From positions 24,288 through 88,287 of IMG/VR virus record IMGVR_UViG_3300010970_000150: 64,000 bases of DNA. One strand, 5' to 3'. Origin of the DNA: a virus. Shown here one piece after another: positions 1 through 64,000 of the stretch. The notes below the pieces were generated by a model, which saw only the letters and a program-made list of their open reading frames with translations, ran no database searches and was not told the origin of the DNA. Both the position numbers and the translations under genes were made by a program. Position 1 is the stretch's first letter. Each line of letters begins with the position of its first letter.

Positions 1-233
1 GGAACCTTACGAACGGCTACCACGCTTACCCTTCTTCTTGCCCAGATTACTTCTAGTTTTTCGTCTGTTAGATACTCGGTTAGTTTTCTTTGGCAGACTC
101 TGTGGTTCATTCCGAACTTTTTCGCAATGTCTCTGGATGTATAATACTGGGATGGAATAGATTCCTCCGACACTCGCTTGTACCTTGTGTGGTCGCTCGC
201 CAGTGCGTTCAAGAATTGAATCGTGTTCTTCAT
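1..233 (-). CDS. winged-helix/HTH protein, 3' end beyond window
   Basis: Partial gene: 77 codons are visible from ATG at 233, reading off the left edge. The ATG overlaps the TGA of the upstream phosphoesterase gene (ATGA), which indicates translational coupling and decides the start. Residues about 29-75 (YYTSRDIAKKFGMNHRVCQ and onward) look like a winged helix-turn-helix ending in a beta wing. Genome B has a similar small protein at 40906-41145 (FYTRREIQKML), at the equivalent end of the leftward cluster, close downstream of its phosphoesterase. The role is probably DNA binding, perhaps regulation; the target is unknown. Confidence 0.7.
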   Translation of the reverse strand, partial: MKNTIQFLNALASDHTRYKRVSEESIPSQYYTSRDIAKKFGMNHRVCQRKLTEYLTDEKLEVIWARRRVSVVAVRKV

Positions 234-985
234 TCTTGGTGGTGGCTGAAGATGAACTTTTCTCCGACTCGGTGTGCTTGCCAAACCTTCCAGTTTTTAT
301 TGTGTACAAATCCGTACATCCATCCAGTACCCCACTTAGAAGTTGCCAATCGATTTTTTGCATAACGCATTTCACGCTTCTTACAGAGACACCCTCCTGA
401 AAAACCAACAGTACCTCTGTATCGCTTTGCATTAGTCTGCTGAATGGAATGGATGTGTCCCATAAGCACTGCCCCTTCCTCAAGTCCGTAGTGGATTGCG
501 TGTTCTTCAACTGCTCTGATTCCACAAGTGTAGCCGTGTACTGTTCGGACAAGACCCAAGGTGTGAACCCCCTCTTCAGCGTGATAGGGGTAGATTTTTT
601 TACACCCAACCTTCTTAAGATTGGAGACAATTTCGTCATCAAGGTCTTGGCAAAAGTCCTTAACGATTCCATTAGTCGATGAGTGAATGAAGTGGCTGAT
701 TCGGTCTTCGTGGTTTCCATAGTGAAAAACTGTGGGTTTTAGTTCATTGATAAATTGCAAGCCAGCCTCGACATCATCGTGCAAGGATTCGGCTTCCTCC
801 TTGCCGCTGGCTCCAGACCTGAGACTACGAAAATCGAAGCAGTCTCCCAAATGGATGACCTCGTCAGGCTGGTAGTCCTGAATGAAATCAAACAGTTGTT
901 TTGCGGCTTCGGTATCTACCATATCTCCGTGGTTATCACCAACGGCAACGAACTTTATTTTTTTGCTTTTGTTTTTTTGGGACAT
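230..985 (-). CDS. calcineurin-like metallophosphoesterase
   Basis: A 251-residue protein with the ordered motifs of the calcineurin-like phosphoesterase fold: GDNHGD near residue 17, GDCFDF near 48, GNHED near 91, and GHIHS near 175, supplying the Asp, Asn and His ligands of a two-metal site. Family members hydrolyse phosphoesters, from nucleotides and nucleic acids to proteins; the substrate here cannot be read from sequence. A diverged copy lies at 41961-42701 in genome B, also in the leftward cluster, so retention in both genomes suggests a role in replication, recombination or nucleotide salvage. The start overlaps a small upstream gene by 31 bp. Confidence 0.9.
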   Translation of the reverse strand: MSQKNKSKKIKFVAVGDNHGDMVDTEAAKQLFDFIQDYQPDEVIHLGDCFDFRSLRSGASGKEEAESLHDDVEAGLQFINELKPTVFHYGNHEDRISHFIHSSTNGIVKDFCQDLDDEIVSNLKKVGCKKIYPYHAEEGVHTLGLVRTVHGYTCGIRAVEEHAIHYGLEEGAVLMGHIHSIQQTNAKRYRGTVGFSGGCLCKKREMRYAKNRLATSKWGTGWMYGFVHNKNWKVWQAHRVGEKFIFSHHQE

Positions 986-1116
986 AAGGGTTGTTCAGGC
1001 TCCTGAGGTTTAGAGGTTTCGTATTGTAGCAACTTGTACCTTAGTTCAGCGACTTCGTTGGTAAGGTACAGCATTGCTTGAACCATCTCTTCATACTTTA
1101 CTGTTTTCGGAGTCAT
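955..1116 (-). CDS. small hypothetical protein, 53 aa
   Basis: Short frame starting at ATG 1116 and overlapping the first 31 bp of the phosphoesterase gene. The N-terminal half (EEMVQAMLYLTNEVAELRYK) looks like an amphipathic helix or short coiled coil; the tail is rich in Pro, Lys and Glu. It also overlaps the end of the neighbouring 55-residue frame, a packing typical of this cluster. No family is recognised. Support is the continuous overlapping organisation only. Confidence 0.45.
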   Translation of the reverse strand: MTPKTVKYEEMVQAMLYLTNEVAELRYKLLQYETSKPQEPEQPLCPKKTKAKK

Positions 1117-1258
1117 CTGGGATTTCAAAATTGTGACCGCTGACAGTCTTGATTGGCTTTTCTTTGGTGGCTCGCTTTAGAGCATCAATCAGTTCTTCAA
1201 CGCTGATTCCTAGCATAAATGCACAAGCCTTAAGACTATTTTGCTTCGTGTGATTCAT
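1091..1258 (-). CDS. small hypothetical protein, 55 aa
   Basis: Short frame from ATG 1258 to TGA 1091. It overlaps the end of the upstream 61-residue gene by 23 bp and the start of the next frame by 26 bp. Sequence is mixed, with a helical centre (GISVEELIDALKRATKE) that resembles a small HTH or helical-bundle peptide. Function unknown. A shorter start at an internal Met (MLGISVEEL) is possible. Confidence 0.45.
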   Translation of the reverse strand: MNHTKQNSLKACAFMLGISVEELIDALKRATKEKPIKTVSGHNFEIPDDSENSKV

Positions 1259-1421
1259 ATTTGTTCAGTGAGAAAAGATAAGCCCATCGAGCCTTGGCAT
1301 CGTTAAAGTATCGCTTGGTTGCAATAAATTCTGATGTGGTTTGGTTCTTTAACCCAGCCACAAGATGACCGCCTTCGTGGGCTGGTCGCTTCCAAGTACG
1401 CTTGCGTTTCTTGGTGCTCAC
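1236..1421 (-). CDS. small basic hypothetical protein, 61 aa
   Basis: Starts with ATG at 1421, overlapping the TGA of the lysozyme-like gene by four bases (ATGA), so probably translationally coupled. It is strongly basic at the N terminus (KKRKRTWKR). It contains HEGGH, which fits the bare HExxH zincin pattern, but at 61 residues there is no room for a zincin fold, so a peptidase role is not claimed. Function unknown. Confidence 0.55.
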   Translation of the reverse strand: MSTKKRKRTWKRPAHEGGHLVAGLKNQTTSEFIATKRYFNDAKARWAYLFSLNKYESHEAK

Positions 1422-1834
1422 AGGATGCCTCTGGCACGATTAAGTGCAGGGTAATCAAGGTTGGTATTTAGTTTACGCTTAAAGGCTCCAGTAACGCCCA
1501 TACAATAGCACATATAGACACGCATAGGAGTAGGCTTGATGCCATTAGATTGAAGAGTCTTTACAATCCATTCGCAGTGCCATTGGGCTACCTGCCGTGC
1601 AATTGGATAATTGAATGCGTTAGACTTGTTGTAAGGCCAGTTGGCTAAGTTACGCTTACAAGCATCCTCCCAAGCGGAGCGGTGCAATTGATAGGCTCCA
1701 AGAGCCTGACCTTTATCTGAGACGGCAGTGCAGTGATTGCTAGACTCGATGACGGCTAATTTATTCAAAAAGTCGTCCGTAATTTCCATCGCCTGTGCTT
1801 TGAGACACAGGAGAAGTAGCGTTGCGTATTTCAT
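1418..1834 (-). CDS. exported lysozyme-like / lytic transglycosylase protein
   Basis: A 138-residue protein with an N-terminal signal peptide (MKYATLLLLCLKAQA) and a short lysozyme-like domain. The segment with VIESS, then GQALGAYQLH, matches the goose-lysozyme/SLT arrangement, with the Glu near residue 30 as likely catalytic acid. Expected action is cleavage of the peptidoglycan glycan strand after export to the periplasm. The homologue at 45697-46197 in B also has a signal peptide and the same core. It is short for the fold, and lies in the replication cluster rather than beside the holin-like gene at 39222. The ATGA overlap couples it to the next gene. Confidence 0.75.
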   Translation of the reverse strand: MKYATLLLLCLKAQAMEITDDFLNKLAVIESSNHCTAVSDKGQALGAYQLHRSAWEDACKRNLANWPYNKSNAFNYPIARQVAQWHCEWIVKTLQSNGIKPTPMRVYMCYCMGVTGAFKRKLNTNLDYPALNRARGIL

Positions 1835-1843
1835 TGGTGAAAA

Positions 1844-1915
1844 TGTCCCTGCTAGGAATCGAACCTAGATAATTCGCTTAGAAGGCGAATGTTCTATCCA
1901 TTGAACTACAGGGAC
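1844..1915 (-). tRNA. tRNA-Arg (anticodon TCT)
   Basis: Read on the minus strand this folds as a full cloverleaf: 7-bp acceptor stem GTCCCTG/CAGGGAC, D-arm GTTC/GAAC, anticodon stem TTCGC/GCGAA with loop CTTCTAA, and T-arm with loop TCGATTC. The anticodon TCT reads AGA. No CCA is encoded. It sits between the lysozyme-like and ERF genes in the leftward cluster, whereas genome B carries its tRNA-Arg(TCT) on the plus strand in a four-tRNA cluster. Confidence 0.93.
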
Positions 1916-1923
1916 AAGGTCAG

Positions 1924-2646
1924 TTAGAAGGGAACTTCGTCTTGGGATTCAGATTCAGGTTCACCATTCTGCTTCAACGCCCAGAGAGCCTGTGCAGACT
2001 TCTTGAGCGACTGGTCTTTAGCACCGACCTTACCAGTCTTTTCCCACGGCTTAGGCTCCCACTTGTTGGCCCAATAGTCGAGGTCGCTATCAGGAAGGGC
2101 AGACAAGGCAGTACCCTTGTTCTTGCCAAACGGAACAGCGAGTTCGAAATCGATTCCAACGCTACCAGTGTGGGGTGCGACAAATGTAGCGATAGGAGCC
2201 GACTTCTTTACAGCCACAGGAGCAGAGGCAGTCTTAACTACTCGGTCTGCTTCACAGTCATCATCAGTAGTAGCCAGACCCCCAATAGAAGCCAAGCAAT
2301 AGCGTCTCAGGTAGGTCAGGATAGCACCAGCCTGTTGACCAGTAGCCTGTTCACCAACAGGAACAATGCAGGAGGATTCGATGCTCGTGCCATTCTTATG
2401 GGCGATGATGGTCTTGATGCCGATGCCATTGTCGTGGTACTCAGAGGTTGGCAGTTGAATCACAGTAAGGCCGTGCTTGTGGAACAGGGGCTTAAGGTAA
2501 GACAAATGAGCCGACAGGCTGGCAAATTTCGACTTAAAATGCGGATTGAAGTCATCCGCAACAATGTCCTTCGTCTCAGAATGCACATTTCCTAGTGCGA
2601 TGTACAACTCAGACAGGTTAGGCTTAGGAATAGTATCGTCTTGCAT
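1924..2646 (-). CDS. erf: ERF-family single-strand annealing protein
   Basis: About 240 residues. The N-terminal part has the ERF pattern: a helix (SELYIALGNV), a conserved lead-in to KSKFASLSAHLSYLKPLFHKHGL, and a core with TYLRRYCLASIGGLATTDDDCEAD. The C terminus is a variable linker with a charged tail ending in DEVPF. ERF proteins bind ssDNA and promote annealing in phage recombination, usually with an exonuclease such as the one at 4203-4997. The start at 2646 aligns with the B copy; longer frames from 2691 or 2733 would overlap the upstream gene. Confidence 0.88.
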   Translation of the reverse strand: MQDDTIPKPNLSELYIALGNVHSETKDIVADDFNPHFKSKFASLSAHLSYLKPLFHKHGLTVIQLPTSEYHDNGIGIKTIIAHKNGTSIESSCIVPVGEQATGQQAGAILTYLRRYCLASIGGLATTDDDCEADRVVKTASAPVAVKKSAPIATFVAPHTGSVGIDFELAVPFGKNKGTALSALPDSDLDYWANKWEPKPWEKTGKVGAKDQSLKKSAQALWALKQNGEPESESQDEVPF

Positions 2647-2668
2647 ATCGATTCGTTTCCAGAGTTCG

Positions 2669-2884
2669 TTACTTCTTGCTAACCACTTCATCGTTAACCT
2701 TTCGGCTATTGGATGCATTGATTCGAACAGCATTGCCTTGGTCGTTGATGAACGAATAGTACAGATAGTGCTTAACCTTTACAGGCTTCAGCAATCGTGC
2801 CATTCGACCATCTGGGAGTACGATGTACTTCCGTGCGTTATTGACCTCAATGATAGAGGTCGTTTCGTTATTTTGGGTTTCCAT
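2669..2884 (-). CDS. small NUMOD4-like beta-domain protein
   Basis: 71 residues. The centre (KYIVLPDGRMARLLKP followed by a YYSFINDQG strand) resembles the first half of a NUMOD4 module, the DNA-contacting domain found before HNH nucleases, but there is no nuclease domain. Genome B has the same small gene in the same place, just upstream of ERF (44501-44695, YIVLSDGRVARLLKP). Conservation of position and core suggests a dedicated partner of the recombination genes or a regulator; this is inference. Confidence 0.7.
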   Translation of the reverse strand: METQNNETTSIIEVNNARKYIVLPDGRMARLLKPVKVKHYLYYSFINDQGNAVRINASNSRKVNDEVVSKK

Positions 2885-2900
2885 ATGTTTGGGTGGGAAA

Positions 2901-3587
2901 TTACTGAGCGGCTCCGTAGATTCGGAAGTAGTCCTTAAGTCTGCGAATGATTGCAGAGCCTGTCTCTCCGTTTGAGAATCTGTCGGATAGTCCGCTTCCG
3001 TTGTAGTTGGTTGTGATGATGGTTGAGCGTTTATTGGAAGTCCGCTCGTCAATGATTGCAAACAAATCGCTCTCCATACGCTGAGTCAAGCGTTCTTTAC
3101 CTAAATCGTCAATGACCAGCAGAGAGCAAGCCACGAGGCGTTCAATCACCTCTCCGTGGTTCTGGTTTGCGAAACCTTCCTCAATTTGCTGTTCCAGTTT
3201 CCGCATCGTCAGGAAATTGCTGTGCTTCGGGTAGAAGTGGAGCCAGCCCTTGTTGAACATAGCCCAAGCAGTGCGTGTCTTGCCAGTTCCAGTGACTCCG
3301 TGCAACAGGACGCTATGCTCAGGATGGTACTCCTTCAGTGCGGTCTGCATCTGCGGAGCCAACTTGCTTTCCACAGTGTCGAGAAAGCCAATCGGAGTGG
3401 AAGGATGGGTTGATTTGAAGCACCAGTTGTGCTTGTCAAAAACATCCTTGTAGATGTACGGATACTCGTGATGCTCCTTGGTCGGGAAGCAGTTCAAGCA
3501 CACGGACACGAATGGTTTGAACTTCTGGCTGTTAGCGTCCCACACAGGGGTCGCATCAGACTTGCAGTGAATGCACTTAGAAGCCAT
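2901..3587 (-). CDS. DnaC-like AAA+ helicase loader
   Basis: 228 residues. An N-terminal zinc-finger-like set of cysteines (C5, C8, C30, C33) is followed by an AAA+ core: Walker A GVTGTGKT at 97-104, Walker B LLVIDDLG ending near 163, sensor segment TIITTNYN, and an arginine-rich end (IIRRLKDYF). This is the layout of DnaC/IstB-type loaders, which place the replicative helicase on origin DNA. The 3' neighbour of the replication protein, with an 11-bp overlap, fits an initiator/loader pair. No phage helicase is visible, so the host DnaB would be the partner. Confidence 0.9.
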   Translation of the reverse strand: MASKCIHCKSDATPVWDANSQKFKPFVSVCLNCFPTKEHHEYPYIYKDVFDKHNWCFKSTHPSTPIGFLDTVESKLAPQMQTALKEYHPEHSVLLHGVTGTGKTRTAWAMFNKGWLHFYPKHSNFLTMRKLEQQIEEGFANQNHGEVIERLVACSLLVIDDLGKERLTQRMESDLFAIIDERTSNKRSTIITTNYNGSGLSDRFSNGETGSAIIRRLKDYFRIYGAAQ

Positions 3588-4206
3588 TGGCGTGGTCGTT
3601 ATTGGTTAGCGTTTTGGTTTTGTTGGCGGTTACTACAAAAAGACCCTGCCAGCCGAAAGCAATGCTTTTGTTGATTGAAGCAATTGCGTTTATTTCGTTT
3701 GCCCAAGAACCAAGCATTGTCAACTGCTCCTGTTGCGTCATCGCTGACAAGGGCTTCTTGATTTGCTTTCGATAATCAATCCATTTGTCCCAAGCCGTCT
3801 TGAATGCTTCTGCGTAAGGAAGGGTTAGGGTAGGTTTATCCTCTTTTTTATCTGCTGTTCTATCTGTAGGAAGTCTACTTCCCCCCCTGCGGGAAATAGG
3901 TTTCCCCCTCCCTAGGAAATCTGTAGCACCCACCAAGGCTTGCTTCTCCACTGTCCGTAGGATGCGTTTGCCGTTCACTTCGATGCGGACTACCAACTGG
4001 AAGTCGATAAGGGTTTTGAGGACATTCTTGACCTGTCTGTCGCTCAGTTGCAGGGTCTGTGCAAGGTAGCCGTTAGAGGCGTAACAGCCCTCTTCATTGT
4101 CGAGGGCGTTCACGATTCCGTACACCACCTTCTCGGTGATGGTAAGGGTTTCCATCTGGAAGACCTCTACAGGAATCCAGACACCAGTGAATGATGGCTT
4201 GCTCAC
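3577..4206 (-). CDS. winged-helix replication protein (initiator/organiser)
   Basis: 209 residues. The N-terminal 85 residues form a winged helix typical of phage replisome organisers: TEKVVYGIVNALDNEEG, then NGYLAQTLQLSDRQVKNVLKTL. A low-complexity charged linker follows. The C-terminal region (WDKWIDYRKQIKKPLS through INKSIAFGWQGLF) is a short helical domain seen in phage replication proteins that recruit the loader. It lies directly upstream of the DnaC-like gene and overlaps the exonuclease gene by four bases. The origin may lie within the linker-coding DNA, as in other phages, but no iterons were seen there. Confidence 0.82.
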   Translation of the reverse strand: MSKPSFTGVWIPVEVFQMETLTITEKVVYGIVNALDNEEGCYASNGYLAQTLQLSDRQVKNVLKTLIDFQLVVRIEVNGKRILRTVEKQALVGATDFLGRGKPISRRGGSRLPTDRTADKKEDKPTLTLPYAEAFKTAWDKWIDYRKQIKKPLSAMTQQEQLTMLGSWANEINAIASINKSIAFGWQGLFVVTANKTKTLTNNDHANGF

Positions 4207-4997
4207 AGGCTTCCGTAATTGATGTTCAGGTCACCAAGGACACCGCCCTGTGGGCCTTCCCAGAAGTCGCTCTGCTTGCTATCACCATAGTCGTGCAACT
4301 TCATCTTAACTGCGTTCATCCACTTGAACAGTTCTGTAGGCTCAATCTCCCAAAACGCACAGGTGCTAGGCTCAGAAGTTTCAACTGCAATAAATTCAAA
4401 CCTGAACGGCCTACGATATACTTCTTCAGCCAGTAGACAATAAAAGCCAGCCTGTACCCAGTACATTCTGTCCTTCACTGTGTACCTAAACTTTTCACCA
4501 GATACATCATCACAACTTTTGATGTCCCTGATGATGCCGTTTTCAATGTCAATGATATCAAGACGAGCCTTGCAATCGTGACCGAACAACTTGCCAAGCA
4601 GGACAACCTCAGTGCGGACATCAGCCTGTGCCGCCATCCTCTGCCAGTCAGAATTCTGCTTGATGGCGTTGATAGCCCGAAGCACCACGGCCTCTGAATC
4701 GGCCTTCAGGATGGTCTTGCCAGCCGCACCCTCCTCAAAGGCTTGCTTGATGGCCTTACCCTCCTTGGTACGACCATCCACATCGGGATAGTAGGCGATG
4801 GTCTTGAGGTAATCCTGAGGCTGGAGCATAGCCGTGTGGATGGCAGTGCCAATCCTCATAGCCTCGGTTGTCTCAACCTCCTTCTGGTTACGGAAGTGAT
4901 AGGGTGAGCGGAAGAACGCCTTGAAGCGGGAAGCATTCAGGGCGGGAAGAGAGCGGTATTCGCTCTCCGACATAGTGCTGACTAGTGCGTTATTCAT
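4203..4997 (-). CDS. PD-(D/E)XK exonuclease, RecE C-terminal-like
   Basis: 264 residues. Motifs fit the RecE-type/DUF3799 nuclease: early RIGTAIHTAML (His of motif I), GRTKEGKA, then the PD-(D/E)XK core CKARLDIIDIENGIIRDIKSC with the Asp, Asp and Lys residues. Proteins of this type resect dsDNA 5' to 3' and feed ssDNA to an annealing protein, here ERF. It overlaps both neighbours by four bases, so replication and recombination genes form one leftward operon. The homologue in B is at 48055-48867. Confidence 0.85.
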   Translation of the reverse strand: MNNALVSTMSESEYRSLPALNASRFKAFFRSPYHFRNQKEVETTEAMRIGTAIHTAMLQPQDYLKTIAYYPDVDGRTKEGKAIKQAFEEGAAGKTILKADSEAVVLRAINAIKQNSDWQRMAAQADVRTEVVLLGKLFGHDCKARLDIIDIENGIIRDIKSCDDVSGEKFRYTVKDRMYWVQAGFYCLLAEEVYRRPFRFEFIAVETSEPSTCAFWEIEPTELFKWMNAVKMKLHDYGDSKQSDFWEGPQGGVLGDLNINYGSL

Positions 4998-5440
4998 TGG
5001 TTGTTTTGGTCGAAGTACATTTGCACAGATGGCTCCGTGCTCCAGTACTTCTCAATCTGTATGCTCCAGATTTGGGCATCGTCAAGCCAGTATCCGATTC
5101 TGGTAAATTCATCCAGAATGACCTTGACAACATTGTCCACATCTGGTTTGGTGGTTTTTACAAGTGTTTTACACTTGCTAATTTTTGGTAAAAGATACTT
5201 TGGGGGGCTATAGTACAGCCTGATGTAGACCCTAAGTGGCCCCTCGCAGGGCTTATCAGGCTTTCCAGCCACCATATACGGCCTAGCAAGGTCTACCCAA
5301 GCGGATACCTTGTTGTTTTTCATCTTGCCTACAAACATTTTGCCGCTCTTAGACCTAAGAACCCTCAAATTGGCCTGATGAGTGCTTTTGGGCGGCTCGA
5401 TGGGCATAACTAACCAACATTGACTTGTAGGCAAATTCAT
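4994..5440 (-). CDS. rusA: RusA-like Holliday junction resolvase
   Basis: 148 residues with the RusA signature: KPDVDNVVKVILDEF followed by a GYWLDD motif, giving the acidic residues that bind Mg2+. RusA dimers cut four-way junctions symmetrically, which would clear branched replication intermediates before packaging. A later start at Met 12 (5407) would leave a longer divergent promoter region; with the 5440 start only 16 bp separate it from the rightward gene. Genome B has an unrelated resolvase, endonuclease VII-like, at this same position. Confidence 0.9.
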   Translation of the reverse strand: MNLPTSQCWLVMPIEPPKSTHQANLRVLRSKSGKMFVGKMKNNKVSAWVDLARPYMVAGKPDKPCEGPLRVYIRLYYSPPKYLLPKISKCKTLVKTTKPDVDNVVKVILDEFTRIGYWLDDAQIWSIQIEKYWSTEPSVQMYFDQNNQ

Positions 5441-5456
5441 AATATCGTTGTTTTAT

Positions 5457-5912
5457 ATGGAATCTGAATCCAAATACGAAAGAGTCAAGAATGATAAAAA
5501 ATCAACAACTCTTGAAAAACTTGACGCTAAAAAGAAGGAAGAAATTGTGTGGATGACCGAACAGGGCCATACACAGAAGGAAATTGAGGAAAAAGTTGAG
5601 GTTTCCAGTCACACTGTGGTCGCTGTACGCCAAGATATGGGCAGTCAGGAGTCCTTAGACCTAAAGACTTACAAGGCCAAGACTTCTGACCTGTTCAAGT
5701 CCATCATTATGAAGGGTGCTCTCAGGCTTGATACTGAGATTGATAAACTGCCTATCAGCCAGATGCCTTTGGCCCTAGCAATTCTCATCGATAAGGTACA
5801 GACCCTTAATGACCAGCCTGTCGTGGTCACTGAGCATCGCCTTAGAATCAAGCACGAAGATATTAATAAAATGATTTCGGGCGAGATTGTTGACCTTCCA
5901 GATTCAAAGTAA
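5457..5912 (+). CDS. HTH protein, candidate small terminase or regulator
   Basis: 151 residues, first gene of the rightward cluster. Residues about 26-58 form a helix-turn-helix (EIVWMTEQGHTQKEIEEKV, then SSHTVVAVRQDM). The C-terminal half is helical and shared with the B copy (QMPLALAILIDKVQTL and EHRLRIKHEDIN). The architecture, an N-terminal HTH plus a helical oligomerisation domain, fits small terminase subunits, but the large terminase lies nearly 10 kb away, so an early regulator is also possible. The ATG at 5457 is preferred over a TTG nine bases upstream. Confidence 0.7.
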   Translation: MESESKYERVKNDKKSTTLEKLDAKKKEEIVWMTEQGHTQKEIEEKVEVSSHTVVAVRQDMGSQESLDLKTYKAKTSDLFKSIIMKGALRLDTEIDKLPISQMPLALAILIDKVQTLNDQPVVVTEHRLRIKHEDINKMISGEIVDLPDSK

Positions 5913-6019
5913 GGCAATTTTATCCCAAAACGATTTTGTCAAAAATCTTATAGGGTTAGGTCTTAACAGGGTAACAGAAGGAAGGTTTGGTGTCGGTTTG
6001 GCTCGTGCGTTGCAGATTT

Positions 6020-6051
6020 TTGATTTCTCGACAGCGGTTATCGGGTATAAT
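6020..6051 (+). promoter_or_regulatory. promoter-like element, copy 1
   Basis: The sequence TTTCTCGACA, seven variable bases, then ATCGGGTATAAT ends in a perfect -10 hexamer (TATAAT at 6046-6051). The same element with identical spacing recurs at 11060-11091. The distance from CTCGACA to TATAAT is only 12 bp, so CTCGACA is not a normally spaced -35 box; it could be an activator or phage-specific contact. The predicted transcript has a leader of about 130 nt before the ATG at 6193. Confidence 0.6.
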
Positions 6052-6126
6052 GGATGTAAGCAAGTAGTGTAGGTCGCACCGATTCGGGTTCGGGTTCCAC
6101 GATGGGACTCACCGAAACATCTGCGT

Positions 6127-6154
6127 CACTCGTTAACCCAAATCAAAACGAGTG
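6127..6154 (+). promoter_or_regulatory. leader hairpin before 6193 gene
   Basis: Perfect 8-bp inverted repeat CACTCGTT/AACGAGTG with a 12-nt loop in the untranslated leader, about 40 nt upstream of the start codon. There is no U-tract, so it is more likely an mRNA-stability or translation element than a terminator. Confidence 0.45.
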
Positions 6155-6192
6155 AGTGGAAGGTGCGTACTGAAACGAAAGCGATATACGAT

Positions 6193-6717
6193 ATGGAAAC
6201 TAAAACTAACCTGATGGAACTGCTGGCGAAGATTCAGTGCGTGGAAGTGTTCACCTTCCACCCCTTCAACTACTCCGCTCCGATTATGGGCGAAGACAAG
6301 TACGAGGGCGAAGGCAAGTTCCTCAAAGCGTTCAACGCTATCCTGCGGACGAGCGGTCAGCCGTTCATCTACATCACCGAAAAAGATGAGAGCGGCTGGT
6401 GCTATCGCCGCTCCATCACTGCATATAAGTTCGTGCAGTTGCTCGGCCTTGAAATCCTCAGCACTGGTCTGAAAGGTTTCACCGCACGGATGTTCGCCAA
6501 CGAAAACGGAATGGGCAAAGATGCCGAAGCCGTCATCGCTGACAACACCAAGGAAGTCTACGCTTCCTTCGAAGATGGCGAACGCTACTGGAAGAACCTC
6601 GTGGCTCAGGAACAGGAAATCGCTGATGCCAAGGCTCGCAAGGATGCGATGGAAGCCGCCATCAAGAAGTATAACGAGACGAAGGGTGGCGAAGAGAACA
6701 TCGCTCTGGACGCTTAA
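6193..6717 (+). CDS. hypothetical early protein, 174 aa
   Basis: Starts at ATG 6193 in the context ACGATATACGAT; no Shine-Dalgarno sequence precedes it. The protein is soluble with an N-terminal mixed alpha/beta part and a helical, charged C terminus (EQEIADAKARKDAMEAAIKK) likely to be coiled coil. It is bounded by a promoter-like element and a strong terminator, so it is a single-gene transcript, suggesting high early expression. No family is recognised. Confidence 0.75.
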   Translation: METKTNLMELLAKIQCVEVFTFHPFNYSAPIMGEDKYEGEGKFLKAFNAILRTSGQPFIYITEKDESGWCYRRSITAYKFVQLLGLEILSTGLKGFTARMFANENGMGKDAEAVIADNTKEVYASFEDGERYWKNLVAQEQEIADAKARKDAMEAAIKKYNETKGGEENIALDA

Positions 6718-6741
6718 CACGAACCAGTAACACCGACTGTG

Positions 6742-6784
6742 GAGAGGAGAGGCGAGCAATCGCTTCTCCTCTCTGCTTTTATTT
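6742..6784 (+). terminator. Rho-independent terminator
   Basis: Very strong hairpin: GAGAGGAGA plus GGCGA pairs with TCGCTTCTCCTCTC across a short GCAA loop, followed by TGCTTTTATTT. Confidence 0.85.
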
Positions 6785-6805
6785 CCTCCCAAACACATAC
6801 CATAT

Positions 6806-7582
6806 ATGGACGACACAGACTGGAAGAAGACCAAACAATTGTTCAACTTCGACAACGCAAAGACGAAGAAGGGCAATCACCTCGGATACAGCACTGCTAT
6901 CCTCTACCTCGCATCATCCGACTTGTCGGGTGTTGTGAATGTATGCAAACACGCCACGAAGGAATGTCGTGAAGACTGTCTCGTGTTCGCTGGCCTCGCA
7001 GGAATCTTTCCGAAGATTAATGCGGCTCGTGTTCACAAGACCAAGTGGATGCATATGTACCCAGATACTTTCTGGGCGAAGGTTGACCGAGAGATTCTCA
7101 ATCACGAGAACCTCTGCTATCGCAACACGAAGCGATTGAAGCGTAAGTTGAAGCCTTGCGTTCGTATCAACGGCACATCGGATATCTGGAACGAGCATAT
7201 GCAAACGCTTATGCATCGTTACCCTGATGTGCAGTTCTACGATTACAGTAAGGACTTCAATCGCATCGTTGACTGGACGATGGACAAACTGCCGCTCAAC
7301 TATCATCTCACCTATTCGTATGGTGGTGGAAACACCAACAACGCAAAGTGGTGTCTCGATAACGGAGTGAATGTTGCTGTCGTCTTTGATGTGAAGCGTG
7401 GCAAGCCGTTGCCAGTAACGCATTGGGGATACGATGTAGTCGATGGTGACACGCACGACCTTCGCTTCCTCAACAGGCCGTATGCTGGTCAAGGCTCAGT
7501 CATCGGACTCCGTGCGAAAGGCAAAGCATCTGGCAAAGAAGGACGAAGCAATTCGTTCATCCAGAAAGGCGTTGCCTCGTGA
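6806..7582 (+). CDS. GP88-like phage protein
   Basis: 258 residues. The cysteine pattern VCKHATKECREDCLVFAG, followed by a basic segment and a downstream DYSKDFNRIV motif, matches the phage 'gene product 88' family known from mycobacteriophages and other phages. Family function is not established; the conserved cysteines suggest a metal or Fe-S site. It is followed by a GTGA overlap with a CxxC protein, which may be a partner. It is present in genome A only. Confidence 0.7.
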   Translation: MDDTDWKKTKQLFNFDNAKTKKGNHLGYSTAILYLASSDLSGVVNVCKHATKECREDCLVFAGLAGIFPKINAARVHKTKWMHMYPDTFWAKVDREILNHENLCYRNTKRLKRKLKPCVRINGTSDIWNEHMQTLMHRYPDVQFYDYSKDFNRIVDWTMDKLPLNYHLTYSYGGGNTNNAKWCLDNGVNVAVVFDVKRGKPLPVTHWGYDVVDGDTHDLRFLNRPYAGQGSVIGLRAKGKASGKEGRSNSFIQKGVAS

Positions 7583-7749
7583 GCGACTGCAACTGCGGCA
7601 GTAAGAAGCCAGCGTACTGGCTCAACGATGGTCACGGAATTCCTCTCTGCAAAGTCTGCGAAGACTGCGAAGAGAAGAAACTCAAACGCTATCGCCCCGA
7701 TATCCTCGACTCTTATGAAGCGGAAGAACCTATCGACTCCGATTGGTAA
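7579..7749 (+). CDS. small cysteine-rich protein, 56 aa
   Basis: Starts at GTG 7579, overlapping the preceding TGA (GTGA). The sequence opens with CNCG, has PLCKVCEDCEEKKL, then KRYRPDILD and ends in EEPIDSDW. A small zinc-binding fold is likely. This layout resembles a widespread small phage protein family of unknown role that carries a CxxC and a YRPxI segment. Coupling to the GP88-like gene suggests joint expression. Confidence 0.75.
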   Translation: MSDCNCGSKKPAYWLNDGHGIPLCKVCEDCEEKKLKRYRPDILDSYEAEEPIDSDW

Positions 7750-7764
7750 GAACAGGATTTCTCA

Positions 7765-7808
7765 GTGGGAGGAAGAACACGAAGTTCTTCTTTCCACTTT
7801 TCTTTCTC
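7765..7808 (+). terminator. Rho-independent terminator
   Basis: GTGGGAGGAAGAAC pairs with GTTCTTCTTTCCAC across ACGAA, followed by TTTTCTTTCTC. It closes the GP88-like/cysteine-rich gene pair. Confidence 0.8.
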
Positions 7809-7922
7809 AGGCAACTGAGGAAACCCAAACCTCCAACAGCGTGAACCCCGCCCAACCTAACAGGGAAGTATCGCTGACGGAGCAAACCGAAACGAAACAT
7901 AACTAACAAACACACAACGCAT

Positions 7923-8723
7923 ATGAAAAACCTGATTGGTAAAGCCCTCGCTTGGTTCCTCCCTGCGAGCAAAACGGAACACACGCTTCTCGACTTAGAG
8001 ATGCGTATTATGGGACTGGAACAGGATGTTCATCACCTCAAAGGTTTGCTTCAAACCGACAGCATCTCGCTGGCTGGTATGAGCAAGCAGAGTCACGATG
8101 AGCACTTCCAGACCATCGTTCGCAAGTCCGTTGAAGAGTCGTTCGACTTCGATACGCTTGTCGAAGAGGCGATTGAGAATCACGACTTCACCGATAGCGT
8201 CAGCGATGCACTCGATGATGCCATCAGCAATCGTGATTGGGATTACGAACTGCGTGAGGCTATCGACTGGGACAAGGTTGCTGACAAAGTCGTAGGCAAG
8301 ATTGATTGGTCTGATGTTATCAGCGACAACTCGTTGCTGACCTCTGACGATATCGACCTCAATGACCTGATGCTCCAGTCGGAGCAGATGTCCGATGACG
8401 ATGTGATGAAGCGTAGCGACCTGAGCGATGAAGTCGTAAACGAGTTGAAGCGTGACTGGTTCACGCAGATGCTCAAAGACGAAGTCAAGGCTCACTTCAA
8501 GTCCACGCTGTCTGAGGCTCGTGAGACTGAGGACGCAAATGTCCGCAACTGCATCGATGACGAAATCGAAATCAAACTCGATACGCTTATCCGTGAGCAG
8601 ATGACCAGCAAGTTCGGTGAGCAGTGGGACAACTGGTACAACGAGAACACTCGTCATTGCGTGAAGGTTATCCTCGGTGAGTTCCTCGCCGCCGCTTACG
8701 AACAGACCAAGGAGACTAAGTAA
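7923..8723 (+). CDS. acidic coiled-coil protein
   Basis: 266 residues, very acidic, beginning MKNLIGKALAWFLP, a short hydrophobic/amphipathic segment that may be a membrane anchor. The body has repeated Asp-rich helical stretches (FDFDTLVEEAIENHDF, DWDKVADKVVGKIDW). Genome B has a shorter protein with the same plan at 52421-52855 (MKNWIKNWLGINALAL, then acidic coil), on the opposite strand. The start context is AACGCAT before ATG. Function unknown; acidic proteins of this type can mimic DNA or scaffold assemblies, but that is speculation. Confidence 0.75.
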   Translation: MKNLIGKALAWFLPASKTEHTLLDLEMRIMGLEQDVHHLKGLLQTDSISLAGMSKQSHDEHFQTIVRKSVEESFDFDTLVEEAIENHDFTDSVSDALDDAISNRDWDYELREAIDWDKVADKVVGKIDWSDVISDNSLLTSDDIDLNDLMLQSEQMSDDDVMKRSDLSDEVVNELKRDWFTQMLKDEVKAHFKSTLSEARETEDANVRNCIDDEIEIKLDTLIREQMTSKFGEQWDNWYNENTRHCVKVILGEFLAAAYEQTKETK

Positions 8724-8724
8724 T

Positions 8725-8976
8725 ATGTCCAAGGTATCTGAAAAGCGGCTCGCAGAACTCGTCTCTATGTTGGAGATTCCCGAAACCATTCAGCGTGAGG
8801 ATTATCCTCCTGCATCGCTGAGCGGTAGCGGAAACATCTTCATCGACATCGCCGCCGCTTCACGAGCGTGGCGTAAGGTCGATGTTGGCGTATCCAACAG
8901 GATTATGAGCGTCATCAACGGCAACTGCGAATCCGAACACGAGGTAGACGCTCTCCTCAACCACATTACCCTTTAA
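8725..8976 (+). CDS. hypothetical protein, 83 aa
   Basis: Starts one base after the stop of the acidic protein (TAATATG). It is a small soluble protein with an N-terminal helix and a central Gly/Ser strand followed by a helix (ASLSGSGNIFIDIAAASRA). No family recognised. Tight spacing suggests co-transcription with its neighbour. Confidence 0.65.
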   Translation: MSKVSEKRLAELVSMLEIPETIQREDYPPASLSGSGNIFIDIAAASRAWRKVDVGVSNRIMSVINGNCESEHEVDALLNHITL

Positions 8977-9078
8977 CCCAGAGTAATTTATTCCGTCCAA
9001 CAATTTGTGCGAAAAGCGAAGGGATTGCGTCAGGTTCCAACGCCTAGTAGCACGAAACCAAAAAACACAACCAAAACT

Positions 9079-10020
9079 ATGCTACACAGCATCCAGACAG
9101 CCGCTGACCTGTCTCTAATCCGTCAGCAATACGAGCGTGAAGTAGAAATGCATCACGCCAACAGCCCGAAGGTTACTTCGGGTTCCAACGCCCACAACTA
9201 TTCCGTTCGCTCTGTGCCGCTCTACACGGCCAGTGGCGTTCCTGCGAATTGCTGGGGCAATCAGCGGTGCGACAATGGTGTCATCATCGGGAAGACTTCC
9301 GATAAGTACGGCATCATTCAGAACGATGTGTTCGAACGCACCATCCGCACTGGCTTCGAACAGAATGGTCTGTCGCCTACTGCGTTCCAGTCCATCGTGA
9401 CTCGCCGTGGTGCTCGCACTCATATGCAGTTCGACTTCGCCACTGAGAAGGCCGACATCACTCGCAAGGGTGATATCGTTGCGTTGCGAATCACCGCTAA
9501 GAACTCGTTTGACGGCACTAGCCGCTCTTCGATTTCTGTCGGTGCTCTGCGACTTGTCTGCACGAATGGTATGACATCCTTCCGTGAGGATATGATGTTC
9601 TCTGTGCGTCACACTTCCAATGTGAACTACGAGTTTGTCAACGATGTCGTGATTCAGGCGATGAGCGAATGGTCTTCGCTTCGCACTGTCTGGCAGAACC
9701 TAGCCAACATCCCGCTCACGCAACAGCAGGGTTGGAACGCTATCGAGAATATGGTGAACCGAGGTTACCTTGGTGCATCTGTTCGCAAGCGTGTCCACGA
9801 TGTGTGGTCTGTTCCTAATTACGATGCCGACAAGGCTCGTAACTTGTGGAACTTGTACAACGCTCACACGCAGGTGCTCACCCACCAGTTCAGCGAGCAG
9901 AAGTACGAGATGACGAACCGCACTTCGTCTCAGGTTCTCCACGCACTGCACCACGCCACCACGAGTCACGATGAGTTCATCAACCTCATCGCCTCTCCTG
10001 ACGAGGTTCGTAGCAACTGA
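9079..10020 (+). CDS. DUF932-like phage/plasmid protein
   Basis: 313 residues from ATG 9079. The plan matches DUF932/TIGR03299-type proteins: N-terminal strand-rich region around KYGIIQNDVFERTIRTGFEQ, a central ALRLVCTNGM motif, and a helical C terminus with KARNLWNLYNAHTQVLTHQF. Such proteins are common in phages and plasmids, often near recombination or antirestriction genes, but their biochemistry is unsettled. Present in A only; the corresponding part of B carries an ArdC-like protein. Confidence 0.78.
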   Translation: MLHSIQTAADLSLIRQQYEREVEMHHANSPKVTSGSNAHNYSVRSVPLYTASGVPANCWGNQRCDNGVIIGKTSDKYGIIQNDVFERTIRTGFEQNGLSPTAFQSIVTRRGARTHMQFDFATEKADITRKGDIVALRITAKNSFDGTSRSSISVGALRLVCTNGMTSFREDMMFSVRHTSNVNYEFVNDVVIQAMSEWSSLRTVWQNLANIPLTQQQGWNAIENMVNRGYLGASVRKRVHDVWSVPNYDADKARNLWNLYNAHTQVLTHQFSEQKYEMTNRTSSQVLHALHHATTSHDEFINLIASPDEVRSN

Positions 10021-10027
10021 TAACGCA

Positions 10028-10057
10028 GGGACTCATCATCGCAAGGTGGTGAGTCCC
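10028..10057 (+). terminator. hairpin without U-tract
   Basis: GGGACTCA pairs perfectly with TGAGTCCC, with additional inner pairing. It has no T-run, so it may only attenuate or stabilise transcripts between the DUF932-like gene and the next small genes. Confidence 0.45.
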
Positions 10058-10067
10058 ACCTATCATT

Positions 10068-10268
10068 ATGATTACGATTAACGCAGTGACGCTGACCAAC
10101 GCACAGTTGGAAGCACTAATCAAGTTGGTGAATCGTGGCTGGGTATTGGACTACTCATCCATCGTCAAACTTCCCGCAGAGGAGTGCATTATGATTGCTG
10201 TCTCTGGCCCTAACACTGGTGCGAAGATGTTCTTCGGCATCGAAGCAGACGGATACACGCACTCGTGA
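10068..10268 (+). CDS. hypothetical protein, 66 aa
   Basis: Small alpha/beta protein (TNAQLEALIKLVNRGWVLDY, later GAKMFFGIEADG). Its stop overlaps the GTG start of the next gene (GTGA), so the pair is translationally coupled. Function unknown. Confidence 0.65.
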   Translation: MITINAVTLTNAQLEALIKLVNRGWVLDYSSIVKLPAEECIMIAVSGPNTGAKMFFGIEADGYTHS

Positions 10269-10717
10269 GCCTCAACTTCGAATTCGCTGAGGGCATTGAC
10301 CGCAAGTTGATTGAGTACACGCAAGCCGATGGTTCGCTCCATTGGCTTCCTCGTGCTCAGTCGTTTGTGTTCTACCAGATGGGATTGCAGTTCGACATCG
10401 ATGGTGAGATGACCGATGCCAAACTTATTGAGTGTGCGAGGCGTATCGCACTGCTCGATATGATGGCTCATCACGCTCACTATTGGGAAGTTGTTGATGG
10501 TGTCACCATTGGTTACCGCCACTCACTCGCTGATGTGGTAACTTACTGGGGACTTACCACCAATGTTTCTCACAAGACGAGAACGCAGTGGGACGCATAC
10601 TTCCAGAAGTGTTGGATTAACGCTAACAACAGGCGTTTCGATTCCGATGTGAAGGAAGTAATCGCTCGATTGTCCAAGCGTGTGCCATTCAGCACACATA
10701 AGAACACCGAGTCGTGA
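10265..10717 (+). CDS. hypothetical protein, 150 aa
   Basis: Begins at GTG 10265, coupled to the gene before it, and ends in GTGA overlap with the gene after it. The sequence is mixed alpha/beta with aromatic residues and a basic C terminus (NNRRFDSDVKEVIARLSKRV). No family recognised. It is one of three consecutive genes joined by GTGA overlaps. Confidence 0.65.
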   Translation: MSLNFEFAEGIDRKLIEYTQADGSLHWLPRAQSFVFYQMGLQFDIDGEMTDAKLIECARRIALLDMMAHHAHYWEVVDGVTIGYRHSLADVVTYWGLTTNVSHKTRTQWDAYFQKCWINANNRRFDSDVKEVIARLSKRVPFSTHKNTES

Positions 10718-10902
10718 GCGTATTCCCTCGCAAGCCAAGAGCCAAGGCTGGGTACAGATGCTGTGCTATGTGTCGCAAGACTAAGAAGAACGAATCGTTC
10801 CATCTTCTTAGCACTAAGACCAAGTACCTGTCATCATACTGCAAGCCTTGTATGTCCATCTATATGCGTAGCAGGTATCTCTATCATAAGAAGAATGCCT
10901 AA
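10714..10902 (+). CDS. small zinc-finger-like protein, 62 aa
   Basis: Starts at GTG 10714. It has CCAMCRKTKKNESFH and then SSYCKPCMSIYMRSRY, two CxxC knuckles with intervening basic residues. This resembles the zinc-binding part of small HNH-like phage proteins, but no His-Asn-His catalytic set is present. It probably binds nucleic acid. Confidence 0.7.
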   Translation: MSVFPRKPRAKAGYRCCAMCRKTKKNESFHLLSTKTKYLSSYCKPCMSIYMRSRYLYHKKNA

Positions 10903-10966
10903 CGCAGTAGAGGTCGCAGTAGTTACGCTGTGGCTTATCGCTATGATTCGAATCTCACGCAAGTGA
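10895..10966 (+). CDS. candidate 23-aa membrane peptide
   Basis: ATG 10895 overlaps the end of the zinc-finger gene. The peptide is NAVEVAVVTLWLIAMIRISRK after the Met and Pro, long enough for one membrane helix with a basic tail. A second tiny hydrophobic frame with similar placement follows the gene at 11176. Very short, so support is limited to position and hydrophobicity. Confidence 0.3.
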   Translation: MPNAVEVAVVTLWLIAMIRISRK

Positions 10967-11021
10967 GTTTCAATTAAGGCAAAAATCTTGCGTGCCATCA
11001 GGTTTTACTAAGCACACAAGC

Positions 11022-11064
11022 AGTGGGTAGCAGAACATCAAACACTCTGCTATCCACTTTCACT
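11022..11064 (+). terminator. Rho-independent terminator
   Basis: AGTGGGTAGCAGA pairs with TCTGCTATCCACT (one mismatch) across an 11-nt loop, followed by TTCACTTTC. It lies just upstream of promoter copy 2. Confidence 0.65.
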
Positions 11065-11091
11065 TTCTCGACAACAATCATCGGATATAAT
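11060..11091 (+). promoter_or_regulatory. promoter-like element, copy 2
   Basis: Second copy of the element at 6020-6051: TTTCTCGACA, seven variable bases, ATCGGATATAAT, and a shared GAATGT-like extension. The TATAAT hexamer is at 11086-11091. It would drive the gene at 11176 with a leader of about 80 nt. Confidence 0.6.
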
Positions 11092-11175
11092 GAATGTGTA
11101 CCCGCTACGGCACTGACGCACGAGCGAGTACCCGCACGAACCAACAACAAGTGCGGTGACAGTAACGACACGCAT

Positions 11176-11583
11176 ATGAAACAGAAAACCAAGAAGCAAA
11201 TCGAAACGCTCAACGCTCAGGCGTTCATCACCACCATCAACTCGCTCGCCGCTATCGCGGTGAAGTCGAAGGTGAAGGAGAAGACGAAGGGCGGCAAGGT
11301 GAAGCACATCATCAAGCCCACGCTTGATGAAGCGAAGGCGTGGCTGATGGTGAGCGAGTCACTGCTCGCAAGCGTCATCGCCACTGCGGCCAAAGCGAAA
11401 GCCGATGCGAAGGACGCTGATGAAGGCCACGCATTCAAGGGCGAAGTCGGAGTCACCTGCGGCAAGGTGAAGTCGCTCAGCGTTAACGACAAGAAACTGA
11501 TGGCGATTGCATCGGCTCAGATGAAGCGTGCCGTGAATCTCAAATCATTCGCTCCGCTCTTCGCCGCTCACATTTCCAAGTGA
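11176..11583 (+). CDS. basic Ala/Lys-rich protein, 135 aa
   Basis: ATG 11176 follows ACACGCAT, the shared start leader. The protein is rich in Ala and Lys (AAKAKADAKDADEGH, KSKVKEKTKGGKVKH) with an amphipathic helical character, resembling nucleoid-binding or DNA-coating proteins in composition only. It is monocistronic apart from a tiny following frame, with its own promoter and terminator, which suggests strong expression. No family recognised. Confidence 0.7.
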   Translation: MKQKTKKQIETLNAQAFITTINSLAAIAVKSKVKEKTKGGKVKHIIKPTLDEAKAWLMVSESLLASVIATAAKAKADAKDADEGHAFKGEVGVTCGKVKSLSVNDKKLMAIASAQMKRAVNLKSFAPLFAAHISK

Positions 11584-11639
11584 GTGTTATCGCACTGGCA
11601 TTGCTGCTGATTGTGATGCGTTGCTTAGACAGTAAGTGA
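11580..11639 (+). CDS. candidate 19-aa membrane peptide
   Basis: GTG 11580 overlaps the preceding TGA (GTGA). The peptide SVIALALLLIVMRCLDSK (after the start) is a single hydrophobic helix with a basic, Cys-containing end. Overlap type and hydrophobicity match the frame at 10895, but such a short frame could be chance. Confidence 0.3.
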   Translation: MSVIALALLLIVMRCLDSK

Positions 11640-11662
11640 TGCGTTGATACAGTCACGGCATT

Positions 11663-11720
11663 GTGAGAAAGAACTCTCGCTCTCCACTCAGGTGGGGGGC
11701 GGGGGTTCTCCTCACTTTTT
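11663..11720 (+). terminator. Rho-independent terminator
   Basis: GTGAG and AGAAC pair with GTTCT and CTCAC in a long interrupted hairpin, followed by TTTTTGTCC. It closes the early rightward region of genome A. Confidence 0.7.
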
Positions 11721-11725
11721 GTCCA

Positions 11726-11996
11726 CCCTCCTTTACGGATTACAACACACACATTATATTTGCAAAAGACATATAAGTCTGTGTAGGAAGGGGGTTATTA
11801 GGGGGATAGTGGGTTATGTATGTCAAGCGTTATCTGTTAGTTTAGCGTTTTGGGTAGGGGGAAATGTATTTCATAGGGGGGTGAAGTGTATTTCCTAGGG
11901 GGGGTGCTATGGATTTCCTACATATAGAATAGTCTCATAGAATAGTACATCGATACAATAGGGTTGACATAAGCATTCATTGAGTAATCTGAGGGA
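11726..11996 (+). promoter_or_regulatory. G-tract gap before the late genes
   Basis: No gene is seen in this stretch. It has several runs of five or more G: GGGGGTTATTAGGGGG at 11790-11805, further runs near 11856, 11876 and 11898, and a tandem repeat of TGTATTTC-TAGGGGGG. A similar GGGGTTATTAGGGG occurs in the equivalent gap of B (56893-56906). Near the end, TTGACA at 11964 and TAATCT at 11985 (15-bp spacer) form a possible promoter for the gene at 11997. The G-runs could form quadruplexes or mark a packaging or origin site. Confidence 0.55.
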
Positions 11997-12482
11997 ATGA
12001 ACATCAAAGAAAGCGACCTGATTGCGAAGAATGGCTGGCTGAAGTCCGATTTGAAGGCGGTTCGCCACGATGCCATCGAGTTTGAGGGTATGCGGCTCTG
12101 GTTTCGTGAGGAATCCAAGAAGCCTAAGCATCTCCAGACCATTTGGTGGACTGATGTTGGCGTTATGTATCTGACTGAGTACTTCAGAGTTAAGAAAGAA
12201 ATGGAAACTCCGACTCCTATGGAGGAAAATAGGGTTATGTCCAAGGAAGAGTTTGCTAAATCGGTAAATAACTCTAAGTGGGTAGGCCGTATTGTTAGAA
12301 ATGGCTACAAAAACTTCAACACAGTTATGGTCGAACACGACTCTGGGTTTATGCTTCTAGTTAATTGTCGTAACAATAAAACTCTTCCGAAGAACTCGTA
12401 TGTTGAAGTTGACACCAAGAACAATCGTCACACCATTCGCAAATCCGCATTTAAATCCTATGAAAAAGCCAAGCAAGCCTAA
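11997..12482 (+). CDS. two-domain protein before terminase (161 aa)
   Basis: First gene of the late region. The N-terminal 65 residues look like a small helical DNA-binding domain (IKESDLIAKNGWLKSDLKAVR, then IWWTDVGVMYLTEYF). The C-terminal 80 residues are a beta-rich, OB/SH3-like fold (KWVGRIVRNGYKNFNTVMVE, MLLVNCRNN, YVEVD). B has a protein of the same plan at 58023-58421, also at the head of the late region. A small terminase, late activator or antiterminator is possible; sequence alone does not decide. Confidence 0.7.
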   Translation: MNIKESDLIAKNGWLKSDLKAVRHDAIEFEGMRLWFREESKKPKHLQTIWWTDVGVMYLTEYFRVKKEMETPTPMEENRVMSKEEFAKSVNNSKWVGRIVRNGYKNFNTVMVEHDSGFMLLVNCRNNKTLPKNSYVEVDTKNNRHTIRKSAFKSYEKAKQA

Positions 12483-12651
12483 CAAGCCTAAGTTTAAACA
12501 GCCCGATGCTATGCACGAGGCTCTTGATATTCCTAAGTACAGCAAGATGGAGGCCGATGATGGCTCTGAAAGCGAAGGTATGAAGCACGAAAAGTCCGAA
12601 TCGAAGAAGAAAGAGTGCAAGGAGTGCAAAAAGAAGCCCTGTAGATGCTAA
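12460..12651 (+). CDS. small Lys/Cys-rich protein, 63 aa
   Basis: ATG 12460 overlaps the end of the previous gene in another frame. The protein is basic and disordered at the start (MKKPSKPNKPKFKQ) and ends in Cys/Lys-rich KKKECKECKKKPCRC, a probable metal-binding tail. B has an equivalent small basic protein at 58446-58577 in the same position. Function unknown. Confidence 0.6.
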   Translation: MKKPSKPNKPKFKQPDAMHEALDIPKYSKMEADDGSESEGMKHEKSESKKKECKECKKKPCRC

Positions 12652-12752
12652 ATGAGCCAGATGATGAAGACGAAGAGGAGTCCACAGACCCTCTAGACTT
12701 TATCTGGCTTGAAAAAATTGACCCGATGCGTTGCTTCGCAACGCACAGATAA
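12645..12752 (+). CDS. small acidic protein, 35 aa
   Basis: ATG 12645 overlaps the previous stop. The sequence is acidic then hydrophobic: NEPDDEDEEESTDPLDFIWL. The B counterpart at 58585 reads GDPNDIEEDDDDDIPFQELIWL, so an acidic stretch followed by IWL is conserved in both genomes despite divergence, which supports a real gene. A hairpin TGCGTTGC-TTC-GCAACGCA covers its last codons and may act on expression of the next gene. Confidence 0.55.
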   Translation: MLNEPDDEDEEESTDPLDFIWLEKIDPMRCFATHR

Positions 12753-12754
12753 CA

Positions 12755-13297
12755 ATGGCTCAACCTTTTAATCTTCCTCCTTTGCCTCAATGGCGTGGCT
12801 ATACAGCCGCTAACAATGCTGACCCTGCTATGTACTCGATGGATGGTCGTTGGTACAAGGAAGGCCAGACCATCAATAACGGCTATACAATTGGCCCTCG
12901 TGACCCTAAGACTGGTCAACTGAGTCTCCTGTATCAGGGAGGTGCTTTGCCTATCTCTATGGCTGGTTCTTCTCCGTTGCCGATGCCTGAAGTGCCTGAG
13001 TTTAAGAGAGTGTTTACGATGGGAGGAATTCCGTATACCGAGGCAGACCTTGCTAGGATGCAAGAGTTGAACAAAGATGGAGAACTGGATATGGATATTG
13101 AAAGGGCTAAAAAATCGGCAATTAGATACCAAGTAGACCCTACTCTTCAAATGATGTTTGGAAAGTACAACGAAATGCAAAACAAAAGAATGTTCGAAGA
13201 AATGCAAAAAGAAGTGCTTCGTAAAGAACTAGCACAACAAGGGTTTAATCTTGAAAGTTCTGTCATTACTCCAAACGAAGATATTGATTACCAGTAA
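12755..13297 (+). CDS. hypothetical late protein, 180 aa
   Basis: ATG 12755. The N-terminal half is Pro/Gly/Tyr-rich and probably extended (LPPLPQWRGYTAANNADPAMY, with GGALPISMAGSS); the C-terminal half is a charged helix (MQELNKDGELDMDIERAKKS, MQNKRMFEEMQKEVLRKEL). It ends exactly where the tRNA-Thr gene begins. No counterpart is seen before the terminase of B. A virion or assembly role is inferred from location only. Confidence 0.65.
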   Translation: MAQPFNLPPLPQWRGYTAANNADPAMYSMDGRWYKEGQTINNGYTIGPRDPKTGQLSLLYQGGALPISMAGSSPLPMPEVPEFKRVFTMGGIPYTEADLARMQELNKDGELDMDIERAKKSAIRYQVDPTLQMMFGKYNEMQNKRMFEEMQKEVLRKELAQQGFNLESSVITPNEDIDYQ

Positions 13298-13372
13298 GCC
13301 ACAGTAGCACAATGGTTGTGCAACAGTTTTGTAAACTGTAGGTTGTCGGTTCAAGTCCGACCTGCGGCCCCA
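13298..13372 (+). tRNA. tRNA-Thr (anticodon TGT), CCA encoded
   Basis: Cloverleaf: acceptor GCCACAG/CTGCGGC with one A-C mismatch, D-arm GCAC/GTGC, anticodon arm ACAGT/ACTGT with TGT, T-arm GTCGG/CCGAC with loop TTCAAGT. It ends in an encoded CCA (13370-13372), unlike the other tRNAs here. It begins one base after the TAA of the gene before and lies four bases before an HNH gene, so tRNA and nuclease may have moved in together. Confidence 0.9.
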
Positions 13373-13376
13373 CTTT

Positions 13377-13757
13377 ATGGAAGAAGAATGGAAGCCAGTA
13401 CCAATTGAGCAATTTAAGGGCTTGTACGAGATTTCAAGCCTAGGGAGGCTCAGGGCTTGCCCTAAGACCACAAGTGACGGCAGAAGGCTTCCTGAGCGGC
13501 TTGTTAAGCCTACTGTAATCAACAGTGGGTATCTTCAGTTCAAGTTGCACAACAATAAGTTTAGGTTTAATGTAAACGCACATAAACTTGTTGCAATTAC
13601 TTTTGGACTTATATACTGGAACGAACATTCCAATTCTAATTTACAAATTAACCACATTGACGGCAATAAGCACAACAATGCGGTTTCTAACCTTGAAGCG
13701 TGTACACCTAGTGAAAACCTTCAACACGCTTGGAGAACTGGACTAAGAAAAAACTAA
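13377..13757 (+). CDS. HNH homing endonuclease with NUMOD4 domain
   Basis: 126 residues. The N-terminal NUMOD4 module (FKGLYEISSLGRLRACPK, then LVKPTVINSGYLQFKLHNN) is followed by an HNH core: INHIDGNKHNNAVSNLEACTPSENLQHA with the His, Asn and Asn residues expected. Proteins of this type cut DNA at a specific site and spread themselves into alleles lacking the gene. It is free-standing, between tRNA-Thr and a late gene, and absent from the same place in B. Confidence 0.92.
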   Translation: MEEEWKPVPIEQFKGLYEISSLGRLRACPKTTSDGRRLPERLVKPTVINSGYLQFKLHNNKFRFNVNAHKLVAITFGLIYWNEHSNSNLQINHIDGNKHNNAVSNLEACTPSENLQHAWRTGLRKN

Positions 13758-13758
13758 T

Positions 13759-15036
13759 ATGGCTGAACCTATTGACCTTGACGAAATCTTTTCACCTTAT
13801 GCCCTAGGACAATCTAGGGAAAAAATGAAAGGAAGAGACAATTCCTCTGTAATTGATATTGTAAAAGATGCATTTAAAGAAGGCAGAGGGGGCTATTTGC
13901 TTGGAGGAGCAGGTGTGGCTACAGTAGGCGTTGGTGTCAAAAAGGCTTGGGATAAATCTCTTAAATCCAGTTTGGCGATGGTTCAGGATGCGGCTAAGGC
14001 TGAAGCCGAAGCAGTTGCAAAAGCCAAAGATGCTGGATTCAGAGTAAGACCTGTTACCTTGAATAAACCATTGGTTGGCACTATGTCTGGTGCTACTTCT
14101 CAAGGTGTTGGTCTTCCTGTTGCTGAAGCAGAACAACTTGCATTAGCAAAAGATATTACAAGAAGTAAATGGCTTCGTCCGTTTGGCCTTGGTCAATATG
14201 CTGATTCTGCACTGACTCCTAAACTTGAAATCAATCCTAGGGTGCTTAGAATTGCTGGACAGGGTGAACAAACTCTTGGCCTTACCCAAATGACAATGGC
14301 AGATGCTCCAAGGTCGTTTGTTGTTCCAGCCAGCAAGATTCCTGAAATTGTTGAAGGAACTACTAAAGAAAATGTCCCTGCTACATCGCCGTCTGTAGGT
14401 CGCACTATGGCGGCTGATATGCCTGCCCCTAGGTCTGGCCTTCCCTACAACAATTACCAAAGAGGTGCTAGAGCATTGTATAATATGCAGTATGGAAATG
14501 CTGGTATTCCTCTTAACTCTGCTTCAAATATTGGAAAGGCTTTGTTTAAAAGCGGTGCTGGATTACAGGCTATTATGGAAGGTACAACTGCCGCATATGA
14601 TACTTGGCCTGAATTTCTTGGAGGCAGTGGAAATAATGTTTACGGAAGAACTGTTGAAGAACTAAGAAGGGGTGTTAACCCTGAACTAGACCCATTTGCT
14701 TATAATGTAGTTGCTCCTTTTGGTGGAGGTCTTGCCACTACAAAGCGTTGGGGATATGGTGCGGCTAATGCGGCACTTGCTGGAGCACCAATGATGTACA
14801 ACATCATTCAGGAAAACAGAGAAATGGATGCAAAAACTCAAGCAAGCCTTGAAAAAGCATTTGCTGAAAAGCCAGAACAATTTAATCCAGACGAACTTGA
14901 AAGACAAAGACTTAGAAGAATTGAACTGGGCGTTGCTACTTCTAGTGATGAATTTAGATTAAATACACCAGAAGCACATCAAGCATATAAAGCAAAAGTA
15001 AAAGAACTTGAAGAAAAGAAAAAGTCTAAGAAGTGA
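13759..15036 (+). CDS. hypothetical late protein, 425 aa
   Basis: Starts two bases after the HNH gene. Features in order: charged N terminus, a Gly-rich hydrophobic segment (GGYLLGGAGVATVGVGV), Ala/Lys-rich helix, extended region, a second hydrophobic Gly/Ala-rich part (PFGGGLATTKRWGYGAANAALAG), and a Lys/Glu-rich tail (KELEEKKKSKK). The glycine-zipper segments suggest membrane interaction, such as an ejected virion protein, but that is inferred. The stop overlaps the terminase GTG. No counterpart in B. Confidence 0.65.
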   Translation: MAEPIDLDEIFSPYALGQSREKMKGRDNSSVIDIVKDAFKEGRGGYLLGGAGVATVGVGVKKAWDKSLKSSLAMVQDAAKAEAEAVAKAKDAGFRVRPVTLNKPLVGTMSGATSQGVGLPVAEAEQLALAKDITRSKWLRPFGLGQYADSALTPKLEINPRVLRIAGQGEQTLGLTQMTMADAPRSFVVPASKIPEIVEGTTKENVPATSPSVGRTMAADMPAPRSGLPYNNYQRGARALYNMQYGNAGIPLNSASNIGKALFKSGAGLQAIMEGTTAAYDTWPEFLGGSGNNVYGRTVEELRRGVNPELDPFAYNVVAPFGGGLATTKRWGYGAANAALAGAPMMYNIIQENREMDAKTQASLEKAFAEKPEQFNPDELERQRLRRIELGVATSSDEFRLNTPEAHQAYKAKVKELEEKKKSKK

Positions 15037-16640
15037 TTGATTCTGAATTCAAGCCAACGCCTCATCCAGTCATCAAGATGCCAGACATCAAGATGTTGGT
15101 TGAGCGTTTTGGTATTGAAAAAACAGCCCAAATTCTTGAACTAAGAGAAGACAAAATTCTTGCAGAGCAGGTAGACCCTTATCGTCACGGATTTGAGCCT
15201 GACCACTGGAAAGACGCTGACAAAATTATCAAAGATAAACAGGAACTGCTTGTTCTTGGTGGAAATCGTGCTGGCAAGACTGAATGGATGGCTAAAAGAG
15301 TCATTCAAACGCTTATCAACAAGGAAAAGTCAATGGTTTGGTGTCTACATACGACTCAAAAATCCAGCATTCAGATGCAACAGAATGTTGTCTGGAAGTA
15401 TATGCCTCCAGAATTAAAAAATTGCAAAAAGACCAAGGTAACAAACATCGCATACAGCCAAAAAAACGGATTTTCTGAAGAATCTTTCATTCTTCCCAAT
15501 GGTTCTCAGTGCGTGTTTATGAATTATGCTCAGAAACGAGATGTCATTGAAGGTGGCGAGTGTGATTTGGTATGGTGCGATGAACTTGTGCCTATGGATT
15601 GGGTCGAAACCCTCCGCTATCGACTGGTTACACGAAGAGGAAAACTGGTAATCACTTTTACGCCTGTTGCTGGGTACTCACAAGTCGTTAAGGAATTTGT
15701 GTCTGGTTCTAAATTTACAAAAACGCTTCCTGCTACTGTCCTAGACCAGAATGTTGTTCATTGTAATGGTGCTCCAAGAGGGCATATGCCATATACTGCT
15801 GAAAGCCATCGTGGAAATGCTGGGGTTATGTGGTTTCACTCTCAACTTAACCCCTATAACCCATTTGATGAACTGATTAAGACTTTGCAAGGTAAAAACC
15901 TGTATGAGAAGAAAATCAGAGCCTATGGATGGGCAGATAATACTGTAGGCAACCAATTTCCAAGATTTGGAGAGCATAACATCATCAAAGATAGCGATGT
16001 ACCCTCTGAAGGGACTAACTATATGGTAACCGACCCTGCTGGAGCCAGAAACTGGTTTATGCTATGGATGCGGGTCGGAACTGATGGTAATTATTACATT
16101 TACAGGGAGTTCCCAGACATCAGTTATGGCGAATGGGCCTTGCCGTGTGAGAAACCAGATGGCAAGGAAGGTATGGCTCAGCGTAATGGTGCTGGTATGG
16201 GTATTGACGATTACAAGCGTCTTATCCGTTCCCTAGAGGGGTCAGAGGAGATATTGGAAAGGTATATCGACCCTCGTGCAGGTGCAACACAGGCGGTTGG
16301 TCGTGACGGAGGAACATCAGTCATTGAACTACTAGACTCAGGCGATGACCCAATGTATTTTGCACCTGCGGCTGGTGTGGCTATCGAACAAGGGGTTGCT
16401 ATGATTAATGACCTCCTTGCATATGACATCTGTCAACCGATATCTCCGCTCAACCAGCCAAAACTTTTCGTAACAGACAGTTGCAAGAACCTTATATACT
16501 CACTCAAGGAGTGGACTAACGCAGACGGAGATAAAGGGGCTTCAAAAGACCCTGTTGACTGTTTGCGGTATTTAGTTGTTATGTCTCCTATTCATATTGA
16601 CCATTCTAAGAATCCAGTGAATCAACCCTTTTCATACTAA
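15033..16640 (+). CDS. terL: terminase large subunit (TerL)
   Basis: 535 residues, GTG start overlapping the preceding TGA. ATPase domain: Walker A GGNRAGKT at about 76-83, Walker B LVWCDE ending at 184, and a C-motif-like VITFTPVAG. Nuclease domain: VTDPAGARNW with Asp near 334, YIDPRAG near 409, and DCLRYL near 509, giving the RNase H-like metal ligands. It packages concatemeric DNA through the portal and cuts it. The B copy (58647-60254) is also 535 residues. The long gap to the candidate small terminase at 5457 is unusual. Confidence 0.96.
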   Translation: MIDSEFKPTPHPVIKMPDIKMLVERFGIEKTAQILELREDKILAEQVDPYRHGFEPDHWKDADKIIKDKQELLVLGGNRAGKTEWMAKRVIQTLINKEKSMVWCLHTTQKSSIQMQQNVVWKYMPPELKNCKKTKVTNIAYSQKNGFSEESFILPNGSQCVFMNYAQKRDVIEGGECDLVWCDELVPMDWVETLRYRLVTRRGKLVITFTPVAGYSQVVKEFVSGSKFTKTLPATVLDQNVVHCNGAPRGHMPYTAESHRGNAGVMWFHSQLNPYNPFDELIKTLQGKNLYEKKIRAYGWADNTVGNQFPRFGEHNIIKDSDVPSEGTNYMVTDPAGARNWFMLWMRVGTDGNYYIYREFPDISYGEWALPCEKPDGKEGMAQRNGAGMGIDDYKRLIRSLEGSEEILERYIDPRAGATQAVGRDGGTSVIELLDSGDDPMYFAPAAGVAIEQGVAMINDLLAYDICQPISPLNQPKLFVTDSCKNLIYSLKEWTNADGDKGASKDPVDCLRYLVVMSPIHIDHSKNPVNQPFSY

Positions 16641-18859
16641 TGCAATCTACTAATTATAACGATGAAACAGCAGACCAACTGCTTTATGCGTCCAAAGAGC
16701 CAAATATTCAGGCTCTTCACGCTGAGTTGGCTCGTTCTTACCTTTTTGGTGCTAATGTCACAGAACTCAATCTGAATGATGACCTTAGATTTTGCAGATG
16801 GAATGGTCAGACTTCTGACGGCAAAAAATTTAGCAAAAACCGAGACGAAGATGACCCCGCTTTGCCTTGGGAAGGCTCTTCTGATGTAAGAGTCAGACTT
16901 ATTGATAGAGTCATTAACGAACAGGTTTCCCTGTGGATGAACTCTCTTAAGAATGCAAAACTTGGCGTTACAGGAAGAACTTCTGAAGACGCTCAGTCTG
17001 CTGGTGCTATGTCAACGCTTCTTGAGTATGTTGGTGCTGGAAGAAATAAGCAGGAAATGAGAAGAGAAGCCGAACTGCTTGCTCAGTACACAAATCAGTA
17101 TGGTTGGTCTGTTATGCATATTGGGTGGGAACAGGAAATTGGTATGCGTGAGCAAAAGTTTACCATCACGGATTTGGTCAATATGGCCCAACAAGCCGCA
17201 GTTAATAATCCGCAGTCTCCGTTGGCTTCTCTTCCGTCTATGGTGATGAACAAGGAGCAGGAAGAACTTGCCGTTGCTGTTGCTCAGTCAGCCCTGCCTA
17301 CTTACGAAGAAAAGGAAATTAGACGGATGGTTAAAGAACTTAGGGAAGAAGGTTTTACCAGCATTTTTGAGGAAGCGATTATGAAGAACCTTCCTATTGT
17401 TACGGCCCTTAAGCCGTATGATGAGATTACATTCCCTCCTGAAACAATTGACCTTCAGAAAGCCAGAATTATTTTCAGAAGAGTCTATATGACCGAAGTA
17501 GAGGTTCGTGCAATGATTAACACGGACGGATGGAGTGAAGAAGGAATTGAAGAGGCTGTTAAGACAAAGGGACAGTTCTTCTGGTATCGTGACCCTAACA
17601 TTGTTCCTATTAATAGACTTAATCAGGATTATCGTCTTAGAACAAACAACCTTATTGAAGTCTGTTACGCATACTACAAGCAGTTGAATGAGAACGGAAA
17701 TCCCTGTGTTTATTACACAATTTTTTCTCCTAACGCTGGAACAGAAGTTTGCCTTAAGCACGACAAACTTGGTTATGCTCACGGAAAGTATCCTTTTGTA
17801 GTTCTTCGCAGAGAACACATCAGAAAAGCAGTTTATGAAAGCAGAGGAATCACTGACATTCTCCAAACCGACCAGTCTGAACTTAAGGCTCAGCAGGACT
17901 CCCTTAGAGATAGAACCGCTATCGAAACAGTCCCTCCTATTATGGTTAAGCGTAGGGGTGTTGGTGGTATCGGCAGAATTGGCCCAGCGATGCAAATCCC
18001 TGTCACTGGCCCTGATGACTTTAAGTTTATGGAGCCACCCAAGGGTACTCCTACTATTGCGGAGTTTGTAATTGCTAATGTTGAAAAGAGCACGGCTACA
18101 TACTTTGGGCTTAACCACCTAGAGACACCGCCTCCTTTGGCTCAGATGCTTCAGCAATCTTCCGTTGATAACTGGCTTACTGCTTGGTCTGAAATCTATA
18201 CCCAGATGCTTCAACTTTGCCTCCAGTATATGGATAGTGAAGAATTGGCTCGTATTGCTGGCGTAGATATCCCAAAAGGCATTGATGATATTGCCAAACA
18301 ATACGACTTCGAAGTACGCTTTGACATCAGAAATCTCTATAGCGACCTTGTTATGGAGAAACTTCAGGCGATTAGTCAGTTCGTTATTCCGCTTGATTCT
18401 GCTGGTGTTATTGACCGCTCCAAGTTGGTTCAAAAGGCAGTTGAAGCAATTAGTCCTGATGCCGCTAAAGAACTTGTTATCAATCAGCAGTCTGCTTCTC
18501 AAAAGATGTATCGTGATGTTCAGACGGATATTGGAATGATGATGCTTGGTAATGAAGCCAACTATGTGGAAAATGACCCCACGGCTCAGACCAAGATGCA
18601 GTACCTTCAGGACATTATGCAGAAGAATCCTAAGGCTCAACAGGCGGCTCAGTCTGACCAAATCTTCCAGATGCTTATCCAGAACTACCAGAAGAATCTT
18701 CAGATGTCTGTGATGCAACAGCAGAACAAGCAGATTGGAAGAATTGGCGTGTCTCCTATGGCTGACAAGATGCAGGAAATGGTTCAGCAGTCTCAGGTTA
18801 ACCTTAATAACGCCAAAACCCAGCAGATTAACCAAGGTCAGCAGGGAGGCGGTTACTAA
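16640..18859 (+). CDS. portal protein, podovirus-type
   Basis: 739 residues, within the size range of P22-like portals. The start shares one base with the terminase stop (TAATG). It has a mixed N-terminal body (LPWEGSSDVRVRLIDRVINEQ), a core with EITFPPETIDLQKARIIFRR, and a Gln/Asn-rich helical tail (LQMSVMQQQNKQIGR) of the barrel type. A dodecameric ring is expected, forming the DNA channel and binding terminase then tail adaptor. The B copy is 726 residues, with conserved EANYVENDP and QQQNKQIGR blocks. Confidence 0.93.
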   Translation: MQSTNYNDETADQLLYASKEPNIQALHAELARSYLFGANVTELNLNDDLRFCRWNGQTSDGKKFSKNRDEDDPALPWEGSSDVRVRLIDRVINEQVSLWMNSLKNAKLGVTGRTSEDAQSAGAMSTLLEYVGAGRNKQEMRREAELLAQYTNQYGWSVMHIGWEQEIGMREQKFTITDLVNMAQQAAVNNPQSPLASLPSMVMNKEQEELAVAVAQSALPTYEEKEIRRMVKELREEGFTSIFEEAIMKNLPIVTALKPYDEITFPPETIDLQKARIIFRRVYMTEVEVRAMINTDGWSEEGIEEAVKTKGQFFWYRDPNIVPINRLNQDYRLRTNNLIEVCYAYYKQLNENGNPCVYYTIFSPNAGTEVCLKHDKLGYAHGKYPFVVLRREHIRKAVYESRGITDILQTDQSELKAQQDSLRDRTAIETVPPIMVKRRGVGGIGRIGPAMQIPVTGPDDFKFMEPPKGTPTIAEFVIANVEKSTATYFGLNHLETPPPLAQMLQQSSVDNWLTAWSEIYTQMLQLCLQYMDSEELARIAGVDIPKGIDDIAKQYDFEVRFDIRNLYSDLVMEKLQAISQFVIPLDSAGVIDRSKLVQKAVEAISPDAAKELVINQQSASQKMYRDVQTDIGMMMLGNEANYVENDPTAQTKMQYLQDIMQKNPKAQQAAQSDQIFQMLIQNYQKNLQMSVMQQQNKQIGRIGVSPMADKMQEMVQQSQVNLNNAKTQQINQGQQGGGY

Positions 18860-19104
18860 TGAAAGATTCTGAATACAGGGTTTCTGTTTTTGGTTTTACG
18901 CAACCAAATGAACTCTGGGAGCATATTTTGTATATTATTGACATAAACGCAGAAGCAGAATCATCGGTTGCTACTGGGGTTGATGTTTCTGGTGAACAGC
19001 GTATCCACGCTTGCGGAAGAGCACAGGCTTGGAAAGACATCAAAACCCTTCTTCTTGAAGAGCGTAAAAAAGGGCTTGATGCTAACGGAATAAATAATTC
19101 GTAA
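18859..19104 (+). CDS. small conserved head-region protein, 81 aa
   Basis: TAATG junction with the portal stop. Pattern: NELWEHILYIIDINAEAESSVAT, then RIHACGRAQAWKDIKTLL. The B homologue (62600-62872) shares LW-V-LID-E and GRAEAL-L in the same order. All of the small protein is helical. Location between portal and scaffold in both genomes indicates a head-assembly or packaging accessory, but the role is not known. Confidence 0.75.
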   Translation: MKDSEYRVSVFGFTQPNELWEHILYIIDINAEAESSVATGVDVSGEQRIHACGRAQAWKDIKTLLLEERKKGLDANGINNS

Positions 19105-19109
19105 ATTTA

Positions 19110-19136
19110 TTTGACAGTTGTAAAAAGAGTGTCAAA
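19110..19136. promoter_or_regulatory. inverted repeat after the 81-aa gene
   Basis: TTTGACA and TGTCAAA form a perfect 7-bp inverted repeat with a 13-nt spacer, followed by no T-run. It could be a weak terminator, or an operator next to a -35-like TTGACA. Confidence 0.45.
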
Positions 19137-19188
19137 TTAACCCCAACAGTTTCTGGGAGTCTGCAAAAACCCTGCCCTAAAAATAGGC

Positions 19189-19208
19189 ACTTTAGACCTT
19201 ATCTAATG
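19189..19208 (+). promoter_or_regulatory. conserved pre-scaffold element
   Basis: ACTTTAGACCTTATCTAATG ends with the scaffold start codon. All 20 bases are identical to those before the scaffold gene of genome B (62959-62978), although the flanking DNA and the proteins differ. This suggests a promoter, RNA-processing or translation signal controlling scaffold and capsid expression. Confidence 0.65.
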
Positions 19209-20192
19209 ACCACAGAAAATAATAATCAGGGAGAAATGAACGAATCCCAGTCGCAAGACACAAACAGTTCAAACGAGCAGAATGGTGCTCGCACTGCCCA
19301 CGACCTTAACAGTCGCTTGGCAGAACTACTTGGAGACGACCCACTTATCGCCCAAGCGGAAGCAGACGAAGCCGATAGTAATCAGTCTGAAGACCAAGAA
19401 TCAGAAGGTGAGCCAGAAACGGACACCAATACTGAGGATGGCGAAGAGGTTCATTCACAGTCCGAGGATAATGAAGATGAAAATGTCTCTCGTGGAGTAC
19501 AGAAGAGAATTGATAAACTGACTGCTAAGCGTAAGGATGCGGAAACGCAACTGGAAGCCCTGCGGAAAGAAGTCGATGACCTGAAGGCTCAACAGAGTGC
19601 TCCTAGTAAGAGTACAATTCTTCCTGATGTTCCTCATTCCAATCTGGATTCCGTTGCAGAAATCGAGGCAGAGATTGCCCAAGCACGAAATGTTAGAAAT
19701 TGGGCTGAGGCTAACGCAGAAGGATTTACACAGACTAACGAGGACGGCACTGAAACATATTATGACCCTGCCCAAATCAGGCAGATTAAGGTTAATGCGA
19801 TGAAGGCTCTTGAAGAGTCCCTTCCTCAGCGATACCAGTATATTCAGGCCAGAGACAGTATCGACCCTGTTGCTAATAAGGAGTACCCTTGGTGGAAGGA
19901 TAAGTCCAGTGCTGAACGGCAGATTGCCGAGAAGTTCCTGAACGCATTCCCGCAAATCAAGAAGTTTCCTGATTACAAGATGGTGATTGGCGACTATATT
20001 CGTGGTGTCAAAGCACGGGAAAACAACCTTAAGTCTAATAAGGCAATTCCGAAGGCTCCTACATTCCCTCGTTCAAGCGGTTCAGTGCCAACTATGAATA
20101 AACAGGACATTCAGAAAGGCAATGCAATGGCTCGTTTCCAGAAGACTGGAAAAGTTGATGACCTTAATTCAGTGATAGAAGATTACCTGTAA
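19206..20192 (+). CDS. scaffold protein
   Basis: 328 residues. N-terminal 95 residues are Glu/Asp/Ser/Gln-rich and disordered. A predicted coiled coil follows (VQKRIDKLTAKRKDAETQL to KEVDDLK), then a folded region with EYPWWKDKSSAERQIAEKFL and KFPDYKMVIGDYIRGVKARE. The C-terminal 45 residues are basic. This acidic head plus coiled coil directly before the capsid gene is typical of podovirus scaffolds, which drive procapsid assembly and then leave. The B copy shares the coiled coil and the WWKDK and DYKMVIGDYI blocks. Confidence 0.85.
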   Translation: MTTENNNQGEMNESQSQDTNSSNEQNGARTAHDLNSRLAELLGDDPLIAQAEADEADSNQSEDQESEGEPETDTNTEDGEEVHSQSEDNEDENVSRGVQKRIDKLTAKRKDAETQLEALRKEVDDLKAQQSAPSKSTILPDVPHSNLDSVAEIEAEIAQARNVRNWAEANAEGFTQTNEDGTETYYDPAQIRQIKVNAMKALEESLPQRYQYIQARDSIDPVANKEYPWWKDKSSAERQIAEKFLNAFPQIKKFPDYKMVIGDYIRGVKARENNLKSNKAIPKAPTFPRSSGSVPTMNKQDIQKGNAMARFQKTGKVDDLNSVIEDYL

Positions 20193-20212
20193 ACCCTAAT
20201 TATTATACTACT

Positions 20213-21241
20213 ATGGCTTCTCTAACAGAAAGAAATATTGTGAGCGGTAAGCGTGAGGCTCTTGCGGACATCATCTCGATGATTGACGCTAAGTCCACAC
20301 CCTTCACCTCTATGGCCCCGAAGGTTGCTAAACCTGGCAACACTCTCTTCCGCTGGCAGGTTGACTCCCTCCCGACTGTGACCGCTGAACAGGCTGGCAT
20401 TGTCGATGGTACGGATGTCTCCCCGACTGCTGATACTAAGAACTATGTCAAGGATGGCTCCAGCCAGTACCGCTATGAACTGTCCAATCATATCCAGATT
20501 TTCCGTGAAGCCGTCCGTGTGTCCCCGCTGACACTCGACATCGCTGTCGTGGCTGGTGTGAAGTCTGAACTTGCTAACAATGTGTCTAAGGGCATCGAAG
20601 TTACCAAGCGTAAGATTGAAAAGACCCTCTGCTCTGCTAACCTTCCGTTTGCCGATAACGGCTCGACTCAGGGTTACGCTACTCGTGGTCTGGACTCGTG
20701 GGTCAAGAATGACTTCACTGGCGACACTTACCTTACTGTCCCCTCGTCCTTCCGTACTCCTACTACCTCTATCTCGACTGTTGGCACTGCTAACCTTGAT
20801 GAGACGGCTGTTCAGGACATCCTTGCCTCCGTCTTTAACCAGACTGGTCGTATGCAGGAATTCGATGGTATCGTTGGCTACAAGTTGAAGCAAGCGTTCA
20901 CCAACCTGACCTACACGACTAAGCAGGGTACAGGCACTGCCCCGATGCAGGCTATCCGCACCCTCAATCGTGAGCAGGGTCAGAACTCCTACATCTCTGG
21001 TATCGATGTCTTCGAAGGTGACTTCGGCTCGATTCGCCTCCACACCTCGCTCTTCCTCAAGAACAACTTCTGCGGTTACCTGCTGAATATGGACTTGGTT
21101 GGCGTTGGCTACGGCGGCAATATCGCTCAGGTCAAGGAACTGACTGACAATGGTGGTGGCCCTGCTCGTCTTATCGAAGCCGTGGCTACTTGCATCGTCA
21201 AGAATCCGCTTGGCCTCGCTAAGTTCGACTTCTCTGCCTAA
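20213..21241 (+). CDS. major capsid protein, SU10/DUF5309-like
   Basis: 342 residues. The N-terminal region (TERNIVSGKREALADIISM, STPFTSM) and later blocks (FRWQVDSL, SNHIQIFREAVRVS, FDGIVGYKLKQAF, NLDLVGVGY-like end) follow the SU10 major capsid/DUF5309 pattern, an HK97-fold protein. It follows the scaffold gene by 20 bp. The codon usage here is visibly more C-rich at third positions than in the neighbouring genes, as expected for the most abundant virion protein. No Shine-Dalgarno sequence precedes ATG. Confidence 0.88.
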   Translation: MASLTERNIVSGKREALADIISMIDAKSTPFTSMAPKVAKPGNTLFRWQVDSLPTVTAEQAGIVDGTDVSPTADTKNYVKDGSSQYRYELSNHIQIFREAVRVSPLTLDIAVVAGVKSELANNVSKGIEVTKRKIEKTLCSANLPFADNGSTQGYATRGLDSWVKNDFTGDTYLTVPSSFRTPTTSISTVGTANLDETAVQDILASVFNQTGRMQEFDGIVGYKLKQAFTNLTYTTKQGTGTAPMQAIRTLNREQGQNSYISGIDVFEGDFGSIRLHTSLFLKNNFCGYLLNMDLVGVGYGGNIAQVKELTDNGGGPARLIEAVATCIVKNPLGLAKFDFSA

Positions 21242-21246
21242 GGTTG

Positions 21247-21612
21247 ATGGCTGACGACATCGTCCAGTCGTTGGTTGAAGTCATCCCTCCTCATCTTCAA
21301 AAAGAGATGGAGAGGGAACTCATCAACGGCTGGAGGATGCGTGAGTCAGTTGCTAAGGCTGAATCGATTCAACACGGACACTTCGATAGGTTTAATGAAG
21401 CCAGAGAAGTGGCTGGTCTTGGTAGGAAAGTAGCCCAAATCCCCGCTGATGCGTACCACTATTGGGGCCAGCGTCTGGGCTATGAATGCTGGAAAGATAA
21501 GCAATTTATGAAGGAATTTCTTCGTGACAACGAGCAGTGTGCTGTTCGTAATTATGTCAAGAAGACAGTCGTTCAAGGCACTGTATTCGGTGCAGATGGC
21601 TTCGCAGTATGA
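21247..21612 (+). CDS. hypothetical head/packaging-region protein, 121 aa
   Basis: ATG 21247 is chosen over a TTG three bases earlier. Helical protein (QSLVEVIPPHLQKEMERELINGW, AREVAGLGRKVAQIP, RLGYECWKDKQFMKEFLRDN), ending in a conserved-looking YVKKTVVQGTVFG. Its ATGA overlap with the tail-adaptor gene suggests coupling. Position suggests a neck or head accessory role; no family recognised. Confidence 0.65.
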   Translation: MADDIVQSLVEVIPPHLQKEMERELINGWRMRESVAKAESIQHGHFDRFNEAREVAGLGRKVAQIPADAYHYWGQRLGYECWKDKQFMKEFLRDNEQCAVRNYVKKTVVQGTVFGADGFAV

Positions 21613-22379
21613 GACTTACCAATTTTTCACAAATCCTTTTCGATGCCCTGCAATTCAGTGGCAACGATAGGTACAACATTAGCAAGGAGACTTTTGGTCA
21701 ATTCCGAGACTTCTGCAATTCCCGCCTAAGAGAGGCTTGGGAAGGGCAAGAGTGGTCTGACCTTTGTCGTGTCGAGCAGTTCACAACTGTCTATGATTCT
21801 GCTGGTGTTGGTTACTTTATTCCAGCCACTGACTGTGGCGAGGTTCTTGGTGTATTTAACCTAAACCCCCTGCTTTCGAGCAGGGCTGTTGGTATGACAT
21901 ATCAGTTGTACGATACTGGCACAGAACAGCGTATTGTGCTTGAAAAGACTACTATCCTTGAAGGTTGGTATTATTACAGAACTAAAGTTCCTGTTTTGAC
22001 TGGAGAACTTTACGATTCTAGCATTCCGTACTACCTTGATTCTCAGATGTATTTTGATTCTGGTTCTGCTACTGGCACATATATGCCTGTAGACGGAAAG
22101 CCTCATACTGCTAATTTTTATACTTGTATTGATAATACATCTTCTGGTCAGACTCCGTTGACAAATCCAGAAAAATGGAAACTTGAAAAGATTCCTTATA
22201 TTTTTGCTCAATTTATGGCTTGGGGTGCTTGTGCTAATTGGCTTGTGTCTGAATCTTTATTCCAAGAGGCTCTTGCTATTGATGCTAAGGCTAGACAGGT
22301 TCTTGACGAAGAAATCGACAAGATTGTCAGACAGCAAAACCAGACACCTAAACTTAAATTTACAAACCCATACAGATAA
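21609..22379 (+). CDS. tail adaptor / tail tubular protein A-like
   Basis: 256 residues. N-terminal helical part (FSQILFDALQFSGND, FGQFRDFCNSRLREAWEGQEW) is followed by a large beta-rich domain and a C-terminal helix (AWGACANWLVSESLFQEALAIDAKARQVL). This helix-beta-helix plan, and its position between capsid and tail stabilisation genes, fit the dodecameric adaptor that sits under the portal (T7 gp11-like). Assignment is by architecture and context, as no strong motif is visible. Confidence 0.7.
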   Translation: MRLTNFSQILFDALQFSGNDRYNISKETFGQFRDFCNSRLREAWEGQEWSDLCRVEQFTTVYDSAGVGYFIPATDCGEVLGVFNLNPLLSSRAVGMTYQLYDTGTEQRIVLEKTTILEGWYYYRTKVPVLTGELYDSSIPYYLDSQMYFDSGSATGTYMPVDGKPHTANFYTCIDNTSSGQTPLTNPEKWKLEKIPYIFAQFMAWGACANWLVSESLFQEALAIDAKARQVLDEEIDKIVRQQNQTPKLKFTNPYR

Positions 22380-22684
22380 TGTCCGCTTCTAATATCCAAA
22401 TCTCTTCTCCGTTTCTTAGGAAATTTACTCACGCTACTTTTAGCGTTGATACTACTGCTTCTACTGTGCTTGATGCGGCTATTACACCCATTCGTAGAAT
22501 TTCTGTAATTGTTCAGAATCAACACGCATCTGCTATCATTAAAGTTCGTTTTTCTGAGTCTGGCACTGAGGGTTTTCTTGTTAAGCCGTTTGAAAGCATT
22601 TCGCTAGATAACTACAACGGACATATTAGAATTAGTTCTGACACTGCCGCTACTCCTGTTCATATCGCCTACGCTACGGCTTAA
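22379..22684 (+). CDS. small beta-rich virion-region protein, 101 aa
   Basis: TAATG junctions on both sides. The sequence is a compact beta-sandwich type (IRRISVIVQNQHASAIIKVR, EGFLVKPFESISLDNYNGHI, VHIAYATA). Small all-beta proteins in this place may be head decoration or neck proteins; not assigned. Confidence 0.65.
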   Translation: MSASNIQISSPFLRKFTHATFSVDTTASTVLDAAITPIRRISVIVQNQHASAIIKVRFSESGTEGFLVKPFESISLDNYNGHIRISSDTAATPVHIAYATA

Positions 22685-23538
22685 TGGGAGTTAATTTAAA
22701 TTGGATTGGTAAAACCATTGCCTCTGGGCCTAGCCACAGTGGGTTTGGTTATATTGTATCTAATCCTAGTGGTATTTCGTACCCTGCTTACGGAACTGAA
22801 ATCTCTAGGACTTATTACACGCCCTATTCTGTTGGGTCTGTAATGGTTGTCGTGAATGGGGTAAATTACTACAGCCAGTTTGCTGATTTTGTTACATATG
22901 CTGATGGTGCTGGAGGCACATTTACGGCTTGGGAAAACATCAACACTTACGGATATAGTGGTGTTCCGTTTGCGACATATAATTACACTCCTCCGTATCC
23001 GCAGACATCATATTACGACTTTGGTGGATATATTGGAGGTCAATATACTCAATATTACACTTCTACAGGATATCTTTACGATGGTTCTGGAAGTTATACT
23101 ACAGAGAATGCTGGAGTTAGTTATTACTCTTACGGAACATATATTGCACAAAGTTCTACCGCAGAAACGATGTATTATAACGGAACTTCTGGCCCAGTTC
23201 CGACAGGCAGAAACGAATTAGTTGATTACAAGTGGGATGGTAGCGGTGGTTACTTCACGGCGTTTGCTGGCTACTCTGGAAGTTATTACTCCTACGGCAC
23301 AGTTGTTGAATACGGCTATACGAATATGTATAATTCCCAATATATTAATGGGAGTTATTATGACGATGGAACTTATACCAATACTGATGCTTGGATTCAT
23401 AACGGAAGCGGCAGTATCATCCAAGGAAGCGTTTCTGGGCTAGGTTCTTATTATGCTTACGGAACATACATCACATCTGATGGTATGTATAATTACTATT
23501 GGAATGGCTCTGGTGGATATTATACTGAAAATATCTGA
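22684..23538 (+). CDS. Tyr/Gly/Ser-rich repeat protein, 284 aa
   Basis: Extreme composition dominated by Tyr, Gly, Ser and Thr. Imperfect repeats recur through the protein, such as VSYYSYGTYI, GSYYSYGTVV, LGSYYAYGTYI, with WNGSGGYYTE-like joins (KWDGSGGYFT, YWNGSGGYYTEN). No charged core or hydrophobic helix is present. This suggests a beta-solenoid or fibrous array, possibly surface-exposed and glycan-binding. It lies between small head/neck genes and the tail stabilisation gene; the function is not recognised. Confidence 0.7.
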   Translation: MGVNLNWIGKTIASGPSHSGFGYIVSNPSGISYPAYGTEISRTYYTPYSVGSVMVVVNGVNYYSQFADFVTYADGAGGTFTAWENINTYGYSGVPFATYNYTPPYPQTSYYDFGGYIGGQYTQYYTSTGYLYDGSGSYTTENAGVSYYSYGTYIAQSSTAETMYYNGTSGPVPTGRNELVDYKWDGSGGYFTAFAGYSGSYYSYGTVVEYGYTNMYNSQYINGSYYDDGTYTNTDAWIHNGSGSIIQGSVSGLGSYYAYGTYITSDGMYNYYWNGSGGYYTENI

Positions 23539-23553
23539 CAACTCATAAACTTT

Positions 23554-23736
23554 ATGGCTTCTGAAACTATCATTCAAAAAGGCTGGACTGCTTTCGTCAA
23601 AGACGATAAGTGCTTTGGCTATCAAGAGTTCACAAGAGAGGGCAAGTACTATGGCGTTCTTACGCTTATCAATAAGCCCACCGAGTCTCAACTGAAGGCT
23701 GAACTCAAGCGTCTCAAAATTTCTCTACCTAAATGA
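23554..23736 (+). CDS. small hypothetical protein, 60 aa
   Basis: Mixed alpha/beta protein (QKGWTAFVKDDKCFGYQEFTR, ESQLKAELKRLKI). Starts 15 bp after the repeat protein. The stop forms an ATGA overlap with the next tiny membrane protein. Function unknown. Confidence 0.6.
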   Translation: MASETIIQKGWTAFVKDDKCFGYQEFTREGKYYGVLTLINKPTESQLKAELKRLKISLPK

Positions 23737-23840
23737 TTACCCTTATCCTTTCTACAATCACCTTTCTTGGTGGCGTTTATGTTGGTGCTCGCTGGGCTGA
23801 CAAACTCAAGGATATCTACTATTCCATCGTATCTAGATAA
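23733..23840 (+). CDS. single-span membrane protein, 35 aa
   Basis: ATG 23733 overlaps the previous TGA and its TAA shares a base with the next ATG, so the frame is exactly fitted between two genes. The N-terminal 20 residues (ITLILSTITFLGGVYVGARW) form one membrane helix, followed by a charged tail. It could be a small holin or spanin-like component or a virion membrane peptide; not assignable. Confidence 0.55.
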   Translation: MITLILSTITFLGGVYVGARWADKLKDIYYSIVSR

Positions 23841-26143
23841 TGCCTAATGAATTCCTAAAGGACGGAGATATCAGTTTTGTCGGGCTTAACAGCCGTGACA
23901 ATCCTGCATCTTTGTCTGCTGGAATTGTTAGCAGGTCTCAGAATTTCAGAATGGATAGGGGTGTTGCAACCGCAAGAAAAGGTCTGCAACGCAAGACTAT
24001 TGGCTCTTTGGTTGGGCAAACCATCTACGGCACAGGCACATACATCCTTTCTTCTGGACAAGAAGTTATTGTTATTGTTGTTGCAGATGGTCTATACAGT
24101 TACAACCCGCAGACAGAAATTCTTTCCTCAAAGGTCTATTTCCCTAGCAGGGTAACAGGGAAGACGCTTTCATCTTCTGATTCGCTTACTGTTACAGTTA
24201 CATCAGCCGCCCACGGACTGCTGGCTGGTGCAAGTGTGTATGTAGAATGCAGTAGCGTAGGGTATACTGGATTGTTTGTTGTTTCATCTGTTGCAACAAA
24301 CACATTCACCTACACAATGCCCTCTGTTGCAAGTGCAGGGGCTGTGTCTGGTGTTGCCTGTAGTTATAGTGCCGCACAGTTAGTTACTACCCCAGACGGC
24401 TGTGATGTCTGTAATGCGTTTGACAAGGTTTTTATCAGTCGTGGCTTTGATAAGCGTCCGTTGATGTGGGACTTAAATGTAACCATAACTGCCCTTCCTG
24501 TTTCTCCTTCTTCTGGTCACCAGTTCCCTAACTGCTCTGGTCTGATGTTCTATGCAAATAGACTTATTGCCCTAGGAAAGCACCACAACGAGCCAACTGC
24601 ACTCAGAAACTACGACACAGTTTCCGTAAGCAACTTCCTAGATTATGAAATGTGGGATGCCCTTGATGCGTTCACCATCAACAATGGCGGCAACGACCAA
24701 ATAGTTAGCATCTCTCCGTGGACTCTTAATGAGTTCTTGGTGTTTATGCGTAACAGCATCTTCTATATTGGCGTTGGAACTAGTAGGTATATATCTGGAG
24801 ATGCTCTTTCGGCAGACTCGTATGTTAGAACCCTTGCTACGGACATCGGCTGTTCGGCACGAAAGTCAGTCGTACAGGCTGGCGGTGGCGTGTTCTTCCT
24901 ATCTGACAGCGGTGTTTACTTCCTCCAGCCTCAACCCGCTTCTGCGGAGTCGATGAAGTTGCTGACTATGGCTGACCCAATCTCAGCCCCGATTGACAAT
25001 GTTATCCAGCGTATCAACAAAAACTATGCCTACCGAGCCGTTGCTACTTATTGGAACAATCGCTATTACCTTGCAGTTCCGCTTGACGATAGTACTGTCA
25101 ATAATACTGTACTTGTATACAATTTTATTCTGAGGCAATGGGAGTCGGTTGATACATATCCTACGCTGGTAACTACAAAAAATCCCCTTACGGCTGATGT
25201 TTGGCAGTTTGGTGGCACTTATCCAAATTATATAAATAACGGGGATATATATATTCAAATTACTAAAAATTCTGCACTTCCTAATCACGGACTTGCTGTT
25301 AATGATTATGTAACTGTAAATTTTGCCAATGATTCTTATTCTGGAGCAACACTTGTTGTCGGGAAGCATCCACCTAACGGAACATACAAAGTATTAAGTG
25401 GACAGCCGTTTTCTGATGTATATTTTACAATTAAGATTCCATTAGACTCATTTGAGTCTCTTCCGTTTACTGGAAGTTACACGACTCCAAGTTATATTTA
25501 CACCTCTGGACTTAATCCTACCTTTTCAAAGGCAGAGTCTGTTTCGCTTAAAGATTTCATTGTTGCTAAGAAAAACAATCAAAGACGGATGTTCTTAATT
25601 GATAATGTGCAAGGCGTATTCTTGACAGAAGAACTAGATTATGATGAGTTCGGAGATTCTATTGGAAACCCAGTTCTTCCAAATCCTATAACTGGCGTTG
25701 ACACTTTAGCAAACATTGCACTTGGGTTATACGGAAACCTTATTTTGGTTTCATCCCTTACGGAAAGCGGTGCTCCTAACCCTAATGTAATTATTCTTGA
25801 GGCTTTGGCGTTTAGCAAAAATGCTATTAACGCAGTTCTTGAAACAAGGCAGTATTCATTTAATGGAATAAACGACAAGCGTTTCAGTTCCTACGAGGCA
25901 AACCTTCTAACCTCTGGCGGTGAATACATTGAAACATATGTAAATGTTCTTAACCCAGATATTTCCGTAAAGGTAGACGCACTAGGCTCTTCTTCACTTG
26001 AAGACCACAACAGAAGTAATCCTATTAGGAAAACAGGTTCTCACGCATCCATTAAGTTCATCTCTTACTCTAAGAGACCCTCTATTCGCTCTGCCTTTAT
26101 TTACGCCAAGCAACAAAACAAAAACAATTTAAACAAACAATAA
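23840..26143 (+). CDS. tail stabilisation protein (tail tubular B / P22 gp10-like)
   Basis: 767 residues, beta-rich throughout, with propeller-like blades, for example LMFYANRLIALG and PWTLNEFLVFMRNSIFYIG, and RAVATYWNNRYYLAV. Residues about 115-175 carry an inserted module (VTVTSAAHGLLAGASVYVE, YTGLFVVSSVATNTFTYTM), also found in the next protein. Length and place fit the hexameric tail-nozzle/stabilisation proteins of podoviruses, which join the adaptor to fibre proteins. It is probably a structural protein of the short tail. Confidence 0.8.
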   Translation: MPNEFLKDGDISFVGLNSRDNPASLSAGIVSRSQNFRMDRGVATARKGLQRKTIGSLVGQTIYGTGTYILSSGQEVIVIVVADGLYSYNPQTEILSSKVYFPSRVTGKTLSSSDSLTVTVTSAAHGLLAGASVYVECSSVGYTGLFVVSSVATNTFTYTMPSVASAGAVSGVACSYSAAQLVTTPDGCDVCNAFDKVFISRGFDKRPLMWDLNVTITALPVSPSSGHQFPNCSGLMFYANRLIALGKHHNEPTALRNYDTVSVSNFLDYEMWDALDAFTINNGGNDQIVSISPWTLNEFLVFMRNSIFYIGVGTSRYISGDALSADSYVRTLATDIGCSARKSVVQAGGGVFFLSDSGVYFLQPQPASAESMKLLTMADPISAPIDNVIQRINKNYAYRAVATYWNNRYYLAVPLDDSTVNNTVLVYNFILRQWESVDTYPTLVTTKNPLTADVWQFGGTYPNYINNGDIYIQITKNSALPNHGLAVNDYVTVNFANDSYSGATLVVGKHPPNGTYKVLSGQPFSDVYFTIKIPLDSFESLPFTGSYTTPSYIYTSGLNPTFSKAESVSLKDFIVAKKNNQRRMFLIDNVQGVFLTEELDYDEFGDSIGNPVLPNPITGVDTLANIALGLYGNLILVSSLTESGAPNPNVIILEALAFSKNAINAVLETRQYSFNGINDKRFSSYEANLLTSGGEYIETYVNVLNPDISVKVDALGSSSLEDHNRSNPIRKTGSHASIKFISYSKRPSIRSAFIYAKQQNKNNLNKQ

Positions 26144-26144
26144 T

Positions 26145-27383
26145 ATGTCCCAACTTTCTAAAGGAGATACATTTGCTGACGGACAGCAACTCACAGCCGC
26201 CAGACTTAACCAACTCGTTGACTCTGGTCAAGTTCTTGTCGGTGCTATTACAGAGCAGACGGCTGTCACCGCTAACACCCTAGAGGCTACCGATGCAATC
26301 CTTGTGAGCGATGCTGGTGTGCTTAAAAAGGCTACTATTGGAGATGTAATTGGCTCTGGGCTTCCTATTACGGCTTCTTCTGTTACAACATCTGCTATCA
26401 ATGGTGCTCCTAATGCTGATGTAATTCTTACGCCAAACGATGCTGTTGTTGCTACAAGCAAGGTATTTACATCTGCTGATGGAATTACTGCTGTTGTTAC
26501 CTCTGTTGCTCACGCTCTTGAAACAGGACAAGTTGTTAACATCACAGCCAGCATTGCGGATTACAGCGGATTATATGCTATCACAGTTCTAACAGTAGAC
26601 ACTTTTAGTTACAAGATTAGACAAACTACACCTGTTGCCGCTAGCGGAACTTGTTCTTATACAAGAAAAGGAACTGAATTGGTTAAAGGAAGTAAGTCTT
26701 CTTTGTATAATTCTTATGTTGGTGGTTCTAGTACAATTGAAGGTTCTCAAATTGTTAGAGGAAATGAAAGCATTGATGGAAATCTAGATGTCGTTGGAAC
26801 GATGTCGGTCAAGGGGCAATCTACATTTACGCTTGCCCCTATGCTTGGGACTACTGCGATTAATCCACGCCTTGACTACTTTGTTCAAACCAGAACACAG
26901 GGACAATTTACTTCTGGATGGGGTGGTCTTCAGAATCTTGCTAATATATATGGCACTAAAATTACGCCACTTAACATTACATTTACTCCACAAAAGGCTG
27001 GAAACAAGGTTCTCCTTACTTGGACTATTTTTGGAGAATGTCAATATGGTTCATTTAATGTATTTCTTGTGACTAGAACTCCTAATTCTGGCGTTGGTGC
27101 TGGTGTTGCTGTTGCACTCCCAGACTCTGTTGACTCATCTAATAATACTTGGTCAGGCGTTTCTACATATTATGATGGAAGCGATGACCAGACACCACAA
27201 GTTATTACTGTAAAAATTATTGATAATAACACCCTAGATGTTGATTGCACTTATGCTGTTCATTTTAGGGCTTCGGCTAACGGAACTAATACTTTCTTTT
27301 TAAATAGAACCGTTACTAGTACTGGCAGTTTTAGTCACAACTCTGGTATGTCCCTAGGACACGCTCACGAAATCTATATTTAA
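26145..27383 (+). CDS. tail fibre/spike protein
   Basis: 412 residues. The N-terminal part (FADGQQLTAARLNQLVDSG, AILVSDAGVLKKATIGDV) resembles fibre N-termini that attach to the tail. It includes the same inserted module as the protein before (VTSVAHALETGQVVNI, YSGLYAITVLTVDTFSYK). The C-terminal 180 residues are beta-rich and probably receptor-facing, ending in a SLGHAHEIYI motif like a trimer tip. It would decide host range. The assignment rests on composition, modules and position. Confidence 0.72.
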   Translation: MSQLSKGDTFADGQQLTAARLNQLVDSGQVLVGAITEQTAVTANTLEATDAILVSDAGVLKKATIGDVIGSGLPITASSVTTSAINGAPNADVILTPNDAVVATSKVFTSADGITAVVTSVAHALETGQVVNITASIADYSGLYAITVLTVDTFSYKIRQTTPVAASGTCSYTRKGTELVKGSKSSLYNSYVGGSSTIEGSQIVRGNESIDGNLDVVGTMSVKGQSTFTLAPMLGTTAINPRLDYFVQTRTQGQFTSGWGGLQNLANIYGTKITPLNITFTPQKAGNKVLLTWTIFGECQYGSFNVFLVTRTPNSGVGAGVAVALPDSVDSSNNTWSGVSTYYDGSDDQTPQVITVKIIDNNTLDVDCTYAVHFRASANGTNTFFLNRTVTSTGSFSHNSGMSLGHAHEIYI

Positions 27384-27808
27384 TGACACTTGGTGACCTC
27401 ATCGACTACATCAAGACGAACCGCAACAAGGGTCGTGGGGAAGCCTTTGGCTGGTCGGACGATGAGTTGATTACCTACCTACATTGGGCTGACACCTTCC
27501 AGTACCTGTTTGTTGTATCGGATGAAAATGGCTTTGCTGGGTGTTCTATAATGTACCCAGTAGCCGTCCCTGCCGAGGGCGAGCAAGCAGAACTAATGAC
27601 TTTTAAGGCAAATATCCCTCTTTCTGAGGAAGGTACTGCCGCCCTATGTATAATGGACTTTGTGGCATCCACACCTGAGGCAAAGAAAAGCCTTGTAACC
27701 CAACTTAAAGAACGCTACCCAAACTGGGAAAAGCAGGAAAAGTTGGCTTTGAGGTTTGGTGTAGTAAAGAAACTCTCTAACAAATACATAAACCTTTTAA
27801 CTACTTAA
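27383..27808 (+). CDS. possible GNAT-fold internal/tail-region protein, 141 aa
   Basis: TAATG junction. Helix-strand layout with DELITYLHWADTFQYLFVVSDENGFAG and a late ALRFGVVKKLSNKYINLL. Proteins of this size and pattern, with an acyltransferase-like fold, are common next to ejection-protein genes in podoviruses, but the acetyl-CoA-binding motif (R/Q-x-x-G-x-G/A) is not visible. So the enzymatic function is uncertain. Confidence 0.55.
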   Translation: MTLGDLIDYIKTNRNKGRGEAFGWSDDELITYLHWADTFQYLFVVSDENGFAGCSIMYPVAVPAEGEQAELMTFKANIPLSEEGTAALCIMDFVASTPEAKKSLVTQLKERYPNWEKQEKLALRFGVVKKLSNKYINLLTT

Positions 27809-27812
27809 TATA

Positions 27813-28889
27813 ATGGGAAGCAAAAAAATCTCCGCACCCCCTCCTCGTAACTACGCTCAGGAAATGAAGGATGCCATCAACGCTCAAATCGAAATCCAGC
27901 CTAAGTTGCTGGCTAGCGAGAGAGAGTACCAGCCGCAGTACCAGAAACTCCAGCAGGAGATGATGGACAACCAACTGAAGTTCCAAGCGGAATCCTACGG
28001 CAAGTTCATCCCTCAGGCGGCTGAACTGAGCAGTCAGTACGCTACGGCTATGTCCCCTGTGTACGGACAGATTGGCGAGTCTGCTATGGGGGCTTACAGG
28101 CGTGGTATGGGGGCTGAGACTATGGGTCTGTACGATACGATGGCTCAGCAGGCTCAAGAAGGTCTTCAGGCTGGTTCTGGGCTTACTGCTCAAATGACTC
28201 AGCAGTCCCAGCAGGCGGCTAGGGCGGCAATGGCGGCTAGGGGTCTCACAGGCAATCAAGCAGTCGCTCAAGAGGTTCTAGGTAGTTACAATATGGGTGT
28301 GGCTCGTGAGGATAGGGCTAGACAGTACGCTCAAAGCACCTACGGACTAGGAGCACAGAATGCTCAGCAGGCTATGGGCAGTTACGGCAGTCAAATGCTT
28401 ACTCAGGCTAATGCTTACTCCCCTGCTAATATGTACGGCTCTGCCTACAATATGTCTCAGGGACTTGGTGCTCAAATCTTTCAACCTGAATCCCAATACA
28501 ACTCTGCTCTTATTGGTGCTAACCGCCAAGAGGCTATGCAAGTCAAGATGGCTAACCAACAGGCTAGCAATTCCTTTACCTCTGGTCTTATGGGTATGGG
28601 CGGTGCTATCATTGGCGGTATGGCTACTGGCGGTACTGGATTCTTTGCTAAGCCTCCCGTTCCTTGTTGGGTTGCTAGAGAAGTCTATGGAGAAGAAAAC
28701 CCCAAATGGCTCTTCTTCCGTGAATGGCTTGAGACATCTGCTCCTAAGTGGTTTCATCAACTGTACCTTGAAGAAGGCGAGCAGTTCGCTGAATACATTA
28801 AGAACAAGCCTTTCCTCAAGGCTATCATCAGGCTTTGTATGGATGCGGTTATCAAGTTGAACTACAACTCTAATCAAATCCCTGCCTAA
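27813..28889 (+). CDS. internal virion (ejection) protein, 358 aa
   Basis: The first 250 residues are Gln/Ala/Met-rich helix (AQQAQEGLQAGSGLTAQMTQ, AARAAMAARGLTGNQAVAQE), followed by a Gly-rich hydrophobic stretch (LMGMGGAIIGGMATGGTG), which may insert in membrane. The C-terminal 80 residues form a compact domain, beginning PCWVAREVYGEENPKWLFF and ending FLKAIIRLCMDAVI, often seen at the end of phage virion proteins. Composition and place between tail and very large proteins point to an ejection protein that helps DNA cross the cell envelope. Confidence 0.75.
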   Translation: MGSKKISAPPPRNYAQEMKDAINAQIEIQPKLLASEREYQPQYQKLQQEMMDNQLKFQAESYGKFIPQAAELSSQYATAMSPVYGQIGESAMGAYRRGMGAETMGLYDTMAQQAQEGLQAGSGLTAQMTQQSQQAARAAMAARGLTGNQAVAQEVLGSYNMGVAREDRARQYAQSTYGLGAQNAQQAMGSYGSQMLTQANAYSPANMYGSAYNMSQGLGAQIFQPESQYNSALIGANRQEAMQVKMANQQASNSFTSGLMGMGGAIIGGMATGGTGFFAKPPVPCWVAREVYGEENPKWLFFREWLETSAPKWFHQLYLEEGEQFAEYIKNKPFLKAIIRLCMDAVIKLNYNSNQIPA

Positions 28890-28894
28890 TTTTT

Positions 28895-31456
28895 ATGGCT
28901 AAAACTTTTGGACAGTATACTGGTGGCATCCAACCCATCCAAGGCATCAGCGAATTCGGTGCTCAGCAAGCGGCTAGCATAGAGCGTACTATGGGCGGTC
29001 TTGCTAATACCATTACTAAGACCTATGATACACTCAACCAGCAGGAAGAAGAGAACTCCGCTAACAAGGAACTGATTAAAGGTCAGTCTGGAAACCTTGC
29101 CGCTATCAAGAAGTTGATGGATGCCAATCCTGACACCAAGGATAGTCCTTTGTCTCAGAGCATCACCGAAATGATTGCCAAGTTGGATTCCGCTGGTGAC
29201 CTCAATCGTGGACAACTCAAGGGACTCCTGAAGTCCTCTGAAGTCTTCACATCCCAGTTGCCCCTTACGATGCAGTTGCAGGATAAGGCGTTCTTGGCTC
29301 AGACTACTGCTGGCGTTCAGAAGGCTCTTGCGGCTCTCAAGAATCAGACAGTCAAGGATAGCAAAGGCTACGACATTCCTGTTCCTAGTTTTGCTGGTGG
29401 AAGCCCTGAGAAGTACCAGAAAGACCTACAGACCTTTTTTGAACAACACAAGAAGGACAACCCTGAGGTTCAACTTGATGTTGGCAAGGCTGTCAGAGAT
29501 TCCGTTCAACTTCAAATCCAGCGGTTCACTAATGACCCTGACCTGACCAAGGCTGACCCCACTTACAAGCAACACCTAATCAGAGGCTTTGAAGCCCTCA
29601 GCAAGCGTGATGCACTTACCGACAAACTTGCAACTCAGTCCTCTGAAGAGTATGGTACTGGTGAAAATATTATGGGGCAAGTTGGTGATATTGCAACACA
29701 GGACAAACTTGCTACTTCAGCCCCTGCTGACATCCGCAGGGGAGAACTTGCGGCTGACGCTTTAGAGGCTCAGCGTAAGGCTGGAAATCTTCCCCCTGTT
29801 GCTGGCGTTACACCTGAAACTGTTAATGTTGGTGAGCCGCTATCTGCCGTTCAAAAGGCTATAAACGCAGGAAAGCCTGTTTTTGAAGAACTTAATAAAG
29901 CAAAAGCAGACCTTGAAAAGTCTGATGATAAGATTACTCGTGATTTCACATACAAGAATGGAGAGTATGTTGACAAGAATGGAAAGGCTGGAGGTTACGC
30001 TGATGCAAAAGCAAAAAGAGATGCACTAAGAGAAAAAGTCGGCACTCTCACAAAGAAATACAATGACATTAAAATTGGAGATTTCCAAGACGATGTTCCT
30101 ACTAGGGCTGAAGAAGAAATCCTTGCCGCAAATCAACTTACAGAAGAAGGAAAGTTTAAGGCTATGGTTGGAGTTAAGGCTGATAAATTTGAAAAGAAAT
30201 ACCTTGAAGAGTTGTTGCTTGATGTAAAGAAAGGTGGCTATGTTGGCTTTGGAGATAGAATGGCTCAAAATGCCGTTGGCAATGAACGACTAACAAACGA
30301 AGTTTTTAGAGACCCTGATGTTGAAAGATTTGCTGGCAGGCGTTCGTCAATAGAGGCAATGGATGAAGTCACAAAAAAGAGACAAGATTTATTTAAATGG
30401 GTTGGAGAACTTAGAGACAAGCAAGGACTTGGACTGACGGAAGGTGGCAAGGATATTCGTCCTGCTCAAAAACTTGCCGTTCTTAGCGAACTTGAAAAAA
30501 GGATTTCAGACATTGATAAGCGTCTTGCAAATCCTGTTCCCGCTAAAATTGTGACTCCTGCCGATGCAAGAGCACAAGCCGCTGGCATTGTTGCTGGAGG
30601 GGAAGCCCCAGCCGCTGAAGCACCCAAGCCTGACATCTATGCGATGGGCTTTGATTATAAGATGACAATTCCGGGGGTCTTTGTTAATGAAAGACCTCTC
30701 ACCTACGATGAAGAGAGAGAAGGAGTTCGCAAGTGGTTTGAAGAAAATCACAATGGCGTTGTTCCTACTACTATTGATTCTATCTATAAGACTATCAGAC
30801 CTGAAGCGGCTCTCAAATTTGCAAAAGGTCCGAATGGAGAAAATCTAATGCACACAGATAAGGGTTGGACGCAGATGACCCAATTGACTCAGCCTAAGGG
30901 TATGACCAGCGAAGAGCAAAGTGACGAAACTCTCTTTAAGTTTGGTCAAGTTGTTAATGGAAGAAGAGAACCTATGGAGGCTGTTAAGGGTTCTGGCATT
31001 ATGGTAGTTGGAAACTTTGGTGGAGGAAAGAAAAGAGCCGAAGCGTTTGCACAGAACCTTCAGGATGTAGCCACCCTTCAGGAATCCATTCCTGCACTTA
31101 TAGAAATGTTTAAGAAACCCGGTCACTCAATCAGTATATTGAATCAAAAAGAACACGGCATTGCTATGTCTCACTTGGCAAAGATTCGTGCCGCCATTCG
31201 TGTTGAAACTGTCGGAACTGGACCAGTTGCTCTTCCTGAACACGAAATGATTAACAAACGCCTTGGTGACCCCAATGCCACCCTTACCTTTGACACAACT
31301 GAAATTGCTAAATTGCAAGAGATTCTTAATACAGGCAAAAGCAATTTACAGAGACAGGGCGTTGGGCTTAATGTTACCTTTAGACCTCCCTCTAAAAACG
31401 GACAAAATCCTGTACAGCAAAATAGAGTTGCCAATGCCATCAGCAGAGGTAACTAA
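28895..31456 (+). CDS. internal virion (ejection) protein, 853 aa
   Basis: Long helical, charged protein with coiled-coil segments (TITKTYDTLNQQEEENSANKE, AKADLEKSDDKITRDF, KREALREKVGTLTKKY-like). The central part is Ala/Pro linked (PADARAQAAGIVAGGEAPAA). The C-terminal third looks more folded (FKFGQVVNGRREPMEAV, MLKKPGHSISI-like). Together with its neighbours it resembles the T7 gp15 class of ejected proteins by size, helical content and location. No enzymatic motif is seen. Confidence 0.7.
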   Translation: MAKTFGQYTGGIQPIQGISEFGAQQAASIERTMGGLANTITKTYDTLNQQEEENSANKELIKGQSGNLAAIKKLMDANPDTKDSPLSQSITEMIAKLDSAGDLNRGQLKGLLKSSEVFTSQLPLTMQLQDKAFLAQTTAGVQKALAALKNQTVKDSKGYDIPVPSFAGGSPEKYQKDLQTFFEQHKKDNPEVQLDVGKAVRDSVQLQIQRFTNDPDLTKADPTYKQHLIRGFEALSKRDALTDKLATQSSEEYGTGENIMGQVGDIATQDKLATSAPADIRRGELAADALEAQRKAGNLPPVAGVTPETVNVGEPLSAVQKAINAGKPVFEELNKAKADLEKSDDKITRDFTYKNGEYVDKNGKAGGYADAKAKRDALREKVGTLTKKYNDIKIGDFQDDVPTRAEEEILAANQLTEEGKFKAMVGVKADKFEKKYLEELLLDVKKGGYVGFGDRMAQNAVGNERLTNEVFRDPDVERFAGRRSSIEAMDEVTKKRQDLFKWVGELRDKQGLGLTEGGKDIRPAQKLAVLSELEKRISDIDKRLANPVPAKIVTPADARAQAAGIVAGGEAPAAEAPKPDIYAMGFDYKMTIPGVFVNERPLTYDEEREGVRKWFEENHNGVVPTTIDSIYKTIRPEAALKFAKGPNGENLMHTDKGWTQMTQLTQPKGMTSEEQSDETLFKFGQVVNGRREPMEAVKGSGIMVVGNFGGGKKRAEAFAQNLQDVATLQESIPALIEMFKKPGHSISILNQKEHGIAMSHLAKIRAAIRVETVGTGPVALPEHEMINKRLGDPNATLTFDTTEIAKLQEILNTGKSNLQRQGVGLNVTFRPPSKNGQNPVQQNRVANAISRGN

Positions 31457-31464
31457 TAATTTAT

Positions 31465-34400
31465 ATGCCTGAAGAACTCTACAATACTCCTTCTAACAAC
31501 AGCGGCGTGGCAAGTGGCTGGCTGGCTGTTAATGGAGTTGGACAACAAGACCAAGCCCTTCAGGGAATGAATGAAGATACAAAGGCTTACATTGAGACGC
31601 TTCCTCCCTCAGAAAGACAAAAGGCTATTGATGAGTTCAATGCCCCCCTTTCAGGTATGGAGGTTTACGAAGCCCTGAAGCAAAGCCCTGATTTCAAGCC
31701 CACGCACGAGGAGTACACCAAGTACCTCGCTTACGACAAGGAACATAAAACTTCCGTCCTTGAAGGTCTTGGTATGCTCGGTGAGGGTATGAGTGCCGTT
31801 ATGGGTGACTTAGGTAAGGCGGCTGGTGCTGTCATTGACCATCCTATGTCTGGGCTGGCAAAAGCCCCTGCATCCCTCATTGAGGCGTTTGCACAGGGTA
31901 CTCGCAACCTCTATGGTATGGTGGCTCAGTCTGCTAGCCCTGATAGCGTGTTGTTCAAGATGAAGAACGCTCTTGCTGGCGATGGTACTGTTGACGGCTA
32001 CAATCAATTCCTAGAGGCTCGTAAGTTCAATAAACATTCTGCGGCTCTTGCTGAAGGCAAGGAGACCCTAGTTATGGACAAGGATGTCATTGACCACGAC
32101 CTCACTTTGGCGATGTCTTATATCGCTGACCCTACACTATTTATTCCGTTTGGCAATGCGGCTTCTGCGGCTATGAAGGCTGTTGGTATGGGCGAGAAGA
32201 TTGCCCTTATGGGTGGCAGAGCCGCTTCTATTAAGGCGGCTGTCATTGGTGGCGGCTTGAAGTGGGGCGTTGGTGCTCCCATTGAAGCACTTGCTAGTGT
32301 CACCAGAGGTACAATTGAAAGAGGTGCGGCTCTTGGTGGTGCTGTCTTAGAAACCACTACAGGCATCTCTGCGGCTGAACTCAAGGCTACGGCTAAACTT
32401 TCTGCCGCTGGTACGACCACGGCTTCTGCTCTTGGTGGTCATATTCCTATTATCTCTGATATCAGCAACACCTATGTTGCGGCTGGTGCGGCTAGAGGCT
32501 TTGGTGAAGCCATTGGTGCTGTTGGTGAACAGATTCAGAAACAAGGCTTTAATCGTGGATACAACTCTTTTGCTCGTGAGGCTTTTGAGCAGACAAAAGG
32601 TCTTTCTCCCCACGCCAAGGGACTCCTGAAAGTACTTGATGCCGTTGACCCTATGTTCTCATATGGCTATGGTACGGCTGTTGGTGCTGGACACGGAGCA
32701 CTCATTGGTGGCACTCTTGGATACCTGAACGCTGGAGAAGAAGGTATGTACCACGGAATGGGTGCTGGTATTGCCCTTGGTGCTACTGGTGCTGTGGGTG
32801 GCAGGATGTTTGCTGATGTTGCTGGTGGCACTAAGATGGCTAGAGCAGAAATTCAAGGAGGCTTTGTCATTGAAAATATGAGGGCTGACAAGCACATCAA
32901 CTTAGAGGCTACTGAACTCTACCTTGAACTGGCTACTCGCAATGGAGACAGGGCTGGTGCTTTGCAAGTCATTGGAGGTCTAGACAGAGTTGCTCCTGAT
33001 ATGAGACTCATCCTTGGAAATGTAGAAAGCCAAAAGAAACTTCTTCAATCCAAAGGACTTAACGAACACGGACATAAGGTTGACCCTAAGACTGGAAAGG
33101 TTGAAATGCGTAATGGAAAGCCTATTGAATACGAAGCCCCCCTTGCTGGCTTCTATGGTGGTGAAGGTTTTGTTATGCACACCGACAGAGATGGCAACGG
33201 CAAACAACAGGTCACAGTTGTGATTAACACAGACGCTCTTGCTAGTGGCAAAAAGAATGTGATGCACCACGAACTTTTCCACGCTGTCTTCAAGACAACG
33301 ATTATGGAGAAGATGTTCAGAGACAACTTTGCTGAGGCTATCCTTGGAAAGTTTGATGCTAATGGCATTAAAGTCAAGGACTCTGAAATTAACCCCAAGG
33401 AGTTCAAGGCATTTGTTACACGAGAACTTGCTAACACAGTAGACCCTGCTACGAATAAGAAACTTGCTCCTGCTGAACTGACTAGAAGACTTAAAGAGTT
33501 CGATTATCACCTTGCTGAATATCAGAAGGCTGGAACTACGGCTAAGATGAATCCTGACTCTGCCAAGGCTCTTAACTATCTTGTTGAAGAATTTGGTGCT
33601 CACTACGCTACACAATTTATGAAGGGTAAGCCTGTTGACTATCTGTTCAGAGGAGCAGAGTACACAGGTATGCAAGGCGTTATGGACAGACTCCACAACG
33701 GATTCCTAGACTTCTGGCAGGGTCAGACTGGTAGGCAGAACCCAACCTTTGGAGACTTTACAGCCAAGGGCTTTGATGAATCGTTTGCACCCAATAAAGG
33801 CAAGCGTACACTCGACCAAAGAAGCCCTGCTCTTGACTATATGGTGCAAGACCTCCTGCGTTCGGTTGCTGGTAAACGCAAGGGAAGCACGAATTCTTTT
33901 GATGTTAGAACGATGTCTCCTGAGGCTCGTAACGCTTACTTCAACAGTTCTGGTATGGATGGAGTCAGGGCTTACTACGACAAGGACGGCAAACTCCGTA
34001 ATGTCACAGAGGCTCAGGTAACGGCTGAACGACTTGAAGTCGGTAAGGCTATCCACGAATCCCTGTCTAAACTTGACCCTAAGGAAACCGCAGGTCTTGC
34101 TGACTCTGACGGAAATTTTGGTTCTTCCTCTACGCTTGGCACTAAGTTTAACGACACAGTACTGGCTCACCTTGTTAAAGAAGGTCACATCAGCCAGCAA
34201 CTCGCTGAGCGTATTAAGACTGTTCAGGACATTGTCAGCGGTCAGGGTTCTAATCGTGTCTCTTATCTCTACAAAGGAGCGTCACACGAAACAGAAGTTG
34301 GTCCAAATTCCCCTCGTCTTTACGGCAAGGATGTTCCTATCACAGCCAGAGAAACAATTGTTGTTGGTTACAAGATTACAATTAAAAAGGACGGCACTAT

Positions 34401-37400
34401 GTCTCTCGTGATGAAGGGGCTAGATGCTAAGGTGATGGACGAAAGAGGAAACATTCAATGGGCTAAGCCTGAAGTCAGAGCACTCTGGCAGGGCGATAGA
34501 AACGCCTTTGACCAGTCGTTTATGGAGTACCTCAGCAACGCTAGTAAGGCTAGCACGGACAGGACTCGTGTTGAGTCTTCCCTGCTTCCTTCTCTTGCTA
34601 TGGGTGACGGACTTGGTGCTGAGCGTAGAAATGTGATGCACCAGTTCCTTGGTATGGCTAAGCGTAAGGACGCAGGGTACTTCAACACTCCCATTGCTGA
34701 GATTCCTAGAGGCAAGACATCTGTCGTTACTAACTTCACAATGGACACTATGAGTCCTATGCGAAGCGACTCTCCTATTCGTTACGACTTCAACCTCGAC
34801 AACGCCCACAGCGACCTCAGCAGAAACTTCAAGGTGTCCGATATGGACTACGAGAAGACACCTCAGGGTGATGTGTTTACTCACGCATCTAAGTACAAGA
34901 TTGTTGCGGTCAAAGACCAGCAGGCTCACCTGTACGATGCTAACGGAAAATCCCTTGGTGCGTTTAAGGACAAAGACCTCGCTGGAGTTGCTATGGAAAA
35001 GGCTTATGCGGCTGAGCGTGCTGAAACAGAAGTTCGCATTGAACGCATTAAGGAAGACCAACAGAAGCAACAGCAGAACTTCAAGGTGTGGGATGAAGGA
35101 ACTATGGAAGAAGGTAGAAGGCTTGGAGACATCTTTGAGACAGAGCAAGGCAAGGCATTCGTTCACGGCACTACTCTTATCCGTCAGACTCGTGAAGAGT
35201 TCTACAGCGACAATTTCTCTAAACTCCGTCAGGCTGACCCTGACACAGTTATGGCAGTCACGGAGCAAATTGCTCAGCGTGGCTATGCCCTCAGAGACCT
35301 CAGAACTAAGGCTTACGACAGACTTCAGGCTGAACTAGCCAAGGGCAAAGGTAAGGAATACAAGTTGGCTCGTGACCAGTACGATGTAATCGTCTCTCAC
35401 GCTGACCGCTACAATGACATCTTGCTTGCCTACGAAAGAGCCACCAGAGCCAAGACCAATGGTCAAGGCATCCTAGACTACATCAACACCCACAGACGCA
35501 CCTCCACAGGCTATGACAATATGGCTAAGGTGTTCTTTGGAGACCACTACGACTCCCAGTTCCAGACAGGTAAACCTGTCACTACAGTCGCTACACACGG
35601 CACAAGCAGTCACGAACTGCTGACCTCCAGAGAGTTCGACCCTAAACAGTCTGGCTCTAAGCACGGAGCAGAGCACGACAAGGTTGGCATCTTCCTTTCT
35701 GGAGAGACCAAGACCTCACACGGCTACGCTGACCCTAAGGAAAAAGACTTTGGCTATCGTCAAGTCAGAGCCGCTATCAAGTTCAATAATCCTCTGGTCG
35801 TTGACGCTCAGTTTAAATGCTATAGCCCTGATGTCTACGAAGGCTATATGAAGAAGGTCAGAGATGGTGGTCACGATGGCGTTATCATCAAGAATGTTTA
35901 CGATGGTGGTAGTGCTGATACTGTCTTCATCGTCAATAACGACTCTGTTAAGGCGAACACGGCTATCATCGACACGCACATCGGTATGGAGCGAGTCAAG
36001 AGACAGTCTGAAAGCATCAGCGATATCTCCGCAGACAGCGACCAAGGCTCTGTCAGATACCCGATTCAGGAGTCTATGCCTCGTGGCAAGGATGTCCGTG
36101 TTGGTTCTCAACTAGGTTTATCTTGGAAGGTAGATGATGCAAATGCTCCTAAGGAATCCGCACAGGACTACAGCCGTCTCAAACTCATTAGAGAAACCCT
36201 TCCGATGCTTATCCCTGAGATTTGGGAAAAACTTAAGAAGACAGGTAGAATCATCAAGAACTACGACCCAAGAGAAATCCTTGGCGAAGTTTTCGTCATC
36301 AATCCTGACGCTATGATTGCAGGCAATGTAAAGATGGGTGACACTACCCTTATCGGAGAAGCCCTAGGTGGACCGAACTTTACTATGGGCGAAGGTGCGA
36401 GGGCTGGCAATGAAGTTTGGGCTAACACCAAGACTGCGGCTGGTACATACGAGAAACAAATTGCTGACATCGTTGACCGAAAGATTAACGACTTAAACAA
36501 AGAAGCAAGAAGACAGAAGTGGTCTAAAGAAAGAATTGATGCGGAGATTGCCAACATCACTACGCATATGGTTATCACAAAAGGAACGAACCAGAAGCCC
36601 CTGAGCAACCCTACGGCATTCAAGGGTGCGTCTGATATCATCAAGACATTCGTTAAAGAAAGTATGCTTAGCGAGGCTGATGTAAAAGCGATGTTCCAGA
36701 AAGAATCTGAGAGCACAGTTCCTAAAGGAAAGGACAAGAAAACTGGCAAGTTCCCTGTGGACGAGAAAGGCGTTAGACTCCGTGAGAGATACCACGCTGA
36801 TGTAATCGACTTCAAGGACATTATGGAACTCCCTCTGGGCGAGTTCTTGGCTGAGGTTGGAAGACGAGCAGAGAAATCGTTTGAGACTAGAGGTGACCTG
36901 ATGAAGGACACCCTAAAGCAACTGGCTCAACTTCCTTCTATGAAGAAAGACGCTAAGAGTCTTGCAAAGATGAGAGCGATGTTTGATGACCCAAACTTCA
37001 AACTTAATAGAGCCGAGAACCTAGGAGAAGCAATCGCCACTAAGTTTTCCGAGCCTTACACGGATGGACTTAAGACATCTGAAGCCTACGCTTCTGTTTC
37101 CTTCAAGGGCAAGGCTAAGGTCGTGAAGGGTTCTCACCCTGACTATCCTTACTCAATTGTCCCAGCAGGAATGGGAGAGCCTACTTTCCACCTATGGTCT
37201 GACGCTATTGCCATTCAGAAACTTGTAGATAAAACAGTTGTTCCTTTTGAAGCCCCGTCTGGTTCTCCTGCTAAATATCTCGATATGTCTAAACTAACGC
37301 CTGCTGAGGCTGGCAATCAACTTGGGTCTAACTCTGTGGGCTATACTAAGGCTAAGATGAAACCGCTTAAAGACATCCCTGCAAGACCTGAGGGCGAAGG

Positions 37401-39225
37401 ACGCATCGGTATGAACTATAAGGTTGATGACATCGCTGGTGCTCCTCGTGAGGGCGGTGCTAAGACTTATACTGAAGGCAACGCTGAGTGGAAGGGTCAG
37501 TTCGTTGGACGCATTGCTGAGCAAAATCCAGACAAGGTAAAAGGGTTGCAAATTAAATACATCGAAAACAAGACAATGTTTAAGGACAAGAACCTTGTTA
37601 CTGTCGTTCTTCATAACGAAGACGGACAACAGGTTGGTATTCTTAACGCTGATGTCTACAAAGATGGCACGGCTAAGATTGTTGACACTCAAGTGGCTGA
37701 GCAATTTGGCAACAGAGGCTATAGCAAACTAATGCTTTCTGAACTTGGCGAGCGTATCAGAAGCCAAGGAGTCAAAGAAGTATACGGAGAGGTTGTTGAT
37801 AAACTGGACAGACCTACCAAAGCCAGAAAGTCTGCTTGGGGTAACGCTGAACTAGACCCTGAATCTATTTCCAATATGTCTGAAAGCGGTCAAGTTACTG
37901 TATCTAAACTTAATCCTGACGCACACTACAAGGTGTCTGACGCAGAGATTGCACAAGTACAAGAAAAGGTTGATATGTTAAAGTCTATAGTAGATAGATA
38001 TGAAAGATTTAAAGATGCTAAGGGCAGAGAAAACTCTGACAATAAGCGTAGATACTGGGATGCTAAGCGAGAGTACAACAAACTTAATGACTATACGCTG
38101 AAGCCTATGCTTGCTGAGATGCAAAAGCAAACTCCTGATACTACGCCTAACCTAAAGCCTTTTGAAGGCAACTTCAAGGTGAGCGATGCGGTTAAGACAG
38201 GCGTTGTTAAACTCGATGAAATCATTGGACGGCTTACTAAGACAGACAACATCTCGCCCTCTCTCAGAGATGCAATGAAGGCGTTGAAGGACGCTGTGCG
38301 TAAGCAGGATGCTACAGACGAGGTGCTTATCCCTGAACTTAGAGAAGCCTACGATGCAATGGTAAGAAGCATTGATGACCAGATGGCTGGTGCATCGCTA
38401 ACTCCTATTGATTCCCTCAAGGAAATCAACAAGGCTCTCAAGCCTCTTGATAAGAAGATTCAAAAGAACTCTGAGCGTATCCAGAAGAACGCTAGAGATG
38501 CACAGGAGGCTGATATGGCTGAAGGTGCTGATGTCGAAAGTCAGGGCATCCAAGAAAGACAAGCGGCTAATCGCAGAGATATGGAAGAAGGTGCTAGCCT
38601 TGAGTCCGACCAATCAACCGCTGAGATAGACCGCAGGCGTGGTGATGCCAGACTTGATATGGAAGAGGGTGCTAACCTTGATTCTGACCAAGTCCATCAA
38701 CAGATTGGCGAGTATAATGCAGACCAGAACGAAGCGGCTAATGTTGAAGCGGCTCAGCCTCGTAACCAGAACCTGCCTCCCCAGTTCCCTAACCCTGCCC
38801 CGACTGTTCCTGCTGGTCTCCCTAGTTACAAGCCGTCAGGTACGCCTGCCTTCCCTAGACCCCCTGCCACGCCTGCCCTGCCTCAGGTCAAGCCTAGCGG
38901 GGCTGTTCCGTTCCCCAGACCTCCCGCTACCCCTGCACTCCCAAGAGGCTCTATAGCCCCTCCTCCCCCCCAAGGAACGCCTGCTCCGAACCCTCTAGCA
39001 CCCAGCCTTACAGCCGCTAAGCCTCTTCCCAAGTTGTCGGCTTGGAGAGGTTGGACGCTTGAAAAGGGTCTTAACGGAGGCTTCTGGAAGAACGCTGTCG
39101 GCTGGATGATTGTAGTCCAAGCGGATAAGTTCAAGGTGTACAACCCTCAAAAGGCTATGCTGGGAATCTATCAAGACCTAGAACAAGCCAAGCGGAGAGT
39201 CCAAAGGGCTGAGCCTAAGCAATGA
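31465..39225 (+). CDS. giant multidomain (polyvalent-type) virion protein: zincin, ADP-ribosyltransferase, GNAT
   Basis: 2,586 residues. In order: helical N terminus; Ala/Gly-rich hydrophobic block about 230-480; zinc-metallopeptidase motif HELFH at 602-606 with a possible third ligand in VEEFGAHY near 709; an ADP-ribosyltransferase-like domain about 1,370-1,495 (ATHGTSSHEL, IFLSG with HGYAD, GGHDGVIIKN, DTVFIVN); helical modules; a GNAT-like domain about 2,005-2,120 (VAEQFGNRGYSKLMLSELG); coiled coil and a Pro-rich tail. Six (F/Y/W)KV-x-D motifs mark module borders (about 1121, 1205, 1553, 1984, 2154, 2236). It probably enters the cell with the DNA and acts early on host targets; the size and location support this, the targets are unknown. 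Confidence 0.8.
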   Translation: MPEELYNTPSNNSGVASGWLAVNGVGQQDQALQGMNEDTKAYIETLPPSERQKAIDEFNAPLSGMEVYEALKQSPDFKPTHEEYTKYLAYDKEHKTSVLEGLGMLGEGMSAVMGDLGKAAGAVIDHPMSGLAKAPASLIEAFAQGTRNLYGMVAQSASPDSVLFKMKNALAGDGTVDGYNQFLEARKFNKHSAALAEGKETLVMDKDVIDHDLTLAMSYIADPTLFIPFGNAASAAMKAVGMGEKIALMGGRAASIKAAVIGGGLKWGVGAPIEALASVTRGTIERGAALGGAVLETTTGISAAELKATAKLSAAGTTTASALGGHIPIISDISNTYVAAGAARGFGEAIGAVGEQIQKQGFNRGYNSFAREAFEQTKGLSPHAKGLLKVLDAVDPMFSYGYGTAVGAGHGALIGGTLGYLNAGEEGMYHGMGAGIALGATGAVGGRMFADVAGGTKMARAEIQGGFVIENMRADKHINLEATELYLELATRNGDRAGALQVIGGLDRVAPDMRLILGNVESQKKLLQSKGLNEHGHKVDPKTGKVEMRNGKPIEYEAPLAGFYGGEGFVMHTDRDGNGKQQVTVVINTDALASGKKNVMHHELFHAVFKTTIMEKMFRDNFAEAILGKFDANGIKVKDSEINPKEFKAFVTRELANTVDPATNKKLAPAELTRRLKEFDYHLAEYQKAGTTAKMNPDSAKALNYLVEEFGAHYATQFMKGKPVDYLFRGAEYTGMQGVMDRLHNGFLDFWQGQTGRQNPTFGDFTAKGFDESFAPNKGKRTLDQRSPALDYMVQDLLRSVAGKRKGSTNSFDVRTMSPEARNAYFNSSGMDGVRAYYDKDGKLRNVTEAQVTAERLEVGKAIHESLSKLDPKETAGLADSDGNFGSSSTLGTKFNDTVLAHLVKEGHISQQLAERIKTVQDIVSGQGSNRVSYLYKGASHETEVGPNSPRLYGKDVPITARETIVVGYKITIKKDGTMSLVMKGLDAKVMDERGNIQWAKPEVRALWQGDRNAFDQSFMEYLSNASKASTDRTRVESSLLPSLAMGDGLGAERRNVMHQFLGMAKRKDAGYFNTPIAEIPRGKTSVVTNFTMDTMSPMRSDSPIRYDFNLDNAHSDLSRNFKVSDMDYEKTPQGDVFTHASKYKIVAVKDQQAHLYDANGKSLGAFKDKDLAGVAMEKAYAAERAETEVRIERIKEDQQKQQQNFKVWDEGTMEEGRRLGDIFETEQGKAFVHGTTLIRQTREEFYSDNFSKLRQADPDTVMAVTEQIAQRGYALRDLRTKAYDRLQAELAKGKGKEYKLARDQYDVIVSHADRYNDILLAYERATRAKTNGQGILDYINTHRRTSTGYDNMAKVFFGDHYDSQFQTGKPVTTVATHGTSSHELLTSREFDPKQSGSKHGAEHDKVGIFLSGETKTSHGYADPKEKDFGYRQVRAAIKFNNPLVVDAQFKCYSPDVYEGYMKKVRDGGHDGVIIKNVYDGGSADTVFIVNNDSVKANTAIIDTHIGMERVKRQSESISDISADSDQGSVRYPIQESMPRGKDVRVGSQLGLSWKVDDANAPKESAQDYSRLKLIRETLPMLIPEIWEKLKKTGRIIKNYDPREILGEVFVINPDAMIAGNVKMGDTTLIGEALGGPNFTMGEGARAGNEVWANTKTAAGTYEKQIADIVDRKINDLNKEARRQKWSKERIDAEIANITTHMVITKGTNQKPLSNPTAFKGASDIIKTFVKESMLSEADVKAMFQKESESTVPKGKDKKTGKFPVDEKGVRLRERYHADVIDFKDIMELPLGEFLAEVGRRAEKSFETRGDLMKDTLKQLAQLPSMKKDAKSLAKMRAMFDDPNFKLNRAENLGEAIATKFSEPYTDGLKTSEAYASVSFKGKAKVVKGSHPDYPYSIVPAGMGEPTFHLWSDAIAIQKLVDKTVVPFEAPSGSPAKYLDMSKLTPAEAGNQLGSNSVGYTKAKMKPLKDIPARPEGEGRIGMNYKVDDIAGAPREGGAKTYTEGNAEWKGQFVGRIAEQNPDKVKGLQIKYIENKTMFKDKNLVTVVLHNEDGQQVGILNADVYKDGTAKIVDTQVAEQFGNRGYSKLMLSELGERIRSQGVKEVYGEVVDKLDRPTKARKSAWGNAELDPESISNMSESGQVTVSKLNPDAHYKVSDAEIAQVQEKVDMLKSIVDRYERFKDAKGRENSDNKRRYWDAKREYNKLNDYTLKPMLAEMQKQTPDTTPNLKPFEGNFKVSDAVKTGVVKLDEIIGRLTKTDNISPSLRDAMKALKDAVRKQDATDEVLIPELREAYDAMVRSIDDQMAGASLTPIDSLKEINKALKPLDKKIQKNSERIQKNARDAQEADMAEGADVESQGIQERQAANRRDMEEGASLESDQSTAEIDRRRGDARLDMEEGANLDSDQVHQQIGEYNADQNEAANVEAAQPRNQNLPPQFPNPAPTVPAGLPSYKPSGTPAFPRPPATPALPQVKPSGAVPFPRPPATPALPRGSIAPPPPQGTPAPNPLAPSLTAAKPLPKLSAWRGWTLEKGLNGGFWKNAVGWMIVVQADKFKVYNPQKAMLGIYQDLEQAKRRVQRAEPKQ

Positions 39226-39527
39226 GCCAAGACCCTCAATCCTTTGACGCTCTAATTGAAGAGTTCAAAAAGACTGGATGGCTCTTTGCTGTCCTTGGTG
39301 GGCTTGGTATGCTGGCTAGGCTTATACTTACGGACGAAAAGTACGAGGTTATGAGATGGTCACGAATGATACTTGCGGGTACTATTGTTGGAATCATCTG
39401 TTATTTCTCCCTAGGCAACACGGACATCGACCCTTTCTATAAGAGCGTTCTGTGCAGTATCTCTGGCTCTATCGCTCCAGAGTTGTTTAACTGGGCGAGA
39501 CGCAAGTTTCTCCAGAAGACCAAATGA
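39222..39527 (+). CDS. holin-like membrane protein, 101 aa
   Basis: ATGA overlap with the giant gene. It has about three hydrophobic segments (WLFAVLGGLGMLARLIL, MILAGTIVGIICYFSLG, VLCSISGSIAPELF) and a basic C terminus (NWARRKFLQKTK), typical of small phage holins. The holin would allow lysozyme access or collapse membrane potential. The lysozyme-like enzyme is located at 1418-1834, so lysis genes are split. Confidence 0.72.
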   Translation: MSQDPQSFDALIEEFKKTGWLFAVLGGLGMLARLILTDEKYEVMRWSRMILAGTIVGIICYFSLGNTDIDPFYKSVLCSISGSIAPELFNWARRKFLQKTK

Positions 39528-40234
39528 GTTTACAAAGCCTGACAATGCTATTTGTGTTTGCAACCTTAGTGGGTTGCACGACAGCCCCTACAGATAAGCC
39601 TGTCATCATCATTAACAAAGACAAGGACACCTACATTGACAAAGTCGAAGCCATCGTTTCTGAAGCGGGTTCTGCCCTTACTGCTGTCGCTCCTACCCTT
39701 CCTGTTGGAGTTGGTAGAGAACTCGTTGAAGGGCAAATCGTCAGGCTCAGCGGAATCAGCAAGCCGTCAGTCGAGAAGGTCGAATCCTTTAGAGCAATGG
39801 TTAAATCAAACGACCACAAGGCGGTCAAGGAAGACAAAGAAAAAGCGTCTAAGGTAGATGCTGAGACTAATGCGTTGTGGGCAATAGTAGAGGAGCAGGA
39901 GAGTGCAATCGCCATCGCCAATGAGATTGCAAATAATGCGGAGAAAGAAAAGCAAAGGGAAATGAAGAACAAGGTTCTCTGGATGTGCAGTTGTATAGGT
40001 GGTGCTATCTTTACTGCGGGTGTCTTGCTCCTAGCGTTCTCACCACGCAAAGCCTCTGGGGTTATTATGATGCTAGCAGGTGGGCTAGCAATTGGCTCTG
40101 CGTGGATTTTCGACTCACCTTGGTTTCCTTGGATTGCAGGTGCAGGCGTGGGGTTCGCTCTGCTTGATGTCTTAGTTATCGGAATCACCAAGACCTACAA
40201 CTACCTGCGACCCTCAAAGAGTTCGGTCACCTAA
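39524..40234 (+). CDS. lipoprotein with C-terminal membrane helices, 236 aa
   Basis: N-terminal lipoprotein signal MLFVFATLVGC (lipobox with Cys 18), then a charged helical region (DKEKASKVDAETNALWAIVEE) and three C-terminal hydrophobic segments around IGGAIFTAGVLLLAF, GVIMMLAGGLAIGSAWIF and IAGAGVGFALLDVLVIG. A spanin-like or lysis-regulatory role is inferred from position after the holin-like gene. Its 3' end overlaps the convergent gene of genome B by 21 bp, so this is the A/B junction. Confidence 0.65.
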   Translation: MSLQSLTMLFVFATLVGCTTAPTDKPVIIINKDKDTYIDKVEAIVSEAGSALTAVAPTLPVGVGRELVEGQIVRLSGISKPSVEKVESFRAMVKSNDHKAVKEDKEKASKVDAETNALWAIVEEQESAIAIANEIANNAEKEKQREMKNKVLWMCSCIGGAIFTAGVLLLAFSPRKASGVIMMLAGGLAIGSAWIFDSPWFPWIAGAGVGFALLDVLVIGITKTYNYLRPSKSSVT

Positions 40235-40525
40235 CTCAGTCGTGTCATCCTTCCAGAACTCATCTGGGACGATGTCAACAAACAGGGGAGCATTGCCTTC
40301 ATAATCCTTTGAGAGGATGTTGTTGTACATATGCTCTTCAGCCTCATCAAAGCCCATCATATCTTCTTCCATTATGTTGGAGATGATACGCTCCGTGGAG
40401 TACACGGCACGATAGCCCTCAGGCGTATTGGACACACCAATGAAGGCGTGTTCACAGCCCTCAGCGATGACGATGTTCTCGTCAAAGTTCGTGAGGAATT
40501 CTTTAAGTTTATCTGCGTTGGTCAT
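40214..40525 (-). CDS. conserved small phage protein, 103 aa
   Basis: Last gene of B's leftward cluster, convergent with A's lipoprotein gene and overlapping it by 21 bp. The sequence has IVIAEGCEHAFIGVSNTPEGYRAV-type strand-helix order, then MEEDMMGFDEAEEHMYNNI and a short acidic end. This plan is common among phage accessory proteins of unknown role. The start overlaps the next gene by four bases (ATGA). Confidence 0.7.
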   Translation of the reverse strand: MTNADKLKEFLTNFDENIVIAEGCEHAFIGVSNTPEGYRAVYSTERIISNIMEEDMMGFDEAEEHMYNNILSKDYEGNAPLFVDIVPDEFWKDDTTELGDRTL

Positions 40526-40902
40526 AGAATTTCTTTAGATGCTTTAAGGATTTCAAGGACAGCCTTGCCAATCTTACGCTCATTAGAGAAGTTGTAACTT
40601 TCTTTATTAAGGCTGGAAGTCAACCTTTCGTTCTCACGCTCAAAACGCTGTGCAGTCTTGCAGAGATTGTTTAGCATATCACGGAATTCCTTAGCCTCTT
40701 CATACACCTTGGTGCTAAGCCAAGACTTTCCGTATCCATCTTTCACTTCATACCCATAAGGGGATACATATTCGTAGGCACTAGTGCCGTAGTATTTATG
40801 GTATTCACAACTGCATCCTGTCTTTGGTTCAGAAGAAACAATAGAGAACGAGGTTCTGAAGTAGATAACACTAATGTGGTTTTTGATTGTGTCGTTGTTC
40901 AT
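40522..40902 (-). CDS. hypothetical protein, 126 aa
   Basis: Start ATG 40902 follows AACCT, the usual context in this cluster. N-terminal half has cysteines and tyrosines (GCSCEYHKYYGTSAYEYVSPYG), C-terminal half is coiled coil (AQRFERENERLTSSLN). Function unknown. Confidence 0.65.
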   Translation of the reverse strand: MNNDTIKNHISVIYFRTSFSIVSSEPKTGCSCEYHKYYGTSAYEYVSPYGYEVKDGYGKSWLSTKVYEEAKEFRDMLNNLCKTAQRFERENERLTSSLNKESYNFSNERKIGKAVLEILKASKEIL

Positions 40903-40905
40903 AGG

Positions 40906-41145
40906 TTACTTAGATAGGATTTTGTAATGAGGGACAGGTCGAGTGACCATACCAGACTTCACTCGGTACATACGGACTTCAAGAAGATTATCTTTGAGTG
41001 CATCATTAATTTTCTTAGTGATGACTGGTTCAGAACAATTCAGCATCTTCTGGATTTCCCTGCGAGTGTAGAAACCTTTTTCAGGAGTCTCAATAGAGAC
41101 TTTCCCGAAAAGTTTTTGCATAGCAATGAGGTCTTTGTTTTTCAT
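40906..41145 (-). CDS. winged-helix protein, 79 aa
   Basis: Start MKNKD at 41145. Contains a wHTH (GFYTRREIQKMLNCSEPVITKKIN, LLEVRMYRVKSGMVTRPV) like the partial protein at 1-233 in genome A. Close to the phosphoesterase cluster in both genomes. A DNA-binding or regulatory role is likely. Confidence 0.7.
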   Translation of the reverse strand: MKNKDLIAMQKLFGKVSIETPEKGFYTRREIQKMLNCSEPVITKKINDALKDNLLEVRMYRVKSGMVTRPVPHYKILSK

Positions 41146-41300
41146 CGGATGAAGATAAGTTTGAGAGCCGTGATTACAGTAGCAAACCAAGCAACGACAA
41201 GCAGAATATTAACAACAATTCGTTCCTTGCGATAGTATCTAGCCTGTCTGTCAAGTTCCCTGTAGTGTTCGGGAGGCGTGAAATCAATAGGGTTTCTCAT
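41142..41300 (-). CDS. small single-span membrane protein, 52 aa
   Basis: Start MRNPIDF at 41300. A basic N-terminal helix (RELDRQARYYRKER) leads into one membrane span (IVVNILLVVAWFATVITALKL), ending in FIR. It overlaps both neighbours by four bases. Function unknown. Confidence 0.6.
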   Translation of the reverse strand: MRNPIDFTPPEHYRELDRQARYYRKERIVVNILLVVAWFATVITALKLIFIR

Positions 41301-41668
41301 ACGCTCGGCTTGCCCTCCTTGGCGGTATGCCATTGGTCAATGCTGTCAGCAACATCGTGAAAAGAACCATTATCGTGGACTCCGTTTTCTCCGATTGTTT
41401 TTGCCATCGCATCCCCAGCCTTGCGGAGCATCTCGTTCTCTTCCATCACTTGATTAAACAAGTCTCGCTTAAATTGAGCGTGAAGAAATTCGGCTTCTGC
41501 TTTCATTGAGGCAAGTTCTTCGGCTGTGAATGAATGCGTCTTCAGCCGCTCGACCTCGGCTTGTAGGGCGGCGTAGTCCTCCCACTTGACCCAAGGGCCA
41601 TCGTCCAACTCATAAGAGCCGTGTGAGCATCCATATCCGCACTCGGTATCGTATCTCTTGATGTTCAC
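41297..41668 (-). CDS. coiled-coil protein of the LRKAGD/AKEGK type, 123 aa
   Basis: N terminus with Cys and Tyr (RYDTECGYGCSHGSYE), W-VKWEDYAAL, then coiled coil (QAEVERLKTHSFTAEEL) and the core ENEMLRKAGDAMAKTI, ending DQWHTAKEGKPSV. The same core and ending occur in the next gene (41665-41964), and at 46929-47126, making a small paralogous family in B. The ending lies after a Trp in each. Function unknown; early coiled-coil proteins are often dispensable accessory factors. Confidence 0.7.
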   Translation of the reverse strand: MNIKRYDTECGYGCSHGSYELDDGPWVKWEDYAALQAEVERLKTHSFTAEELASMKAEAEFLHAQFKRDLFNQVMEENEMLRKAGDAMAKTIGENGVHDNGSFHDVADSIDQWHTAKEGKPSV

Positions 41669-41964
41669 GACTGCTTGCCCTCCTTGGCGGTGTTCCAGCG
41701 GTCAATCCTGCATTGGTAATCAATCGGGCCTTCTTCAAGTGCCTCACGCATCCAATCCCCAGCCTTGCGGAGACGCTCGTTCTCGGCTTTAAGGCGGGCG
41801 ATTTCCAAGTCTCCGTGCTTGCAGAGTTTGTCGGTGTTAGCGGTCAGCCGCTCGTACTCGGCCTTGAGGCGGGTATATTCGGCAATTGACACCCATTCAG
41901 TCTTGCCAGTATTGCCCCCGCCCAACTCTTTCCAAGTAACTGTCATTCGCTTTGGGTTGCTCAT
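41665..41964 (-). CDS. coiled-coil protein of the LRKAGD/AKEGK type, 99 aa
   Basis: Start MSNPKRMTV at 41964. N-terminal strand region, then coiled coil (IAEYTRLKAEYERLTANTDK and IARLKAENERLRKAGDWM), ending DRWNTAKEGKQS. It is a paralogue of the gene immediately downstream and of 46929-47126. It overlaps the phosphoesterase stop by four bases. Confidence 0.7.
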   Translation of the reverse strand: MSNPKRMTVTWKELGGGNTGKTEWVSIAEYTRLKAEYERLTANTDKLCKHGDLEIARLKAENERLRKAGDWMREALEEGPIDYQCRIDRWNTAKEGKQS

Positions 41965-42701
41965 AGACCTTTGACAGAGTAGATGAATCGCTTTCCCACT
42001 CGGTGAGCCTGCCACACCTTCCAATCCGACCCTTGGACGAACCCATAAGTCCAGCCTGACCCCCACTTGCTGGTCGCTAGGTGATTCTTGGCGTAGTCCA
42101 TCGCTTCCTTCTTGCATAGGCAACCGCCAGAGAATCCTACTGCCCCTTTGTGCTTCTTGGCGTTGACCTGCTGGATGGAATGCAGGTGACCCATAATGAC
42201 AGCACCTCCAGTATCAGCGAAATGAATGGCGTGGTCTTCGACAGCCGTGCGACTGCATCCGTAGCCGTGTACGAACTTGACCTTCCCAAGCGTATGAACG
42301 CCAAGGTCTGCGTGATAAGGGTAAATCTTCTTGCATCCGTTTTTCTTGAGGTGGTTACGAATGTCGTTCTTGAGGTTGTGGCAATAGTCAACCATCATTC
42401 CGTGCGTAGAGCCGTTGATGATTTGGTCAAGGCGGTCATCGTGGTTTCCGTTTAAGAAAATAGTAGGTTGCACTCGGCTGATGAATTTTTTGCCAGCCTT
42501 CACATCAGCCACAAGCGACTCGTCTTCTTCTTTACGCCCAGCACCCCTGCGGATACTGCGGAAATCAAAATTATCTCCTAGGTGAACAATCTCGTCTGGG
42601 TCGAACCATTTAAGAAACTTGTAGAACTCGGATGCAACATCCTTGTCCACCATATCTCCGTGGTTGTCTCCCACGGCTACGAACTTAATTAGTTTGCTCA
42701 T
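41961..42701 (-). CDS. calcineurin-like metallophosphoesterase
   Basis: 246 residues from MSKLIKFVAVGDNHGD. The motifs match the A copy: GDNHGD, HLGDNFDF, NGNHDD and GHLHS, with long identical runs at the C terminus (NHLATSKWGSGW). Two-metal phosphoesterase fold; substrate unknown. A longer frame starting at 42827 overlaps other genes and is not preferred. The conserved position next to a wHTH gene in both genomes suggests a retained core function. Confidence 0.9.
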   Translation of the reverse strand: MSKLIKFVAVGDNHGDMVDKDVASEFYKFLKWFDPDEIVHLGDNFDFRSIRRGAGRKEEDESLVADVKAGKKFISRVQPTIFLNGNHDDRLDQIINGSTHGMMVDYCHNLKNDIRNHLKKNGCKKIYPYHADLGVHTLGKVKFVHGYGCSRTAVEDHAIHFADTGGAVIMGHLHSIQQVNAKKHKGAVGFSGGCLCKKEAMDYAKNHLATSKWGSGWTYGFVQGSDWKVWQAHRVGKRFIYSVKGL

Positions 42702-42891
42702 TGGTGATATCGAAAGTGGGATTCTGTAGAACCTTGAATTGGTCAGTACGCATATGACGAATGACTCCATCCTTCTCCAACACAACAGCAAAAATATCGT
42801 TGCTGAAAGTTCCTCCGTCACGCACATACATCAGCCAACCATAGCCAATATCAGTACTAACAGGGATAGGGTTGCGGAACTCGTGAATCAT
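42685..42891 (-). CDS. small conserved phage protein, 68 aa
   Basis: Strand-rich protein: GYGWLMYVRDGGTFSND-type block, then FAVVLEKDGVIRHMRTDQFKVL and TFDIT. Overlaps the phosphoesterase start by 17 bp and the previous gene by four. Similar small proteins occur in many phage accessory regions; function unknown. Confidence 0.65.
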   Translation of the reverse strand: MIHEFRNPIPVSTDIGYGWLMYVRDGGTFSNDIFAVVLEKDGVIRHMRTDQFKVLQNPTFDITNEQTN

Positions 42892-43094
42892 TCGATGTAG
42901 ACTGATGCGTCAGGGTTAACTGCACCACCAGAAATGATTAGGTTGTTCAGACGCTCAACCTCTTCCTTGAGGCGTGTGTTCTCTTGTGACAAGGCACGAC
43001 ACTCGTTGCCTAGGTTAAGAACATTCTTTACAAGACTCGTTTTAATAGAGTCGTTGAAGTCGTGTTCGTAAAAGATTATAGATGGGGTGTCCAT
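42888..43094 (-). CDS. small coiled-coil protein, 68 aa
   Basis: Helical C-terminal half with heptads (CRALSQENTRLKEEVERLNNLI). Neighbours overlap on both sides. Function unknown. Confidence 0.6.
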   Translation of the reverse strand: MDTPSIIFYEHDFNDSIKTSLVKNVLNLGNECRALSQENTRLKEEVERLNNLIISGGAVNPDASVYIE

Positions 43095-43384
43095 TATGGC
43101 AAAGGATTTTCAAATGGTGTTGAGTCTGTGGTCTGCTCGGTGGCTTCCTCTGCTTCATTGACCCAAGCCTGATGCTCAAGGTCGAGCAGGGCATAAGCCG
43201 CCTCTAGGTCTCTGATGCGAGCCTCAAGCAACTTAGATTGTTCAACGAGCATATCGTTAGCCTGAGACTGAGCCTTGGCTACATCACGCATACGCAAGAA
43301 CCTGTCCTGCGTGACCATACATAGCACCTTGCCGTCATTGAAGGTGATGTCAATCTTAGTTATGCTTAAGGGATTTTCTTCCAT
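43094..43384 (-). CDS. coiled-coil protein, 96 aa
   Basis: N-terminal strands (KIDITFNDGKVLCMVTQDRF) followed by a long coiled coil (EQSKLLEARIRDLEAAYALL) and an acidic Thr/Glu tail. Function unknown. One-base junction with the downstream gene. Confidence 0.6.
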   Translation of the reverse strand: MEENPLSITKIDITFNDGKVLCMVTQDRFLRMRDVAKAQSQANDMLVEQSKLLEARIRDLEAAYALLDLEHQAWVNEAEEATEQTTDSTPFENPLP

Positions 43385-43599
43385 TTGTTCAAAGGTTCAG
43401 CAAAAAGTTCAGCCCAGCGGTTCTTGTGGAAAGTAAGTTTTGAAGAGGTAACAGAAGCCTCCCAGACTGTCTGCTTCTTTCCAGCCAGTACGCTACCTGT
43501 TCGCTTTGGTCTTCCAGCGTGTTTCCTTGCTGTCCCTTCTGCGAGTTTTGGATTGTTTCGTTTGAGTAAAAGTTTTGCATACTCGTTTACTTCAGACAT
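43366..43599 (-). CDS. small basic protein with AT-hook-like motif, 77 aa
   Basis: Start after AACCT. Strongly basic; residues about 20-35 contain KHAGRPKR, like an AT-hook (GRP in basic surroundings). The C terminus has aromatic residues (FHKNRWAELF, LNKWKKIP). Probably nucleic-acid binding; precise role unknown. Confidence 0.6.
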   Translation of the reverse strand: MSEVNEYAKLLLKRNNPKLAEGTARKHAGRPKRTGSVLAGKKQTVWEASVTSSKLTFHKNRWAELFAEPLNKWKKIP

Positions 43600-43892
43600 A
43601 GGTTACGCTTCTTGAGAAGCAAATTAAGTACCCGTACTTCACGCTCAGATTGGCTATGCTTAGGGTTTAGTTCAGTACGCTTCATAGTGTCAGCATAAGA
43701 AACAAGTTGGCTATCGCTTAGGCTTGCTAACTTGGCTTCATACTTTGCATCCCACTCGCAGTTAAGCGTGGGAAGGCCATAACGAGTCTTGCACTTAGCG
43801 ATGCTCTTGTGGTCGAGGTTGAACTTCACGCCTGCTTGTCGTGCGGTTAGTCCCTCGACAAGGGCTAGGCGGTAGGCGTGGAGTAGGTTCAT
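43587..43892 (-). CDS. HTH protein, 101 aa
   Basis: The N-terminal 45 residues contain an HTH (VEGLTARQAGVKFNLDHKSI, then KCKTRYGLP), resembling transposase-like HTH domains or small regulators. C-terminal helices follow. It has no nuclease motifs. A regulatory role within the leftward operon is possible. Confidence 0.65.
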   Translation of the reverse strand: MNLLHAYRLALVEGLTARQAGVKFNLDHKSIAKCKTRYGLPTLNCEWDAKYEAKLASLSDSQLVSYADTMKRTELNPKHSQSEREVRVLNLLLKKRNLCLK

Positions 43893-44131
43893 AGGATTTC
43901 GTATCCTTCCTTGTCAAGGTCGAGAGGTAGGTCGAGGAAGTCCTTAACCTTTCCGTACTTGTCGGCAGGAAAATACATCGTCTCTGAGGGAATGGTAGAC
44001 TCAACGATGTACTCGTGTCCTTGGAAGGGCGGGGACATCTTAAAGAGGAATGCCTCACCTCGGCACTTCTTTAGATTCTTATAGACAGTAGGGCTGTCCA
44101 TAATGGTGGCTGTCTTGACGAGGTTGTCCAT
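43889..44131 (-). CDS. hypothetical protein, 80 aa
   Basis: Compact alpha/beta protein: TVYKNLKKCRGEAFLFKMSPP, HEYIVESTIPSETMYF, and an acidic end. ATGA-type overlap with its neighbour. Function unknown; it may be an extended small beta protein. Confidence 0.6.
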   Translation of the reverse strand: MDNLVKTATIMDSPTVYKNLKKCRGEAFLFKMSPPFQGHEYIVESTIPSETMYFPADKYGKVKDFLDLPLDLDKEGYEIL

Positions 44132-44517
44132 TAGAGTTTCTTAGCGTGTACCCAGTCCTTAATAGCACCGAAGTCGCTATCCCCTGCGATTTGAGCAAGG
44201 CGGTCTCCAGTACGCTGAAGAGCGTGGATTTTGTTCTTAGCCTCAGCCAAGTCGCTGAGCAACTGGGCAAGGTTAGGGCTGTTAAGTTTCTCGCAGAGTT
44301 CCTTAGCGGGGACACACAGCATCAGAGAAGCCGCCCTAACAGAGTTCTGAGTAGCCACGAACTTTCCTTGAACTGACTTAAAGTCAGCAGACTGGGTGAT
44401 GATTTCCTCTGCTTGTTTCATAGGTATGGTTACTGTTTTGCTGTTAGGGCGTTTCTTGCAGGCGATGATTGCGTGTCTTAGGCACTCAATTCCTTTGGAC
44501 TTAGGCTCGTAGTCCAT
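44131..44517 (-). CDS. hypothetical helical protein, 128 aa
   Basis: Helical throughout (CLRHAIIACKKRP, MKQAEEIITQSADFKSVQGK, LAEAKNKIHALQRTGDRLAQ). The C terminus, LQRTGDRLAQIAGDSD and DWVHAKK, loosely resembles the LRKAGD/AKEGK family, a possible diverged member. No function recognised. Confidence 0.6.
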   Translation of the reverse strand: MDYEPKSKGIECLRHAIIACKKRPNSKTVTIPMKQAEEIITQSADFKSVQGKFVATQNSVRAASLMLCVPAKELCEKLNSPNLAQLLSDLAEAKNKIHALQRTGDRLAQIAGDSDFGAIKDWVHAKKL

Positions 44518-44695
44518 CCTCAGGGAACAGAACCTGCATCAGCGTGGTGGTGTTCACACGCTTCATCTTCTTGTCGATGATGAGATTGATGTAGGTCTGG
44601 TTGTGAATCTTAGTCGGCTTCAGGAGACGAGCGACTCGACCATCGCTGAGAACGATGTACTGCGAGTTGTTGTAGGGCTTAGCGGTGAGGGTCAT
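44501..44695 (-). CDS. small NUMOD4-like beta-domain protein
   Basis: 64 residues, counterpart of A's 2669-2884. Core YIVLSDGRVARLLKPTKI, then a YINLIIDKK strand and helix. Located directly upstream of ERF as in A, with overlap to the 3' gene. No HNH domain follows. Confidence 0.7.
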   Translation of the reverse strand: MTLTAKPYNNSQYIVLSDGRVARLLKPTKIHNQTYINLIIDKKMKRVNTTTLMQVLFPEDGLRA

Positions 44696-44713
44696 AGGTA
44701 TGATGGGTAAGGG

Positions 44714-45460
44714 TTAGAAGGGGATGGCATCCTCGCTCACAGGGGCGGCAGAGGGGTTCTGGGACTCGTTCCAGAGACGGACAGCCTCAGCCTTAGTGTT
44801 GGCATCCTTGGCAGAGACAGTCGTGTTGTCACCAAAGGGCTTGGGAGTCCAGCGAGTAGCGAAGTAACTGAGGTCACCAAACTTCACCTCACGATTGGCT
44901 TCAGTCAGGGGCAGGTCGCTAAGAGGAGTACCCTTGCGGTCACCGAAGGGAGCGACAGCCACGAAGCCAGCAGGGGCAGGCTTAGAAGGGCTAGCGGTCA
45001 CGGACGGAGCAACACGAGCCACAGGCTTTGCAACATAGGCACTCGGCTTAGAGCCAGACTTAGCCAGACGATTAGTCTCTGCATCGCAGTCTTCAGTAGC
45101 CACGCCTGCCACAGAAGCCAAAGCGTACCTGCGAAGATAAGAATAGATAGACCCAGCGTCCTGACCAGACATTTCCTTGTCAGCAGGAATAAGAGCATCC
45201 GCTTCAACAGAGCCACCAGAGGCGTGGATGAGGATGGTGCGAACTCCAACAGCACCCTCGCTTCCGATAGGGAACTGGAGGACTGCAAGTCCGTGCTTCT
45301 TAAAGATAGGCTTGAGGGTTTCAAGATGCTTAGAGAGGCTGGCATAGGAATTCTTATGGAAGGGATTAGTCGAGTCGGCAATGATGTCCTGCGTCTCAGA
45401 GAGAGCATTGACCAGAGCGATGTTGAGTTCAGTTTGCTGTTCAGGCGTATTGCGGTTCAT
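44714..45460 (-). CDS. erf: ERF-family single-strand annealing protein
   Basis: About 248 residues. Matches A's protein over the ERF core: ELNIALVNALSETQDI, SYASLSKHLETLKPIFKKHGL, SIYSYLRRYALASVAGVATED. Linker is Pro/Ala-rich, and the end retains a DAIPF acidic tail. It binds ssDNA and anneals complementary strands after resection. A longer frame (start 45514) begins 12 bp after the RHH gene; 45460 was chosen from alignment with A's N terminus. Confidence 0.86.
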   Translation of the reverse strand: MNRNTPEQQTELNIALVNALSETQDIIADSTNPFHKNSYASLSKHLETLKPIFKKHGLAVLQFPIGSEGAVGVRTILIHASGGSVEADALIPADKEMSGQDAGSIYSYLRRYALASVAGVATEDCDAETNRLAKSGSKPSAYVAKPVARVAPSVTASPSKPAPAGFVAVAPFGDRKGTPLSDLPLTEANREVKFGDLSYFATRWTPKPFGDNTTVSAKDANTKAEAVRLWNESQNPSAAPVSEDAIPF

Positions 45461-45526
45461 AGAGGTAGGATTAAAAAGGGAGTCGGAAAAAGTAGTATAG
45501 GAGTGGTCGGACATAGGAGTAAGGTA

Positions 45527-45700
45527 TTACGAGAGGGGATGGGTGTCAACTTCTTTCTGCAAAATAGTTCTAACAAAAGTAGAGCGAGTCATCGCAATGT
45601 TTTTTGCAATCTTTGTGATTGACTTGAGCAGTTTGTTAGGCAGGCGAACTGTGAGCATTTCTTCTGAGGTTCTAGAGAGTCGTTTGATTTTAGTTTTCAT
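45527..45700 (-). CDS. ribbon-helix-helix (Arc/CopG-type) regulator
   Basis: 57 residues from MKTKIKR. A basic N terminus, then strand MLTVRLPNKLL and helices SITKIAKNIAMTRSTFVRTIL, the ribbon-helix-helix plan. Such dimers bind DNA through paired strands. It lies between ERF and the lysozyme-like gene, with ATGA overlap to the latter, and could autoregulate this operon or bind the operator-like repeats elsewhere in B. Confidence 0.8.
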   Translation of the reverse strand: MKTKIKRLSRTSEEMLTVRLPNKLLKSITKIAKNIAMTRSTFVRTILQKEVDTHPLS

Positions 45701-46197
45701 CGGGAAAGAATAACATTGGCTCGCTTGAGAATACACACACGAGCGTCAGAAAGGGTAGGGGAGTTCGGGTCAAAGTTCGCTTTAGACGCACCGCCAAAGC
45801 CCATATTGTAAGCCATATAGAGTTGGATGTCGGTAGGCTTAATGCCACGCTTTTGGAAGCGGTAGTTTAAAAGCAGGAAGTAATTCTTTGCAACGATGCG
45901 GGAGATGACAGGGTCTTTGGCTCGTGCCTTCCATTGGTTAGTGATGTGACCAACCAGCCAAGAGAAACTTTCTTGGAATTGACCATTGTCATTATGCTCC
46001 ATCCACTTGCAGGCATCGACCCAAGCGTCCTCGTGTAGTTGGTAAGCCCCCAGAGCCTTTCCCTTGTCCCCTACGGCATTAGGATTAAAGTTTGACTCAA
46101 TCATTGCGACAGAGTCCAAGAACTTTTCGGTGATGCGTTCCGCAGGCTTAGCGGAGGCAAAGGAACAGAGAGCCAGCAGACTGAGTAGGTGCTTCAT
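45697..46197 (-). CDS. exported lysozyme-like / lytic transglycosylase protein
   Basis: 166 residues from MKHLL. Signal peptide MKHLLSLLALCSFASA, then FLDSVAMIESNFNPNAVGDKG with catalytic Glu near 34 and GKALGAYQLH. C-terminal part adds helices (YMAYNMGFGGASK). It is homologous to A's 1418-1834 but 28 residues longer. Likely cleaves peptidoglycan in the periplasm. An upstream Met gives a longer frame that would spoil the signal peptide. Confidence 0.75.
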   Translation of the reverse strand: MKHLLSLLALCSFASAKPAERITEKFLDSVAMIESNFNPNAVGDKGKALGAYQLHEDAWVDACKWMEHNDNGQFQESFSWLVGHITNQWKARAKDPVISRIVAKNYFLLLNYRFQKRGIKPTDIQLYMAYNMGFGGASKANFDPNSPTLSDARVCILKRANVILSR

Positions 46198-46251
46198 AGA
46201 GTTGGATGAAATGGGAATGGTAATACGATGCAAGCGGAAAAGAGAAATAGT

Positions 46252-46932
46252 TCAAACTTTCTTTTCAGCCATTCCAGCCATCTGGTAGTAGTCCTTGAGC
46301 CTGCGGATTAGAGCCTTCCCAGTCTCGATGTCACGGCTGTCGAATCGCTCCAGCAAAGTCGTGCCGTTATAATTCGTGGAGATAATTGTAGGACGCTTGG
46401 CGGTAGAACGCTCGTCAATGATGGCGAACAGGTCGGAAGCCATACGCTGGGTCAGACGCTCCTTGCCAAAGTCATCAATGATAAGGAACGGCAGTTCAAT
46501 CAGCCCCTCCAGCATCCGTGCGTGTTGGCGGTCATCAAAGCCCTTCTCAATCATACCCTCAATCTTACGCATAGTAAGGAACTGGTAAGCCAACTGGCGG
46601 TCACGCTTAGCCTGCTCTACCCATTGCCTGCGGATAATTTCCCAGATGGCTCGTGTCTTTCCGATACCAGTCGTGCCGTGGAGCAGGAGACCACTCTTGT
46701 CACCCTCTGGCTTCCACTCTACAGCCTTTTGAATGCTTGGGTGAAGCCTTGATACCTCCGTGTCCCTGAAGAGGGCAGGCATCGCAGGGGGGACAGTAGA
46801 GTCCACCAGCCCCTCAGCCGTCACACGCTCTTGGTCGAGGTGTTCACGGCAACGATGGTAACGGACAAGGGAGTGGTCATCCTTAGCGAACAAAGCACCA
46901 CGCTTACCACAATGACAGGCGATGTCGCTCAT
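46252..46932 (-). CDS. DnaC-like AAA+ helicase loader
   Basis: 226 residues from MSDIACHCGKRG. Cysteine knuckle at the N terminus, Walker A HGTTGIGKTRAIW, Walker B LPFLIIDDFGKERL, sensor IISTNYNG. Same layout as A's 2901-3587. The protein would load host DnaB on phage origin DNA. It is separated from the replication gene only by a 65-residue coiled-coil gene. Confidence 0.9.
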   Translation of the reverse strand: MSDIACHCGKRGALFAKDDHSLVRYHRCREHLDQERVTAEGLVDSTVPPAMPALFRDTEVSRLHPSIQKAVEWKPEGDKSGLLLHGTTGIGKTRAIWEIIRRQWVEQAKRDRQLAYQFLTMRKIEGMIEKGFDDRQHARMLEGLIELPFLIIDDFGKERLTQRMASDLFAIIDERSTAKRPTIISTNYNGTTLLERFDSRDIETGKALIRRLKDYYQMAGMAEKKV

Positions 46933-47126
46933 TTGTTTTCGCCCTCCTTGGCGGCTTGCCACGCTTGCAGAACCTTCTGCCTTCCTTCAGACGAAGGAGC
47001 ATTGCAGGCGATGCAGAACACATCATCCCCTGCCTTGCGGAGGCGTTTGTTTTCGTCAAGAGCCTCGTGCCAGAGGTCTTGATAGTGACGAGCCTTTTCG
47101 ATTAGGTCTTCAATGCGGTTTGTCAT
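46929..47126 (-). CDS. coiled-coil protein of the LRKAGD/AKEGK type, 65 aa
   Basis: Short coiled coil (EDLIEKARHYQDLWHEALDE, then NKRLRKAGDDV) ending QAWQAAKEGENK. Third member of the family at 41297 and 41665, inserted between replication protein and loader genes in B. No counterpart at this position in A. Cys-rich insertion CIACNAPSSEG may bind metal. Confidence 0.65.
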   Translation of the reverse strand: MTNRIEDLIEKARHYQDLWHEALDENKRLRKAGDDVFCIACNAPSSEGRQKVLQAWQAAKEGENK

Positions 47127-47132
47127 AGGTGA

Positions 47133-47828
47133 TTAGAATGCGTTGTGGTCTTCAGATGTCAATGCCTTTGATGTCTTAGCACCAAACTTTTTGTTGGGTT
47201 CAAATAATCCCTGCCAGCCTTGCTTGATGGACTGCTCAATCGCCTCGGTGGACTTCTGTTCACCCCAGAGAGCGAACTCCTTGAACTGAGCCTGTACGCT
47301 AGAGTCCGTGAGTTTCTTCTTCATCTCCTTACGATAAGTCACCCAAGACTTCCAAGAAGCAATGAAAGCATCAGAACCAAAGGGCAAACAAACAATCCAA
47401 CCTAGTTCTTTGCCTGTATCTTTATCTCCTTTATTATCTTCTTTGTTATATGTATGTAGTTTCTTACATCCCCCCCCTGTAGTTTTCTGCATACCCCCCT
47501 GCAATTTCTTACACCCCTCGGAGCGAGTCACTTGCCCATCAGCCAAAGCCTTTGTCACAGCAACACGCTCAATGGTGCGGATGATTCTACGACCATTAGG
47601 GTCTTCTGAGCGTTTGATGAGTCCAGCGACCTCAAGGTCAGCGAGAATCAACTGCACCGAACGCACCTCAAGCCCAAGGTGCTTGGACAGGTAGGCGTTA
47701 GAGGCAAAGCATCCTCCCTCATTGTCGAGGCTCTCCAGTACACCATACACCACCTTAGCGGTGATGCTGATGGTGGTGGTCTGGAAGATGGCGGCAGGAA
47801 TCCACACGCCTGTGAACTTAGGGTCGCT
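47133..47828 (-). CDS. winged-helix replication protein (initiator/organiser)
   Basis: 231 residues from MSDPKFTGVWIPAAIF, matching A's MSKPSFTGVWIPVEVF. Winged helix (TAKVVYGVLESLDNEGGCFA, LSKHLGLEVRSVQLILADL), linker rich in Gly/Lys, and C-terminal helical domain (WKSWVTYRKEMKKKLTDSS, SIKQGWQGLFEPN). Likely binds the origin and recruits the loader. Its coding region has a run of CCCCCC/GGGG motifs in the linker part, which could be an origin feature, unproved. Confidence 0.82.
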   Translation of the reverse strand, partial: SDPKFTGVWIPAAIFQTTTISITAKVVYGVLESLDNEGGCFASNAYLSKHLGLEVRSVQLILADLEVAGLIKRSEDPNGRRIIRTIERVAVTKALADGQVTRSEGCKKLQGGMQKTTGGGCKKLHTYNKEDNKGDKDTGKELGWIVCLPFGSDAFIASWKSWVTYRKEMKKKLTDSSVQAQFKEFALWGEQKSTEAIEQSIKQGWQGLFEPNKKFGAKTSKALTSEDHNAF

Positions 47829-48058
47829 CATTTGGTGAAGTCCTTGTTGCCAGTCCACTTGAAGGTCTGGATATTTGGCATAGCATATTGAAGACTACTA
47901 GGAGAGATTACGCACCCGTAATTCTTCTTGATAGCCTCGACTTCAATCATCTTATCAAAGCCGATAGGCGAGAAAGAACGAATCAGGAACTCATCTGGGA
48001 TTCGGAACTCGTGATTGCCAGCAGTTAAGCCGTGATTGATGTATTTAGTCTTGTTCAC
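47828..48058 (-). CDS. hypothetical protein, 76 aa
   Basis: Small alpha/beta protein (HEFRIPDEFLIRSFSPIGFD, VEAIKKNYGCVISPSSLQYAM) with overlaps on both sides. Function unknown. No counterpart between exonuclease and replication genes in A. Confidence 0.6.
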   Translation of the reverse strand: MNKTKYINHGLTAGNHEFRIPDEFLIRSFSPIGFDKMIEVEAIKKNYGCVISPSSLQYAMPNIQTFKWTGNKDFTK

Positions 48059-48867
48059 AGGTTCACCTCAACAGAGGAGTCGGAGTAAGCAGGGTACTTG
48101 CCAGAGGACTGACAGACAGCGAAGTCGTGGATAGAGTTCTCCCAAAGTTGAAAGGTCTTATCTCGGCTGTGCTTGCTGATGGTGTACACGCCCACGGCAA
48201 AAGGAGGGACTTTTTCTACTAGGATAAAATAGAAATTGTTGCAGACCTTTCCGTTCGCATCAAGCAACCAGCGGTACTGGACTTCCTGAATGTCGTAGCG
48301 TCTATCCCAGATTGCCTTCCTAGCACCAGCAGGCGAGGCATCCTCAGCACTCTTGTAGTCCAGAGCAAAGCCCTCGGTAGCAGAGTAGCCGTCAATCATT
48401 CCCTTCAGGCGAACCTCACCGCCAGCAGGACGGCTCGTACCGAACACAGCGACCTCCTTATGCGTCAGAGCCTTGTGCAGGCTAGAGGCAAGAGGGTGAG
48501 CCATCACGCTTGCCTTCATCGCTTGAATGGTTGCGTACTCGTCTGCGTCAATGATAGCCTTACCTGCGTTCTCAATGGCGAACTCTTCATTGTACGCACG
48601 ACCTTCCTTGGTGCGACCATCCATCTTCAGTTTCACAGAGAAGAACTTAGTCGGGTCATCCTGAAGCATCAGGGCGTGGAAAGCCGTGCCAAGAATCATA
48701 GCCTTGGTCGGTTCTTTCTTAACCTCCGTGCTGGCGAGGTAGTGAGCAGGACTGACGAGGAACTCCTTGAGAGAACTTTGAGCCAGACCAGTTGCGTTGC
48801 GGTAGTCAGCGTCAGCAATCCCAGCGAGGAACGCTGGGTCTGAGCCGTTGTGGGATGTAGTAATCAT
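48055..48867 (-). CDS. PD-(D/E)XK exonuclease, RecE C-terminal-like
   Basis: 270 residues. Motifs: ILGTAFHALML, MDGRTKEGRAYN, and core RLKGMIDGYSATEGFALDYKSAED, with Asp, Asp and Lys. It is the counterpart of A's 4203-4997 and would act with ERF. It overlaps the downstream gene by four bases, so it is in the same operon. Confidence 0.85.
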   Translation of the reverse strand: MITTSHNGSDPAFLAGIADADYRNATGLAQSSLKEFLVSPAHYLASTEVKKEPTKAMILGTAFHALMLQDDPTKFFSVKLKMDGRTKEGRAYNEEFAIENAGKAIIDADEYATIQAMKASVMAHPLASSLHKALTHKEVAVFGTSRPAGGEVRLKGMIDGYSATEGFALDYKSAEDASPAGARKAIWDRRYDIQEVQYRWLLDANGKVCNNFYFILVEKVPPFAVGVYTISKHSRDKTFQLWENSIHDFAVCQSSGKYPAYSDSSVEVNL

Positions 48868-48898
48868 CAGGGCTAGTAAGACCCTGTATCACAAAGTG

Positions 48899-49264
48899 TC
48901 AACCCTTCTTTCGTCTTTCTTTTGCTTTTTTATTCCGTCTCAATCTCTTCTCATCTGGAGTCCTGTGGGTCGGGTGCGTCTCTTCTCTTGGTGCTTCAGC
49001 AAAGCAATCCCAGTAAGCGAGGACGCTGGCTACGAACTCAGCCTTGGTACGCTGACGCTTGGCTCTACGGGCGAGGTTACTTATCTTTCCTTCAATGCCA
49101 TTGCAATTCTGGCATAGCACCCCACGGATAAGTCCTGTCTCGTGGTCGTGGTCAAGGCAGGCGGTCACGCACCTGAGGTCTATCTTGCACAGCCAGCAGT
49201 TTCCGTTCTGGGACACGGCAATCTTATCACGCAGGTCAGGAATATCTTTTACTTTTAGTTTCAT
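48899..49264 (-). CDS. endonuclease VII-like Holliday junction resolvase
   Basis: 121 residues. The zinc-binding and catalytic region reads CWLCKID, then CLDHDHETGLIRGVLCQNCN, the recombination endonuclease VII (T4 gp49) pattern: Cys pairs plus DHDH. The C terminus is Lys/Arg-rich. It resolves branched DNA before packaging. Genome A has RusA at this same position, so unrelated enzymes fill the slot. The leftward promoter may be TTGACT at about 49310 with a TAAAAG box. Confidence 0.9.
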   Translation of the reverse strand: MKLKVKDIPDLRDKIAVSQNGNCWLCKIDLRCVTACLDHDHETGLIRGVLCQNCNGIEGKISNLARRAKRQRTKAEFVASVLAYWDCFAEAPREETHPTHRTPDEKRLRRNKKAKERRKKG

Positions 49265-49328
49265 TCTTGTATATATCTTTTACTTTTATTAATGCTTGCT
49301 ATACAAGTCAAGTTGAATAGGGTGCGGT

Positions 49329-49805
49329 ATGGAATATGAGTCGAGTAAGGAACGCCTGAGTACTAACCCTAGCATTCAGGTCACAGGCAAGAAGATTGCC
49401 AAGGAAAAGCGTGAGAAGGTCATTGAACTTCTTAAGGACGGGCAAGGCACGACTGCCGTGGTCGAGGCCACAGGCGTGTCTAAGCCTGCTGTCATTGCTA
49501 TTAAGAAAGATACTGAGGACAATAAGGGATTTGAATTGGGTACTTGGAAGAAGCAAACGGCTACCCTGCTCTCTCAGATTGTTACCCGTGGCTCTACTAG
49601 GCTTCTGGATGAGATTGAGAACATCCCCGCAGGCCAACTCCCCCTAGCCATAGCCATTATGGTAGACAAGGTTCAAGCCCTTCAGGATGCCCCTACAGTC
49701 ATAGTAGAGCATCGTCTAAGGGTCAGCCACGAGGACATCAACTCTATGCTCAAGGGGGATATAATAGATATCAAACCGCTTGAACAAAAAGACTTGACTC
49801 AGTAA
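49329..49805 (+). CDS. HTH protein, candidate small terminase or regulator
   Basis: 158 residues, diverging from the leftward cluster as in A. HTH residues about 28-65 (REKVIELLKDGQGTTAVVEA, GVSKPAVIAIKKDT). The C-terminal part shares QLPLAIAIMVDKVQAL and EHRLRVSHEDINSM with A. It is conserved in both genomes as first rightward gene. Whether it is a small terminase or an early regulator cannot be told here. Confidence 0.7.
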   Translation: MEYESSKERLSTNPSIQVTGKKIAKEKREKVIELLKDGQGTTAVVEATGVSKPAVIAIKKDTEDNKGFELGTWKKQTATLLSQIVTRGSTRLLDEIENIPAGQLPLAIAIMVDKVQALQDAPTVIVEHRLRVSHEDINSMLKGDIIDIKPLEQKDLTQ

Positions 49806-49831
49806 CACACCTGTGAATATTGCCTGTCGTT

Positions 49832-50092
49832 ATGTACTCCTACAGATTTAAAAATCTGAACATCAGGCACGAGGGTCTTGACTTCCTCGTTAATGGTCTC
49901 GCTCACTATGTTATCGAGGACTATGAGGAAGACGGCAAGCAGGCTGGCTTTGAGACCGCTGAGGTCTATGATGCCTTGGGTGCTGGAGGTTATGTTATCT
50001 CCAAGGAAGTCCTTGCTCATCTCGCTGACACGGCTGTTGCGACCCTCAATCAGGATTCGCACCTGACTCGTGTCCTCGGAAACAAACTTTGA
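49832..50092 (+). CDS. small early protein, 86 aa, paralogue of next gene
   Basis: Plan: FKNLNIRHEGLDFLVNGLAHYVIEDY, variable loop, then helix KEVLAHLADTAVATLNQD. The next gene has the same arrangement (IENLEIEVNGRELKVSGYAKY, then LKALEDSILDNLNEN). The two look like a duplication. Function unknown. Confidence 0.65.
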   Translation: MYSYRFKNLNIRHEGLDFLVNGLAHYVIEDYEEDGKQAGFETAEVYDALGAGGYVISKEVLAHLADTAVATLNQDSHLTRVLGNKL

Positions 50093-50111
50093 TTTTATTT
50101 CAAAAAGACGC

Positions 50112-50139
50112 TTGACCTAAACGCAAATCGTATTACATT
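50112..50139 (+). promoter_or_regulatory. sigma70-like promoter
   Basis: TTGACC at 50112-50117 and TACATT at 50134-50139 with a 16-bp spacer, ten bases before the ATG of the 109-residue gene. Confidence 0.65.
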
Positions 50140-50148
50140 ACTAATCCT

Positions 50149-50478
50149 ATGCCTCGCAACACACCAGAACATTCCTACCCTATCGAAAACCTCGAAATCG
50201 AGGTCAACGGCAGGGAACTCAAAGTCAGCGGTTACGCTAAGTACGAACTGGAGGAGCAATCCTCTGGCGAGACTGGTGACCCCTCTTCTCTTTTTGCCTG
50301 CTTCACTCGCCTGAAGATTACGGACTGGACTACCATCGTAGCCTCCGACAAGGACGCTCAGGGCTTGACCAAGGCTGACCTGAAGGCTCTGGAGGACTCC
50401 ATCCTCGACAACTTGAACGAGAACTTTGAACTCTGCGAGTACCTTGCTAATATTCCTGAAGAGGGTGAAGATTTCTGA
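50149..50478 (+). CDS. small early protein, 109 aa, paralogue of previous gene
   Basis: Strand-rich N terminus (YPIENLEIEVNGRELKVSGY), flexible loop, and C-terminal helix (DLKALEDSILDNLNENFELC). Paralogous to 49832-50092. Its own TTGACC/TACATT promoter lies just upstream. Function unknown. Confidence 0.68.
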   Translation: MPRNTPEHSYPIENLEIEVNGRELKVSGYAKYELEEQSSGETGDPSSLFACFTRLKITDWTTIVASDKDAQGLTKADLKALEDSILDNLNENFELCEYLANIPEEGEDF

Positions 50479-50487
50479 AAATAGTTC

Positions 50488-50515
50488 TTGCATCAAACCT
50501 CAACTGTCATACATT
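50488..50515 (+). promoter_or_regulatory. sigma70-like promoter
   Basis: TTGCAT at 50488-50493 and TACATT at 50510-50515 with a 16-bp spacer, before the gene at 50537. Confidence 0.6.
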
Positions 50516-50536
50516 TACTTTCTCACCCACACGCAT

Positions 50537-50845
50537 ATGAAACTCGAAAAATACTTCGTTGTGTCTTCTTATGTCTCTTACGAGGCAAAGACCAGCGTCA
50601 CCACCAGCCCTGTCTTTGACACGGCTATTGAAACCCTGATTTGGCTCAACAAGACCAAGGCAGAAGTTTCTCCATACTCCAGCGAGAAGTCGTACTCGTT
50701 CTATGAAATCTGCAACTGGGTGAATATCGACTCGACTAAGTTGTTCTCTAAGTCTGAGTTCGATATGCAGATGCTCGCTCGTAAGGAGTCTGAAGCCCTC
50801 CTTCCTGTCCTTGTGCCGCCTGTTGAAGTCACTCCCATCGTCTAA
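50537..50845 (+). CDS. hypothetical early protein, 102 aa
   Basis: ATG follows CCCACACGCAT, the shared early leader. Strand-helix protein (KYFVVSSYVSYEAKTSVTTS, IETLIWLNKTKAE, FYEICNWVNIDSTKLF). Short segment at C terminus is Val/Pro-rich. Function unknown. Confidence 0.65.
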   Translation: MKLEKYFVVSSYVSYEAKTSVTTSPVFDTAIETLIWLNKTKAEVSPYSSEKSYSFYEICNWVNIDSTKLFSKSEFDMQMLARKESEALLPVLVPPVEVTPIV

Positions 50846-50849
50846 GACT

Positions 50850-51089
50850 ATGGACGCACACAAGGTCACCCTGTTCGACAAGTCCATCCTCTACACGGCT
50901 AAGTCCGTGTTCAGGGTGGAGGAGTCCCGCAATGCCAAGGCTTGCTATGAAGGTCAGTTCGCTTCTAACGACCCAGTCAAGGCTATCCGCTGGTATCAGA
51001 ACACCACCAAGGACGCTGGCTCAGGCTGGCGGGTACGGCTGGTCAAGGATGGAGATGAGTTCATCATCATCACCAAGAAGACCTTCTGA
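50850..51089 (+). CDS. hypothetical early protein, 79 aa
   Basis: Strand-rich protein (HKVTLFDKSILYTAKSVFRV, WRVRLVKDGDEFIIITKK). The stop shares bases with a tiny following frame. Function unknown. Confidence 0.65.
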   Translation: MDAHKVTLFDKSILYTAKSVFRVEESRNAKACYEGQFASNDPVKAIRWYQNTTKDAGSGWRVRLVKDGDEFIIITKKTF

Positions 51090-51157
51090 TGGATTCCTTT
51101 CTCAAGTTCCTAGACAGGCTCAGCCTGCTCCTGAGGGTCTACAAACGCCTACGCTGA
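51089..51157 (+). CDS. candidate 22-aa amphipathic peptide
   Basis: ATG overlaps the previous TGA (TGATG). The peptide DSFLKFLDRLSLLLRVYKRLR is strongly amphipathic and basic at its end. Similar tiny frames follow early genes in A. Too short for certainty. Confidence 0.3.
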   Translation: MDSFLKFLDRLSLLLRVYKRLR

Positions 51158-51220
51158 CTTTCACAGGGGGTAACCCCTGCGTTGCGTGGCTAGTAAAGAA
51201 GCCGTGGTAGGCTTCTATGG

Positions 51221-51252
51221 GGGGAGAGACTAAGAAACTCTCCCCTCTTTTT
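51221..51252 (+). terminator. Rho-independent terminator
   Basis: GGGGAGAG pairs with CTCTCCCC across a nine-base loop, followed by TCTTTTTG. Closes the early genes that start at 49329. Confidence 0.85.
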
Positions 51253-51539
51253 GTGCCAGAATAAAGTTGACAGATTACATATAACTGGATTCTATAGCCG
51301 AACAATAGGGAAGGTTAATGCGTCAAGGATGGCGTGTTAGCCTGCCTGTAGGACTTAATGCGTCACTTATGGCGTGTCTAGGATTGGTTCTAAGCCCTCC
51401 TGATTCCAGCCCTAGTCCTTGGTCAGGCTGGGAATCCAAGAGCCTCCTAGGGCATCCTCAGGTCATCTAGACGGCACTCAGCCTAGGCATCTAGGCACAA
51501 AGAAGGGCAGACCCCGTAGAGCCTGCCCTGATTGTACTT
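51253..51539. other. gap with repeated 23-bp units and a hairpin
   Basis: No gene seen. A TTGACA (about 51270) with a possible TTCTAT box is near the start. Two direct repeats, TTAATGCGTCA-3 bases-ATGGCGTGT, start at 51315 and 51355, 40 bp apart (four helical turns). Near the end GGGCAG and CTGCCC form a hairpin before TTGTACTTTT, a probable terminator for convergent transcripts. Confidence 0.5.
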
Positions 51540-51734
51540 TTACTTATTGCCAAGAATGTATCCTGCCAGAGCGATGTCCATCCTGACCTTGCCGCCATTA
51601 TGCTCATTAATCGCCTGAAGGAGTTTCTTTTCGAGGTGGCGTTCAAGTGCCTCAAGGAAATCCTTGCTCACCTGCTTGCCGTGACTCTTGCAGAACTTCT
51701 TAACATTAGCCGTCTTGATGTAGTATTGCTTCAT
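51540..51734 (-). CDS. small histone-fold candidate, 64 aa
   Basis: 64 residues, short and basic. The central helix-strap-helix pattern (NVKKFCKSHGKQVSKDFLEA, then LERHLEKKLLQAINEHNGG) followed by a short strand (KVRMDI) resembles small bacterial histone-like proteins with one histone fold, which dimerise and bind DNA. This is by pattern only. If correct, it could compact or protect phage DNA, or alter host chromatin. It is expressed alone from the minus strand with the CCCACCACGCAT leader and a long hairpin upstream. Confidence 0.6.
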   Translation of the reverse strand: MKQYYIKTANVKKFCKSHGKQVSKDFLEALERHLEKKLLQAINEHNGGKVRMDIALAGYILGNK

Positions 51735-51755
51735 ATGCGTGGTGGGAAATTGAAT

Positions 51756-51825
51756 AGCCTGTCAGCCCCACGAAGGTCACAAATAAACCCTTGAGCATCG
51801 TTGCCTACGCTCAGACTGACAGGCT
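51756..51825 (-). promoter_or_regulatory. nested hairpin leader of the histone-fold gene
   Basis: AGCCTGTCAG (51756-51765) and CTGACAGGCT (51816-51825) are a perfect 10-bp inverted repeat; within it TGAGC and GCTCA form an inner stem. Just upstream on the minus strand is a TACATT box. The structure sits in the likely 5' untranslated leader and could regulate translation or stability. Confidence 0.6.
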
Positions 51826-51864
51826 AAAATGTAAAGGAACGGAAAGGGCATTCTACTTTATATA

Positions 51865-51889
51865 CAAAAAGGGGTTAGTGACTTCCCCC
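51865..51889 (-). terminator. terminator for the 123-aa gene
   Basis: On the minus strand, GGGGG-AAGTCACTAA-CCCC is followed by TTTTTG. A near-identical element follows the next minus-strand gene at 52394-52413. Confidence 0.65.
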
Positions 51890-51895
51890 TGCATC

Positions 51896-52267
51896 TTAGA
51901 CGAACTTGCTCCTACGCCACGCCAGATAGGTCTTGAGGTCACGAGAGCATTGTCCTGACTTGTACTGCTCGTGGTCTGGGATAGGGTCACTCCAAGCGGG
52001 ACTGCGGGTGTTGTCATAATGGTGGTGGATAGACCAGAGGACGATGCCGTCCCAGTCCATTTGCTCCACACCATCAGTACGCCCACCACAGTTGAACTTA
52101 GTGTTGAACCCTGCGTGAATCCACGCTGAGACCTCATTAGCCTTTTCTTCTGAGTCGTAATAAGCCGTTCCCCAGTTGCCGCCTCCTAGGTGGCAGACCG
52201 CCTTATGAGGGCAGTCTGGGTTCTTAGGGATGGCTTTGGCTGGTTTGGGCGAGGTCTTCTTAGGCAT
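51896..52267 (-). CDS. hypothetical protein, 123 aa
   Basis: Start MPKKTSPKPAK at 52267; N terminus is Lys/Pro-rich, then Cys/His/Gly-rich (CPHKAVCHLGGGNWGTAYYD, NCGGRTDGVEQMDWDG, LWSIHHHYDN). Clustered Cys/His residues suggest metal binding. It has its own minus-strand promoter and terminator. Function unknown. Confidence 0.62.
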   Translation of the reverse strand: MPKKTSPKPAKAIPKNPDCPHKAVCHLGGGNWGTAYYDSEEKANEVSAWIHAGFNTKFNCGGRTDGVEQMDWDGIVLWSIHHHYDNTRSPAWSDPIPDHEQYKSGQCSRDLKTYLAWRRSKFV

Positions 52268-52339
52268 TGCGTTTTGGTTTGTATATTCCCTCCCCCAGTA
52301 TTGGGGGTTTAGGAAAGTAGAATGAGAAGGAACAGAAAG

Positions 52340-52369
52340 TAATGTGCCTTGATAACTCGTACCTGTCAA
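52340..52369 (-). promoter_or_regulatory. sigma70-like promoter (minus)
   Basis: Read on the minus strand: TTGACA (52364-52369), 18-bp spacer, ACATTA (52340-52345). Drives the gene starting at 52267. Confidence 0.65.
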
Positions 52370-52393
52370 ACGCATTTATCGTAAAAAGAAAGA

Positions 52394-52413
52394 AGGGGTT
52401 AGTAACCTCCCCC
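52394..52413 (-). terminator. terminator for the acidic coiled-coil gene
   Basis: On the minus strand: GGGGG-AGGTTACTAA-CCCC, then TTCTTTCTTTTTAC. GGTTA and TAACC pair inside. Matches the element at 51865-51889. Confidence 0.6.
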
Positions 52414-52420
52414 CGTTTCC

Positions 52421-52855
52421 TTACTTGGCTTCAGCCAACTTCTTAACCATCTCCTCCAAGACCACCTTGATGAGTTCCTTGAGTTCCTCGTTAGAGGGGC
52501 GATTGCACTCAATCACCTCATTCTCAAGGGAGTCCTTGACCAACTCTTCAACCTTGTCGCTGAGTTCGTCAGCGTGTTCATTGATGAGTTCGTTGACCTT
52601 ATCTTCATTGCAGAAGTCGGAGTTCGACATCCACATATCAATTTGGTCATCGAGGTCATTGCTCCTGACAAAGTCATCAGGGTCGATGTCGTTACACTTC
52701 TCTTCCACATCATCCAGACGGCTTTCGACATCCGACAAGTCGGTTGCCTCCAGTTCGTCCACCTGAGTGGAGAGTTTGTCATAGTCCTTGCGGACAGTAG
52801 TGACAGTTAAGGCGAGGGCGTTGATGCCCAGCCAGTTCTTAATCCAGTTCTTCAC
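52421..52855 (-). CDS. acidic coiled-coil protein, 144 aa
   Basis: GTG start at 52855. Begins KNWIKNWLGINALALTV, an amphipathic/hydrophobic segment, then coiled coil (RKDYDKLSTQVDELEATDLS, VNELINEHADELSDKVEELV). Same plan as A's 266-residue protein at 7923, which is longer; orientation differs. Function unknown. Confidence 0.7.
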   Translation of the reverse strand: MKNWIKNWLGINALALTVTTVRKDYDKLSTQVDELEATDLSDVESRLDDVEEKCNDIDPDDFVRSNDLDDQIDMWMSNSDFCNEDKVNELINEHADELSDKVEELVKDSLENEVIECNRPSNEELKELIKVVLEEMVKKLAEAK

Positions 52856-53039
52856 GATGTTATTATGCGTTTTGCGGGTATCAGCCTCCAGCGAGATTGC
52901 TGGTTTAGCCGAGAGTTTTCAAAGAGCGAGTAGGTGAACTTCCCCCTACTCCACTAAGATACTAGGTCTGGGGTACGATGCAAGCCCATATGCAAAGAAT
53001 CTTCACTTATTTTAAAGGGCTGGTTTAGCCCCCTAATAG

Positions 53040-53238
53040 CCCCCTAAAACACCCCCTAAAAGGCTCTAGGATGCCCTACAAGCCCCTTGCAAGGTAGCCT
53101 TGGTGTCTACCCTCGCCAGCCTCGATACCCCCCTTAGAAGGCAAATGTGAAGGGCATTGATAATACCCAATGTTTACAGGGGTTTCCTGCGTGTCACGAG
53201 GCGTGTCAAGGAATACTTCACTTCAAGCACTAAATAGT
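53040..53238 (+). repeat. long intergenic repeat, copy 1
   Basis: Imperfect copy of a roughly 200-bp element: CCCCCTAAAA start, AGGATGCCCT, then CAATGTTTACAGGGGTTT at 53168 and CGTGTCAAGGAATACTTCA followed by TCAAGCACTAAATAG. Copies 2 and 3 share the core. Confidence 0.65.
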
Positions 53239-53495
53239 CTTGGTCGCTTGCTATAAGGAATCCTAATGGGGTCATTAGCCGTCCTAATGGGCGTTCGATT
53301 CTAAGGGGGGTATGTATCTGCCCTTACCACGCTATGGACTACCCCTTGTAAACGCCTCCTAGGGGCATTTGTGCAAGGCACTTGATACACTTCTGTAAGT
53401 ACCTGATAACCAAGGAGTAGAGGTGCGTTGTCAAGGGCTTGCCCGTGAGTGTTAAAAAATTGTAAAAACAAGAACTATTTACACCTGCACACGAT

Positions 53496-53525
53496 TGTAA
53501 CAATTGACACACAACTGTAACAATT
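53496..53525 (+). promoter_or_regulatory. paired TGTAACAATT operator-like site, copy 1
   Basis: TGTAACAATT at 53496-53505 and again at 53516-53525, 20 bp centre to centre, with GACACACAAC between. The same pair recurs at 54521-54550. AATTGACACA in the middle may also be a -35 region. Confidence 0.65.
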
Positions 53526-53582
53526 AAGTTCTTGAACTTGGCAAGGAACTTTACACCTTTCCAGTCGCACCACGCACCTACT

Positions 53583-53927
53583 ATGTACACGCCCCCCATC
53601 AGCAACCTCGCCTTCACGCTCTCCTCGCTTGAGACCGCCCTCGCTTTCGCCATACAGGAGGAGGAACGCCTCTGGCGTATGGCTGAGGAGGTTTATGACG
53701 CTGGCTCTTCCCCTACCGAACAGAGTGAACGCTATAAGGCAATCTGTGACGCTTGGAGACCTCAGGTGGAAGCCTGCGAAACCATCGCCAAGGTCATCCA
53801 GAGCCTCAATTCTGAGTACGCTGACGAGCGTTTCAACACAGCCTTCAATCGTAACGAAATCACAACGCTCAAGCGTTACACTCAGCGAAAGGCTGAGAAA
53901 ACCCTCAGTTTCCCCTATAACAAATAA
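53583..53927 (+). CDS. hypothetical early protein, 114 aa
   Basis: Start MYTPPISNLAF at 53583. Helical (SSLETALAFAIQEEERLWRMA, CETIAKVIQSLNSEYADERF) with basic end (RKAEKTLSFPYNK). Function unknown; helical bundle likely. Confidence 0.65.
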   Translation: MYTPPISNLAFTLSSLETALAFAIQEEERLWRMAEEVYDAGSSPTEQSERYKAICDAWRPQVEACETIAKVIQSLNSEYADERFNTAFNRNEITTLKRYTQRKAEKTLSFPYNK

Positions 53928-53939
53928 GTGCAAATAGAT

Positions 53940-53968
53940 TTGACACACAGCAAACCCTCTGATTCATT
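53940..53968 (+). promoter_or_regulatory. sigma70-like promoter
   Basis: AAATAGAT then TTGACA (53940-53945), a 17-bp spacer, and TTCATT (53963-53968) before the gene at 53990. The next promoter has the same sequence around both boxes. Confidence 0.62.
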
Positions 53969-53989
53969 ACTCATCTACCCACCACGCAT

Positions 53990-54244
53990 ATGAATAAAAC
54001 CATCGCCGCCCAAATCAGAACTCACGAAACGCAAGGTCAGAAGTACCTGCGTCTCGCAAGCGACAACTTCGCTGTCGCTAACTCAGAGAAGGGGCTGACT
54101 CGTGAGTCCCTTGAACGCCACAAGGAGTACCTAGGCTACGCTGAAGACTACAGCCTGCTCGCCCATAAGGAACTTGGTTGCGCCTACAGCCTCCTCTCTA
54201 ACGAGATGCACAAGGCTGACCTGCCTGTGAATAAGTCAGAGTAA
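53990..54244 (+). CDS. hypothetical early protein, 84 aa
   Basis: ATG preceded by CCCACCACGCAT. Helical protein (QKYLRLASDNFAVANSEKGL, RHKEYLGYAEDYSLLAHKEL). Function unknown. Own promoter, monocistronic. Confidence 0.65.
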   Translation: MNKTIAAQIRTHETQGQKYLRLASDNFAVANSEKGLTRESLERHKEYLGYAEDYSLLAHKELGCAYSLLSNEMHKADLPVNKSE

Positions 54245-54250
54245 ATAGAT

Positions 54251-54279
54251 TTGACACCACGCCCAGCCTCTGATTCATT
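54251..54279 (+). promoter_or_regulatory. sigma70-like promoter
   Basis: TTGACA (54251-54256), 17-bp spacer, TTCATT (54274-54279), within AAATAGAT-TTGACAC and CTCTGATTCATTAC blocks that repeat the previous promoter. Drives the gene at 54301. Confidence 0.62.
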
Positions 54280-54300
54280 ACCTACCTACCCACCACGCAT

Positions 54301-54513
54301 ATGCTCTCCATCGCCCAACTGAAAGTCCGTGATGCTATCTATAACCTCATCCAAAGCGAGTACGCTCGTCTAGATGCCCCTATCCCTCTGGAGTCCTGCT
54401 CGCCTGAGGATATAGCAGACCACCAGAAGGAGGTCGAGTTTCGCAGGGCTAAGTGCATTAAGCGGACTGACGAGATGCTCAAGATGCTGGCAACCCTTGG
54501 ACTCAAGAAGTGA
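54301..54513 (+). CDS. hypothetical early protein, 70 aa
   Basis: Shared leader before ATG. Helical (IAQLKVRDAIYNLIQSEYAR, FRRAKCIKRTDEMLKMLATL). Function unknown. Its end leads into the second operator pair. Confidence 0.65.
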   Translation: MLSIAQLKVRDAIYNLIQSEYARLDAPIPLESCSPEDIADHQKEVEFRRAKCIKRTDEMLKMLATLGLKK

Positions 54514-54520
54514 GCAAGGC

Positions 54521-54550
54521 TGTAACAATTGACACACGATTGTAACAATT
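54521..54550 (+). promoter_or_regulatory. paired TGTAACAATT operator-like site, copy 2
   Basis: TGTAACAATT at 54521-54530 and 54541-54550, with GACACACGAT between; same 20-bp period as copy 1. It lies directly upstream of the ArdC-like gene promoter. Confidence 0.65.
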
Positions 54551-54556
54551 ATCCTC

Positions 54557-54584
54557 TCGACATATCTGTAAATAGCCTTACATT
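54557..54584 (+). promoter_or_regulatory. sigma70-like promoter of the ArdC-like gene
   Basis: TCGACA (54557-54562), 16-bp spacer, TACATT (54579-54584), then CCCACCACGCAT and ATG at 54607. The CTCGACA block echoes A's promoter element. Confidence 0.62.
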
Positions 54585-54606
54585 CCTATCTGTACCCACC
54601 ACGCAT

Positions 54607-55452
54607 ATGACCACTACCACTAAAGTCTCGGTTGCCGACATCCTCGCTGAACGCTTCATCCTCTCCCTTGAGGCTGGCACTATTCCTTGGCAGAAGCCTT
54701 GGAAGTTCGTTCGCCCCCAGAACGCTATCAGCCGCAAGGCTTACTCTGGGGTCAACGCCTTCATCATTGGCTGGTACGGGCAGGACAACTACTACCTGAC
54801 CTTCAACCAGATTAAGGCTCTGGGCGGCTCGCTGGAGAAGGGCACTCGCTCCCTCCCTGTGCAGTTCTTCTCCAAGGTCGAGGCTTCCAAGTCCAAGGAC
54901 GGCAAGGAGTTCCTCTTCCGCCGCTACTATAATGTCTTCCCCCTGAACAAGGTCACCCTGCCTGAGGGCAAGGAATACAAGCGAGCCGACAAGCAGATTG
55001 ACTTCCAGCCTGACGCTGAGGCTGAGCGTCTCGCCTCCCTCTCCACCTGCCCCGTGCGTCAGGGCAAGGAAGGTCGAGCCTGCTACAGTCCCACCTTCCA
55101 TCGCATTGAGATGCCTGCCAAGGACTCCTTCAAGTCGGTTGCTCACTATTACGCAACCCTCTTCCACGAGATTGGTCACTCCCTCAAGGAAAAGGGTACG
55201 CACTCCACGGGCTTTGGCTCTGAGCCTTACGCTAAGGAGGAACTGGTCGCTGAACTGTTCTCCAGCCTCTGCCTCGGTCATTGCGGACTGGACGCTAGCG
55301 AGACCTTCACCAACGCCTCTGCCTATGTCGAGAACTGGCTGACCGCCCTGAAGGGTGACAAGACCCTCATCCTCTCTGCCGCCTCTGAAGCCTTCAAGCG
55401 CTTCACGGCTCTGACCAAGGTCGCTGAGGTCGCTGAGGAGGTCGAGGCGTAA
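54607..55452 (+). CDS. ardC: ArdC-like antirestriction protein
   Basis: 281 residues. N-terminal ArdC/DUF1738 domain with VADILAERFILSLEAGTIPW, later PWKFVRPQNAISRKAYSGVN and YYLTFNQIKALGGS, known to bind ssDNA. The C-terminal zincin-type domain has HEIGH at about 187-191 and a possible third ligand in KEELVAELF near 213. Known ArdC proteins protect incoming DNA against restriction. Early expression from its own promoter, coupled with an operator pair upstream, fits defence against host restriction on entry. Present in B only. Confidence 0.88.
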   Translation: MTTTTKVSVADILAERFILSLEAGTIPWQKPWKFVRPQNAISRKAYSGVNAFIIGWYGQDNYYLTFNQIKALGGSLEKGTRSLPVQFFSKVEASKSKDGKEFLFRRYYNVFPLNKVTLPEGKEYKRADKQIDFQPDAEAERLASLSTCPVRQGKEGRACYSPTFHRIEMPAKDSFKSVAHYYATLFHEIGHSLKEKGTHSTGFGSEPYAKEELVAELFSSLCLGHCGLDASETFTNASAYVENWLTALKGDKTLILSAASEAFKRFTALTKVAEVAEEVEA

Positions 55453-55473
55453 GCCTCAGCCCCTAGGCTGGTC

Positions 55474-55498
55474 TCGCCCCCTAGCAGGGGCTTTTTTG
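55474..55498 (+). terminator. Rho-independent terminator
   Basis: GCCCC-CTAGCA-GGGGC followed by TTTTTT, after the ArdC-like gene. Confidence 0.8.
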
Positions 55499-55499
55499 T

Positions 55500-55704
55500 G
55501 CCTATCCAGCCCCCTAGACACCCCCTAGAAGGCTCACAAATGCCCTCAGAGGGTGGCTTCTACCCGCCTTGGTACTTACCCTCACCCCATATGACAAGAG
55601 CCTTGTAGGGCAAATACAGAGGACACGCATTCCGACCAATGTTTACAGGGGTTTGCTCCACCTCGTGAGCCGTGTCAAGGGATACTTCAAATCAAGCACT
55701 AAAT
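55500..55704 (+). repeat. long intergenic repeat, copy 2
   Basis: Imperfect copy of the element at 53040-53238. Includes CAATGTTTACAGGGGTTT at 55637 and a matching tail GTGTCAAGGGATACTTCAAA, then TCAAGCACTAAATAG. CCCCCTAGA near the start echoes copy 1. Confidence 0.65.
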
Positions 55705-55758
55705 AGCACGAGGCATCAGAAAGTTATTCACACCCCTCAGGGTGAACAGCCGTACAGG

Positions 55759-55777
55759 TGAACAGGTGTTCACTAGT
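55759..55777. promoter_or_regulatory. palindromic operator-like site, copy 1
   Basis: TGAACA-GG-TGTTCA is a perfect palindrome, within TGAACAGGTGTTCACTAGT. A near copy (one change each side) is at 56418-56436. Confidence 0.55.
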
Positions 55778-55905
55778 GTGCTAGGATGCCCTCAGAGGGT
55801 GGCTTGTATTGACCCTATGCAGGGTATGGACTGACCCTAGAAAGAGCCTTGTAGGGCATTTGTGGAGGTACAGCGGTTTCAGCCAATGTTTACAGGGGTT
55901 TTATA
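55778..55905 (+). repeat. long intergenic repeat, copy 3
   Basis: Shorter copy: AGGATGCCCTCAGAGGGTGGCTT, AGAGCCTTGTAGGGCA, then CAATGTTTACAGGGGTTTT at 55884. The last part diverges after the core. 55906-56135 holds only AT-rich promoter-like DNA. Confidence 0.6.
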
Positions 55906-56135
55906 ACTTTCCGCACCACATCAAGAACATTCTGCACCAGCCTGTAAATTGCCTATATTTAGACAGTAAATAACTAAACAAAACTATATACAGGAACGAA
56001 AAACTCTGGTATAATGGAGATTTGTTGTTTTAGTCGGAAATAAGGTCAGACGATTTACAACTTTTTTACACTCTCTGGGCTTGACCTAATCCTATACATC
56101 CTCACTCTCCTACCTGTACCCACCACACCACGCAT

Positions 56136-56420
56136 ATGACCCACCCTCACAACGCCAACCCTGAATCCTACGCTCTCGCCCTTCGTGCGACCTTCGCCCT
56201 CCTGATGGAGAGCCAGAAGGCAAGCGACTACGCCACCTACCTCTGCCTTGAGACCATTGAGGCTTCTGACGCTCGCAGGGAGGCAATCGCAGTCCATCAG
56301 AAGGCTCAGGCAGTCCGAGACGCTGTCGAGTCCCTCCTGCTCGCCTGCCGCACGGCTCAGAACAACGCAGAGCATCGCACCCGCCAACTGGTCGAGATTG
56401 AATACAACGCCAAGAACTGA
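56136..56420 (+). CDS. hypothetical early protein, 94 aa
   Basis: Leader CCCACCACACCACGCAT precedes ATG. Helical (SYALALRATFALLMESQKAS, SLLLACRTAQNNAEHRTRQL), possibly a helical bundle. Own terminator follows. Function unknown. TTGACC at 56081 lies upstream but a -10 partner is not clear. Confidence 0.65.
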   Translation: MTHPHNANPESYALALRATFALLMESQKASDYATYLCLETIEASDARREAIAVHQKAQAVRDAVESLLLACRTAQNNAEHRTRQLVEIEYNAKN

Positions 56421-56436
56421 ACAGGCGTTCACCAGT
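56418..56436. promoter_or_regulatory. palindromic operator-like site, copy 2
   Basis: TGAACAGGCGTTCACCAGT, overlapping the stop codon of the 94-residue gene. Near copy of 55759-55777. Confidence 0.5.
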
Positions 56437-56447
56437 CAGCCAAACCT

Positions 56448-56470
56448 GCCCTCGAAAGAGGGCTTTTTTG
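56448..56470 (+). terminator. Rho-independent terminator
   Basis: GCCCTC-GAAA-GAGGGC followed by TTTTTT. Ends the early rightward genes of B. Confidence 0.85.
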
Positions 56471-57435
56471 TGCCCTTTTCCGACCCTCTAGGATGCCCTC
56501 AGAAGCCCTAGCAAGGGTCTGCCCATACCCTAGCCTACCCCGATAGAAGCCCACCTCCTAGAGCCTCCATAATCCGGCCTTATCCAGTCCATCAGTTCCT
56601 CTAATACCCACTCACTAGCGTAAATAGATTTGCTTTTTACATTCTTTTTACACTCACCCTTTCCAATTGATTCAGGCGTATTCTCAATGCGTTCTCATCT
56701 TCTACTAGATAGGATATAGACTGGGTGAATCCGTTTCACCACTCAGCCCTTTACATTCTATAAGAAGCCTACTATACGGGGGGCGGGGGTCTGTCTTTCT
56801 TTTCGGTGGCTAGTATGGGACGGGTCTGTCCAGACACTTTTTTTAGTCCAATAAGCAATAGCGAGTACGAAGCATCAGTACGAGCGAGGAGAGGGGTTAT
56901 TAGGGGAGGTTAAAAGGGCTTGTGTCAAGCACTCATTTAATGTATAGAAGATAAAAGCCGATTCTGCTTGACGCATCGCCTGAGAATCCCCCTATGTACC
57001 CCCTGTTGTTCACCCCCTCAGTCCCCCAATTCTGGGGGAAGGGATTTAAAGTTTCTAGTTGACTCTATAAGTTCTTCTAGGAATATAAGGTTGTTCTTAG
57101 AAGAAATCCCAGCGAGTCTCAACGAGCGAAGGTTCTATTCTAGGTTGTTCTTTCACTTGCCTTAATTGGCTACCAACTAATCCGTGAGGCTTATAACCTC
57201 GTAATCTGGTGCAAGTCCAGAGATAGACAAGGAGGGTACATAATGCAGAGTCGATGAAGCGTACAGTATGTTACGGCTGAACAGGCTTGCGGCTCTATGC
57301 CGTGGGTACGCAGAGACGATGCAAGGATAACAACAGACTTTGATATCAAGTCCTAGTTCCTTGGATGCCCCAAGTGCGTCCGTATCAACCTAAATCTATA
57401 CAGACCTGAAGTAAACGAAGGAACGGAATCATTTC
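56471..57435. other. 965-bp gene-poor gap before the tRNAs
   Basis: No convincing gene. A frame at 56968-57165 (65 aa) lacks supporting features. The G-tract motif GGGGTTATTAGGGG is at 56893-56906, as in A's late-region gap. CCCCCAATTCTGGGGG near 57024 is a small hairpin. From about 57160 onward several short stems can be drawn (for example TCTGG-TGCAAGT-CCAGA at 57205), suggesting structured RNA or degenerate tRNA-like remains, but no complete cloverleaf. Confidence 0.45.
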
Positions 57436-57507
57436 GCCTTGTTAGCACAGCGGTAGTGCGACTGTTTTGTAAACAGTAGGTCGTAGGTTCAATTCCTACA
57501 CAAGGCT
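57436..57507 (+). tRNA. tRNA-Thr (anticodon TGT)
   Basis: Acceptor GCCTTGT/ACAAGGC, D-arm GCAC/GTGC, anticodon arm GACTGT..ACAGT with TGT, T-arm GTAGG/CCTAC with loop TTCAATT. No CCA encoded. Decodes ACA. Same isotype as A's tRNA at 13298 but with different body. Confidence 0.92.
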
Positions 57508-57684
57508 CTTTTATAACGGCTTCCTCCTCTGCGTGACAGGTAACAAGAGGGAGTCATCCTTTGGGTGCTGTAGATAACTACAGGATGTGAGTAAATGTTA
57601 ATACAGGTCATAATGGCATAATAGCGTAAACTGATTAACCAATATCCATCGGTGGGGCTAGAATCCCACCCACCCTCTACTTTA

Positions 57685-57756
57685 CGACCCTTAGTTCAAC
57701 GGATAGAACACCCGCCTTCTAAGCGGGTCATCCAAGTTCGATTCTTGGAGGGTCGA
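57685..57756 (+). tRNA. tRNA-Arg (anticodon TCT)
   Basis: Acceptor CGACCCT/AGGGTCG, D-arm GTTC/GAAC, anticodon arm CCCGC/GCGGG with loop CTTCTAA, T-arm CCAAG/CTTGG with loop TTCGATT. Decodes AGA. Genome A has an Arg(TCT) gene on its minus strand at 1844. Confidence 0.93.
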
Positions 57757-57810
57757 GTTTCAGTACTGTCCTGCCCTCTTGACAATGGTTTCTCTAGGAC
57801 AGTCGTTTTC

Positions 57811-57881
57811 AGACTCGTGGTGTAATGGTAGCACAGGAGTTTTTGGTACTCCTTGTCGGGGTTCAAGTCCCTGCGGGTCTT
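57811..57881 (+). tRNA. tRNA-Gln (anticodon TTG)
   Basis: Acceptor AGACTCG/CGGGTCT with one G-T pair, anticodon arm GGAGT/ACTCC with TTG, T-arm CGGGG/CCCTG with loop TTCAAGT. Decodes CAA. Confidence 0.9.
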
Positions 57882-57888
57882 CTTTGAT

Positions 57889-57962
57889 GGGGGCGTAACT
57901 TAGCGGTTAAAGTGAAGTCTTTATAAGGCTTATATCGGTGGGTTCGACTCCCCCCGCCCCTA
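57889..57962 (+). tRNA. tRNA-Ile (anticodon TAT)
   Basis: Acceptor GGGGGCG/CGCCCCT (G-T at the first pair), D-arm ACTT/AAGT, anticodon arm AAGTC/GGCTT with loop TTTATAA, T-arm with loop TTCGACT and one mismatch. The TAT anticodon would read AUA. Confidence 0.85.
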
Positions 57963-58022
57963 TATTACGATTTGTAGAGAAACGGCTTGACAGTCCAGAG
58001 CATAAGCATTCCTAATGACCCT

Positions 58023-58421
58023 ATGAAGGAAAAGGAACTCTCTGTCGCTGTCGGTCTCTCTCGTGATATCCTCAAGGGTGTCCGCACCCTCTTTGAGGAA
58101 GGTAAGTGCTGGAAGAAGATTCCCTCGCTCAAGCCTGAGAACCTCTGGCAGATTGAATGGACTCCTGAAGGTATCCTGCTACTGCGAGAACATCTAGGTC
58201 TCAAGCCCACGGAGGCAGTCGAGCCGCCCAAGCAGGTCTCTGGTACAGTATCCGCTAAGCACCGCAACCCTCGTGTCATCAGCGTCCTCATCGAGGGCAA
58301 GGAACACAGCGTACTCTGCCGTGACTCCTCTAAGTTCGGTCTTGGTATGCCTGTCGATGTACGATGGGATGGAGCACGATGGGTGGTCGTGCGACACCCT
58401 CGGTTCAACGGAAAGTACTAA
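58023..58421 (+). CDS. two-domain protein before terminase, 132 aa
   Basis: N-terminal helical domain (MKEKELSVAVGLSRDILKGV, LWQIEWTPEGILLLREHLG) followed by a beta-rich domain (RVISVLIEGKEHSVLCRDSS, MPVDVRWDGARWVVVRHP). Same plan and place as A's 11997-12482: DNA-binding N terminus plus OB/SH3-like C terminus. Candidate small terminase, late activator or antiterminator. The ATG at 58023 was chosen over longer frames into the tRNA region. Confidence 0.68.
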   Translation: MKEKELSVAVGLSRDILKGVRTLFEEGKCWKKIPSLKPENLWQIEWTPEGILLLREHLGLKPTEAVEPPKQVSGTVSAKHRNPRVISVLIEGKEHSVLCRDSSKFGLGMPVDVRWDGARWVVVRHPRFNGKY

Positions 58422-58445
58422 ACTAAAAATTTTTTAAACCAGACT

Positions 58446-58577
58446 ATGAAAAACGAATCCAGACACGAAAAGGGCGAAGGCAAGCAGATGCGTAAGATGG
58501 AGCGAGAGAGAGTCTCCTACAAGGCTGGCTCTAAACCGATGAAGCCTTGCAAGTACAAAACCAAGGGCAAGAAGTGA
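58446..58577 (+). CDS. small basic protein, 43 aa
   Basis: Strongly basic (MKNESRHEKGEGKQMRKMER, ending CKYKTKGKK). Equivalent in place to A's 12460-12651. Function unknown. Confidence 0.5.
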   Translation: MKNESRHEKGEGKQMRKMERERVSYKAGSKPMKPCKYKTKGKK

Positions 58578-58584
58578 CAATACT

Positions 58585-58725
58585 ATGGGAGACCCAAACG
58601 ACATCGAAGAAGATGATGACGATGATATCCCATTCCAAGAACTGATATGGCTTTCACTCCTACCCCTCACCCTATTCTTGTCACTCCGACTCAGGAGGAG
58701 ATTAGGAGTTTGGCTGAAAAGGTAG
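58585..58725 (+). CDS. small acidic protein, 46 aa
   Basis: Starts GDPNDIEEDDDDDIPFQELIWL, then a hydrophobic, basic end that overlaps the terminase start in another frame. The first 22 residues match A's 12645 protein in plan. The C-terminal part may be chance read-through of terminase DNA. Confidence 0.45.
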   Translation: MGDPNDIEEDDDDDIPFQELIWLSLLPLTLFLSLRLRRRLGVWLKR

Positions 58726-60254
58726 GGGCTGAAAGGACTGCTGAAATCCTGACCCTGCGAGAGGATAAGATACTTGCAGAGAAGTTAGACCCTTACCGCC
58801 ACGGCTTTGACCTCCCGCATTGGAAGGAAGCCGACCAGTTGCTCAAGGAGAACAACGAGGTGCTTATCCTAGGCGGCAACAGAGCGTCCAAAACTGAGTG
58901 GGCGGCTAAGCGGGTTGTCCAAACGCTTATCAATATCAAGGATGCCAGAGTATGGTGTTTGCATACTACGAATCAGTCGAGTATCCAGATGCAACAGAAT
59001 GTCATCTATAAGTACCTGCCGTCTGAGTTCAAGGAACTCCGAAAGAACAAGGTGCAGAATGTTCAGTACACTCAGAAGAACGGCTTCTCCGATAACACCT
59101 TCATTCTGCCTAACAAGAGCCAATGCTTCTTTATGAACTACGCCCAGAAGCGAGATGTCATTGAAGGTGGCGAGGTTGATTTTATCTGGTGCGATGAACT
59201 TGTGCCGCTGGACTGGGTTGAGACGCTACGCTATCGTGCAGTCACTCGTATGGGTAAGATGGTTGTCACATTCACACCTATCTCTGGCTACAGTTCTGTG
59301 GTTAAGGAGTATGTAAGCGGTGCGAAGATTACGGAGACACTTGCCTCCCCCTTGCTACCAGACTCCCAGAATGTGATGGGATGCCCTAGGGGTCATATGC
59401 CGTACAAGGCTAAATCTTTTAATCGCTCTTCAGCGGTGATGTGGTTTCATAGCCAACTCAATCCGTACAATCCTTTTGAGAACCTCAAGAAGACCCTTGC
59501 TGGCAAGAAGTCCTACGAGATTAAGATTCGTGCGTATGGCTGGGCTGACAATATCAGCGGTAGTCAGTTCCCACGATTCAACCCAGAGGTAAATGTCGTT
59601 AAGGCTGAAAACATCCCCAAGGAAGGCACGAACTATTTTATCACCGACCCTGCTGGAGCAAGAAACTGGTTTATGCTCTGGGCTAGGGTTGACAAGGAAG
59701 GGAATATATATGTCTATAGAGAGTTCCCAGACACTTCAGACGGAGAGTGGGCGTTACCCTCTGGAGACCCTGACGGAAAGGCAGGGACAGCCCAAAGAAA
59801 CGGAGCAGGGAGGTCTCTGGCTGACTACAAGCAGATGATTCTTGACCTAGAGCAGGGCGAGTCCATCTGGGAGCGATATATCGACCCTCGTGCTGGCGGC
59901 TCTAAGGCTGTGACTGACGAAGGCGGCACAACGCTCATCGAGATGCTTGATGGTGGCGAGAACCCTATGAACTTCCAGCCAGCCGCTGGTATCCGTATCG
60001 AACAGGGCGTAGCAATGATTAATGATGGATTTGCTTACGACTACAACCAAGAGATAAGCCCCTTGAACAAACCAAAACTTTATATCAGCGATGCCTGTGA
60101 AAACCTAATCTATTGCCTAAAGGAATGGACAGGACAGGACGGAGACAAGGGTGCAACCAAAGACCCTATCGACTGCTTACGATACCTTATGACAATGAAT
60201 CCACAATTTCAGGGAAATGACTCTATGAAGGGTTACGGAGGCGGTGGATACTAA
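58647..60254 (+). CDS. terL: terminase large subunit (TerL)
   Basis: 535 residues, as in A. Walker A GGNRASKT (note Ser where A has Gly), Walker B DFIWCDE, C-motif VVTFTPISG, nuclease TDPAGARNW, YIDPRAGG, DCLRYL. It packages DNA into heads. The strong similarity to A's protein but clear divergence shows these are different phages of one family. The next gene starts on the TAATG junction. Confidence 0.96.
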   Translation: MAFTPTPHPILVTPTQEEIRSLAEKVGAERTAEILTLREDKILAEKLDPYRHGFDLPHWKEADQLLKENNEVLILGGNRASKTEWAAKRVVQTLINIKDARVWCLHTTNQSSIQMQQNVIYKYLPSEFKELRKNKVQNVQYTQKNGFSDNTFILPNKSQCFFMNYAQKRDVIEGGEVDFIWCDELVPLDWVETLRYRAVTRMGKMVVTFTPISGYSSVVKEYVSGAKITETLASPLLPDSQNVMGCPRGHMPYKAKSFNRSSAVMWFHSQLNPYNPFENLKKTLAGKKSYEIKIRAYGWADNISGSQFPRFNPEVNVVKAENIPKEGTNYFITDPAGARNWFMLWARVDKEGNIYVYREFPDTSDGEWALPSGDPDGKAGTAQRNGAGRSLADYKQMILDLEQGESIWERYIDPRAGGSKAVTDEGGTTLIEMLDGGENPMNFQPAAGIRIEQGVAMINDGFAYDYNQEISPLNKPKLYISDACENLIYCLKEWTGQDGDKGATKDPIDCLRYLMTMNPQFQGNDSMKGYGGGGY

Positions 60255-60439
60255 TGGAAATCTACTACCCGACACTCTTGTCTCGTCAGAAAGCGATGCT
60301 ATTCGCTAATATTGGACGGATAAGGCTTGAATCGCTTGCCAGAAATGGTCAAGTGAGGACTTTCACCACCAAAGGTGGTCACAAGAGGTACTTCCGTGAT
60401 GACCTCACAAAATATTTAAATGAAATCTTACAAAAATAA
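60254..60439 (+). CDS. MerR/excisionase-like small HTH protein, 61 aa
   Basis: 61 residues between TerL and portal, absent at that place in A. The sequence (FANIGRIRLESLARNGQVRTF, TTKGGHKRYFRDDLTKYL) fits the helix-turn-helix 17/excisionase fold. TAATG couples it with the terminase stop, and its end overlaps the portal start by 20 bp. It may regulate late genes or assist packaging; no integrase is present to partner an excisionase. Confidence 0.75.
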   Translation: MEIYYPTLLSRQKAMLFANIGRIRLESLARNGQVRTFTTKGGHKRYFRDDLTKYLNEILQK

Positions 60440-62600
60440 CCAAGACGAACTGGTTTTTGCCAGCGAAACGCCTAATATCCCTTATCTTTACAAGGAATAC
60501 CAGCGTTCTACCCAAAATGGCGGCAACACCGCTAACATCAATGAAAATGATGACATTCGTCTGGCTCGATGGGAAGGTCAAACCCACGATGGCAAAAAGC
60601 ACAGCGAAAATCTCCCCGATGGTCAGCCTGCATTCCCTTTTGAGGGTGCTTCTGATGTCCGTGCTCGTCTAGTTGACCGCACAATTAACGACCTAGTCGC
60701 TATGTGCGTCACGACCTTTGACCGCTGTCAGGTTAAGGTCAAGGGTACTGAGTTCAGCGATTCTGAATCCGCTTCCGTTGCTAATGTGCTGATGTCGTGG
60801 CTTCTTGAGTCTCGTCTGCGTTCTGAACTCCGCAAGGAAGCGGAACTCCTGTGCCAGTACACCCAGCAATACGGCTGGTCTGCCCTTAATGTTATCTGGG
60901 AGCAGGAAATGGGTACACGCTTCCAGAAGATTCGTATGGATGAACTGATGCAGATTGTGCAAGAGGCTGTTCAGCAAAATCCTCAAACAACGCTTAAAGA
61001 CCTCCCTGCCGCTATCCAGAACCCAGAACAAGAGGACTACGCTGTAGACCTTATCTGTATGTATCTCCAGTCGGTTGACCCTAAGGATGTTAAGAAGGCT
61101 ATTAAGGAACTGCGTGAAAAGGGTGTCTGCGAAATCCCTGAACAGTTCGTCTGCAAAAACCAGCCGCTTGTGGTTGCCCTTAAGCCGTATGATGAAATCT
61201 CATTTCCTCCTGAGACTATTGAAATTCAGAAGGCTCGTGTTATCTTCCGCAGAACCTACATCACAGAAGTTGAACTGCGTTCTATGGCGGCTCAAGAAGG
61301 CTGGTCTGAATCTTTTGTCGAACAGGCTGTTAATGTGATGGGAATGCAATCACAGTTTAACGACCCGAATCTCCTGCCTGCCGCCGCCCTGATTAACTAT
61401 CAGGTTGCTCGCAATGACAACCTCATTGAACTCGTGTACGCCTACAGCCGTAACATCAACGAAAATGGCGTTCAGGGCATCTATCAAACTATCTTTTGTC
61501 CTCAGGCTGGTAGCGAAGATTACGCCTCGCACGGACTGCTTGGCTACGCTCACAATAAGTATCCCTTTGTCATTTACCGCAGAGAACGCACCCGCAGAGC
61601 CATTATGGAATCTCGTGGCGTTCCTGAGATTGCGATGACTGACCAAGAAGAAATCAAGGCTCAGCACGATGCTATCCGTGACCGCACAGCGTTCACAACG
61701 ATGCCTCCTATCCTTGTTAAGAAGCGTCTTGGTGGTATCAATAAGATTGCCCCCGGAATTCACCTGCCTGTCACATCAATGGATGACTACAAGTTTATGC
61801 CTGCTCCTACTGACCAGAATCAGCAGGTGGCATTTATGCTCATCGACAGAGTTGAACTGAATCACGCTTCCTACTTTGGTCTGCCTCACCCGCAGATTAT
61901 GCCGCAGAAGACTCAGACCACTCAGCAGTTCGTCATCAACAACTGGCTTGATGTGTGGAGCGAAGCGTTCTCTATGACATTCTCCCTGATGCTCCAGTAT
62001 ATGGAGTCCTCTGAGATTGAGCAGATTACTGGCAACGCCCTCCCGCAAAATATGTCAAGCGTGAGCAATATGTACGACTTCCAAGTTAAGTACGATGTGC
62101 GAGAACTCGACACGAACTTTGTCATTGAGAAACTCAAGGCTATCACGCAGTTCGTCCTTCCTTTGGATGGCGGTGGCGTTATCGACAAGAACAAATTGGT
62201 CAAGGCGGCTATTGAGGCTATTGACCCTGACAAGGCTAAGGAACTTATCATTAACCAGACCTCCGCTTCTCAGCAGATGTATAAGGACATCCAGTCCGAC
62301 ATCGGACTGATGATGCTTGGTAACGAGGCGAACTATGTCGAGAACGACCCTGCCGCCCCCACCAAGTTGCAGTATATGCAAGACATTATGAGCAAGAATC
62401 CTAAGGCTCAAGGTATGATGCAACAAGACCCGCACTTCCGTGCTCTTGTGGAGAATATGATGAAGAACCTTCAGATGTCCGCTATGCAACAGCAGAACAA
62501 GCAAATTGGTCGTACTGGGGTCACCCCTGTCGGTCAGCAAGCCGCTGATGGTATGAAGCAACAGATTGACCAAGCCAACCAACAACAACCTCAGGAATAA
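60420..62600 (+). CDS. portal protein, podovirus-type
   Basis: 726 residues. Same order as A's portal: FPFEGASDVRARLVDRTIND, EISFPPETIEIQKARVIFRR, NYVENDPAAPTKLQYMQDIM, QQQNKQIGRTGV, with a Gln-rich tail. A dodecameric DNA channel is expected. Overlaps the small HTH gene by 20 bp and ends in TAATG with the 90-residue gene. Confidence 0.93.
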   Translation: MKSYKNNQDELVFASETPNIPYLYKEYQRSTQNGGNTANINENDDIRLARWEGQTHDGKKHSENLPDGQPAFPFEGASDVRARLVDRTINDLVAMCVTTFDRCQVKVKGTEFSDSESASVANVLMSWLLESRLRSELRKEAELLCQYTQQYGWSALNVIWEQEMGTRFQKIRMDELMQIVQEAVQQNPQTTLKDLPAAIQNPEQEDYAVDLICMYLQSVDPKDVKKAIKELREKGVCEIPEQFVCKNQPLVVALKPYDEISFPPETIEIQKARVIFRRTYITEVELRSMAAQEGWSESFVEQAVNVMGMQSQFNDPNLLPAAALINYQVARNDNLIELVYAYSRNINENGVQGIYQTIFCPQAGSEDYASHGLLGYAHNKYPFVIYRRERTRRAIMESRGVPEIAMTDQEEIKAQHDAIRDRTAFTTMPPILVKKRLGGINKIAPGIHLPVTSMDDYKFMPAPTDQNQQVAFMLIDRVELNHASYFGLPHPQIMPQKTQTTQQFVINNWLDVWSEAFSMTFSLMLQYMESSEIEQITGNALPQNMSSVSNMYDFQVKYDVRELDTNFVIEKLKAITQFVLPLDGGGVIDKNKLVKAAIEAIDPDKAKELIINQTSASQQMYKDIQSDIGLMMLGNEANYVENDPAAPTKLQYMQDIMSKNPKAQGMMQQDPHFRALVENMMKNLQMSAMQQQNKQIGRTGVTPVGQQAADGMKQQIDQANQQQPQE

Positions 62601-62872
62601 TGCGTTACCCTAACCAAATCATTACAGGTCTGTCGTTTGAAAAGAACAATGACCTCTGGAAGGCTGTTCATATGCTCATAGACGCTTCTATTGAATCTGA
62701 GGTGGCTACAGCCATCTCCAGAGAGGTTAAGGGCGAGGATAGGGCTTGGTTTGCTGGTAGGGCTGAGGCTCTGACGGCTTTTAAGTCTATCCTCATCCAG
62801 ACACGAGAAGAAGTGCTGGCTGACCAAGGAAGACCCTCTGAGGCACATAGTTCGTCAGAAAGCGGTATGTAA
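62600..62872 (+). CDS. small conserved head-region protein, 90 aa
   Basis: Homologue of A's 18859-19104: NDLWKAVHMLIDASIESEVA, RAWFAGRAEALTAFKSILI. Located between portal and scaffold in both genomes. C terminus is Ser/Glu-rich. Role unknown. Confidence 0.75.
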   Translation: MRYPNQIITGLSFEKNNDLWKAVHMLIDASIESEVATAISREVKGEDRAWFAGRAEALTAFKSILIQTREEVLADQGRPSEAHSSSESGM

Positions 62873-62958
62873 TGGTTATAGTACTTGCTTAGTATAATTT
62901 TAAGCCGTAACTGGCTACTAGTTCTGGAACTATTACAACATCCTGCATATAAAAACGG

Positions 62959-62978
62959 ACTTTAGACCTTATCTAATG
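62959..62978 (+). promoter_or_regulatory. conserved pre-scaffold element
   Basis: Identical to 19189-19208: ACTTTAGACCTTATCTAATG, ending in the scaffold start codon. A likely promoter or translation signal for the capsid genes. Confidence 0.65.
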
Positions 62979-63986
62979 AATACAGAAAATCAAGCCGACC
63001 TTAGCACGGCTCAAAACAACGCTACGAAAAACGAAAGCACCCCGCAGGCTTTTGATATCAGTAAACTCGCTGACATAGTTAGCGAATCCTTCCTAGGCGG
63101 TAAGGAAAATAGTGAGTCTTCAGTCTCGCAGGAGCAAACTGAAGCGGAAGTTCAAGCGACTTCCGAGAATAGTGAGGTTCTTTCTCAAGATAACGATACA
63201 GCCACCGAACAGGACGAGTCTACAGATTCCGAGGAAACCGAAGAAACCAAATCTGAAGATAACGAACTTGATAGGGGCTTGCCCAAAGGTGTTAAGAAAC
63301 GCATCGACAAACTCTCTGCCAAACGCAGGGAGGCTGAAGCAGAAGTGGAACGACTCCGTTCTGAGGTGGATAGACTGTCGCAAGAGGCTAACAAGCCAGC
63401 ACAGATTCCGACTCAGGACAATCCTTACGCTCACCTGTCTACGCTAGAAGAGGTTAATCGAGAGATTGACCAAGCCAAGCAAATCAGACGCTGGTGCGAA
63501 ATGAACCCCGATGGTGCAGTAGTAACAGGTAAGGATGGAAACGAAGTGGAATACTCCGCTGAAGAAGTGCGAAACATCAAAATCAAGTCTCTTGATGCGA
63601 TGGAAGACCACCTCCCCAAGCGTATGCAGTACCTCCAGAACTTCAATCAGATGGAAACCATTGCCGCTAAGGAATACCCTTGGTGGAAGGATAAGGCATC
63701 ACGAGACAGACAAATCGCTGAGACTTTCCTGAAGGCTTTCCCTGAAATCCAGAAATTCCCTGACTACAAGATGGTGATTGGTGATTACATCTCTGGCGTA
63801 AAAGCGAGAGAATCCAAAGGCAAGTCCTCTGGAGTTATCAACAAAGCACCCAACCAGCCTAGACCTTCCTCAGCCCCGAACTCCATTCCTTCCAAGGATA
63901 TGAAGTCTCAGCAAGCCCAGAAGCGTTTTTCTGCATCGAACTCTAGAGATGACCTTCAAACTATAATCGCTAACCGATTCCTGTAA
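62976..63986 (+). CDS. scaffold protein
   Basis: 336 residues. Acidic N terminus (EETEETKSEDNELDRG), coiled coil (VKKRIDKLSAKRREAEAEVE), then EYPWWKDKASRDRQIAETFL and FPDYKMVIGDYISGVKARE shared with A, and a basic Ser/Pro tail. It would guide procapsid assembly. The capsid gene should follow just beyond the right edge. Confidence 0.85.
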   Translation: MNTENQADLSTAQNNATKNESTPQAFDISKLADIVSESFLGGKENSESSVSQEQTEAEVQATSENSEVLSQDNDTATEQDESTDSEETEETKSEDNELDRGLPKGVKKRIDKLSAKRREAEAEVERLRSEVDRLSQEANKPAQIPTQDNPYAHLSTLEEVNREIDQAKQIRRWCEMNPDGAVVTGKDGNEVEYSAEEVRNIKIKSLDAMEDHLPKRMQYLQNFNQMETIAAKEYPWWKDKASRDRQIAETFLKAFPEIQKFPDYKMVIGDYISGVKARESKGKSSGVINKAPNQPRPSSAPNSIPSKDMKSQQAQKRFSASNSRDDLQTIIANRFL

Positions 63987-64000
63987 TCATTCAAAACCCC

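What the first reader, a model, noticed from the sequence alone, without database searches (positions are those of the whole stretch)
51540..51734. Possible phage-encoded single-histone-fold protein
The 64-residue protein matches in length and helix-strap-helix pattern the small bacterial histone-like proteins with a single fold. Histone-fold proteins in phages are rarely reported. It is controlled separately, with a structured leader and shared early start signal.
Basis: inference. Interest (0 to 1): 0.75.

Follow-up and report, generated by a model that had tools for sequence, protein, structure and literature searches.

The report
Phage-encoded single-domain bacterial-type histone
This small gene in a bacteria-infecting virus very probably makes a histone, the kind of protein that folds DNA in our own cells, in a short one-domain form that I found in 50 environmental phage contigs and that no family database or paper I searched describes.

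Summary
The ORF is real, on the minus strand (51734-51540), and is under purifying selection (dN/dS about 0.09). It belongs to an unnamed family of basic proteins of 58-72 aa found in 50 IMG/VR contigs and one Bacteroidota prophage.

Four results support the histone reading. A family profile searched against all PDB sequences ranks four solved alpha3-histone sequences first (HTkC E=1e-4, then HLp and HBb). Profile-profile comparison with them gives probability 94%, score 38.7; the best of 100 column shuffles scores 19.2. AlphaFold2 (pLDDT 92) gives helix-strap-long helix-strap-helix. Foldseek against the PDB puts seven alpha3-histone chains first. Most DNA-contact positions of HBb are conserved in the family; the window copy has lost the loop-2 'KT'.

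The leader hairpin, the shared CCACGCATATG start and a terminator after the gene are also real, but the hairpin is absent in most relatives.

Phage histones were described in 2024, but as histone fold plus C-terminal tetramerisation helix. This family has no such domain, lacks the RD clamp and has a longer alpha3, so I call it a new variant of a known kind. Dimerisation and DNA binding are inferred, not shown. Most likely role: an early DNA-bending architectural protein in the replication/recombination module.

The parts
51540..51734 (-). Single-domain alpha3-type histone-fold protein, 64 aa, pI 9.8, charge about +7; helices at residues 8-17, 24-43, 54-61
51504..51529 (-). Intrinsic-terminator-like hairpin just downstream of the histone stop codon
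51732..51742 (-). CCACGCATATG start-site motif shared with other early genes of this phage
51755..51826 (-). Leader hairpin with a three-way-junction-like fold (long closing stem and two inner arms); present only in the window, L001 and L026
   Evidence: no Rfam family
52421..52855 (-). Conserved neighbour: acidic helical/coiled-coil protein, 144 aa, pI 4.2, charge about -23; possible partner (inference only)
44714..48867 (-). Replication/recombination module on the same strand: ERF annealing protein (44714-45514), helicase-loader-like ATPase (46252-46962), HTH_36 protein (47133-47858), PD-(D/E)XK exonuclease-like protein (48055-48867)
48899..49264 (-). Recombination endonuclease VII-like protein, conserved neighbour

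Best explanation
The gene encodes a phage-borne single-domain histone of the alpha3 (bacterial/archaeal short-alpha3) superfamily. Two copies most likely pair by the histone handshake into a small basic dimer that holds DNA through its helix-1 N-terminus, loop 1 (GKR-S) and the loop-2 strap (HNGGKKT), bending or locally compacting DNA without sequence preference. It is made early from its own transcription unit, next to the phage recombination/replication genes. It most likely acts as a nucleoid-type architectural protein on the replicating phage genome, in the role that HU/IHF or HBb play for cells. Shown: the gene is real, it forms a family, the profile resembles solved alpha3 histones, and the predicted fold is a histone fold. 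Inferred: dimerisation, DNA binding, and role and timing.
For: The family profile against 177,635 PDB sequences puts solved alpha3-histone sequences first to fourth: HTkC 1.2e-4, HLp 0.04, HBb (two constructs) 0.06. hhalign to these three proteins: probability 94.3, score 38.7, against a maximum of 19.2 in 100 column shuffles and 9.6 for the reversed profile. AF2 pLDDT 92.4, helices 10/20/8 residues long. Foldseek against the PDB: ranks 1-7 all HLp, HBb or HTkC chains, TM up to 0.77, rmsd 0.8-2.2; most lower ranks are histone folds. HBb DNA-contact positions (PMC11317129) map to S9 (18/30 members), K/R12 (30/30), K16 (22/30), S23 (23/30), K50 (25/30) and T51 (27/30), with R21 (27/30) where HBb has N22. 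pI 9.1-10.2 in all members of the first set. It sits near ERF, exonuclease, endonuclease VII and helicase-loader genes in about 14 related contigs, and beside AAA_24 and ArdC genes in a Bacteroidota prophage.
Against: No Pfam, NCBIfam or PHROGs family passes its threshold. Single-sequence phmmer with the window protein or with L099 finds no histone. Foldseek E-values are weak (best 0.31), as expected for 64 residues. The RD clamp (RxTxxxxD) is absent. The window copy itself has V50-R51 in place of the loop-2 K-T. No dimer or DNA complex was modelled.
Confidence: 0.8

Rival explanations
1. It is a histone-fold protein that works against or through the host: it pairs with a host histone or other nucleoid protein, or coats host DNA, to shut down or redirect host transcription rather than to organise phage DNA.
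For: Many small early phage genes are host-takeover genes (general knowledge). The gene is small, separately transcribed and shares the early-gene start motif. It lies among genes including an ArdC-type anti-restriction protein (54529-55452). The window copy has lost the loop-2 KT, so DNA contact may be reduced.
Against: Almost all relatives keep the DNA-contact residues. The conserved neighbours are DNA recombination and replication genes. Whether any host of these phages has a histone is unknown.
Confidence: 0.12
2. It is packaged in the virion and condenses the genome in the capsid, as Marseillevirus histones do.
For: A small basic DNA-binding protein could be packaged; nucleosome-like packaging is established for a giant virus (cited in PMC11390915).
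Against: The gene lies with early replication/recombination genes, not with head genes. Genome-scale coating of a ~44 kb tailed-phage genome would need very high expression, and internal condensing proteins are not usual in tailed phages (general knowledge).
Confidence: 0.06
3. It is not a histone but an unrelated three-helix DNA- or protein-binding domain whose helix lengths happen to match.
For: No curated family matches it, and Foldseek E-values are individually weak.
Against: Sequence-profile, profile-profile and structure comparisons pick the same three alpha3 histones (the first and last out of the whole PDB), and column shuffles do not reproduce the score.
Confidence: 0.05

Closest known systems
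Bacterial dimer histone HBb (Bd0055) of Bdellovibrio bacteriovorus (8FVX, 8CMP, 9EZZ, 9F0E)
   Same: Size, single histone fold, short helix 2, conserved helix-1 lysines, S in loop 1, KT in loop 2; alignable over residues 6-52; Foldseek TM up to 0.77
   Different: HBb has the RD clamp and a one-turn alpha3 (PMC11317129). This family lacks the clamp, has an 8-residue alpha3 and an H-N-G-G-K-K-T-L-D signature, and is carried by phages
Face-to-face alpha3 histones HTkC (9F2C) and HLp (9QT0)
   Same: HTkC is the best sequence-profile match (E=1.2e-4) and HLp the best Foldseek hit. The invariant N46 just before the strap basics resembles the FtF tetramer asparagine (N45 before R47 and T49 in D4GZE0)
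   Different: No RD clamp; no conserved arginine at the position of the second FtF tetramer residue (R41 in D4GZE0; window I42 by my reading of the alignment); tetramerisation untested
'Phage histones' of Schwab et al. 2024 (PMC11390915), e.g. A0A2E7QIQ9
   Same: Encoded by tailed phages or prophages; alpha3-type fold; RxTxxxD motif lacking; conserved lysine on helix 1 and in the strap
   Different: Described with a C-terminal helical tetramerisation domain. All 50 members found here end at or just after alpha3 (58-72 aa).
Uncharacterised phage proteins A0A6J5QYV5 (64 aa) and A0A6J5MS37 (91 aa), uncultured Caudovirales phages
   Same: 59% and 55% identity, Foldseek E about 1e-6: members of this family already in UniProt without a name
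   Different: Not annotated as histones; A0A6J5MS37 is annotated longer

Membership tests
Histone fold (superfamily) | Three helices, short-long-short, joined by two strap loops | tested here: met
   AF2 model helices 8-17, 24-43, 54-61, mean pLDDT 92.4; Foldseek top seven all histones
Histone fold (superfamily) | Head-to-tail (handshake) dimer | not testable with these tools
   Only monomer prediction was offered
alpha3 histone superfamily (Schwab 2024) | Sequence relatedness to alpha3 histones | tested here: met
   PDB hmmsearch ranks HTkC, HLp and HBb first; hhalign probability 94.3 with shuffle control
alpha3 histone superfamily (Schwab 2024) | alpha2 shorter than in nucleosomal histones | tested here: met
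   alpha2 is 20 residues in the model
alpha3 histone superfamily (Schwab 2024) | alpha3 truncated to 3-4 residues | tested here: not met
   alpha3 is 8 residues, 54-61; intermediate between alpha3 and nucleosomal (10) histones
Bacterial dimer histones (HBb type) | RKTxxxD / RD clamp | tested here: not met
   Family strap is KKTLD with no D five residues after T; position 56 is L/V/I. Window copy: K49-V50-R51
Bacterial dimer histones (HBb type) | Conserved helix-1 lysines and loop contacts to DNA | tested here: met
   K/R12 30/30, K13 22/30, K16 22/30, S23 23/30, T51 27/30. In the window copy the loop-2 contacts are changed
Phage histones (Schwab 2024) | C-terminal alpha-helical tetramerisation domain | tested here: not met
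   All 50 members are 58-72 aa and end at or just after alpha3
Phage histones (Schwab 2024) | Sequence identity to the published class | not testable with these tools
Archaeal/eukaryotic histone Pfam PF00808 (CBFD_NFYB_HMF) | Match above gathering score | tested here: not met
   No match in the whole 88 kb record, nor for any of the first 30 members
FtF histones | Tetramer residues (N and R) and face-to-face tetramer | tested here: inconclusive
   N46 is invariant and aligns near the FtF N; the R is absent; tetramer not modelled

The most novel reading that the evidence does not exclude
A widespread, undescribed family of single-domain phage histones, structurally intermediate between alpha3 and nucleosomal types, acts as the architectural protein of phage replication/recombination, perhaps paired with a conserved acidic coiled-coil protein encoded next to it that behaves like a histone chaperone.
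Probability: 0.2. Interest if true: 0.85.

Novelty: new variant of a known kind. Interest (0 to 1): 0.62.

Why it matters
Histones in bacteria were accepted only recently and in phages only as one AlphaFold-defined class. A second, minimal phage family, seen in about 50 contigs and one prophage but in no cultured phage or plasmid record searched, suggests that phages are a reservoir and possible carrier of bacterial histones. At 64 residues it is simple to express and test.

Tried and rejected
(1) Single-sequence Pfam, PHROGs and PDB searches and a PADLOC scan gave only chance hits: Ribosomal_60s, MukB, Cas11f. (2) The genome-contig scan with the window protein gave two spurious loci, a RecO-like frame (L007) and a junk frame (L008). 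(3) tblastn in phages (INPHARED) and plasmids (PLSDB): no match. (4) 297 Acidobacteriota genomes: none; 395 Bacteroidota: one real hit, in a prophage; the second, weaker hit (L051) lies in an 870-aa frame and was not followed. (5) The leader hairpin as a regulator or known RNA: no Rfam family, and absent in most relatives; set aside as a local insertion. (6) The acidic neighbour as a known fold: the AF2 model is low confidence (pTM 0.24), so no fold search was made. (7) The search used a consensus that I wrote by hand, a blend of the window protein and my memory of histones. It served only to read out solved histone sequences and is not evidence. The same stretches, copied from its output, were the target (A4), so those comparisons test resemblance to three chosen histones; the unbiased test is the whole-PDB search.

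Full report
THE OBSERVATION. The finding's coordinates hold a 64-codon ORF on the minus strand, ATG at 51734, stop at 51540: MKQYYIKTANVKKFCKSHGKQVSKDFLEALERHLEKKLLQAINEHNGGKVRMDIALAGYILGNK. It is a real gene. A near-relative (L002) shows 23 third-position against 9 first- and second-position changes and dN/dS of 0.09. Homologues were found in 37 IMG/VR contigs in one scan and 13 more in another, 50 in all, 58-72 aa long.

GENE CONTROL. The leader claim is correct: a strong hairpin (-35.7 kcal/mol, z -2.75). It is present only in the window, L001 and L026; most relatives have a short leader without it. L001 shows a compensatory pair change (AGCC/GGCT to ACCC/GGGT). The start motif CCACGCATATG is shared with four other early ORFs exactly and one with a single mismatch (nine hits with up to one mismatch, 0.67 expected). 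A terminator-like hairpin follows the stop. The gene is therefore probably its own transcription unit.

HISTONE FOLD. Single sequences match nothing, so I built the family. With 30 members, an HMM search of all PDB sequences puts four distinct sequences of solved alpha3 histones first (HTkC 1.9e-4, HLp 0.034, two HBb constructs 0.11 and 0.12). With 39 members the order is the same (1.2e-4, 0.042, 0.057, 0.062). Profile-profile alignment to the three histones gives probability 94.3 and score 38.7; 100 column-shuffled versions of the same alignment reach at most 19.2 (mean 9.4), and the reversed alignment 9.6. AlphaFold2 gives helices 8-17, 24-43 and 54-61 at mean pLDDT 92.4. Foldseek against the PDB returns HLp, HBb and HTkC chains in ranks 1-7 (TM up to 0.77), and histone-fold proteins (TAFs, Marseillevirus nucleosome, Asgard HHoB, NF-Y, MHF) among most of the rest; its E-values are weak (best 0.31), as expected for so short a chain. 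The two best viral-model hits are unnamed Caudovirales proteins of the same family.

ANATOMY. Using the HMM alignment to HBb, whose DNA-contact residues are T8, S9, K10, K12, K16, N22, S24, K52, T53 and R57 (PMC11317129), the family keeps K/R12 (30/30), K16 (22/30), S23 (23/30), K50 (25/30) and T51 (27/30), with R21 (27/30) in place of N22. It lacks the RD clamp, and its alpha3 is longer (8 residues) than the 3-4 residues that define alpha3 histones (PMC11390915). The H-N-G-G-K-K-T-L-D block is its signature; N46 is invariant. The window copy deviates (V50-R51 for K-T, and Q21 for R21), so its DNA contact there may differ. All members of the first set are basic (pI 9.1-10.2).

CONTEXT. In about 14 related contigs the histone is followed on the same strand by endonuclease VII, a PD-(D/E)XK exonuclease-like protein, an HTH_36 protein and a helicase-loader-like ATPase, and in the window also by an ERF annealing protein; small early genes on the opposite strand lie between. 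An acidic (pI 4.2) helical protein usually lies just upstream; its model is too poor to classify. A second group of contigs (L019, L021, L033, L038) has a different neighbourhood. One cellular genome, of the Bacteroidota phylum, carries a member inside what looks like a prophage, beside AAA_24-like and ArdC genes, with ordinary chromosomal genes following. The host of the window phage is unknown.

THE RECORD. The 88,287-base record has 55-base identical ends and an internal exact repeat of 2,311 bases (record 3031, window 23167) that divides the circle into about 44.4 and 43.8 kb, with two terminases and two tRNA-Thr genes. The likeliest reading is a figure-eight assembly of two related ~44 kb phages. 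The histone lies in only one of them. This does not affect the finding, since L001 carries an identical protein (100% identity).

COMPARISON WITH THE KNOWN. Phage histones were named in 2024 as an alpha3 class with a C-terminal tetramerisation helix and no RxTxxxD motif; two papers in the library use the term. The present family shares the phage setting and the lack of that motif but has no C-terminal domain. I file it as a histone-fold protein of alpha3 type, not as a member of any of the five published alpha3 subclasses. No paper in the searched library describes single-domain phage histones; subscription journals and preprints were mostly not searchable.

FUNCTION. Best reading: an early nucleoid-type protein that bends or compacts phage DNA during replication and recombination. 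The fold is well supported (about 0.93 by my estimate). Dimerisation and DNA binding follow from the family. The role is inference from the neighbourhood.

Noticed in passing
window 1-64000 (record G000, 88,287 bases): The record looks like two related ~44 kb phages joined in one circle: 55-base identical ends, a 2,311-base exact internal repeat (record 3031 / window 23167), and two terminases (15033-16640, 58647-60254) at about 65% nucleotide identity. Probably a figure-eight assembly chimera.
   Followed up: partly
window 51755-51826, minus strand; L001; L026: A three-way-junction-like leader RNA with a conserved core (GUCUGAGCGUAGGCAACGAUGCUCAAGG), a compensatory change and a variable third arm, present or absent among closely related phages; no Rfam family.
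   Followed up: partly
window 50529-56138: CCACGCATATG start motif without an obvious Shine-Dalgarno sequence at several early genes; relatives carry CTTTCTGTTCTTTCACATCC-CGCATATG at the same place.
   Followed up: partly
window 52421-52855, minus strand: A conserved acidic coiled-coil protein (charge about -23) sits next to the basic histone in about 14 contigs; possible partner.
   Followed up: partly
window 54529-55452: ArdC-type anti-restriction protein with metallopeptidase domain; an ArdC gene also lies near the histone in the Bacteroidota prophage.
   Followed up: no
window 53132-53237 and 55601-55706: A 106-base direct repeat (75% identity) with CCAATGTTTACAGGGGTTT repeats between early genes, function unknown.
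   Followed up: no
L033, 764 bases downstream of the histone start: A DNA cytosine-methyltransferase-like gene by the look of its N-terminal sequence, suggesting modified DNA in that phage group.
   Followed up: no
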